From NCBI GenBank assembly GCA_013407085.1, contig JACCGJ010013784.1, positions 31,891 to 95,890 of the forward strand: DNA of 64,000 nt. The letters run 5' to 3'. Within the stretch, counting starts at the first letter, position 1. Each line of letters opens with the position of its first letter. The notes below the pieces were generated by a model. It made no database searches. It was not told the DNA's origin and was given only the letters and a program-made list of their open reading frames with translations. The position numbers and the translations under genes are program-made. Source of the stretch: Atriophallophorus winterbourni (lineage: Eukaryota; Platyhelminthes; Trematoda; Plagiorchiida; Microphallidae). Of this stretch, positions 1 to 64,000 are shown piece by piece.

Positions 1-918
1 ATCTTCGGGGAGCAAAGCGATATCAGTCACACCATTAATCCAGATGGTATATTTCCACCTGTTACTGAGCGATTTCAGCACGTTCACTTTCTACGTAATC
101 CTTTCGAACTCTCAAATTATTATTACGGGTTCGTAATTGCGGCCATCGGTCATTTAGGATGTAGTGTTTAGTTCCGGAGAGTGCTGTTTCCCATATCATT
201 CAGAACCTCGTGATAACCACTTAGAGATAATGCAATTCTCACCTTCAAAATAAAACTATCATGCCCTTAGTTGTCGTTTTGTACTGAGACATTTAAATCT
301 TCAAATAAATCAACGAGATTTCCTCTCAATTGTGGCTGGATTATACTAATCAGTCGACTGTAGCAAGCGTTCTAAACTCTAGCATTTAATGGGCTATGCA
401 CTTTTTAACATGCAGTCTGAATACATGCAGTCTGCCGATTTTAAAATCTGATGATGATAAATTAATTTATGATTCTGCTTATTTAACAGTGGATAGAAAG
501 TAAAATGTGTTCAAAAATCATTTCACCAGCGTCACTTTTATCTTTGTTTCAAGTCATACAATTTTGATTCATAGTTTTGCACTCGTCGCACTGCTCAAAC
601 GAACCTGAAATCTTGCACTCTGGCGATTGGATCACACGCTATCACCGATTGTGACCTATTGTCGGTGTGATTTGCGAATTTATACTGAGAGCATTTGTGC
701 AATGTGCGCACAATTTTGTTCATTTTTAAAGATTTTAGTTCGTAGATAACCACCGTAACAACAAAAATATTGCAATATGATGATTTCGCTCGAGTTACAC
801 TGCCATGGATATTTGACGAAGAGCAAGACAATGAAAAGTCCAGCAACACGCACGTGGGCGTTAGCTCATCAATTCTGATTGGTGGATTTTTGAACGCGTT
901 ATCTGGTTTCGATTTCAG
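1..918. other. Upstream intron with a decayed family-D repeat
   Basis: This is presumed intron upstream of the first visible exon. Bases about 60-200 match repeat family D (other copies near 40540, 45100 and 45900), shown by the shared tattacgggttcg core. Nothing else was recognised. Confidence 0.5.
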
Positions 919-1229
919 CCCACCCAACAGTCTATTTTCTTCTGCGGCGACGTGGCGACAACCACATGCCCGAACAAACGCAACCGCGGTTCACAAAGCA
1001 GGAATCATTCAGACAGCTGTCCGTTGGCGAAGATCCAATTCTACGGGGGCAGTCAAAGCGATACAAGAAAAAATTGCAGGGACCGCATACCCGTAAATCG
1101 CAATCGGCTACTGCGACGTGCGGGCAAAGGATTGTGGAATTAAAGGACAATGTGCCGGGATCCTTTACCGATGAAGATGATGATGTTGATGTTGAATACA
1201 GCGATGGGAATAGGGCAGACGCCGAATTG
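919..1229 (+). CDS. RhoGEF exon 1 of window (linker after expected PDZ)
   Basis: The acceptor is gatttcag and the donor is TTG|gtgagc; it enters with two bases of a split codon and leaves in phase 0. It starts [20 protein letters not shown] and ends in an acidic stretch ([20 protein letters not shown]). The basic-then-acidic composition suits a disordered linker. It is assigned to this gene by frame, donor quality and order, because no domain is visible; it is the least certain exon. Confidence 0.65.
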
Positions 1230-4200
1230 GTGAGCATACATAATGCAACGTATTGTTTAATCCTAATCACGTGAAGCTATTATCGATCGCAATTCCCATT
1301 TTTGCATGGCCTGCTCTTTAATCAATGGTCGCTTAAATATTGCTCCCAGATTGTTGCACGTATCGATTTTTAGTAGAAAATAATCGGTAATTAAATTTGA
1401 TTTAGCTTTTCTTATTTTTCTTGCATTAAAGCGATCGCACAGCATGGTTACTTGAAGTGTTTTTCACAGGCACAAAACCACGTAGCATTCATGTCTTGCG
1501 GGTAGATACTCTGAATGCATTTTCAGGCATATTTAAATTCTGCGCTGGTACCCAACTTAGATTCTGATTTCCATTTCTTGATATTTGTAACAAAGATATT
1601 AATATCGTTTTGTGGTCATTGGTTGTTGAGAATGTGTTTTCACAAATCCCTGACCAAAACAGTGCACGGTTAACTTATCGAACTCTGACCAACAGGCAAA
1701 GTCTTTACTGATGAAGTTGCCCGATTTTGTTATAAAAATCGATTGAAATTAAAAGTATAATATTGATCAATAAATCGAAAGACAAATTATTCGCTTGGAA
1801 ATCGATCTGCTACAGTGGAATAAATGAACTGAACCAATTTAATGTGACACGTACAAAATTTAAAGTTACCGCATTATGAAATAATTCATCTGTTTAATGG
1901 AGCTAAATATGAAGGTCAAAGCATAATAACTCATACAAGCGAAAACCGTGAAGCGATCAATGTTCATGTGACATGGAGAAGAATGTACACTTTGAAACGT
2001 TTAGTTTAATTTTGCGCGTTCATGCCATTGTTGGGCCAATTAGGTACGACCAACCAATTCAATCAGATTTGCCCATGCACATGTAGATGTTGTTAAAACT
2101 ATGACGATGAACAAAAATCCGTATTTGCAAACATTTCGCTGTACCGTGTTTGATGGAGATCTATGCAAATACGAATTTTTGTTTTTTGAGCATAGGTTTA
2201 ACCTTATTTACGTATGTTCGGGCACCTGTGATGAAACAGGTTGATCGTACCATCCATTAAAATGGTGGCATACAAGCGCAACTTGTGTTTCAAGCGCATG
2301 CGGATCCTGATCTTACTGTCCCTACCTGATGAGTGCAAACAGCACGAAACCGGCCGTGGGGTGTGTGTGACGGAAAAACATGCAAATGAATATTTTGTTT
2401 CATGGTTATGGGATTATCCCCATTAAACATGTGTGTGGACATTTGTGATTGAACAGGCTAGTTGTATCAACCTTATTCAACAGTGGCATAGAAGCGCTCT
2501 TTGTTTAGCATTCCTCCACTGGTTCAAGCGCATGCGGATCCTGATCGTACTGTTACTACTTGATAAGTGCGGACAGCAGGAAACCGTTCACGGGATGTGT
2601 TTGATGTTAATGCATGGAAATACGGGATTTAGTATAATTTTATTCTTTTAGTTTCTTCCGCTACTGCTTACATTGACTTTCCTCGAATGTGTTTCTAGCA
2701 GTGAAATGAACTCGAGCAAACCTAACAGAATTTTTTTGTTCAAACAAAAAATGATGCAATTGGTAAAATGTTATGCGGACATCATCGTTTAATAGCCAAT
2801 GGGAGCTCAAGCACATTTACCACGAGAGTAGAATGTTCTTATAAAACTGAGCGAACAGAGGATTGCGAGCTTTATCGGTGAAGTGGGAAAGTCCCGTTTG
2901 CGAGGTTTGCATGAAATGAATCAACATTGAGCTATTCAGCCATATACACACACATGCTTTTTTCTCACTCAACATACAGTTCATCTCTCTCAATACAGAG
3001 TAAACTGACGCTCTGATTCAGTTTGCTTTTGAGCAATGCATGGATGTTGAATAATATTGGTCATTTAAGGAATATGGACTCATCATTCAAGGATTTATAA
3101 TTACAGAAGACATTTATCTCTACACTATCTACATCAAATTAAATATTTCTCAATGATCAAGCAATAACTCACATACAATCAAGTCAAATGATCGCCGTCA
3201 TTTTGCAAAATGTGTTCCAATTTCGAAGTAACAATAGTTTCAGGACAATTTCGTTGAGCGGCACAGCCCAATCTGTTCGAACGCAGGGCACACTTGCGTA
3301 ATTCATGGAGACTATCTAGTGTTTGCACGCTTATTCCTGACACGCATCGATCGGATTTCGTCTATTTGCGCTATTTTTAACTTGTTTGGAGAACAAATGG
3401 GTCGCACAAACTCACGGCGATCTGATATTTTGGTTATATCTGTATTGCGCTACTGGTTTAGTCAGAACACAACCGCAACTGAGCTGGTGTATGACTTAAT
3501 GGTTGAACATCACATTGTTTGTACAGTGAGCGATTCTCACATTATGCACTTGCGATCAATACCGATTGATGCTCGATCAATAGTTGATTTACTGACCATA
3601 ATGCCATTTTCCTGAGCCCTGGTTCAACAATGTTGCTCAGTTTTAAAATTTCTACAACAGCTTACTCGAATAAATTTTATGATTGCCAGTCATCAAACAA
3701 AAGTCTGTTCTCGAAAAAAACGTTGTTTACTTGGTTATTTTCTTCTAATACCGTAATTCTGTTGGTCAGTGAGGAACTATCATTGCCTGTGGATAATACA
3801 GTGCCACCTTTTATATGATTAATCTCGGGTTGACTGATAAACAGGTTTAATGTTGCCTCAATGTTTCGTTTCAGTGTTGAGTTCAATAAATTTGACAATA
3901 TTAGCTGAATCATTCGGTTTCAATATTGTTTTGAGCTGTGTAATTTCTGGTTTGACTTACCTACTTTGATGAGGTTTTAAAATATTTGGAACAAAATAAG
4001 CTTCTTTCCCATGAAGATCACGGATTTAGGACCAAGCACCGATCTTCTCATAACTCTTGATAACTGCGCTTGAGCCGTGGACAAAGGATACCCAATCTGT
4101 GATTGTTACTTAGATATGTCTAAAGCTTCTGAACGTGTTAACCACAGCATACTCCTACAGAAATTAGAGCAGCTTGGGGTTGGTAGCAGATTATTGGCCT

Positions 4201-7200
4201 GGATGCAGAATTAATTGACGACTAGAGTTATCGGGGTTAGATTTGACGGGGCGTTATCTAGCGCAGTAGAAGTTACAGGTGCCGTACATCAAGGCTGAGT
4301 CCTGCTGTCAATAATCCTTCTGGTGTATGCAAATAGTACCCAGTGAAGTCATTTTATTTATGGATGACTTCAAATTCCGGATTAGCGTGCGCACCATAGA
4401 AGATTGTCAAATTCTACCAAAAGATCTCGATGCAGTTCATACGTGGTCCATACGAAACTGCCTACCATTGAACAGTCAAAAATGTAACATGTTAAACGTC
4501 TGTAAATCCTTCGAATTCACATACTATCTTGGATCTCAGCAACGTTTATGGGTTACGGGAGAGAAAGTCATGACGGCGTGGATTATCAGAAACATGAATT
4601 CTTTAAGGCAGTGTTTTGTGGTACACAAAATTTCCTGCTAAACCTTGGCGCTGGTCAGAAGGATTTTCTGTGGTTTCACAAAACAGGTACACCCACAGAA
4701 AATCAGCACCCATATCCGGCCAACAAGGAAGTACGCTGTTTAAGCATGACAACCTTGGTTACAGCAGGACATAGCTTTGCTGCAATTTGTATACCATTTG
4801 TCTAAAATGCTGGAGGCAGGAATATACATCAAGACACATGTGAAGATGATTGCAGCTATGAGCCTATTTGAATTTTCGTAACCTCGTGTCAGAGGATATA
4901 TGTTCATGTTGTTCAACATTCTGCATAATGTGGATCACCCACTTGAACACCTGTTTCATCGGCAAGAAGCACGTGGTAGCAGATTTCCGGGTACAAGTTA
5001 ATTATTCAACACTCTAGATCAAATTGTCAAAGATTCCTCTTTTTTGACTGAGTTCGTTTGTTAATGAAAATCTTCACCCCCACATATCATTTGCGCATCA
5101 AGCCTGAACATGTTCTAGGCTGAATTTGACAAATATATTTTGTCCAAATCCAACCTCGCACCTGAATACACATGCTGACTTTCCATATAGATAAAACACT
5201 TGTGTTGTTTTTATGTATTCCTCATATTTTTAATCTATGGTTACCGTAACCATTTAAACTTTGAATTACGTTGATCTACTTGTCAAGTCTTCACTCTTAG
5301 TGCTTCCACCTGATATTACCGCAAACAACTGAATTATGTGTGAATTCGGTCATCCACGTAGAGATAATTTGTCCTCCAAATGTCGGCTGTGCCCATATGA
5401 AAACCAGTGTTTTCAAATTAAAATTTTCTTCACTACTTTTAGATTGATATTGTAAAATGTTTGGAATAGATCATGGAATCATATTCATCATGATGAAATT
5501 TTGTAATCAGTCGGTTAGAGCGGTCTGGTGCTAACGTTTCGCTTTTGACACAGATGGTTCATCAGATCAAGGCTGTCAGAACGAACAAAGAGGATGTTTA
5601 ATATACATATGCTTCCACAGTCTTAGGCAGGTTGAGAACTGCGCAGGCTATGGTAGGCGCTAAGCTTGTTCAGATAGACAGGTCACATTATTATCGATTT
5701 GCGCACCCTCAGCACGCTTTGTAATCCCTCAATTGTTTGGTTTGTGTGCAACGCTGATGTCCGCTCCATCCAACATAGATGCCCGTATCCCTACCAACCT
5801 TGCTATTTCAACAGAATCAGCGCAATATAAGTATTCCACCCGCTTTGCTACCTCCATGTTATCAAGATCAACGCTATGCTCTCAGTTGAGTACGTGTGAC
5901 TGATACTCACTGTAATCGCGGGCTTACCGGCAACGTTTGCAAATGATTTTTTATCAAATGTTTGTCGCGTAGCCTGAAAGTAGTGTGATTTAAAAAAAAC
6001 GTTAATGAGAAGCAGCGCATTTTCTCTTTATAAACGTTATGTATTTACCCGACGTGTTTGACATATGATATAGGATTCGTTGATCGACAAACGTTTCTAT
6101 ATTTCCGTAAATGTTCAGGTGGTTTTTATGTGGTCTAAATGTGAGCAAGTCTACGATTGATTTCTTGAGAACCATTGGGTTGCACCAATTGATATTAATA
6201 TAGCTTTTTTATTTCAACATCTTCAGTGTATACTATGCCTCATGCAGTTCTTATTCCGCTTAGGATTGCTCAGGTAAATAGAATTTGAACCTAATTCCTC
6301 TTAGTACTGACACGCTTATTCTTACGAAGCTTCGAACACTTTAGAGGAAGCATTCCTAGAAAACTGCTCAAACCGATTTAATACATACATTACCATTTTT
6401 CAAGACCCATTCACACAAATCTTGCTGTCTCCGTATGTTGAATGCAAAGAGCTCAAACTTTCGAGTGTTTATTTGTACCTTTTAAGTGAGCACTTCCTAA
6501 ACAACCTTGAATCTAATTACAGCATTTGCCCCAGCATTTAATCACGCTACAAAATATATTTGTCTATATGTTCCATATCCGCTTGATGGCTACCAACTCA
6601 AACCGACTTACACGTGCATGCTTGTTTCAATCTGCTAGTCTATTTACTTTAAACATGGAACCATTGCATGATAAAACATACGAGAAAGACCAATTTGAAT
6701 TAGCGCAAATTTCTATACGCCACGGCAGACTCTGAACATATCTGATTGCAAGCACACGTGGTCAAGATATTTGACCAATGCTTTGATACCCTTCAAATCT
6801 TGCACTCATCAATCCGGTCGTGCTCACAAGTGTTTATCACCTATATAACTGAACATCGCGCGTTAAGGGATGCTACATCAAATTAAAAATCGTTAGAATA
6901 GTCAATTATAATGTACTCATATGATCGTCATCGATCAAAAGTGGCCAACAACAATATATGTCAATAGTTCGTAATTATACCGTATAACGCTTTTATTCAT
7001 TCAATAAGGATGAAGTTTATCATATCCCAACACTGATCAATGCTCAATAACCTTGAGTTTGGTGCTCCACGCTGCCTGCACGCAAACTTGACCAATAAAA
7101 TCATAACCTTGTCAGGCCGCTCTCTGATTGGCCGGACAAGGTTCTGAAGGCTGTGTACGGTGTGTGCTGGTGTGATAACGTTTGAGCCACGGTAGCTCTG

Positions 7201-10200
7201 TGCTTGCTAGGGCAGTGCGGAATCTTAGTCGAAGTTGAGACACGTTAAGAATTAGAAAACCTGGGTCTGCGCAAATTGGCAAAGCGCTCGCACCGTACTA
7301 GAGTAAGTTTCTCAGACGTTCTTGAGCCTCTTTTTACCGTATAATTCTGTTTAACTGTCAAATTTTGGGCAAATTTCTAATTATCTCATTTTTTACGGTA
7401 CATATATGTCAATCCGTTTTATACAAATTACCTGTTTCATTTATATCACAAACTAACCGGCCGTTGAATATCATTAAAACCTGTATAAGTTCGAAAATTC
7501 ATTATTGTATCGTTTCAGTATGTTTGTGAGGCCATTCATCATATTCAGAGAAGTTTAAGAAAGCCATCTCGAAACGAAACAATATTAGATAGGTAGGGAT
7601 GCGAGCACCACAATACATTTGTCATTTATATGTGCCTCGAGCGCTTGGGCAGGAATCAGTTTGTGATTCTGTATTTGAACATCGTGGTTCTTTGTAAGAA
7701 CCCTATATAACATTGGCATACAAGTCTAACTTTGTTTACCGCTTTTCCACTGTTTCAAGGCTCACTGAACTTGATCTTACTAACTCCACCTTATGACGGC
7801 AAACAGCCTGAAACCGGTAGAGGTGTATAAGGGATGGGGTTGTGAGCACCACAATACATTAATTTTAGATAGAGTTAATAACTCAAAATTCAATATATTG
7901 TGGTGCTCACATACCCCTTTAATATTTGGTAGCGCAATTTTTAAATCCAAATTGCGGAACAGCTCGGGTATTTGCCATAATCACATTCGTTTTTAATTGA
8001 ATCAAAAGTGACATTTAAATTATTGATTTTAAATGGCCGAAATCGCCTTGACACGAAATTGATTGATATATCAAGGCAATAGGATGATCGAATGCTGCCT
8101 TACTACTGCGATAGTAGGGATCCCTTAGTAAGTGAGTAGGAATAAGTACCACAAATAAATATTTAATTATTTTTAAAAAATCCGTTATAAGGGATGGGAT
8201 AATGCATGTTTGGCCAAAAGAGATTTCTTTTCGAATAATTTGTCTTCGCAAGCAAAATCTATCTCACGGAATTATGGATGAGTCGATGGCGAGCCAGTTC
8301 CATTAAATTCGTGATAAAATCTTGAGCAGCTAGTATATAAATACTCACTCTCAAGAACACTGCACTAATAGCTTATATGGGTGAGACCACACAGTCATAC
8401 TGACCACCTTCTATCAGTCATATATCATCCTATCGCAAAAGGAAAACATACTGATTCTCAATTGCTCCATATTTCACAAGGACCCAATGTGGATGGCAGA
8501 TATAGCTTTTCGTTGACTGGACTTGTCTGGACTACAGGAGTAGCCATCAACCAATATCACAGGAAGTCAACACATGTCACAACTTCGGAGCTTATCACTG
8601 AGTCATCTTTTCTGACAGTCTAATAGTACCTATTGTTTCGTCGTCTACAAGACCTGAATATGCATTATTCTCCATTCATGTGGCGGGGAGTTGACAATGG
8701 CATTATAATATGGAGAACTAGAAAAAATGAACAAGTTGTCTGATCCATTTAGTTAAGGATGTCGCCAATGTTATTGCCAAACGGGAATACTATAGAACAA
8801 TAAACTACCTACAAGAAATCTGGCTCCAAATTATCATTGGATTATTTTGTAAAATGCATCGAGAGCGATTATAATCTCAAGCCAATGGAGCTCTTAATTC
8901 TGACATGACCCCACTCTTATTGACGCAGTGACCTAGATACATGTGCGCACTGGTTGTTATGTATAAGTCACTCCAAGTAGTGCTGTTTATGTACTTGCAA
9001 AAGACTCTATGCCATTTGCAGATCATGGCTGTTAGACGATGAATGGGCTGTGCGATATTACAACGTTTGATGAAAACACGAACCTAGCCTCACACCAGTT
9101 CCAGTTGTGACGCTTTAGTGAAAATTATAAACAAGATATTTAAACAGAATCTCACAACTACTCAGTACAATTAGGAAAATCTCTTAATATTCTAAACCTG
9201 ATCGCCTATAAACATGATACACGCCCTGAGACGGCAAACCTATTGATTAAAAGGTCGAGTTTATTGATTCAACATTGGCTCTCAACTTCATTATCGGCGA
9301 AGACATTCGATGAGGATAAAAAATCCATGCTTTGTACGAAGATGTCTTTATTGTGTTACCTCTGACACCAACGCTTGTGTCTAGTTAAACGGTTGAACAT
9401 TAGAAGATTAGGTGCTAGTCTGTGAAATATAATTTTATTTTTTCTCACTTAAAGGCGAAAGCGAGCATCCATGGTTAGAACAGTGGTATTTCATATGAGC
9501 ACGTGATATGACAGCAGGCTATTGAATGTGCAATAATCGAGAGTTGTTAGAAAAAGCGAATAATGACGATGTGATCAGCTGTTCATTGCAAAAGCATCTT
9601 AGTCGATAATGGATGCATAATCAGGAGAGAATTCTGTGTAATATTCAGGATTGAGCAGTCTGAGGTTTCTAGTCCAGCAATACTGCCGTCTCGTGATCTA
9701 CTTTGAAACGGTATACACAAAACCAGCCTCCTTTCAGGTATTGCGGATATCTGTTGGTAGAAGAAGTCGATCTTTGACACTACATCTGCCATTTTTTCGC
9801 GTTTTCTAACCCGGTTCGGTGATATTCCAATTTGAGTGTTAAAACGTCGAGGTTTGTGGTGATTGAACTGCTTGGTCGTACCAGCCTTATCCAACAGTGC
9901 CATACAAGCGCTACTTGTTTACCATCCCTCCACTGTTTCAAGCGCATGCGGATCCTGATCTTACTGCCCCTACCTGATGAGTGCAAACAGCACGAAACCG
10001 GTCGTGGGGTGTTTTGTGACGGAAATGCATGCAAAATGCAGAAAATGTTGGTTTAACCTCATGGGTTAAAACCATTTGCATGCGTATGGGTACATGTGGT
10101 CGTGCTAACCTTATGCAAAAGTAACTTGCAAGTTCAAACCTTGTTTTAAATCCTTCCCGTTTTCATTCTGGTGTCTTAATGCCTCGACTAACACTGCTGT

Positions 10201-13200
10201 TTAACTGATCACTATTGACACTTTATAAATGGGTTTTTCTGATTGACGAAGTTCCTTATTTTTTATTTTTAACCGACAATTAGTGGAGTTACTAAGCGTT
10301 GTAAAATCAAATCAAATTTTCGTTGCAATAATCAATAAAACAACATAATGGCTGCACATAAGTTGCTATTTTTGCTAAGTTTTTAGACGCATTCCAAACT
10401 GCTCTCATGCATCGTAATGCAGCGCTACTTAACGATTAATCACCTCGACTCTTGGGTCTCAAATGGCTCGCGCTCTTAAAATCTCAACCAATCGAATGAT
10501 AACCTTGATAAGCTAATCACCGATTGGTTGTTTGAAGGTTATCACTGTCAGTGCATGATATGCACATCTTCGATCGTTTAAACAACGGTAGTTTTAACTT
10601 GATTGTGTGTCTGATAGCGCTGTGTGGATTTTAATTTTTCGGCTGTGAAACGTCGCATTAGTCGGAATTCGGAAACCTGGGTCTGCGCAAATTGACAAGG
10701 CGTTCGCGCCGCTCTAAAGTGAGTTTTTAAGAAGGGCTTGATCACATCGAAATGCTGCTTCCTATTTTGGCTAACACTTTTCGCTGCGAGCACATCCAAT
10801 CTGTATAACCTTTGCCTCAATTTCATCTCGATATCATATGAGGACACGTTCTTGCAATCACTGATAAAGGTGACATACAAGTGCTTATTATTGGTAAATT
10901 ATAAGTTCCATCTAGGTAATTGATTACATAATCTAGATGCATATAAAGTTCTGATAAAATTTATATATTTGTTGTAACGTTACACATGATTGAGTTTCAA
11001 AGAACAACTGATAATCTTTTAGCTGTATCCGTTGATTAAAACAAATATTTTCTCGACACATAATTGACATTCATAAATATTTGGCAGCATACATTTATTG
11101 ATCTATAGCAATATACTCAATGTTATATATAGGTTGGGTCCCAAGGGAGACCCGACATTTCGTATAATTCTTAGTACGTAAGTCACTGTAATACTTAAAA
11201 ATGGTAAACGTAGGTTCGTTTAATTATGTCCGAAAAATTTCAAGAAATAATTAATCGATGATAGATTTTCGAAATAAAGCTGAAAACTTGGAGTTTAAAT
11301 TTATCAATTTAATTACTTGGTTATATTGATTACTTCTCCAAAATAACGGTTGTTTGCAATAGCTTAACAATATAGATATTCACACAATACTATACACCGA
11401 GAAAAACATTCCTCTGTCCGTTATTAAGCAAAACTCTGTTTCAAACATATACAACGAGTTCATAGTTTTGTTAATGTACGCCCTCACGGATTTGCGCTTT
11501 AAACCTTCCCTCCAAGTTCCATTTTTCTTAGCGTCCACGCTTGATTGACATCTTTGTCTATGTCGACCGATTCACAAAATTTGAGCATTAAGCGGTCTTA
11601 TACTTAATAATATATTTCACCAAGAAGCCGATCCTCAAATAGGTCGCACTCACTCCGCAAAAAGATATGTAGGCATTATTCGTGGGATGATATTGTTTTG
11701 ATTCGCTGAAACTCCGTTGAGGCGAATCAAGTTTTTCATTTCTCCTTAAACCTTTTCGTCTGCGTGAAAACAGTTTTAGATTATTTTTCTTAACATCATA
11801 ATATAAAGCGTCACCTTCAATCTTCAGAATAGCGGATACCATTTTGTTTGTTGTTGGCACCATACGAACGTTGCTAACCCATCTGATATCCCTGATTAGC
11901 GTTTACTGCATTCTAACACAATAAGTTGCAAGCACCAGTAAAAATAAGCCGTTCCATATTCATGGGCTCTGAATTGGGGCACCATTAGCATGTATGAACA
12001 AGTAATGTGACCAACTTCAATATGGCAATGGATGAAGCAGTTTAGCTGAATGACGTTAATAAATTAATCAATATTCAGATGTCTTGGGGGTATTTGAAGT
12101 CATTTAAAATCCGAATTGTGCTGTGCATAAGAAATGTCAAACGAGGTACTCGAAAAAGCAGTTGACATTTACTTCATCTTGTGCTACGTGGCGATTCGAA
12201 TGTGACTGAATAAAAATATATTTCTATCATCTGCTCCAAATTTCCCGTGCGTGCGAATGGACGATCCACAATGATGGAATAAATCTCACAGTATAAATGT
12301 ATTTAGTACATGTGGTAGAAGTTAGTGAGATCCTACTTCTTTTGCTGAACAGTTCGTTGTTTCCATTCTTCGACCACTTTATATCTCGAGAATGGATATA
12401 TCAGAACAATGGCATGATCAAAATAGTTTGTTAACGTTCTTGAAATACTTGTCATATACCTTGTGAAAAAACATGGTTTCCATATGGATAAAAAGCACGC
12501 GAAAATCCAGTAATTATTGGTATCTAATCTTAACTCATACGGCATCACCCCCTTCGCTAAGTAACACACAGTAGTGTTTAAAACAAGATCTCAAGATTTA
12601 AGATCCATGGTGACAAATGAATATAGCTGTACAATACCATGGGAAATACGTCCAAAGTAACTCAAAAGTTATTCAAAGTTTTAATGGTACGAAAAGCAAA
12701 TACTTTACAGTAACCACTGATTAAAAATATAGGGAATGCATAAAAACAACACAAACGTTTTATCAATATGGAAAGTCAGCATGTGTATTCAGGTGCAAGG
12801 TTGCATTTGGTTATCATATACTTGTCAAGTTCAGCCTTGAACATGGTCAGGCTTGATCCAAAAATGATATGTGGGGGCAAAGAGTTGCATATAAAACAAA
12901 CTCGGGCAGAAAAGAAGAACCTCCGACAATTTTATCTAGAGTGTGGAATAATTAACTTGCAGCCCTGAGATCTGATGCCTCTTGCTTCGTGCCGATGAAA
13001 CAGGCGTTCAAGTTGGTGATCCACAGTACGTAGAACGTTGAACAGCAGGATCAAGTCACCCCTGAGACGACGGTACGAAAAGTCAAAGAGGTCAAGAGTT
13101 GCAATCCTCTCCTCGTATGGCCTGTTATATAGCCCGGTCACCAGTTTGTAGCGCGGTGGTATACGCGTGGTAGCAAGGTCATGTCCGTCTGTAATCATGG

Positions 13201-16200
13201 AGACCATGCTTGAACAGCGTACTCCATTGGTAATCTGATATAGGTGTTAATTATCCGCGTTCTTTCGTGTTTGCGTACATTGGGTTCAAAGGAGGAGCAA
13301 AAGTTATTCCAATTGTGACATGAAGAGGGAACATTTAGATCGGAAATATCGATTATTTTTGGGAGAGTGTGTCTGTAAAACGGAAGCACTAAGGGATTGC
13401 GGTAAACTGTTGCAAACATAGTATTATTTATCTCAAAATATCTTAGCGTTTAGTTGAAGATCATTTCATTTAGTCAGGACACCATTTCTTGGGGTAAACA
13501 GTTCCACAAAAAACATTTACGGACTTGGTAAAATGGCAACGACAGTTTAATCGGGAATGTAGTATATAAAGAATCAGTTTATGACTGTGGGTTGGAAGTT
13601 TTGAACTAATTTTTTGAAGAGGTGTGGATGGGACCCGGTATAGATAATTCGATATGTCATAAGTAGGTCAGGTTCAGTCAAACTTGCCACGCGACACACT
13701 GAACATGCTTGCCCACAACAGCTTTTGAACACAACTCAGTTTGGTAATCACATGTTCATTCCTAGTTGTGCTGTGTAACACCAACGTGGTTGCGGCAGTA
13801 ACTTGCGCAACTATTCAACTTGTCCGAAATTGATTGCCATGCGCTGCATCAAAGGCAGTCGCTAATGCCGCGGTTTATGGATGTGGGTAAACTTTCTGGT
13901 TTGTCCGTCAAGTGAGACAGCAAATTGATTAATTCCGGTACACTAAATGATTATTGATTTGTTTCATATAAACGTTTAGTCGAGCCGCAGCAAATGTGTT
14001 GAGCAAAATCGTTTCACATTTAAATCTAAATGGATAGACTTTTCAATGATAATAAAGTAAGAATTTGGGGCCATTGTTTAGCAGGGTTCGTACAACAATC
14101 ACGAAGTTTAAACACTGAATCTCATAGTGATTTCTCGTCTAGCACTCAAGGCGCTTTTGGATGACCAAAGCGATGTGTTGCTCACATCCCCCGAAATTAT
14201 TCTCCACTACCGGTTTCCGTCTGTTTGCCGTCATCAGGTGGAGACTGTAAGATTAGGTTCAGTGAGCCTTGAATCAGTGGATAAGTGGTAAACAAAGTTA
14301 TACTTGAATGGCACTGCTACATAGGGTTCGTACAACGAACTACGGTGTTTCAACACAGAATCACATAGTGATTCTTGGTCAAGCACACAAGGCGCTTATG
14401 GATGACCAAAGTAATATGTTGATCACATCCCCCGCGCTTACACCCCACTACCGGTTTCTGGCTGTTTGTCTTCATCAGGTGGAAACACTGAGATCAGGTT
14501 CAGTGAGCCTTGAAACTGTGGAAAGTGTACGTGTGTAAATGCGGGTTGTGTGACCGGCACATTATTAAAATTAATAATCTGAAATCGACAGGCTTCGAGG
14601 CGAACTATCATATAGTATATTGTATCATGCAAGCATTGGTTCAGCGTAAAAATATTCCAATTTTTCGCTAGATAGGGAGGAAGATCACCATCCGATGATA
14701 GTTACATCATGACTCGAATTAATTCATTGCTAAAATTTTCCCCCAGGTGCCAGTCACAAAGATACGTTCAGTTGCACCAAATGTAACATTACGTTTGTCA
14801 CCAATTTTGAGCATTAAACCTTGTTCGGCTGTTTCTGATTCTGATCACAAACCAGATTTCAAGTTTTGTGTTCTATTGGCCGTTTGCAGCCTTCTATCGC
14901 AAGACGTTAATTATTGGTGTGTATATCTAATATAAATCCTCATCCCATCCAAATGTCTATGGTTTTGGGATAGATATGGGTTCGAAAATCATTCATACAA
15001 ATTTAGTGGGGATGTACAATATTCGTACACAATCAACATGCTGCAATCTTTAAGTATTTGATGCTTAATCAGAAATTGTTTTACAAAAGAGTTTGGTCAC
15101 GATCACACTTGAGTTTCGAAGCACGAACTGTAGCTTGTTGTGATAACCTCTTACAGGTTTTTGGGTAATGAAATTACACGTTTTAATGGGACGTAACTTT
15201 CAGCTAAACAGGTGAATTGACTACCGATTTAATCAATTAGCTCATGAGGTGCATGGCTATCCAATTGCAAAAATTCCGTTGCGAAGTATCTGCTCCCGTC
15301 GATCAAATTTCGTACTAATTAATACACTCGGGCGTCTACGAATAATACCAGAGCACTATCGGTTCGATCCTCTTGGTTGTGGCAACTCGTAATTCGTTTG
15401 TTTAACCAAATTTAATCGGGATATTTTTCAACCTAATTTATGTAAATCCTTAATTCCCAATGTTAATTTAATTCCGTCTCAGAAGGAACCAATCTCGACA
15501 GATTTGTAGATTCAATAGAAAAATTTAGAAATTGCACATACCTTTAAGGCTTATCACGTTCGAAACGTATGCTGATTGAATGTTTATTGATGAGTCACCG
15601 GCTTATCGATCGTTAAAAGTTAAAATTACGATCGAATCCTAAATGAATTTCAACAAAGATGTATTGAAAATTAGAAATTTTTATGGTTGTTTTTCACGTA
15701 ACAAAAAATATATTGAAACTAGTGACCAACATTTATTAAACTATAAAATGATGCCATTTGAAAAAGGTTATATTTGACTTTGCTTTATTTTTATTGATAT
15801 GCTGCAGTTGAAAGGTTTTTTTTTCTTTGGCGATTTTTTAACAATTCTTGCATTTACTTTGTCCGTTTCACTGACCCAGAAAGGAATTTGACTTCAAAAA
15901 TGTTGCTACCACTGCAACACATTAATCTTTTGCAAGCGTGAAACGGGTCTTTTAAAAATAGTTCAATATTCTGCAAAACACCAAAATACGTGTGACTCTA
16001 CGAGGTTTTGTTGCGTTTTCGTCTGTCACGAACCATTTTCTTTGAGTTCGTTAGACATCTTAACAAAAAGTAATCTTGAGTACGCTACCATTTCGCCTCC
16101 CCTGCTCGTCCACGGCCTTTTGGTCTGATTCAACAGTGGCAGAAGAACATTGGTCAACAAGAAATGAGAAGTAAGCACAGAACCTTTCAAATTAAAGCCG

Positions 16201-19200
16201 CCGTTCATGATGTTGTCTTGATTGTGACAATTGCTGTCTATCGTTGACATTTGAACGAAAAGTTCGTTAATCGCGTGTAAAGTTTTCCTCACGCAGTAGT
16301 TTAAATATTGATTATAAATTATCCGCCAAACTAGTTATATCGAATATTCAAAGGAATCTCTACCTTGAGACATTTAGAATTTAAATGAGCTCTGTGTTAC
16401 TTATTTTAAAAGGGAAGCTGCATGCCCTGCCACATGACGATACCCGAAATTCCCCACAATATACTCAAAATTCTATTGAAACACCCTAACCCGGCCACTG
16501 GAAAAGGTTGTGCCTTGTATCACTCACCGGGATTTCTGATTGGTCGTTACTGATATCAGAGTGCTCACTAAATGATATCGCTTCCTGATTTTTTGTTATA
16601 TTGTTCAGACCAAGGGGATTTACTTTATGGTATTGAGCAGACTGTTCGCATCAACCATGCCAACAGTGTCATACAATTTCAAGATTTATCTTCCATTGCC
16701 CCACTGCATCAAGGCACGCGAAAACTGATCGTACTGGCCCCAACTGATGAGTGAAAAAGCACGATACTGGTCATGTGGTGTGTGTGTGTGATGGGAATGC
16801 ATGCCAATCAGGATATTTGCCGAAACCCATGTGCTTAACCTGTCTACGTGTGTGTAGGCAGTTGTGATTGATCAGGTGACAATCTTATCCAACAGTGGCA
16901 TACAAATTCACGTGATATTCGCCATTTCTCTACTGTTTCAATGAGGATGTGGATTGAACTGTCCTCGCTCGACAAGCGCACGCAGCACAAACTCAGTTGT
17001 AGGGTGTGTGACAGAAATGCATGCGAATACGTATATTTTTTACTTTACCATTCAATCACTGAAACCCCCATACGCAGAATGTTTCTACACTAACTTTTCC
17101 CACAGATTTAGGCACCTTGTGACACTAAATTCAGCAACTCATCGTAACCAGTTCATTTGATCCCATGTCTTAACTGTTCAGTTCAACCGTTAGTTCGAAA
17201 TAAGATTGATTTTTGCATCCAATTTTAATAGTGGTTACATCTGCAATGTTTCAACAACGTGCATTCTATTCTCGTTCAGTTTGACCTTGAGAACGTTGAA
17301 CTACCAATGAAAGATGATTACATCTATATAATCCCAGTTTCACTTAACTATCGATATTCCAAGGCTGACAAATATGTTTACTACTATCATTCATACTGTT
17401 GGTCTCGAAACTCACAACACAATGACAAACACATAGAAAATCATTATCATTTCCAGAGTGACTGATTCGATTAGTATCCTTTAACTAAACTAATCAAGAT
17501 AAGTTTTCTTGTTCACATTCTACTCCACAACGAATGTCAACTTATTTCGGCTTCTCAACAAGCCAATTTTGAGATAAAGAATTTCGTAATTTATCGATCG
17601 AAGATAAGCCACACAAATTTGTCACACTTGACATTTTACGTTCGCAAAAGAAAAGCAACTACTTGCCAACGTTCTACTGTTTGCTTATTTATACAACGTG
17701 TTAGTTTAACAGCATTATTTAGGGGACACGCGCACCAAACGCATGTTTATCTGGATAGCTTTACACGTATGACTTCATATAGGTCGCTCCTTCCTTTAGC
17801 GAGCTTAGTTTGTGCAAATGGAAACATTTTTTATAACAATTTCTGATCAACATATGTAGTATTTTGTTAATAATTACAGTGCTACCGCACATCAAGCGAT
17901 GATTTTATAGATTTTGACGCTTCTTAGCAACTCACTGCCTGCCTGTGCTCTAGTATGGATTGCGACCAAGCGATATTCCAGAAGATAGTATCTGAAGTCG
18001 GACGCTTCGAATGGAGTAGCTAAAGAAATGGAACTAGTATCATTCACGCAATTTACAATCAAGTCAATTCAGATCAAATGACGTTTGTCAAGTTAAAACA
18101 GGATCGCTAAATTACGTTAGCAAGAAACTCGTAAAAGATGTATGTCCGCGTTCATCAAATTCCCCGAACTTACACTCCATTACCGTTTTCAAAGTGGAGA
18201 TAGGAAAATTGTTTCAATAAGACTTGAACCATTGCTAAATCGGTAAAAATGTTCCAAACATTGACACCAATATGTAGTAAGGTTTCGTTAAGCGGACCAT
18301 CTGTTCTAATACTGAATCTCAAAGGGGTTTCGGGTCAATAATTCAAGACATTAACACGCTCGTTGTGTCACATTATTCTGTATATTCGCTTCAAACTCAT
18401 TTAATGCGTTGCCCGAATTTGGAAGCGATGCCTCTGCTAACAAACGTTTTCTCAACATACGTTCCGGTTTGTAATATTTGTAGTTATCAAGTGAGCACGG
18501 TGAATTGGAGCAATGGATGATTGTCTGAGAAGGCTTAAAACAACCAAATTCATCGATCGCATGCATATATGTTAATAGTAAAATACAAAGAACGTACACA
18601 AATTATTCGTGTTGGTATTCCTTCCGGTTGGACACCATGACTGTTCCGGTGGACTTGAAAACACTGAGCACAGTTTGATTAGGTGCAATTTTGAGGCCAT
18701 GTGATGTGAGGATTTGCAAGTTTGTGCTTGCTCATGATTGATCAATATAAAAAGCGAGAAGACCGTGTTTTCTAATGTCAAACTTGTTCACTGGTAGTAT
18801 ACAGGTTTAAACATTGTTAACAATCTACCCTTTTGGGTCCCGTTTGAATACCACAGCTAATCCTAGACAGTGTTGCGTGCTATATACTTTTGACAGAAGT
18901 TCTTCCAGGATGCTTTGTGCTTGTAGATGATTGATATGCTTAACAACAAAAAATGAATATAATCAAAATGGTGGCGGAATGTTTGCTCAGTATATTTATT
19001 CGCTATCCTAATACTGCTCAAACTATTCATCAGGTCCAGATCAAATGGGTTTAAAGCTGTTGTGTATTGTTCTGTATATTTCTCGTGTCAGATTAGCGAC
19101 GAGCGTTGAGCAACATCACGAAATTCCCTGTTGTACGTTTAGCCTTCACATCTGATGATGTTTCTCAGACCAGTCTTTTGACATTGACCTTAAGAGAGCT

Positions 19201-22200
19201 AACTATTAAAAACAAAGTATAGTAACTATCATTATTGTTTATTCTTAAACAGTAGTTTGAAAGATTATACCACTGTTTCCAGTGTTAAATAACGGAAAAT
19301 CAATCGTAGCATAAACACTGCATCAAGTGGTTTTCGGGCCCTCGGAAGTACCGTATTTTGAGAGAGTGAGCAATGAAAATTCGCCTATGGTGTTTTCGGG
19401 ACCTCTAAATTTCGAACCTGCTTGTATCGATGGAATAGTTCAAGCATCATTCGGGCTGTGACTTGAGATATCCTTTAGGCTGCACCATGAGAGTCGAAAG
19501 TGGTGGATGCCTAATGATTGAACCAAAATCTTTTGTGGGATAGACTGTCTGATATTGTAATAAACTCATAATGAATAGTGCATATTAAGTTTGACACTGT
19601 GCTAGTTTGTTTCATGTAGATGCGCCGGTTTATAGACATTTTCATCATTTCCTGTCATCTATCATCACTATTTCCATTAACACAACCGACCCCGAATTTC
19701 AAACACCCTATTGCACTATGGTGATGTGTTACTCACATCCCCCGAAATTACACTTGAGTGCTTGACCACGAATCGCTATGTTATTCTGTGTTTGAACATC
19801 GTCGTTCGTTGTACCAACCCTATGCAACATTGGCATTCAAGTATAACCTTGTTAACCTATTGCACTAGTTGATATTAATCCTTAACACATCGATAAACAC
19901 TATGTTAAATGATCGATTTCATTATTCAGTGACGTAAATTTTTTGTCATTAATACCTTCATCGACCAGATAACCGAGAAAAAGCTTGCTACCACCAACAT
20001 TTGATCTATCGACTGTTCAGCTGAAATCTAGTAGATCGATCAATTTGCATATTGATCGATATCGATCAGGTTGCTTCGCTGCTCAGCCAAGTGCTCGTGA
20101 CCGTTAAACTGGCATTACTCACTGATGTGTAGAGCCTGTCTTAATCGGATATGCACGTATTGTATATCGACCTAGCCATTGTATGCCTGTCGCATTTGAG
20201 GATAAACACTTTTCGATGCATCACGCTATTGTAAAAAGTTAAACATATGACAATAATCTAAATTGGACCAGGATGATATCGATCTGGAATCAGAGCATAC
20301 TGCTGGCGGTGGTTTAAATTCAATTCAATCATTTTAGCTTCAGACGTCAATACGTCTGAATAGCATCGAATATAGATGTGTCCGAACCATTTCTGTGTTT
20401 ATTCAGAGATTTGTTTTTAGATGATATGGGAGTAAAAACGATATGCTTTACATAATCTACAAAAATGTAAATCATATATTTAAAATGATCATTAAATATT
20501 GTTAAAGATTAGTGTCAAACTCTAAAACGTACTTGCCCATATGGGCATCTAGTAATTTGTTTTAAAAAAAGCTACAAGAGTTTCAAATTGTATTAGGTAT
20601 ACTGTTGCGTAATTGCACGATGCAGAAAGAAAACTCGTATTTTCGGCAGTTAAACCTGCTATGCTGTTGATAGAATTTAAACGGGTGGGTTTTCAGAGTT
20701 ATATTAAAAATGTCTTCAAGGATGGTGTGTTTCATTATTCACAGTAAAAATAAACATTAGTGCTCCTCGTTGTCACCTATATTGGGTGGAATGTAGTTTC
20801 ATTCCTCTGAGACGCGTAGCGTATGAATAATAAGAAGTTCCAAAGACAAGCTTTGTCGCTCTGTGCGGTGAAATTTATAATTCTCTAAGATAATTTTCGA
20901 CCAAAGATCCCATGCTGGTATGGTATGTTCGATATGGAAAATTATCATTTCTGGGAACTGTGTATTGTTAAAAAAAAACAATCAGGTTCAGAATAGCTGA
21001 CAAAATGTTCTGCATTAAAGAATAGGTACATCCCGATGCAATAAATTCTCCCTTAACGAAAGTTAGTCAAGCTGAAAACATACACGAATACGCAACAGTT
21101 GTATTGAACACATCGTCAGTCGCAAAATTTGAGCAAAAATCGTTCTGCAAAATCAATAATTTCAAATCAGCTTTCGGTTAATTCCAACGGCTAAATTGAA
21201 AATTCCGATCCATTAAAACTAGCATTGCTCCCTTGCGATAAATTTATCTACATCGATCGGTCACAGACGTTTGGTTTACGTTGAATGTCTGAAATGTTTT
21301 AGCGCCGTACATTCACACGAAGCACGTTAACCGATGACATTTCCGGATACACGTGGTACAATATCGATCCAATTTGGTCGATGTTAAGCTCGTTTATACA
21401 ATCATTTGCCTTTTGAATTGATTAAAATTTCAAAATTAACTCACAATTAATTGCTTTAACCCCATTATCCCAGCTGTCGCATGCTTTCACCGCTATCATT
21501 TTGCACCCGTTGGCATTCTGTTTTCTTTTTGTTTATGCTCGCCAAATGCAGATCGATAATACTAACCCTGGAGAGCATGCACTGGAATCCACGGCTTCTC
21601 CGACCCCTTGCACCACCACTGCCCCAAGCCCTCAGCTTTCCGATCGCATGACTAACGGACAGTCGGCGAACACATGCTCGCCGACTGTTCCCTGTTCCCC
21701 TGAACCCAATTCCCCCACGGAGGTTAGCAACCGGATGTGCTTGCGTAACTGTTTCGTTTGTGATCGTTTTATTGTTTGTTAGTACCACTCACGGACGTGC
21801 ATGCCGTTTATTTTCGTTGTTTGTATTCATTTGAATTTGTATATTTGTGAACATATCAATTGATCATGATTTTAAAGACAAAAGTCAATGGTTGACATGT
21901 ATGTTGTGGAGATTTGGGAAACAAGCATTTCATCCACTGAGAATCTCAAAGTAAATGAGCGTAACACCGACTTGGCAAGAAGGCTTAAAGTATGAATTCA
22001 AATACAAACTATAAAGGGGGTGACCTGAGGGTCATTCAGATTGCAACCTCTGGTAGACGTTGATTTCATTCGCGTATTGAACGAGAGTCAATGTTTACTT
22101 ACTTACGACTGGTTCCACGGATTGATTAGCCGATCAATCTTCATCTGGGGGATGTGGACAAACCGGTGGAGTCTTCGCTGATTGATATGAACGGGAAGAG

Positions 22201-25200
22201 GATGTATTGCACTGCATCGCACCCAAACAGTAGCGTTAGATACCTGGTCAGCATATCGGACGCACAAGATTATCCTGAGGCTTAAGTGTGTGAACAATCC
22301 CATAAGGATTGTGCAACCTATTACTTCAGTCACCATATTTAATATCCATCATGCGGTACAGGTTGGATCGCCACTTCGTACGTTTTGACGAATATTGAAT
22401 ACACTAAAAATGAAACGCACTATTCGAACTATAATTCCAGGCAAATAAAGCTAACCGTGTAAATCAAGAGATTGAATAGCCCAACAAACTTCGAACATTA
22501 TGCAGAATTACGGTTCCTAAAGCTGGCGAATCTTGCCACTCAGCACATAATGACAATTCGATAATCGTTGCAATTTTCGCAGAGGAATAGCATACATATA
22601 CGGACTAAAGTAGACAAACTTGATCCCTATACTTTCATTCTACCTGCGCTTCCTTTACCTGGTCAGTGAATTCATCATGAAACAAAGAGATTCGGATTTG
22701 AGTTTGATGAAAAAGTTAGTGAGAACGAATGTTGTTCTCCGAACTCACGCATTGTACCACATCCATATTTGTATTGTGACTTGCGGAGTTAGCAGTTTCT
22801 CTGCGCCAATCTTTTCAAACAGTTGCTTCCTCCCTTAAGCTTTGTTGAACACTGCCCCATAGTGTAAAGACAAACACATCCTTATTGCGTTCGAACAGCA
22901 CGAATCCGGTGATCCAGCGTAACTGAATAGCATGGATTACGGATATTATTCCACGTGTTATAAGTGCAAAAAATTCAATGTCTTGTTTAAACTCATACGT
23001 TAAAACGCATGCGGATCCTGATCTTATCGCAAATACCTGATGAGTGCAAACCGCACGGAACCGGTGATGGGGTGTGTATGATGGAAATGTATTCAAATCA
23101 GTATTTTTATAATACGTTGAATTATTTCTAGCCATATATATCGATTAAATCAAATTAGAATTCATTGATTTTGCTGAATAGGTTCACGTTTGTTTCAGAC
23201 GCGACGACTTTCTGTTCTCTCGAAGCACTCATCGCCAAAAACTCAAATCGAAGCATTGCTACAAGCAGAGAGCGTTCCTGGAGAATACCAGAACAATCCA
23301 TCATTAATCCCCCCGAAAAGTCCTAAGATTGATTCTGCAGAAGCATCTGAAGCGTCTGTTGCTCCTCCGTCAAACATGCCGAATGAATCACTGGTGAGTC
23401 TAAATGAATGTTGCGTATGCAGTTCGTGTAAAATAAGATTTATAAACATTCTGCTGCTTTTAGTATGGGGGGTAAACGTGTAAAAATGCGGAGAGAGTTA
23501 GGGATAGGAAAATGTATGAAAGAAACGTGAAAATATGTCACAGATTTATTGAACACATTAAGAAAGTGTGAATAGATGTGTGTAGAATAATCGAAGGATT
23601 TAGTCGGCGTATGGATTAGTGGAAGTCTTAAGAATAGCATGCAATGCTAAGCAGTCTACAACATAGCTAGACGCATGCTAGGTATGCTTCGGCGTATTTT
23701 CGGACATTTTTTCCGTGAAACATTCCCCATGCTGATAAATACGTATATTAACCCAGTGATGGACTACACAGTGCAAGCTTGGGCACCATGGCTACAAAAG
23801 GATATCAAGCTGCTCGAGAGGATTTATCACAGAGCATCCAAAATGGTTGGCTGTCTCCGCATAATACCATATGAGAATCGACTCGTGCATCTTAATTCGG
23901 ATACACTGCTTCGCAGACAGGTTCGATTTGATCTGATCGTAACTCATAAAATAATGAACTCAAAGATGCACCCTCCGAGGCATCTATTTTGCCTCCGGTC
24001 AAGCCATGTCACACGTACTCACCCACTGGCATTTGATATTCCACATTCTCACCGGAACTGACGTCAGTTCATCTATTCATTGCGCGTTTTGTTTCTTATG
24101 GAACTCCCTACCGTCAGATATTGTGCAATCATCTAGTGAAATGATATTCAGGAACAAATCGGATATATTTATGCGTAGTTATTCTGCCCTACATCCCGTT
24201 TATATAACATGATCTTTATCCAAACGAATATTGTTTCCATAATACCGCTACAATACATGACATTTTATTTTCTAACTACAAAACTGTCGATCTTCCTAAT
24301 GCCTCAATTTATTTTGTATATATATTTATTGTCCTTATACTAATATCCTGTGGTGTTGTACAGCTACAAGCTTTTTTATACCGTAAATTCTTGAATCTTG
24401 AAAATATATAAGTCGCTTGTTTTATTTGTTCGATTTTTCATTTGATTGATTAGCAAGATAATCAAAACCTCAATGATCTTTTATATTCAATCTTGTGGTA
24501 TCTATCAGCGACTAGACAGTTGGTTCTCTGCTTCTATCGTGATGCTCACGTTTTTAATATCGTGAAAATTCAATTTCTTTACCGGCACACTCTATAATTT
24601 TGTGTGTTGTTGCGCACATCGTATTCTCTCATAGCCAATCCATCTTTATCATAATGGCATTTTTCTGCGTAACCTATTTAGATAACACCACCACGGCATC
24701 GATTTTTAGTTTTTTGTGTTGCTTCCTTGTCCTCTGATCCGACACACTGGTTGTGCTGTGCTGTGCCGTGCCGTTTGCGCGTGTGTTTCTAACTTTGTTC
24801 GTACACGCGCGTAGGTCCTGATAGCGGTTTTCACGAGACCCCGACTCTATATTATGTGCTCACTGAGTTATGCAACTTTATTGATTTTCCGATGGTATTT
24901 GTGCTTACATTTATTTGAATCGATCCACATTACATATCTTTCACTTCACGCGTTGCGCTATCATTGCTATTTTGACTTAATCTAGCGTTCACCTATGATG
25001 ATGACTGCAGATCAGACCATGCAACCAAATAGATTTGTTCATTTGGCGTTTTAAACGATAAAGCAAAAGTGTGGATTTATGATAACTTGTTTCAAAGACT
25101 ATTTTGTGTTTTTATTTTTGAACTGAACGTTCGAGACTTAGTTTCGACTTGGATCCGTGGAATAGTGTCTAGCAAAATTCGTAACCATCAGAAGCACTAG

Positions 25201-28200
25201 TCATCTTATATGTCAATGTCATCAGCAATTATACCATCGTCATCTGCACCACCCCTATCGGGGTATTACGGATGATAAAACAACGTCATCATGATGTTGA
25301 TCTGGCAGCGCCGTCTGCATTGTGGTCATTGAGGAGATAAGTGCAATGTCTAAAATATCATCATTATCGACCGCAACATCAACAGCGTCTGATCAAAATT
25401 ATCAGTAGCGTCATCATCATATTCAGCATGATCATAATCCACATCAGCAGCATTAATATTATCATCGGTTTTATCAACATCTTTGGCATTATACGCAATA
25501 TCATCGTCATAGTCATCGTCAGCACCATCATGATTTCTAGCACCCAAGTTGTCAACAGCATGATCATCGTCATCGTCGTCATCACCATTATCGTATTGAC
25601 TCATGGTAAGTATTCAACTCGACTATACTTGACATTACATGTCTATATTATAACTTTTCCTGAACGAATATTTACTATGATATGGTAATTGTGAAGCTAT
25701 GTGCTTTTTGTGACCATAAATTCTTGAATCTTTAATCTTTAATCGTCACCACCAATATCATCATCATTATTACCATCCTCCTTCTCCTATTACTCCTCCT
25801 CCTCATGGTCAACATAATCATCATCATCGCCATCATCATAATCATCACCAACATCATCATCATCATCGTCATCCTCCTCATCAACATCACCATTATCGTC
25901 ATCATCAACATCATCATCATCATTACCATCCTCCTCCTGCCACTCCTCTTCTGCATTGTCATCATAATCAACACATTCATCATTGTCATCATAATCATAA
26001 TCGTCATCTTCCTCCTTGTAATAGTCATTATCGTCATCACCAACATCATCAACATCATCATCACCGTGATCATCGTCATCACCATGATCATCATCAATAT
26101 GGTCATCACCATCATCATCATCATTACCATCCTCCTCCTCCTCCTCGTCATCATCATCATCGTAATCACCATCACTATCATTATCACCATGATCATCCTC
26201 ATCCTCCTCATCGTCATCATCATCGTCATCATCGTCATCACCACCATCCTCATCATTATCGTCATCTCCAATATTATCAACAACATCATTGTCATCATCA
26301 TCATCGTTATCACAAACATCATCGTCATCTTCGTCATTATCATTGACATCATCGTTATTATCATCGTCATCACCACCATCATCATCATTATCATCATCGT
26401 TATCACCGTTCTCTTCCTCCTCCTCATCATCATTGTCGTTATCACCAAGATCATCATCATCATCCTCAGCATCATCGTCTTCATCATCATCCCCACCATT
26501 CTTAAATCCAGGATCACCGATATCTACAGGTTTAGTCTATTTGTCGTCTTTCGCATCGTGTTGAGCACCATAACTAAAAGTGTTTCAATTCCATTCGAAA
26601 GTTACCTTCTAATGTGCCAATTTACATGCAGCCATGCAACTCTCCCCCTGAATACCAGTTTGAGATTTCATGTATTCTTGGAATAGGTTTTATAACAATT
26701 CCTAATTTACTTAATGTAATCCGGTAATAATGTAATCTCGTTTTATTCCAGTCCCCGAAAATTGATTCAACTCACACTCCTGAACTCGTTATGGGCCGCA
26801 AGTTCAGCGACGAAGAAGACAATGAAGATGTAAATTGTTGTGATTTTGAATGGAAACTTCCATCCATCCATCCATTCATCCATTTATCCATCCATCCATC
26901 CATCCATCCATCTATCCATCCGTCCATCCATCCACCCATCCATCCATCCATCCATCCATCCTTCCATTCATCCATCCATCCATCCATCCATCCATCCAAC
27001 CATGAACCCATCCATCATCAATCTATTCTTCCATCCATCCATCCATCCATCCAACCATCCATCCATCCATCCATCCATCCATCCATCCATCCATCCATCC
27101 ATCCATCCATCCATTCCTCCATCCATCCATCCATCCATCCATCCATCCATCCATCCATCCATCCATCCATCCATCCATCCATCCATCCATCCAACCATCC
27201 ATCCATCAATCAATGAATCGAATTTTACCCACTCATTAATTTTTCATAAATTTCTTTCATTTAGCTCCATATGCGTTATGAACTTGAAGAACTTTCGAAA
27301 CGATTCGAAAAAGCGTCATTGGTTCTCAACAGTCCATCTAGATTTGGTGTATTTTTGAACTACTTATTTGCTCAAAGTCACGATCCCGCTCCCGCTGTAA
27401 GTTGAGAGAAAACGTTTTTGTAATTGTGCTACTCATTAGTAGCAAGTTCATCACTAATCTTCTCACTTATTTATTCAAGCTTTTCTACCTGGTGAATCAA
27501 TACTTCCAAAGGGCACTGCAGGAATCCAAGGAACTGACCAAGGATCAAAAACGAGTGTCTATAGAAATATTTTCTACATTTTTACATGAAAAATCCGTGA
27601 GTTTTTTTGTGTGGAGCCATGCAACACTGTACTCCTTACTTTTCAAACGAATACACTCTAATTCGAGATTATAAACCAACACACAATTTGTTAGAAAATA
27701 TGTGCCCAGAATAATTCGGATAAGTAACTTTGAAGATAATCGATATTTTCAATTGTTGTCATCATTTAGTACGCTAACATGAGAACAGCCGCTGCAACTC
27801 ACACATGAATTATCCTTTCCATAGCTTATTCGCGATGAGAAAGATTTGGTTCTTTCAGACAATACATCATATCCTGTTAAAATGTTACATCTTGCTTTAG
27901 CATATATCACATTTTGATATTTTTTCTCGAAATCAGTCAATCGTATTATTAAAATAGCTCACGAACTGTCAAATTATTATTTTTTCGGAAGAACCTTTGA
28001 CAATTTGATCTAGTGTGTGGAATAATTAATTTGTAGCCGTGCGATCTGCTACCACATGCTTCTTACCGATGAAACAGGTGTTCAAGTGGGTGATCCACTG
28101 TATGCAGAATGTTGAACAGCATGATCATATATCCACTGACACGACGCTACGAAAAGTCAAATTGGCTCAGAGTCGCAATCCTCTCCTCCTGTGGTTTGAT

Positions 28201-31200
28201 GTATATTCCGGTCACCAGCATTTTAGACATGTGGTATACACGTTTCAGCATAGCTATGTCCTTCTGTAACCAAGGGGGTCATGCTTAAACTCCCTTGTTG
28301 GCCAGATATAGTTGTTAAATATCCGTGGGAGTACCTGCTTTGTGAAACCACCGAAGATCCTTCTGAACAGTGTCATGGTTTAGCAAGGTTTTTGTATACC
28401 ACCGAACAAATTGTTCTGTCATAACTTGGCAGATTGCAGTATAGATTGCAGCCCTGGTGCAATTTAATGGAAATTCGCTCAAAACATGAACCATGTATCT
28501 TATTCGCTCAAATAATAAATCGAATTCGACGAAATTCTGAGTGACAGAAAATTTCCGAACAATGTGAATTTGAAGTGTTTCCTCACTATTGGCTCCTCTA
28601 ATATTTGAGTTTAAATGGTCATGAAGCGTCTCTGCTGAGAAACGAAATAAAGCAGTTTCGAAACACTTGAGTACATCTTGCAGTGTGATTAGGTTTTACA
28701 GGACGATTGGGTCATTATTGATTGCGTTGACCCTGAAGCCTTTCTCAAGAGTAAATTTGTACAGATAACGTATAAAATCACGTGATGAATAAATCAATAT
28801 TTTTGCAAAACAAACAAATTACCGATAACCACTCACAGCCTTGTCTTGTCGACCTCAGAACGCAGAACTTTTTATGATAGAGAAGGGCTTCACTAAACAA
28901 AAACCACAGGATGTCGATATATATGGAGTAAAATCATATAATCTTGCAAGACTAATTAAGGACAGTGAGGTATCGCTTGGTTCCTCATGTATTTATCGAG
29001 ATTTGAAGTGAAAACCTCAATTGATTTCTAAAACATGAGTTCGAACAACGTGTTCGAAGTAGACCAAATTCCACCCGAGAAAAATTCACGGTGAATATCC
29101 AATCGATAATGTGGAGTGGACAAAGCCTTTGAACGTTTGCATGTTTGAGTAATATTCTCTGGTTTTATTAAATGCTTTTCTGCGTGAACAGGAGATCACT
29201 CAGTATGTGTCGGTGCGTAGGATCTTGTAATTTGGGTTTTATGCATTATTGCTTAGAAAGACGGATTCTCGAAACACAAGACCAGATGATAAATGATTTC
29301 ATTATCCTTCCAAAGCTTAGATTGAATATTACATAACACATATGTAATAAGTATCTGAGGTAAGACATCGGGCGGTAATATCCTGAATATCATTTTTAGT
29401 AGACGACTTGCTTTATAATAAACTGTGGCAATTCTGTCATTTGCCTGAGGTGTGTAGACGCTCTCATCAGAAATCTCCTACCACACTTGAAAGACGGGTT
29501 GAGTGGATGTATGGAAAGTGCCCTCCTATTCAACGAATATAGATCAAAGTAAAATGATTTTCACAGTTTCAAATTATCATCAACTTTTCAAGTCAATTGT
29601 CCACGGTTACTTCATGTTGAAGTTTTGTAGCATGAACAAAAATGTACACGAAACTTGATTTGAATATCTACGAACAAACTTTTACTTCCATTACTAAATC
29701 ACGTGATTGATGTACTAGCCCCTTCGTTTGGACATTCCTACACCGGTGGTGCTTACTACACTGGGAAATGTGATGAATTCTCTCGGTGCTCAAACCTTCA
29801 ATGCTGCGGCAGACGTGGCGTTCAGTATTGTGCAAACGCAGGTAACCAGGCTCGTCCAAGAAATTCAACACGGTACGTCTCACATACCATTTTCCATTCG
29901 ATTCACCGTTGAAATAGATATAATTAATTTCCTCACTCGATTTTTCCAGGACTCGATACATGGAAACCTTCGAGGCCAGTGAATCTTTTACTTCCGCGTA
30001 GTCGCGAAGAAGAGATGAACGTGTTTGAAATGTGTTTGACTCCTCATTTGCAAGCGTTGGCTGCGCAAATTGCTGGAGGAGCTGGTGATAAAGTTTCTGC
30101 CCCAACGCAATCTACACGTTTTAGTCAGGAAACCGCGCTAGCGTTATACGTCTCTCTTCTGACCGCGTATCGTGCGTTTGTCACGGCAACCGGTTCAGAC
30201 ACTCCAGATCAAAGCCCATCCACTGGTTCGTTGTCTCGAAGTGGGATTCCAGCCAGGTACAACCCGATTAATCTGTGTTATATACTTGATGGTGTCTGTG
30301 GATCAATAATCAACACACACTCCCACATACGGAAACCAAGTTGTGTAACTTTGAAGGCGCAAACATCATTATGCGAAGGTAGCGATACATCGTATTGTAG
30401 TGATCATATCCACAGCACTAACATTCTCCAACCGGTTTCCGGCGTTTTGCCGTCATCAGGTGGAGACAGTAAGATAATTTTCTGTGAAACAACGGTAAAC
30501 CGGTAAACAAAGGTGTTAAATAGGGTTCGTAGGACGAGCCAAAATGTTTAAACAAAGATTCACACAATGATTTCTGGTCAAACGCACAAAGCGTTCATGG
30601 AGGCACGTGTTGATTTCAATCGACCTATAGTTTTTCGCTGAATAAACTGCTTCACGTCATGATAATTTGTTAACATGTTATCCTGGTGAAGTTAGATTTA
30701 AACTGGGCCTATTTGTTGGAGCGAATTAATTTTGGAAATTAATGGGACTAAAGCCTCCCCCACTTCGCTTGATTTGGGCACCATGTAAAGTCAATCTCAT
30801 TGGACAATCACATTGGCCAATCACTCGCTAGGTCACAGTCTCATATAATCAGCAATCGTGGTGAATTTGTTATCTTTACAAATTCGAATCTAGCAAAGTC
30901 AACATGGTTCGTAGATTATGCCGTCCAGGGAACAAGACCGTATTATTGGCACTTATTCGGTTTAAGTTTTTCATTCTAGCTTTATTTGACGATGTGATGT
31001 GATTAGTAAACAAGATAGCATTAACAATTTAAGCTATATTTATGCCTAAGACCATTCAGAAGGAGATTTTTGTTGTCAAGGTGATGAAACACATTCACGT
31101 GGAGCCATTTCCAGCCAGAAAATTTAATACCAAACTATCTCTTAATTCATAGTTGGTCATGAAAGTAGACCATATCTATACGTTTTGATATGAAAATCAA

Positions 31201-34200
31201 TAGAAAATGACACTATCATCAACGATTGTTTTTTACATATCTCTGTCAACCAAACTATATTTTTGTATTATATGAGTGTGGAATTACCATCTTAACATCC
31301 CGGTACTTTTCCCGACAGATCGATGGAAAATCTTGCCAACGCAGCAGGCCCGGCAAGTGGATTGGCCCCATGGCTTCATGGAATGCATTTCTGTGCGAAA
31401 CTGAAGCAAAAGTCTCACGGTCATTTGTTCAGTAATCGAAGAGGGAAGGTAGGAGTTGTTGTTAACCGGGACACTTTTCGGATTCTTGATAAGCCAGTTC
31501 AAACTTGTCTGTACACTGTGATCAATTGTTACCTGCGATTACCTGAATGCGTTTGCGAATTATTTTAATGGGAAGTTATTAATTGCACAATTGAATCGAT
31601 TTCCGCTGACCGAGTTGTGCATATCGGTGTGCGAAACTCGCGAGAACTTTATAATCTCGTATCGGTTGTGAAAAAAATGGATCAACATTTACCAGAGATA
31701 AGCGTTCGGGGTCAGAATCAAACCAAACAGGTGAAGCAGTCAAATCTCAAGTGATACATTAAATTTAGTTAGAATGTGAAAATATCTAGCAAGAAACATG
31801 TAAGGGTTAGATAGAACAAGTTGATATGTAACAACACAAATCAAACACAGCAGGGTCTGACGAATGCCGATAATGAGCCATCTCACACGCTTGTCCTGGC
31901 ATGCACAATTTGGCTCACGGATTTTTACAATGATTAGGCTGGTTGGAATTAATCGAATTCAAGTCTCATATCTGTCTACGCCTTGGCAATCTGACAGTAT
32001 CCTCGCCCACTTGCAGTCTCTGACTGTGCAGCACTTTGTCTGGATTAGGCTTGTGCTTACATGACAAAACAGACAACGTGTACAGCGAGATACGATAACC
32101 AAAAATTGATATATTTTTGCTCAAGAAGCAAGTTAAAAAGTATTAGATGTTTTCTCAGCTTGCCGTACATTTCTAGTGTGAAATGCACCCTATCGTTTCA
32201 TTCAAATAACATTGGGATTTTTCGGACATCCGTTACTGTTATCTCACGTAGTTTGATAGCTAAATGATCAAACCGTTATTTGTCTTTCCAAAGTAATTAG
32301 ACTGTTGTTATGAAAGTCTTGGCCCTCGATAGTTCTGGTAAGAAGAGAAAACCTTAACAAAAGTTTCCCATGTTGAAGTTCAAACTCATTTGATTTGTCT
32401 GTATGACCTCGTTCTCGTTTTTTTGTTACACGAAAAAAGGTTAGGTCATCATGTGTTTAACCCATCCACAAAGCACGTGTCATGAGATTTGACTGTGCTA
32501 GCTTCTATCACTCACTGATACCCTAACAGCTTTGACAATTCCAGTGAAATCGTATGGCTGGAGCAAACCTACATGAGTTCGTGCTCTCCCGTCATGTGGA
32601 GTTAGTGCCGATGAGCGGGATGCACTTTCAATTGGTAGAAATCTTTATATGTGAATTCTCTTGAGGGCTAAACTTTTGTTGAGAGTACCTGCTGCTTTGA
32701 TTGTTGAAGTTAACGACACAGTTTGAGTTGCTACATCAAAAATTACAACCATTTAGGTATTTGAAAATATTCGAGACCGATTGGGAGTCTATTATCATGA
32801 AAATAAAGTTTGCAATGAAACGGTTATAGCAGATTTTTCCTAACGTTTCGCTTTTGAACACAGAAGCTTCGTCAGACCAAGGGTGTCGGTACGAACAGTG
32901 TTCAGGTTTAAATGGCATTTTTCTTAACCAATCCTGAGTTCTCTGAGCTAGACTGGGGAGATGAAGACAATTGATCACAACCCGTAAATGCTGTGTTCAT
33001 CCCTAAATTGTTTAGTATGTTACAGGTGTGAACAGCGTCTGCTGACACGGCTTACCTAATGATGTGCGCATTAGGTGTTATGTTCGTTAATCCTTATCCG
33101 CTGCAGAACCGAACGCCAGATTGTTGAGATATCCGCCCCATCCACTTTGTTCACCGCATTCGCCCCGGCCTTTGTTATTTCACAACAGCCTCGGCGTGAA
33201 GTCTTTCCCTATAAGATTTCACACCCCGTCTTATTCTTCCTGGTTATCAAGATCTATGCGGTGTCTCAGTGTATAGCACGTGTTCAGCTAGGGCAGAATC
33301 CCGAATCAGTGATTGATATTCACCGGATTGCGGGGTTGCTTTCTCAAACTGCATCTACCAAATCAAATGCAGGGTTGCGTAAGTAATTCCATTATGCAAA
33401 CTTCTAGAGAATTTTACAACCATCTACATTATTCTAATGAATTTGATACCATTTGGATTTTAATTTCACGGTACATGAACAGCGTGAGTAAGGTTGATTT
33501 TACCAAAAAGAAGCCAACTTTTTCAGTTAAAGAAACGCTATGTTTCTTCTGCATATTATCTTGGATAAAACCCGGTAGTGCTGTGTAGCCGGTTAACTTG
33601 CGAAAATGTAACATAATGAGAATTTTTGTTAAAATGCAAAAAGATATATGTTGACCTGATCACAGAGCCACAGGATTTTAATGTATGCCATGGTGTACTT
33701 TCATACTTCAATGCAATGTATACTAAGGAAACGGTTCGTTATTAATAGATTTTCTATTGATATGAATCAATGGGATATCAATTTAATTTAATGTACGTGA
33801 TGTGTTCTATTACAGATTTCGTTGCGGAACCACAGTCTAACGGAACGCGCGTTTGAGAGGTTGGAAGAATGCTGGATTTGTGGACAATTGTTGTGGGGAC
33901 TGGGGCCACAAGGCCTAGGATGCGCAAGTGAGTCGAAATAGCTATCGGAAGCCGATGAGCTCTTAGGATTATCGAAACGTTTATCGTGTATAATTTCTCA
34001 TGTAGATTATTAGACGCACAAATATAAGAGATAGAGTTGGTATGTGAAAATTCTATTATTTTCAACTATTAACCATTAACTTTTGCTCATTCAGAGGCTT
34101 GCTTGATTTTGGAATTATATTACCCGAGTCCTCATCGAATCATTATTTTCCGAATGATTCGAGGAATCTAATTTTCTTGTACTTATGTGATTGTGACTAC

Positions 34201-37200
34201 TCATCAGTAACAACTCTTTCGAAATATTCACAAACTTGCTAACAACGACCCGCAATTGACTCGAGTTTCAATCTAATTTGAGTTCATCAGCAGGGCATAT
34301 CCTCTACATTGGGTGGGACTCGAACCCACGATCATCACTATTGTAGTATTGTATTAAAGCACAAACAATACGAAGATCGTATTGCAAACCTCAACCTCTT
34401 CGACTCTCCTTACCGACGTCTTAGAGGTGATCTGATCCTAATGTTTAACATATTGCATACCCCCAGCCATCCCCTTAATACACTATTCACACGACAACCA
34501 CCAGAACCAGCCGGAGTCATGAGTACACAGTACTAATTCCCGACTCGCGACTGAACTGTCGAAGATATTTTTATTCTGTACGTGTATGTTTCACTTGAAA
34601 CTCCCTACCCTCGAATGTTGCACATGCACCCAACTTGGATATATTCAAATCCAGCTTAGACAAATTCCTGTCGACCCATCCGAACATTGAGACTATGTAT
34701 TCCACAACCTAATAACTTTGAACTCACACATCACATCATCTCGACCCCATGGACATACATGTGCCACTCCACTGAGTGAAAACAGTTTCTATCATTTTGA
34801 TTTTTACCTGATTCCCGAACTGTTCAATAAGCAAACAAATCCCGTTTTTACTGAGATATGTTATTTGTAAATTTCCATATTTTTCTGTCGTTTTTGTAAA
34901 GCTATATGCTTTTTAGACCATTAAAATTGAATTGAATTGAATTGAATTGTATCTACATTTCAATCATCACCATAAATAGTTTTCATTAGCCGAAGTGGCA
35001 TTGCATGTCATTTAACACATTGAATCGTTTTTCCCGCAGACTGTGACCTCACCGTGCACGTGAAATGCAAATCGGGCATCAAGGAAACATGCAGCAAAGA
35101 AGGTCGCCGTTCGGGTATATTCGGTATGCAATCCTGGCAGAACGCGTCCACTAACGGCGCGGCGATATCCGATTTGGTGAGCGGTCTTCCTCCAGGTCAG
35201 TCGATGTGGAGCTTGAAAGTAATCCGTCAAGTTCGCCGCTTTCTCTATGATACTTTACCAATCGAGCTAGTGTTTAGTGTTTGGTTAAATATTTTAACAT
35301 GTATGGCTAATCTTGGCCAATCGCGCACCACTTAAAGTACATTAAAACAAACTCCAATTGGCTACATTTGAGATTAGTGGAAACCTGGAAGATATCGAGA
35401 TAATATCGATTTATTTTCATATGACCCCAATCGTTTTTTCAACGATACGGAACTAGTTACTAAATTCTCAGTGTGTTTTAGATTTCAGTGATCTTTACTT
35501 GCTATTGATTTAGTGTGTTATTTGTTTATAAATGTTCGAGCATCCAAACATCAATGTATTGCGCATCTACGGTGTGGTCTACTTTATAGCCGTATCAGTC
35601 TGTATGCTAGATGTTCACGGACTTGGGTGTGTGTGTAAATGATATTTGAAAGCAATGGTTTAAGGCTATATTTATACTATCAAGGTTTCAATGTTGGTTC
35701 AGAAGCTTTGTCAAACCAATGGTGATAGTCAGAACATGACACGTAATAAAATCACTCTCCATCCGCCACCTCTAATTGTTAAATAGGCCAATTGTTCCGG
35801 TATTCGCCTACGTGAATTGAAGCTTCTAGGATTGCAATAGGCTGTTTAATGGTACCATCAATTTGATATAATTGAAGAAGTGCTATTTATTTACGTTACC
35901 TGTTCTGACTATCACGCTTGGTCCGATGAATGTTCATTTTGAAAAAAAAACGCTTTGACCTATTGCTTTTCAATTTCACTTAATGACAATGATCAATCAA
36001 TCAGCCATAAACCAGTTTCAAAACAAAGTATAGTATTACTCACATCCCCTACACTAACATACCACAGCCGGTTTCTGGCTGTTTGTTGATATCAGGTGGA
36101 GATGATGAGATTAGGTTTAGTGAGCCTTGAAACCATGGTGAAATGATATACTTGAGTGTCAATGTTAAACAAAGTTAATACGACGAACCGCGATGTTCAA
36201 ATGAAGAAACAGAGTCATTACAAGTCAAATGCTCAAGGTGCTCATGGACGACAAATGTATTATGATGCTCACATCAACTTCATTAACGCCCCACAACTGG
36301 GTTCTCTCTGTTTGCCGTCATCAAGTGGAGAGAGTGAACTAGATTCCAGTGAGCCTGGAAACCATCGAAAAGTGGTAATCAAAGTTATACTTGAACACCA
36401 CTGTCAATTAGGGTGTGTAAGTTTGAACTGATTGACACCTAGCTGCTGTTAAGAAAGTAAACAGCTTCGACAACAATCAATATTCAATGAGTGTTTTCTA
36501 TATTTCATTGAAACCGAGATCGCAATGATGACATAAGTATGATGAAGCTGTTCTTTATTAATATTTTGATGGCGACAGTGATTCAACGTTTATTCTTTAT
36601 CGTAAATAAGTGAATCGCTGTACAAGGCCATGGGATCGTTTGAGTCGGGTAGTCTGTTTCCGACTGGATACTCTTATTGTAAACTTATCTACAAGCATAC
36701 TCATTCTAGAGCCTGGTTGTATTACAACCCACAAAGTGAACATTAGTATGAGCACAGGGTCAACCATTATGTATGCTTTCCATTTAGTCTGATACCTCTG
36801 CTGCTGCGTGACGACATATACTTCAACAATTTCAAAGAAATGATTCCTGCGTGGATTACATCTGGGTTTAGATGTGGACTGTAAAACCATCTTTCGATGG
36901 ATGGGTAGCTCGATGGTCTATCAACATTGAAGCAATGCACTTTATTAAAGGCCCGGCAATAACTTGGGTCGAGGATAGTTAAGAGCTTTGTGATGCTGAT
37001 TACAATGAAAAGGTTGATTTTGGCACTGATTAAGTTGTTTTTTTGATGATGAAGAGGTTGATGACCTTGATGGATATTATGGAAGTGGGGCTCCAGGATT
37101 TTTTTTCAAACAAACAAACATTTAACGGCTTTGATCACCCTACATTCTAGAGCGGATATTTGCAAAACATTTTGCTCGGTTTGAATTTGTTTGAATTACC

Positions 37201-40200
37201 AGAAAAATCATAGGTTCGAAATCTGTTGTGGTTTTCATGTTAAAGCTGGGTCGATACATGGCAGTAATGTCCTATGCAACTCTCCATATTATGTCTTGAG
37301 ACGGAATATGTTCATCTTTCATATACCTCGTCAAGCGGTGGCTTTTTTCTTAAGTTTGTTACTTCTACTTGCATTAAGCCTTATGAGTTCTAAGATTTTG
37401 TATGTGTATATCTGATGGCAGAGCTAACTAAAAGCTACCTAGTGAAAGTCGATACCATATGACAGATAAAGGATTCTGATTATTAAAACTATCATCATCA
37501 TCATCATCATCACAGACAGCAATACACCGGTAGCGCGTACCGAATGCTTAACTGCCACACAACCATGAAAAAGTAAAATCCTAAAAGATGGGGAAGGGTG
37601 GGACTCAAATAGCTACGGCTTCTATAGAAGAGTAAGCACAAACAAACTGGGTAGAGGCGCCTACACCTCGAATGAAACATGCATTCAAGCAAGTTTCGTG
37701 AACGAGTAAAGCGACATCAGCATGGCAACTTCCTTGCGGCTTTCACTGGCTTACATCCTAACAAGCTTTTCTCGTCACTCCGCTTGACAACATACAAGGT
37801 TAAGCAAACACTCCAAGAAGATACTTAGTGCAAGACCGCCATTGAACACGGTTTCGGGACATATCCTGTTCGCGAATTTACAGATCATTAAAACTATCAC
37901 TTGAAAGTGACTGAACCATCAGTTGAACTACCAAGTTGTACAATGGAGAGTACAACGAATGTTGACGATTGATAAATATCTTTTGCAAAACCATTTTGTT
38001 TGTACTTTTTTATTTGCCAATGAAATGTACAATGTTATAAGAAATTCCAATTAATTCTAAAATAATCGATTCGCGATCGATATCATTTGTACTCACTCAC
38101 TCATATACTAAATCAATTTCATTTACTTTCTCTTTTATCGCTGATATATTTCGGGTATATGGCTTGTATCGTCGGTGATTTTAATCCAATTGTATATTCA
38201 TACAATCATATTACGATATCTTACATTACACCCTCATACGTCACACGTGGCTCGCTTTTCACCTTTGATCGATAGAGGTGTCTGGTTTCGCCACCTTTTC
38301 TGATTCCAGCTCCCGACGGCGATCGCGTTTACGTCGTCAGCTCGACGACATTCTTCACTCCAGGCACTCAATGCGAGGCAGTTTGCCAAGTCTAGAAAAT
38401 ATTGGTACATGAATTAGTGTACATTTGGAAGGTGGTGATGGTGTTGTTACTCAATTGCCGAGAACCTTGGTTCTACGCCTCAGAGCTGATCAATCGTCAA
38501 ATCACTGTGCTTTATCTGAATAGCTGGAACTTTGATTCAATTACCTGGCAATCAGAGTATAGTGTGCCACACATAAATTAACGGATATACAAAAACAAGA
38601 CGGGAGTTATCGTTTTGCCTCGATATTCAATCTTAGAGACGCGGCTTACGGTCATTTGTGCTACGCATTCTGTCAAAAGTTTGCTTTGGTGTCAAAACGA
38701 GAGTACAATCAATCAATCAATCAATCACTTGCTCTGACATGGTGAATGCATCCTGTGTGGTAGGTGTAGGAATTTTACCTTACCGATGAAGAGGATGCAA
38801 ACTGTAATTTTCACGTCTTCAGCTCGTGAGCTTTACTCTGAGAGGCTCCCTACAATTGAGTCATATCTTGGCATGATGACCAATCTTGCATAGACGAATT
38901 TACGTACGCACTGGTGGTTATTATCTGATGCGTCTAAAGTAGGTGAAGTTCAAGATACATGGAACGCAACTCATCTTGAAGGTTAAAACGAGCACATCGT
39001 TGAACGATCTATCGGGCCGACAAGCATCTATGTTGCATGCAGTTGGAAGGGAATTACCAACTGAGCCTAATGGCACCTAGCAGCAGCCAATCTCAACTTA
39101 GCTAGTACGAATTGCATTTTGTAACGTCTGGCAAAGAATCCAGATTGAATCGGGAGCTGTAAGGAAATTCCCTAATATGTATGCGCCAGACAAATCACAC
39201 AGAAAAGAACACTAGACTATGTGAACGTCGTATTAGAGATACGATCTGGCTCATCACAGACTTCAGCATTAGTGCCATTTTAGCTGCTGTCACGTATCTA
39301 TAATGCATTTCTGGTGAATATATCTTGTGGATTGCAATCGTGTTAGAATTTCTAGCCTGGTGGGCGTAAATATATCCAGATTACAAAGGGAAACATGTAC
39401 TTTCAAGTATATTTGTTCAGTTACCGAGAGTCGACACTAGCGTCTTTCAAGTATAGAATTATGCCTGATGTCGTCTTCTTCGCTGCATACAACCGAGAAG
39501 ACGGGACTTCATACTCAATGTTTCCTGCTGTGTGATTTGTTCATACATAATGTGTAGAGCTCCACCGCTAACATGATCTGTAAGGATACAATTAATTTCA
39601 GCCAAATTAGTTTAAAACGTACTGCTATTTAGGTGGATAGTAATTTTTGTAAAAAGATCACGTCACGTGCACAATTGATGCTGTATAACCTTTCAATCGA
39701 TTGAAAACATTGCGTCAAATCCATCTGGTGTATCATCATTCAACAAACGCAGTTCATCCGTCATTCTCACAAAATAGCTTGTGCACCTTCTAACGTTTGT
39801 GGATGCAGTGGTCATGTGGTGTCCCGCATCAATCCTTTGTGCACATCAAAATATTTCATTTTCACACACCGTTTCTCAGGATCGTCCACGACAACTGAGA
39901 TCACAGACGCCTCGTTGCAACAAAGCCCTGCACCTGTGAACACAGGTATTGTCTCCACACATCACATGCAATCATCACCGAAGCCATCTCGTGCGAGTAT
40001 CAGTGGTCCAGCGTTCTCGGACGCATCCAATTCAGAAGCGAGCTTGGATCAACTTAGCCGAACTTCTTTGCATGAAAGTGATCATGCTCTGGCGAGTAAG
40101 TTGAACCACTTGATCATGGTTTTACATCGTTTTATCCGTCTGCATATTAGTTCCTTATTTGCATCAATTATCGCATAAAACTATAAGTTTGAATCTGATT

Positions 40201-43200
40201 AACGAGTAAAAGTGTAGGGGTTATGGACTAGGTCCGGTCAATCGAGTCCAAAACGGTTACTCTGTCTTAACGCATTGATTGTACACGCTTCGTTGACACT
40301 CAATACAACATCAAGCACATCACCCCCCCTCCCGCATTGCGCACCCATTTGTCGATAGCATCCCGAATTATCCCCGCGGGAAACTTCACCAAAGCGTTTA
40401 TCATAAACACGACAACGATCAAAACACACCTCTATCTGGTAAAGAGAAATCCAGTAATCACAACACTGGCCTGAACCGTGTCTGTCCCGGTCATCATTTT
40501 GATTTGATTTGTCAATCGTTCTTTAACGAACCGGTTCAAGTTCATCTCGTGGAATTCCTTTGTCTCACCTCGGGCGAATTGCATATTCTTCGAGAGCGAC
40601 CGAATTTGTCCATCTCACGTTGTTTTCGAAACTCGTATCGTTCCAACCGTTCCAATGCAATCGTTCTAAAATCCGAATTATTACGGGTTCGCGATTGTTG
40701 CTGTCGGTTTTTTGGGTGTTTCCTGCACATGCGTTGTCCTGGAGGGGGGTGTTCTGTATATCATCCGAAATCTCGTTATTAACACTCATTGTAGATGCAC
40801 TTCACACACCTTCCTAATAGATATTCTTTGTGCGTATCTCCCAAAATTGTAAAGTCTTAGATAAGGTTAAGTTAAGAGTTTCGACTATTTTAATGTTACA
40901 CCATCCAGCTAAAGTCGCTCTACCTCTTGAGCTCAAACTACGTTAGTATTACCGAATTAATGTTTCAAAGTGTGCGTGAGAGAGATTGAAGCTCACAAAT
41001 CGTATTCGAGACATTATTCCTGACAAACTGAAAACAGTCAGCGGTAATTCAAAGTAATTCAAAGTTTTAATGGCCCAAAAAGCAAATACTTTACAGTAAT
41101 CACAGATTAAAAATATAAGGAATGCATGAAAACATCACAAATGTTTTATCAACATGGAAAGTCAGCACGTGTATTCAGGTGCGAGGTTGGATTTGGTCAA
41201 CATATACTTGTCAATTCCAGCCTTGAACATGTTCAGGCTTGATGCGCAAATGATATGTGGGGCAGAGTGTTCCATATAAAACAAACTCGTACAGCAAAGA
41301 AAAACATTCGACAATTTGATCTGGAGTGTGGAATAATTAACTTGTAGCCATGCGATCCGCTACCACGTGCTTCTTGCAGATGAAACAGGTGTTCAAGTGG
41401 GCGATCCACTGTATGCAGAATGTTGAACAGCAGAATAAAGTCACCCCTGATACAACGGTACGAAAAGTCAAAGAGGTTTAGAGTTGCAATGCTCTCCTCG
41501 TATGGCCTGTTTTATAGTCCGGTCACCAGTTTTGTAGCTCGGTGGTATACGCGTTGCAGCAGGGTCATGTCCTTCTGTAACCATGGGGACCATGCTTGAA
41601 CAGCGTACTCCATTGTTGGTCTGATATAGGTGTTAATTATCCGGTTAATGTGCACAATGGAATAAAGCTCTCTGTGTGTAGACTGAGAAGACACACAGTT
41701 GCACAACAATCCAATTCTAGAAGCCGAAAGCCTATCAAAATCAGGCTCCTCGATCGGTCTGATCATGGTTCCAGTGGTGTAATGAAAGCAGTTCTCATGT
41801 GCAATGCTTTCTAATTAGTTTAGGATATTCTGTTAAAAACACTTTAGGGGCCGATTCCAGCTTTTTTAAACGAGACAAAAAGTCATTTTAAAACTGCACG
41901 CACTCGGGGATGCAATGTATGGTTTAAATTTAGCAATCACCTGAAAAAGCTAGCGATAAGATTGTTACGTTTGCTAGCTGAATACAAAACGACAGTACCA
42001 CGTGTATCACGTTTGCTTTCCTGATATTTACCGACCCAACTGAAGAAACCCTGAATACCATAGAAAACTTGCCTCTTAAACCACTGAAAACTGTGCAAAA
42101 ATTCCAGGTGCTGTATCGTTAAGGTGAACCAATCGCTTGGCTTAAGTCACTCGATGTCGACCATGGACGTTCATTACAGGCGGATGAAGGATTCATGCTC
42201 TACAGCTTTTAGAACAGTCCGATTCGGGGGTGATAATCTTTCCAGCGTTGATCACAGCGGTAAGAAGTACGCGGTCTTCGGCGTCAGTTGCACGCTGGCG
42301 GTTTGATCTGCGTTCAGCTTCGACCTGTCGCTTTATACAGTGCCTCCCAAGTCAACAGTCAAGAGCAAGTTCATCTCAATTCGTAGGGTCAATACCGATA
42401 GCTTTCATATCTCTTTTTCAAATGACTTTGTTCCATAATTGCGATGTTTTCAATTGTGGACTTCCTGATTGCATCTCATCATAGAGTTGATTTTTGGAAT
42501 ATGGCCGTTTTCCATTCTGTAGACGTGATTAGTCAGCGTATAGGGGCGCGTAGCAGTATGAACATGCACTGTTGATCAGCTTTAGAAGGCACTCCAGTAT
42601 TCGTTATTTTGTCCATCCACGATATGCTCAAGATACGACGGATGCTTCGTAGATGGAAAGCACTCCGCTTCCGTTTGTGCCTTGCGTGCATGGTCTAGTT
42701 CTCAATGCCGTAATGCGCACGTACTTTATATCACCATCTTTGTCTTCACAGTCAACTTGCGGTTGCCCAGAAACACGACAGTTCAAACGGTAAATCATGG
42801 TAGCTGGTGTGCCAGTTCGCTTAAAAATCACCGATCGCTTCGTACATACCGCGTTTATTGAGGATGAAATATCTGTTTCCATCAGTTGCGGTTGTGGTTA
42901 ACGCCTAGTTCAAGCTTAGTCTGAGTCACTTGAATCAAGCAATTCGGCCAATTTATGTATGACTGCATCTAATCTGATCCTACTCAACTAAACGATTTCC
43001 AGCAAATGCATGTCCCACTGGTAAGCTAGAAAAGCAACTGTTCCGCCCTTGTCACAACCGCAATATTTTATATCCCATACGCAATTTTGTCATTCATATA
43101 CCTTCTGCTTTCTGGATTGCAAACATTAAATATGTTTTTACTTGTTCATTGCCCCCTCCCCCGCAATTGGTGATTTTTTCATTTTACTAACCTTACCATT

Positions 43201-46200
43201 TACTAACTTGCCAAAGGTGACAGTTTGTATCAATCCCCTGGTTATTCCACCCTGCCTAAACGACATCGGAAGCTACTCCGCAGTCGGCACAAGACTTCCA
43301 TTTATCAAGATCCAGGTGTGGTTTCGTGTTTGTGCGTGTGTCGGAGTTTCAGCTCATAATTTGGTTTGATGTGTTCTGGTGAAAAGACTTTTAACCTTGA
43401 GTATCACAGTTAAATTTTCGGTTTATTGATTAATCTTCTCCCTCGTTTACAGGTTATGTGAGTATGATGAAATCTAAATTTGAAGGCACTCAAAGTCTGG
43501 CATCTCGCGTCACCCGCAGGTAAATTTCCGTATCCATGACTTGTTTCTTCTGGCCGTTAAAAATACTCATCTTCATACATTTCCATCACACACGCACACA
43601 CTTCACGGCGGGTTTCGTGCTGCTTGCACGAATCAGATACGGACAGTAAATTCAATAACATTTTGGTCATACCAGCCTTACCCAACAATAGCAAGCAAGT
43701 AAATCTTGGTTACATTTCTTCCACTGTTTCAAGCACGTGCACAGATGCTGAACGTACTGTCTCTACTTGATTAGGGCAAACTGCACGAAACTGGCTGTGG
43801 GATGTATGTGATGAAAATGCTTGCAAGTGAGCATTTTTGTTCATGATCATGGGTTCAACCCCATCTACATGTTTGTCGTAAGAGTCTTTTTTAACAGTGG
43901 CTCAAGAGCACAACGTTTTCAATGTGCCAGTAGTTTTCAAAATGTTTGTCAGTTTACATACGCTGTTGGATAACTTCTCTTTGCTCTCTCAACTCACATG
44001 GACAAAAAGAGTTTTCTTAACGCGAAGTAGAAATGATTACAATGGAAAGGAGTCCACACGCAAACATAACAGGCGCTGTTAATAGAGAGAATATTTTGGT
44101 ACATGATTATAAACAGTGTGGAAGATACTGTTCGTCTTGTATCGGACTGCCTTGTAATTCAATGCGGTCACTTGAAAAGTGAGAATAAGCTGCATATACA
44201 ATAGTTCTATTCATGGTTAGTATTTCGGAAGAAAATAAAACGCCGTGATTAGTAAAGTATCTCTGGCACAGAAACTCCCGCAGACCAAAGGTTCCAATAC
44301 AACCAATGTTTGTATCTAAATTGAATTAATCTGATCGCGGCTGCACATGAACAAAGCATGCCAGGACGTGTGTCAACTTGCATTGATCTTACCTGTCTAT
44401 CTTGGACAACGTTTAACTGGTTTGATAAATCCTATTTAAACCTGAACACTCTTCATACTTAGAGCTTTGGTCGTCTATGTCGAATGCTAAAAACTACGAT
44501 CCATTGCAAACGTTCTTCTCATGACAGTTGATTCCCAATTGGTCTCAAATATATTCAACTATTATCGTCACGCTCATCTTTTTCCATTGTGACGCTCTAG
44601 CCCTTTGTTGCTCGTTTGCTCAAAGATATGTTTTGACGATAGGGTATGGAGTATGCCTCGATTCAGGGCAAACATATTGTAGCGGATGTGGGGAGAGAGA
44701 CCGGAAGTGACAGGTGGCGAGCATGTGGCCACTTATCACAACATTCGGGTCCTACAATAACCACCGCATTGCACGCACGCACATCGATTGTGTCTCAATT
44801 TATCCCTGAGGTCAATCTATCCAACGCTAATGGCATTCACCTAAGAATCCCACAACACAACAGAAAGCCGATTGGTCAAAGGCGTTTATTACGCACAAGA
44901 CAAATGACAAAACACACCCCTATCTTATATAAGCAAGTCAAACAACCACAACACTGATACTCAAACATGTCTGTCCCGGTTATCACTTCGATTTCATTTG
45001 TCGATCGATATCGTGCCAACCGGTACACTTCAAGTCCTCGTCACGCAGGGTTCGAATTACACTATGTTCAATTGCGACTAACCTTGTCCATCGTCTGATA
45101 CTTCCAAAGATGATGTTGCTTGAACGGTTCTGATGTAATCCCTCGGAAAACCGAAACATTACGTGTTCGCAATTTTATTTTCGGCGTTTCTTGCTCGCGT
45201 GCTTTGCCGGAGGATGATATTCGGCATATCTGCATTAGATTGTGCGTGATTAGCACTCCACAATATGTTATCGACCAGTTTTGGAGGTCATCGATACGTC
45301 TAACCGAATGTGTGTGTGTGTTTCGGACCCAGCAACGAGATTTCCGGCGGAACGGGTTGATTCATGCTTTATCATTCGGTATGTTGGACTCAGTCTCCAA
45401 GGTTAGATTATCCTAGCGAGATTAATATAGTACTCTATGGAGTATTATCAACACGTGCTCAACACGGGTTTAAATAAGCTGAGATTTTTACTACGGAACC
45501 CAATCATGATTTTGCTCATCATCAGAACAATATCATTATACACCTGCAAAACTGAGTCAATCGACACTTGTAGATTTCCTTGGGAGCCAACTTCGATGGT
45601 CGCATAATTTTCCAACTGGATTCCATTACTAAAACATCTTGTCATAGTACGCAAGTGTAGGCGCATAATTTCTCATGCGGTATTATTATCATGTGTCAAA
45701 ATGTCAATCCATATCATTGTTTAACGCTCACTTGAGATTTAATGGATGCGCTGCAGTAAAATGGTAAACAAGGCGGTTCGATGAACTTCAATATAGAAAG
45801 ACCAAAGTTATCATCCTTGTTTCAACACCGAAACACAAAAACCGAAAGACTTGTTTGACCGCTCATGATGAATTGCATATTGTTTGATAGCGGCTGCTAT
45901 TGTCCATCGCTTCAAGCTTCTGACGATGTTGTCGCTTGAACCCCGTTCAAATAAAATTCTTCCGAATCAACACTGGGTTCGCGCGTATCGTAGTCGGTTG
46001 TTTCGATGCTTCCTACTCTTGTGTTCTGCTGAAGGGTGGTTTTCTGAATATCATCAGAAGACTCGTGATCTGCACTCCACAATTTACTTTTTTTACTTTT
46101 TTGTGCGGCTGGCTCCACGGGTGGATTAGCCGGCTTCATTGATGTCTCGGATTGAGACATCACCATGAAGTTTCTTGGGGATAGTGTACAAGTGATGTCC

Positions 46201-49200
46201 CCAGCACCACTTGGTGTTTGTTCGAGTACACCTCTCTAGCCTTTGCACAGCCAAGTGCAACCTACAAGGCAGCAGGGAGTTGGCAGATAAACGCGCTGTG
46301 CGCCAGTTATCTACCTACGGGGCTTCTCTCCGGATTTTCCTCGGGGTTTTCTCCCGAAGCCTTTCCCGCAATCGGGTGACCCACAAGGCAGTGGGGGTTT
46401 GGAGTCAGGGTTTTCCTTCCCCTAGATGGATTGCCAGTAGCTGACGAGCTCCATCTGCCCGGAGCAAACTGGTTTTAAGGCGCCAGTCACCCGCCTTCGC
46501 CCCTTCTCCTGTCAGTAAGAGCAGTTCCGCCGGGCTTGTGAAAGCCACTCGTGCAGGCCAGGAGTCGGACTTGGTTGTCAGAGGCTATTTGAGACGCACG
46601 CCACGTGGGAGCATTTTATAGAAAGTAGGTGGCTCATTCCTACTACCACCCCCGGCTGTGACAACCTTTGGAACCTTTGGCACTCCACAATAATTCAATT
46701 CAATTCACATTTCACAACTTAAAAATTTGATATTGAAAGCGCACAGCCCAGAACTCATGTGAAGCTAAACAGTTTACCAAGCTATGCTCTAGTGTTCTGA
46801 TAAACAATTTCTGTTGATTCGTTCCATCTTTCAAGCATCACTGTTCTTCTCTCTCAGCAATAGTTTGGCAGTGCCCCAACATCAAAATTCCCGAGGCTCG
46901 GCATGCGAGTCAAACTCGGAAGCGATCCCGGACTTGATCTCTACCGATTGGAGCAATGATGCGGAAATGCAAGCCGATGAGAGCTTTGAAGCGGCCACCG
47001 AGATAAATCGGCACTTCCCCACCTACATCATTCCAATCAAGGTAAACATTCGATCATTAACGGCGCGATAACATCGTGAAAAGTTTCGTGGATGCAGATC
47101 ATTTACCCTGTTTTATCTTTCAGGATACCAAGAACGAGGACTACGTGAGGATGCTTTGCTTGCTGGAATTCCACCAGAAAGTGCAATTTATGGTGCGTCA
47201 CTTGAAGCAGTACGAGTATTTGCTTTTGCGCACATGGCCAAAGGAGCATAAAAGTTTGTACAATCTCCTGTGCCTAGACCAAATCCCAATCCTGATCGAA
47301 TTGTTTCGCAGCCTCGTTTCATGCATTGAGCAGACTAAAACACCAACTGGCTACGCTGGTATGGCCGAGGCAGTGCTTGGATGGTTGACCGACAATGCAA
47401 ACGAAAACCTCAAAGTAAGCTGTTACATTATTCTTGCTTACTGCCATTTGTCCGAGTAGTAAATTCATTGAAAATTCACCACGAATCTCACACGTCCGTT
47501 TCCAGCCGTTTGCATAAACACATCTCGGTACGAAAACAATCTTTGAACGAAATCTGGGCCAATTACTGCCTAACACGTTTGTTCATACATGGTTACTTGA
47601 GGACAGTTATCCTATTCCAAAGATTACAATAAATAACGTTCAGTGATTAGCTTGTTGAAAGCACTTTTTCAACTCTCGAATGCTTCAAGAGGAATAAAAG
47701 TAACATAATAACCTTCGACGCATATCAAATATTTCACGTTGCTCGACTTTGTTGAGGGAGCGCTCTTACTAATTAAATTCTACACCTGTTTGATCGTCAA
47801 CAAGCACGTAGTGGCAGATCTCATGGCTACAAGTTAATTATTCCACACTCTAGATAAAATTGTTTAAGGTTCTTCTTCGCTGTCCGAGTTTGTTTTATAT
47901 GGAACTCTCTGCCACAACATATCATTTGAGCATCAAGCCTGAACATGTTTATGGCTGAACTTGACAAGTATATGTTGACCATATCCAACCTCTCACCTCA
48001 GTACGTAAGCTGACTTTCCATAATGACAAAACATTTGAGTTCTTTTTCTGCATAACCGATATTTGTAATCTATGTTTACTGTAAAGAATTTGCATTTAAG
48101 ACCGGTAAAACTTGAATTACCCAGAAGTTTGGTCTTTAATCGTATTTACAATTCCACGTAATATCTTTGTATCTCATGTTATCAACTGGAAACGACCATT
48201 GTAATGTCACTAATAGACAGAGAATCGAAATTAGCCCCATTCCGGGAATCGTGTTTAGTTCAAACATAGCTTGTTGGCCTCCTTCGGTCGATGTCGACCA
48301 TGAATGTACATCACTATCGCATGAATTTCATGTTTTACAGCTTTTTGAATGACTAAACAATCCGATTCGGGCGGAACAATCTTTCTCGCAGCGCTTGCAA
48401 AGATAGTCAGAACTCTGTTGTAGGGCGTCAGTTACACGCCGGCGGCGTGATCTGCGTTCAGCAGCCAAGAGGTCTATCTGCTCCTCCCCAGCTTGCAGAC
48501 GACGCTTAACACAATGCCTCCAAAGTGAGTCAAGAGCAAGTTCTTCCCAGCTCGCGGGGTCAATGCCAAGAGCTTTCACATCTCTTTAGCAAACATCTTT
48601 GTATCGCAATTGCGGTCTGCCCAATGGTCGACTTCCTAATTGCAACTCACCATAGAGTAGATCTTTCGGAATACGAGCATTTTCCATTCTATAGACATGA
48701 CCAAGCCCTCGCAGGCGGCGCTGACGTAATAGGGTGAACATGCTCTTTAGAACAGCTTTTGAAAGCACTTCAGCGTTAGTCACTCTGTCCATCCACGATA
48801 TGTTCAAGATACGACGGATGCTTCGTAACGGAAAGCATTCAGCTTCCGTTCGTGTCTTGCGTGGGTGGTCCAGGTTTCACTGCCATACAGTACACCATAG
48901 CTTAGGCTTCACTAAATCATGCATTAACATGGTGTTCGCAATGATCTTTTTTCATTCAGTCCTGGGCCAGACATTGTCAAGCATTATCTTGCACCAACAT
49001 GCTGGATTGTGTGAACAAATCGGTGAACGATTACGCTCAACGACGTCCCGATGTGCTACGCCTGTTGCAAATGAAACACAACAAATTCGTCTTGGTGGAT
49101 GGCTTGAAACAAATGCGAATCCTCTACTTCAATTTGCCCATGATTGCTAACAAGATTATGAAAGATTTGGAAAAGCGGACCAAATCGTATCGAGGTACGT

Positions 49201-52200
49201 TTCCATACTGGTAGTAGTTCTATTTCCTTAACCCTTTGACCGTGATTCTCAGAATACCTTGTGTGTGCCTGTGGTGCAACGTGTTCACAAAACACCGGTG
49301 ACTTTAGTTCAATAGAAGGTTTTTGATGTATCGGTCAGACAATAGTGAAATGTTATTTGAGTGATGTACAGTATACAATCACGTGGTTCATTCATCACTC
49401 TGAACACGCTTGTATAGTACGATTTCATCAGGACACTGCTGTGTTTCTCTGTTGATTCTTGTGGAGCCGGCCAATAACGCTTTTGTCTTTGTCAAACTCC
49501 ACACCGTTGACGCGTTCAAGCTTTCATACAAGCACCGAAGCGAATATGCGTCAATTTGTAGAGGAAACCTGGCATGCAAAATGACACTTGAAAGCTTGGC
49601 ACTTGAAATTTCGTCTGTGTTAATTAAAAGACATCTCTGGCTTCTTTCGACATTGGAAAAGGCCAATGTCGTGCAGAACAACCAAGCATTAATAAAAAAC
49701 GATGCATTATTTAACATGCCACCACTGAAATTTCCATTGGTCAACGAGATTAGCACGTGCGTGCCACTGTTGGATAACGTTGGTACGACTAGCCTGTTCA
49801 ATCACATGTCGAAACACATGTAGACGGATTAAACCCATGATCATGGACGGTATAACTCATTTGCAAAAACGTCCATGACACACAACCACACCCCACGACC
49901 TATTTCGGAAGCCGTTAGTACTCTTCAGGTAGGGACAGTAGGATCTGTATCCGCATGCGCTTGGAACAGTGGAAGAAAGGTAAACAATTTGTGCTTGTAT
50001 GCCACTGCTTGGATAAGGTTTGGTGCAACCCAACCTGTCAATCTCAGTGCCTAAAAAACAAAGATGATGAGGTTAAACCCATGCCATGCATTGCGTTAAT
50101 CTTGTTTACCAATCTTCACGTTTTCGAGGCCGCCATACGGATCCGAATCCCACTGTCCTACCTGAAATTGCAAACAGCCCAAAATTGGTCTCGTGTGGTT
50201 TGGGATGGCAATGAATCCTAGTGTGGCTGTTTCCACTGCGCTAAAACTAACGCAGTTTACTCCCTGTAATTAGCTTTACTTGTTCAACTTATTTGAATTT
50301 TACTACATTATGTGCGTGTCAACTAAACAAGAGAACCTGGTGAACGATGCTTTTCTTGAGCCCGGGAATGCCAGAGCGATTATTGACTCACCATAAATAA
50401 GGACAATGCCTTTGCTGTTTAAACATTTAAAAAATAAACGAACGTTTCTCTTAAATCTGGGTCTAAGCTACCACGGTTGCAGACAAGGGTAAATTGGACA
50501 AACAGTTTAAGTTTCCTCTGGTTCCAATTGCATTCAATCAACCTCAAACGGTCAAAAAAGCAGACCGCTTTACAGAAGCAACCATAGAATACTGAGAAAA
50601 TACCAGCATTGTTCACGGCTTACAACTTGGCAAGGTTACTGTTAAACCAGTTTAACAGACAAATACAATCAAATAGGACACAATATGTTTTAAGGAGGAA
50701 CAGTGGAGTGTGTGTGATGATGCCGAGTTTGTTCGTGTATGGCTAAGGATTAAGAAACATTTTAAGATATGCAGAGTTTAAAACTAATCCAGGTAGCTTG
50801 CTCCATGTAAAAACAAACTCGTACTGGAAACAAAGGTGGGCTGCAGTGAGTCCTGAGGGAGATAAGTGAGAGTAAATATATGAGCCCTGGGCGAATGGGA
50901 GCATTGCAAAGGGTGATTTGTCTAGTTGCCACATTGATATTGAAGTTAGATAGCGAATGTTGAACAACTTGTGACTTAATTTTTCCTTTTTGTATAGATT
51001 AGTTTCTTTTCTTATCACGTATCTCAGGCGTTTTTGTTTTACTGAAAAAAATATTCATTCATTTGCAGAAGAGGCCAAAATTTGGCAGAAAATATACAAC
51101 CTTCTCTCCAGCCTTCCCGCCACAATCGACAACGTGTGCATGCCCCTAGTGAAACGTATCAACAAAGGGCAGCTGCAATCGAATTTCGATAAAAAGGATT
51201 CGATTTTCCGTCAGAATGATCCGACAGTAAAACAATTTCAGGTAATTTGAGTTGAAGACGTAAGAATACCATTATCCGCTTACTTTAAAATGTTCAATAA
51301 GAAGTTGCGAGGTAGAGTGATAACCAAAAAAATACAAACTAGTATCATAATGCTCACTGAACATGATCTTACTGTCTCCACCTAACGATGGCAAACAGCC
51401 TGAAACCGGTAGTGGTGTGTAAGGAATTGGGATGTGAGCAACACAATACATTTGCATCATATGCTTTCAGTGAACTGTGCTTTTCAAGTTTTCGATAATC
51501 CGTAGTAAAAGGTCATCTTTTAAGGGTGCTCTATGCCAGTTCCCAATTGATAAGCCCCAAGAACATTCTTGCCAATGTGAGGCATGTTTCTTTTTGTTTT
51601 GTTAAATGACACATCTTTCACAACCGACAAAAATGAAATTGGGTCCGATACCCCTTTGCATCATGAAGGCCTCAGAAGAGGTAAGGCTTGCGCATAAATT
51701 CATTCCCATAATTTTTCCATTCATGTGACTCCGTCTTGCCAGGTAGTAGAATGAGTGCTACCAGAGAAACTTTGCCGTGTTGGATTAGTTACAAGATGTC
51801 AGGAAACGCACAATCCAGGGAACTTAAACCTGAATTCATGAACCCCTTGTACGTGAGACAGGTACTAGTAAGCAATCACAATCTAGAAACACGAGTTATT
51901 TCAAATCGTGCAATACTCGCTGAGCGAACATCAATTTATTGTCTTAACAAAAAGCCTCCTATTCCATTATTTGAATTTGTATTAGTAAGTTGTCGCAGAG
52001 ATCCACTTAAATTATTTACAACAAAATGTTGCGTCTTCCTTACTATCACATCTCTTTGGGCAACCGATTATTCTTGACTTGAAAACATAATTTAATTTCC
52101 ATTAAAACAAACGCTTTAATCTTCCTTCGATTTGCCCGCCTTCATTCCAGGATTTATTGCTATTCTTCCCACGTACATTGTTCCGCTTTTGGGTTGTTGC

Positions 52201-55200
52201 CCATGCCGAGGTGGCTATTGACAAGCTGACGGTGACCAGCCAGAACAAAGTGAATCACGACTACGTGCGCGAACGTACCCCCATGCTCTGCATTCTGTTA
52301 CACGATGCACTCATATTGATGGTCAAAGACGGGGATCGCTACACACTACGCGCATTCAAATCAGCCAGGGAACACGCGAGCGGTTCGCTGTCCAGTGTCC
52401 AATCCGAACGCATTCCACCATCCACCGCCCATGGTACCGAGCGACCGAGTCAATACTTGTCCCCATCACATGCGACAAACGTAAATGGACCATCCTCGGC
52501 ATCGCTCCGATCGAATAATTCCATCTCATCTGGATCGAGCAGTCTAGTGAATAGCGTGGCCAACGTGGCAGGATCCGTCCTTGTGGATCGCCCTAGTGGA
52601 TCAAGCAGTTCAAAGATTGCACCCATTTTGACGCTGCACAGTATGTACATATCCAGTGGAGAGAGGATGCGTGAGTCATTGTTATTCTTATTTTGTTATC
52701 ACGGTCGATGAAATTGACGAGCCATTAGATTTCTGCTAGAATACGTGAGCCACTTTTGAGAGGATTACGCTATATAGCATTACTGTCGGTCGGTCGGTCG
52801 GTCGAAATCGAGTCCACTCATTTATTAGCAAATGCTGTAAATCAAAATGTAAAAAAATCGAGTGCAATCCCTTAGAGCAAGTTTTGAGTAACGTTTCAGT
52901 TCTGACACAGAAGCTTCGTCAGACAAAGTATGATAGTCAGGGCAGGAAACATGACTAAGCAGTAGTCAATCCACCACCACTGATTTGACCTTATCGCTAA
53001 ACAGTCTATAGTAAGTCTACGGTGTGTCAGGTATGCATGACCGGGATCAGCGGTCGATTTGCCTAACACAAGGTCGGTTGACACTGTCCCACGTGCGTAA
53101 AAGTACATAACTAATGCAGTTAACATCAAACAATTGTAGAAGGAAAAGAAAAAATTTTATTAACTAATAGGCTAAGATGAATATGAACTATTTACGTTCG
53201 CATTAGTGATGAGCACCAGATGGCGGAAATTTTCGCCATATCCACCTTGGAGATTGCCAGTCTTTACACTTCCACCTTGTTTAAATCAACGCCATGGGCT
53301 GAATCACTAATAATAGGATTGATATTCCCTCGGATCCCGGGAAACACTTTTGATGTTCTTCGATTCTAGTATGAAGTTCCCTGGAAGTCTGCCCTATGTA
53401 AACACCAGGACATTCATTAGATTTGATTTTGATGATGCTGTTCGTAACGCTGGATAAAGGTATCTTATCCTTGAGGTGTATCAGGACTGAACCGATATTT
53501 TTCCCTTTCTTGTATGTACAGATGGCTGGTTCAAGATTCTACTTATCGCTTCAGAAGTTCCTATGGCATCCGGTATACAAACTGTGTCTTGCCAATTTTT
53601 TCCGATTCACTCACATTCCTTAGTATTACGAACAAACGATCGGTCCAAAACGTATTCCAATCGATTACTGTAATTTACAGTTTGTACGTATAGTACGAGA
53701 GCATGTTTATTCTCAGTCTTAACGCAGATTGCCGCTAAGAAGCTCACATCAAGTGGTTAACTAATCTAAAGCAAGATAGCTAGTTGCAGTTCCTTACTTC
53801 TCAACCACGAAAACACAGACTTTGCTCCCTCTCATCAAGCATACATACCCTACGATCCAGTTGTGTAAGCCAATAAACAACAGAAAAATAAAAAGCTGGG
53901 GCTGGGTGTACTGTCTATCAGCTTTCACAAGTGTCTTTCATTTAATCACATATAGATGGGGTGAACAAAATTATCATTTGCATGCATTTCCATCACACAC
54001 ACACACACCACGACCGGTTTCGTGCCGTTTCAACCCATCTACATATGTTTGGGTAAATGAGATTGAACAGATTGGTCGTGCCAATCTTTTCAAACACTGG
54101 CTTACAAGCGCATGTGGATCCTGATCTTACTGTCCTTAATTGATGAGCGGTCGTGGTGTGTGTGTATGATGGAAAGCATGCAAACAAGCATTTTTTCTTT
54201 CATTCAGTTTTAAACATTCAGTCACCACGAATGTGCCTACGCTCGAGGGTGCTCAATCGGAGTATAACTAGTCACTGCTCAAAGGGGAATTTATACAATC
54301 AGGTGACCAAGTTAGTTGCCTCATGATAAATCCTATCAAGTGGAGCGATTTCCCTTTTTGTCCATGGAGCTCGAGCTTGAGTTGTTATAGTCCGTGTCTG
54401 GGTACATTTATTGATTAAGTATCTTGGTTAACAAGGACCAGTAGAAGCATCGGGAAAGACGTTTGAGCAAACCGTATAAACGGAGTACACACTTATAGAC
54501 AGCTTCACACTGCAGATGGTTTTTCAAAATTCCACATATCCAGACACTGAGATTTTTCTCCAATGTAGTCTACCTTAGATTTCGACTAATAAGTGTGTAA
54601 GAGAATGTGAAAAAGTTCTCAGAACTTGCAAAACTTTCACTTGCTTAAATTGAACGTTAGTTTGTAGCCAACCGATCACTGATGAAGAATATTTACGTCA
54701 GCTTGCGAAACACCCATCTTTCAGAGTACTACATCGTCGGAGAAAGGAACGAGTTCATCCCGTACCAACATCCGCAAGTCCCGTATGTATATGGGGAATA
54801 ATAATTAATCAAGTTCTAAACCTTCTGGGTCTGCGCTCATGGTTTCGATAGGTCGAACGATTTTACCATCCGTCTTAGTTTTCGCTTGTGTTCAGACAGA
54901 CAATATGAAAAGTGTGCAAGCAGATTTCCAGTTATAACGAAATCTTGTAGCTTCCGAATACGAAAAGAGTGATCAATGTTTCAGATGTATCTTTCTTCAT
55001 CTAATACTTGCGTCCAGTGTTTGTTTTCATGAATCCACGGTGAGGTATACTGAAAACACTTTCACAAACTTGAATCGCTTTGTGATATTAGAACTGAAGA
55101 TTAGAGCCTGTCACTTGCGTCCAGGTAAGCACTGAAAATACAACACACTGTTAGATGTCAGATCTTTATTTCACGCGGCAAAATCCACGGTTAACAGCGA

Positions 55201-58200
55201 TCTCATCAATTCGCAGTACTCTTGCTAATGAAACGTGTCATAATCATTCTCAATCCTTTTGTCGATTCCAGATGACAAATACTTGTTGAACATTGTTTCC
55301 ATGGATCCGACGGTTCTGGTGCGCTTGTTATTCAACGAAAAGTCGCAGTTAGAACAGTAAGTTTTTTTATAGAGTGAATCGTTTCTCTTTAACACTATCA
55401 CATTACGACAAGGGATTATTGGTATTGGGTTGCGTTATTAAAAATTATTTTCGCTCGATATTCTTAATTGGAAAGATTTTGATCTTTCCACTAGGAAAGA
55501 TTAAGAACAGCTTTCAGAGGTTTAACGTAGATCATACTATCAACATGAAAACGCTGCTGATTAAACTCGTACTGTTTACCGTTATGAACGTTTTGCGAAA
55601 CAATACTACTCACCGAATCGAACTGAGTAGTCATGTGAAACAAAATGGAGAACGAGGTTATCATGCACCTGCCATTTACGGTGAACATCAAACGAGGGAG
55701 TGGGACGATTATGCATCGATCGATCACCAAAATGCGCGATTCGGTGGCTTCAAACTCTCTTCGTTTTATGATCCACTTCCATATTCGTTGCACACATTTA
55801 ATCGAGAACTTTACTAAAACTGCATTCGCCACCTTTCAGATGGTCTACATTGTTGAAAGAACGAAGCATCCAGGCAGCCAACAAGTTTGCCAATCTACAG
55901 CGTCAAAAGCAACGTATCAGCAAACCACACACTCAGCTCATTCCAAAATCGCCCACAGCTACGAAAGCCGCTCCCGAAACGGAACCGATGGAAAGTGTAC
56001 AAGGGGAAGAACTTCCAGAGGACTCAAAACTTGAATTTGAAGACAATGAGCTCGAAGATGAGATGGCACCCTCAACCCACATTGTCCGTGTTATAAGTGA
56101 GTTTTGAGTTCGCTGGCATTGAGGATACGAACTTTAATTGAACAGTTCAATTAATCGATAGGATCGTTGTGACAGATGTCTACAGTTGAAGATTCAAGAT
56201 GACTGGTTGAATGAGCATTTAACTTTACAATAACCACTGAATCGAAATATAGGTACAAATATATGTGTAAATATAAATAACTATAGTGGGGACTGTTTCT
56301 GTTACTCATAGATAGAGTATACAAAACGTTAGTTCGAGCTGTATTACTGTGCGATTGCGAAACTTGGACCTTACGTAAACAGCACTTTCAGCGTCTCAAA
56401 GTATTTGACAACCGATGTCTTCGTAACATTCTAGGAGTGAGCTGTTACAAGCACATACGGAACGATGCTCTTCGAAATAAGTTCTTCGATAATAATGTTG
56501 ATATAGAGAAGCAGATCAACCTGCATTGTCTACGCTGGATGGGCCACGTTTTATGGATGCCAGGCCCCCGAATTTCGAAACGGATCCTTTTTGCGACGCC
56601 ACATCCCGATTGGCATAAATATCGTGCTGGCCAAACCGACACGTGGCATAAGCAGCTAAAAACGATTACTAGTAACCTTTTCAAGGTCGGCGCAGCACAT
56701 CTGGCAGGCTGAGGTCCTCGCGATCAGATATATCAATGGTTAATTACACTTCAAGCTATTTCCCGAAACCGTGTTGAATGGCGGTTTTGCACTAAGCAAC
56801 TTCTTGGAGTGTTTGCTTAACCTTTTATGTCGTCAAGCGGAGTGACGAGGAAAGCTAGTTATGATGCGTGACAATGAAAGCCGCAAGGAAGCTGTCGTGC
56901 TGATGTCGCTCTACTCGTTCACGAAACTTGCTTGAATGCCTGTTTCATCCGAGGTGTAGCCAACTCATCCCAGTTTGTTTGCGCTCACTCTCCTATAGAA
57001 TCCGTAGCTATTCAAGTCCCACTCTTCCTCATCTTTTAGGATTTTACTTTTTTATAGTTGTATGGCAGTTAAGCATATGGTACATGCTACCGGTGTAATG
57101 CTGTTTGTGATGATGACGATGATGATGATAAGATCACCAACGTCATTCTCTTTTTACGGTCCAGTCGCCTTAGGGGCTCAGCATATGGCGTATTGTGAAA
57201 GCCGTTGATTTGGTTAGACTCTCGAGGATATAAATAGTTCTGAAGCAATCAATAAATTATAAATTATTATATATATATATAGATTATATATATATAGAGA
57301 AGATATTATATATACGAGAGAGAGATATAGATATAACATGGGAATTCTCAGTACTAGGCCACCCGTTGGGACCGAGCAAAAAGGGGCATTAGTAGCGAGA
57401 GTGGCCATAGGAACGGGTTTTGTAAAAAACGGCTTTATTGCGCAATCGATCAGTCCAAAGCTCTCAAAAATCGTCGGCTGACGCATCTTCTTTCGTCGGA
57501 TCTCGTTCATCTCGTTGTCTAGCCGGTCACACGCTTGCATCACACCGGGCTTCCCGCTTGTCTGCTGCATGAACATTCGGACAGTGATCCAAGCACGCTG
57601 GGCTTCCTCGAACAAAACGATTTCCTCGACGTTCACTTCGTCTTCGCTTTCCACCGGCTCCTCATTGTACAGCATCTCCTCCGCAATCCCCTCCAGCGTG
57701 AAGGACCCGCCAGTTTCGACGCGTTCGTCGGCTTCGAGAAAGTCAGGCAGCTCGATCTGCTCGTTATCGTGCATCTTTTCCTCGGCAGGCAGAGCTTTCC
57801 AGATCTCGAGCAGCTCCGCATCCTGAGGCTCAGTTCGGATTTCTTCTTCGATAAACTTGGCTTTCGCGAAACAGTTTCTGATTGTCGACTTGCTGACCTG
57901 CTCCCAAGCATACCGGGCGACGTGTAGAGCGTCGAACAACGTGAACTTGAACTCCTTCCCGCGATCGTCCATCGTCTCTAGCCGGCGGCATAGCAACAGC
58001 TTTTTATAGTGGCGCTTGAAGTTCTCTATGATTCCCTGATCCATTGGTTGTGAATTGGCTGTCGTATTGGGTGGGAAGAAGACCTGTTGGATGTTGTTCA
58101 GCTGGAGCTCGAGAGGGTGGCCAGAGAAGTTATCGAGGCAGACCAGAACTCTGCGTCCCTGCTGGCCGAGTCGTCCGTCCCACGCACGCAACATCTCCTC

Positions 58201-61200
58201 GAAAATCTCCGCCGTCATCCACGCCTTCGAGTTCGCCTTGTACGTGAACGGGATCTCCTTCTTCTTGGAGAAACGGGGTCTCTTGGAACTGCCGATCACC
58301 AAAAGGGGAAACTTCTCGCTGCCGCTCATGTTTGCCCCAACCAGAAGAGTAATCCTTTGCTTGCTTTTCTTTTCTCCAGTACACCGCTCTCCCCTGAAAG
58401 CCATGGTCTGGAAACGTGACGCCATTGCGCTTCTTGAAGCAGTCTAACCAACCGTCGCTCGCCATGAAGTCTGGGATGTGCATCAGCTCGGCCAGTTTCA
58501 TCGCCTTCTCCTTGATCAGATCGCCGCTGACAGGCAGATTCAGTCCTTTTGCTTGCTTCAGCCACATCAGCACTCCCTCCTCAATCTTCGGGTCTTGAGG
58601 CTGCGTCAGCTTTATGCGCTTCGATGGAACTCCAGCTTTGATTGCAGCTTCAATTGCATCCTTCTTGCTGAGAATGCCCTTCACGGTGGTTCTCTTAACT
58701 TCGACGCCCCATTTCTTGTCAATCTCCCTCGCCAACTTGGACTGATTCGGCTCCTTCTTCGCAGCATCGATGATCTCGAGCTTCTCCTTCAGCGTAAAGT
58801 CGGTTCGCTTGCGTTTCTGAGCTGACATTATGGACTGAATAGTTTGAAAAATAACGATGTCACTGTTGTGAGTGTCTGTTTGTGCGCGCGCTTTCGTGAG
58901 TCTATCTATCGATACTTAAAGCAAGAGTAGGAAAGAGGCTTGTTGTTTTGCGTGAGGTCATTGGCTTGTTGTAACTAGGTCAGGGAGAAACATCGCGTGT
59001 TTGACCTTGAAACCGGCTGACTATATGCGTAAAATGCGCAAACATGCACTTTTAAATAGCCACAGAATAGTGGCATAGTAACGAGAGTAGGGAGTGGCAT
59101 AGTAAATTTTTTTGTATTGAATTTTGTTGGGGCATAGTAGCGAGAGTGGCATAGTAACGAGATTTGAGTATACACCGAATCTCAGGTACTATGCCACCCA
59201 GGTATTTTCTATGCAACTCTCGCTACTATGCCACTTTTGCTCGTCCAAACAAACTAATTCAATACCAAAAAAATTTACTATGCCACTCCCTACTCTCGTT
59301 ACTATGCCACTATTCTGTGACTATATAAAAGTGCATTTTTGCGCATTTTACGCATATAGTCAGCCGGTTTCAAGGTCAAACACGAGATGTTTCTCCCTGA
59401 CGCCAGCTACAACAAGCAAATCATCTCACGCACATCGACAAGCCTCTTTCCTACTCTTGCTTTAAGTATTGATATATAGACCCACGAAAGCGCGCGCACA
59501 AACAGACACTCACAACAGTGACATCGTTATTTTTCAAACTATTCAGCCCATAATATCAGCTCAGAAGCGCAAGCGAACCACTTTACGATGAAGGAGAAGT
59601 TCGACGTCATCGATGCTGCGAAGAAGGATCCGAATCAGTCCAAGTTGGCGAGGGAGATTAGCGAGAAATGGGACGTCGAAGTTAAGAGAACCAACGTGAA
59701 GGGCATTCTCTGCAAGAAGGATGCAATTAAAGCTGCAATCAAAGCTGGAGTTCCATCGAAGCGCATGAATCTGACGCAGCCTTACGATTCGAAGTTTGAG
59801 GAGGGAGTGCTGATGTAGCTGAAGCAAGCAAGAGGACTGAATCTGCCAGTCAGCGGTGATCTAATCAAGGAGAAGGCGATAAGACTGGCCGAGCTGATGC
59901 ACATTCCAGACTTCATGGCGAGCGACGGTTGGCTAGACAGCTTCAAGAAGCGCAATGGCGTCACGTTCAAGGCAGTGCAGGGCGAAGCTGGAGCGGTGGA
60001 TTCCCAATCGCTTATTGATTGGCAGCAGCAGGTTCTCCGGTCCTTACTCAGGCAGTTCTCTGCAGATGAAGTCTTCAACCTGGACGAGACTGATGCAAGC
60101 GTGTGATCGGCTAGACAACGAGATAAACGAGATCCGACGAAAGAAGATGCGTCAGCCGACGATTTCTGAGAGCTTTGGACTGATCGATTGAGCAAATAAA
60201 TGGACTTGAGAAAATAAAGCCGTTTTTACAAAACCTCGTTACTATGCCACTCTCGCTACTATGCCACTCTTGCTCGGTCCCAACGGGTGGCATAGTACTG
60301 AGATTTGAGTGTATATTGATCATCAGAACTAGATACAATTTCAACAGCATTATCACCGACATTCAACGCAAATTCCGGCAGCATTTAATTTGCCATAATC
60401 TGTTTGTTTTGCCGACAATTGCTATTCCACTACTGGGGAATAAAGCACACTAATTTCCTGTTTTTATTCCACAGGCGGATGCACTCGTTTGAACGAAAAA
60501 CTACGCGACGCAATCTGCGATGCTTTGAACATATCTGATGGAGAATACGCGAATGTTTGCGAGGTATGTGTGCTACTACCTGGATCAGCAGTAACACGGA
60601 TACTTAACATCAATAGTAATAAATAGCGAAAACGTAATGAGTGAGGTCCAAATGTTTTTAAGGTATTTGAATGTTCAAGGTAATTCCAGGTTTTAATGGT
60701 CAAAAAAGCGTATACGTTACAGTAACCATAGGTTAAAAAATCCGGAATGCAGAAAAAAGGACAAATATGTTTTGTCAGCATGGAAAGTCAGCTGATGTAC
60801 TAGGGCGGATTTGGTCAACATATTCTTGTCAAGTTCAGCCTTGTTTGAAGCAGAACGTTCCATATAAAACAAACGCGGACAGCAAAGATGAACCTTTAAC
60901 AATTAAATTAAGGGTGCGGATTGGTTAATTTGTGATCATGAGATCTGCTACAACGTGCTTGTTGTCAATTAGGCAGGTGTTTAAGTGGGTGATTCACTGT
61001 GTGCAGAATGTTGAACTTCAGGATCGAGTCACCGGTTGAAACATCGGTACGAAATGTCAAATAGCTTCAAAGTTATAAACCTCTCCGCGTATTTCCTATT
61101 GTGTAGTCCGGTCACCAGTTTTGTAACGTGGGCCAGTATCTTCGCCCACGTGCAGTCTCTGACTTTGCGGCACTTTGTCTGGATCAGGCTTGTGCACTCG

Positions 61201-64000: not shown

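Follow-up and report, generated by a model that had tools for sequence, protein, structure and literature searches.

The 64,000 nucleotides of Atriophallophorus winterbourni DNA analysed here, referred to as the window, carry a dispersed repeat of about 240 bp that contains a type I hammerhead core at 9968-10009 on the plus strand. The reading that we prefer, and to which we give a probability of roughly two in three, is that this repeat is an animal non-LTR retrozyme, that its tandem transcripts are cut mainly as double hammerheads and that its copies were inserted by a Penelope-type enzyme using two fixed internal starts of reverse transcription. The repeat is likely a partly decayed element, with marks of mobility, of the non-LTR retrozyme or SMalpha-like kind. 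That kind is itself already known; the window offers unusually direct evidence of how its members are inserted.

On the strength of its bases, 9968-10009 is a real hammerhead core with self-cleavage predicted after C10003. In this copy, called copy A below, the boxes can be read directly: CTGATGA at 9974-9980, GAAA at 9994-9997, CCGG at 9998-10001 and a GTC triplet ending at 10003, with stem II formed by GTGC/GCAC (9981-9984 with 9990-9993) and inner stem I by CCCTAC/GTGGGG (9968-9973 with 10004-10009). The boxes follow the order CUGANGA, GAAA, NUH with stem I open, and this reading bears out the initial annotation, which had placed the catalytic boxes and stems I-III in order within 42 bases. 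The Rfam model RF00163 (Hammerhead_1) matches exactly 9968-10009 over model positions 1-45 of 45 with 32.9 bits, at an E-value of 2.3e-6 for a search of 601 bases and 2.5e-4 for the whole window. The covariance-model hit above threshold by which the annotation was to be checked was narrowly missed: the score falls 1.1 bits short of the curated cut-off (34 bits), and an Rfam scan at the gathering threshold listed nothing. A second match to the same model at 2320-2361 (25.3 bits, E 0.084 in the window scan) is identical to 9968-10009 at 41 of the 42 ribozyme bases, the U before the cleavage position being replaced by C. With a descriptor consisting of the catalytic boxes and three stems and allowing no mismatch, 9968-10009 is the sole site in the window, and one mismatch adds a single site at 30419-30459 on the minus strand. 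Thirty dinucleotide-shuffled windows yielded one perfect site, and sites with no more than one mismatch numbered 12 in them; this puts the chance rate of the bare perfect motif at about 0.03 per window. Matches to a looser pattern at 34247/34258-34290 on the minus strand failed the stem test and were rejected.

The doubt over a chance motif is largely removed because relatives within the window keep the same fold with compensating changes. Sixteen ribozyme copies were aligned, leaving aside G2, whose core is degraded, J, which has lost its core, and the inverted piece 53978-54039, and were compared with a 20-pair structure drawn from these same copy sequences. Across the 16 copies, 79.5% of 298 cells are paired, against at most 40.4% with the partners slid; two-sided changes are found in 29 cells, against 16.2 in shuffles; and the covariation score of 0.244, against 0.157, was reached by none of 500 shuffles. 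Compensating changes occur at nine of the 20 pairs of the hammerhead stems. Two of the five covariation measures are no higher than in the shuffles, namely the number of pairs with a two-sided change (nine, reached by 90 of 500) and the number of further pair types (19, reached by 366 of 500), and many two-sided changes fall between the two subfamilies of the repeat, so that a few events are counted repeatedly. The clearest of these is the switch in an outer stem I that was absent from the first reading: it is GCAUGC/GCAUGC in one subfamily and GCUCAC/GUGAGC in the other, and its two GCATGC arms in copy A lie at 9944-9949 and 10027-10032 on the plus strand. An internal loop within stem I is also present and partly conserved across copies. 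Folded as single strands, five domains of 92 or 90 bases gave z-scores of -2.29 (copy A), -0.98, -1.62, -1.30 and 0.01; in the best such fold of copy A the outer stem and stem II are retained but the boxes are closed, and copy F adopts a different fold. Copy A also contains a conserved small hairpin at about 9866-9888 with weaker covariation, its score being reached by seven and its pairing by 11 of 500 shuffles.

Stem III is the peculiar part of this ribozyme. GAAA is followed by CCGG and then by UC, so that the stem is the palindrome ACCGGU (9997-10002, plus strand) with zero loop bases; the bases of the stem III that had been annotated are there, but in copy A the loopless palindrome cannot close as an intramolecular hairpin. 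Two-strand co-folds predict that it pairs between two copies instead. The 54-base core as a single copy folds best at -17.0 kcal/mol, but this is not the active form, which lies 4.5 kcal/mol higher at -12.5, and the co-fold of two copies is a double hammerhead at -36.3 kcal/mol, in which the dot-bracket structure places stems I and III between the strands and stem II inside each. For the 92-base domain, the best fold has -32.5 kcal/mol and the best with the boxes held open -29.3 (3.2 higher), and the co-fold is again a double hammerhead, at -67.9 kcal/mol against 2 x -32.5 for the separate best folds. As the palindrome leaves no room for a loop, cleavage is predicted to occur mainly as a dimer, and efficient cutting by copy A would need a partner copy. 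There is precedent in PMC7229834 and PMC6155905: in published assays of axolotl and newt hammerheads whose one-pair stem III bears a palindromic tetraloop, cutting was poor in monomers and good in dimers, and some natural hammerheads likewise lack a closed stem III hairpin (PMC7229834).

The annotated dispersed repeat around the hammerhead was confirmed at about 14 loci in the window, where one profile aligns 23 pieces. The repeat falls into two subfamilies with monomers of 239 and 241 columns; subfamily 2, which was modelled separately, has GTA instead of GTC in several copies. By profile matches, copy A occupies 9859-10157 (plus strand) and amounts to about 1.3 monomers, with a ribozyme-less partial second monomer at 10097-10157. 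Tandem dimers occur at four loci: copies C and B at 2012-2643 (plus; locus BC, 2.2 forward units), copies G1 and G2 at 16625-17041 (plus; 1.8 units), copies H1 and H2 of subfamily 2 with the GTA cleavage triplet at 14051-14526 (minus; 2.0 units) and copies K1 and K2 of subfamily 2 at 36024-36419 (minus; 1.7 units). Copy A and copy D (49737-50232, minus) stop about 60 bases into a second unit. The other loci are copy F of subfamily 1 (22976-23108, plus), copy E (43560-43917, plus), copy J (53944-54200, plus), in whose direct arm the ribozyme core is deleted, copy N (19719-19855, plus), the subfamily 2 copies I (7595-7860, plus), L (30388-30612, minus) and M (51349-51454, plus), and the old and weak copy O (18152-18349, minus; 49.4 bits). 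All three boxes are kept in five of the 16 ribozyme copies (A, D, H1, H2 and L), and by the descriptor copy A is the only one in the window with all boxes and all stems. The GC content is 0.40-0.46 in all four cut-to-cut units, below the 50% described for retrozymes. Folded as circles, these four genomic units, none of which carries two intact ribozymes, are no better folded than shuffles (z 0.45, -0.05, -0.50 and 1.58). Relatives of 9850-10160 were found in neither phage nor plasmid records. An exact 17-base ribozyme word occurs in two stretches of viral contigs, which were judged by eye to be overlapping pieces of phage DNA without any other resemblance, and was put down to chance; a 20-base word of the repeat, present in no viral and four bacterial contigs, was likewise taken as chance.

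The surroundings of the repeat lend no support to the location in an intron of a host pre-mRNA that the initial annotation had proposed: the searched frame with cellular protein relatives is about 37 kb distant. This frame, at 47061-47459 on the plus strand, is a likely coding exon with three protein relatives of 59-77% identity over 58-72% of the query. On the minus strand, 57214-58915 holds DNA transposon remnants with the Pfam domains DDE_1 (E 1.3e-44), HTH_Tnp_Tc5 and CENP-B_N, presumably Tigger/pogo-like, and the transposase is overlapped by an inverted duplication at 58413-59967, a self reverse-complement of about 1.5 kb at 90% identity. A separate dispersed repeat, at most about 600 bp long and with copies 67-88% identical, is found at 4698-5274, 12657-13257, 27988-28408, 41044-41643, 47782-48120 and 60674-61125, and long TCA and TCCA microsatellite arrays occupy 25809-26491 and 26859-27211.

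How the copies begin and end carries the argument for the mode of insertion. Positions in the unit are given as phase, counted from the predicted cut; the locus ends are local-alignment estimates, and some phases were set by hand (the end and start of copy N, the end of copy F and, in the adjacency test, the pieces of copy N, whose two arms the profile mapping had fused). At 13 loci, copy O excluded, the forward 3' ends fall at phase 41-58 or 155-167, two arcs that cover 29 of 240 positions, as tight as none of 100000 random draws; with copy O (phase 29) included, the cover is 41 of 240 and again none of 100000 draws reaches it. The two sites are more than 100 bases apart. The 5' starts show no clustering, 44435 of 100000 random draws being as tight. 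At five loci the direct piece adjoins, at its start, an inverted piece in head-to-head orientation: upstream of the dimer at BC (2012-2136), at D (50094-50232), at E (43560-43655, with a ribozyme remnant of its own), at J (53944-54030) and at N, where a split made by eye gives a 36-bp inverted and a 101-bp direct piece. Random placement gave at most two such pairs in 20000 trials. Both 3'-end sites also serve as starts of inverted pieces: at D, E and N the inverted start lies near phase 38-46 and the direct end near 155-167, and at BC the order is swapped, with the inverted start at 147 and the direct end at 58. At J the direct side fits and the inverted piece starts at neither preferred site. 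Another reversed fragment of the unit, phase 16-40 (E 0.027) and tail-to-tail, lies in an inverted repeat at 7836-7917 that adjoins copy I, and a below-cut-off match to rli51 at 7837-7925 covers this inverted repeat.

Target duplications of 9-12 bp flank three of the 14 loci, longer than the 4 bp that retrozyme duplications exceed, and no trusted duplication was found at the other 11. Copy N lies between perfect 12-bp duplications, CCTATTGCACTA, at 19707-19718 and 19856-19867, and none of 200 random pairs was as good. Copy I is flanked by a 12-bp duplication with one mismatch (7581 and 7861) and locus G by the 9-bp duplication TTTACTTTA (16619 and 17039), each at p 0.01 as a single-locus value among 14 loci tested. 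An 8-bp flank match at J (p 0.04) was rejected, as it falls within the locus's own inverted piece, and a 7-bp match at D (p 0.095) was not accepted as a clear duplication. A direct pair, an inverted unit and a duplication come together at no single locus: BC has the direct pair and the inverted piece without a clear duplication, and N has the inverted piece, the direct piece and the 12-bp duplication without a pair.

The repeat was not recognised at first; it is recognisable in kind by its length of about 240 bp, low GC, arrangement from monomer to dimer and 9-12-bp duplications at three loci. Metazoan non-LTR retrozymes were described by Cervera and de la Pena (2020; PMC7229834) as units of 150-450 bp with a type I hammerhead, in arrays from dimers upward, with a GC content below 50% and duplications of more than 4 bp. 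The present repeat shares with them the hammerhead type, the unit length, tandem copies from dimers, the low GC, the duplication length and the lack of any coding region seen; it differs in being present only as monomers to about 2.2 copies. The published retrozyme RNAs are also called 'highly self-paired' (PMC7229834), whereas circles of the present units fold no better than shuffles, and a further difference is the loopless palindromic stem III, which one axolotl family of the same paper also has. That the hammerhead is of the type known from schistosome SMalpha, newt satellite and Penelope elements is upheld. With SMalpha/W36 of Schistosoma mansoni it has in common a dispersed, SINE-like repeat with a type I hammerhead and a very short stem III, although SMalpha measures 333-335 bp against about 240 bp here and the two are likened by description, not sequence (PMC8490949). 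The newt and axolotl satellite hammerheads are similar in their stem III, a single pair under a palindromic tetraloop, and in published cleavage that is mainly dimeric, but their units are 330-350 bp long (PMC7229834, PMC6155905).

For the insertion anatomy, the closest likeness is with Penelope-like elements. Rotifer Penelope inserts include two direct units of about 218 bp and, next to these at the 5' end, an inverted unit, with duplications of 8-10 bp; head-to-head is the commonest inverted arrangement, and some families have direct units only (PMC3846280). In work with the purified Penelope enzyme of the anole, both DNA strands were cut and extended and two internal RNA sites served as starts, and the ribozyme of that element is cut only with the protein present, the cutting being unneeded for insertion in vitro (PMC11167929). 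Paired direct units, an adjacent inverted unit and duplications of 8-12 bp are also seen among the loci of the window, though never all at one locus, and two internal start sites and the use of both strands would be further points in common (PMC3846280, PMC11167929). The differences are the coding region, which was not found here among 32 of 46 frames, the extended stem I of the present hammerhead and the spacing of the start sites, which is more than 100 bases here against a 'tail' of 30-40 bp between the sites in Penelope (PMC11167929). The 2020 retrozyme paper (PMC7229834) goes no further than to name Penelope-like elements a strong candidate for the mover, because the two share ribozymes and tandem copies and occur together, and in its main text the words 'inverted' and 'head-to-head' never occur.

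This likeness raises the possibility, which we consider unlikely, that the units are no independent retrozyme at all and instead solo or truncated pseudo-LTRs of an autonomous Penelope-like element whose coding part is missing. Their length, the direct pair with an inverted unit and the duplication lengths do resemble published Penelope inserts (PMC3846280), yet at BC, G, H and K one unit follows immediately on the other and no coding part separates them. A Pfam scan of 32 of the 46 frames of at least 110 amino acids found no reverse transcriptase and no GIY-YIG endonuclease domain; the remaining 14 frames comprise eight within or next to the simple-repeat tracts at 25.3-27.4 kb and six that share sequence with the transposase. 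The ribozymes can be argued either way, as those of Penelope are described as lacking helix III (PMC6155905), and the present stem III amounts to no more than a loopless palindrome, but also as minimal (PMC7229834, PMC6155905), unlike the long and covarying stem I seen here. The reading frame of the anole element begins within the ribozyme and the cut lies 26 bp downstream (PMC11167929), and in copy A the ATG inside CTGATGA at 9977 lies 27 bases ahead of the cut. The frame from this ATG is open for 30 codons in A (9977-10066), 41 in H1, 31 in H2 and 67 in I; however, an ATG is inherent in every CTGATGA, and in five of the nine copies that keep it (C, G1, F, K1 and L) the frame closes after 12-14 codons.

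Somewhat more improbable, in our judgement, is that the repeat is a SINE-like element whose pol III type transcript was copied by a LINE through ordinary target priming, with the inverted pieces as products of twin priming. SMalpha is itself called SINE-like (PMC8490949), and the frame 56287-56712, which has a relative carrying PF20049 and which we take to be a LINE fragment, would suit this reading. Four subfamily 1 ends (G, F, J and the inverted piece of E) coincide with five or six consecutive T, which could be a pol III stop; at the second 3'-end site, by contrast, T runs do not exceed four bases in A and E and are shorter in D, H and N, and the fact that both sites start inverted pieces also speaks against this reading. 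ARAGORN found no tRNA gene, and A-rich tails are absent from the 13 forward ends inspected. That the hammerhead is a look-alike without catalysis in an ordinary repeat seems very improbable: the bare motif does turn up about once per 30 shuffled windows and its RF00163 score is below the cut-off, but the fold kept in 16 copies, the compensating changes and the second copy's own match to the model at 25.3 bits (E 0.084) argue against chance.

Under the non-LTR retrozyme reading, tandem transcripts of the repeat would be made and would cut themselves, mainly as double-hammerhead dimers; the cut units would be circularised by a host ligase, and the repeat RNA would be copied by a Penelope-type enzyme starting at the two fixed internal sites. 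Of the self-cleaved, possibly circular RNA suggested by the initial annotation, the cutting stands as a prediction, but a circle from the copy A locus alone is not expected: with one ribozyme and only about 60 bases of a second monomer, its transcript would be cut, yet should release no circle by itself. Copying of the Penelope type is preferred because the insertion anatomy agrees with published Penelope inserts. Our confidence is slightly reduced by the published account of Penelope inversions, in which the inverted units result from an antisense template and self-priming (PMC3846280); to have them primed from both target strands would be our own reading.

A more general proposal can be put forward tentatively, at rather less than even odds: that animal retrozymes are copied by Penelope-type enzymes in such a way that both nicked strands prime on a single ribozyme RNA, from two fixed sites on either side of the hammerhead domain, with the direct arm ending at one site and the head-to-head inverted arm beginning at the other. 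Among the matches listed in literature searches, no title or abstract described retrozymes with this insertion anatomy. The two-point 3' ends, the head-to-head inverted arms and the duplications add to the question of which machine moves retrozymes. One can look for the pattern at once in any genome that is rich in such repeats, and the model in which the circle serves as template becomes testable. If the proposal is true, the anatomy of the DNA alone would settle which machine moves hammerhead circles in animals.
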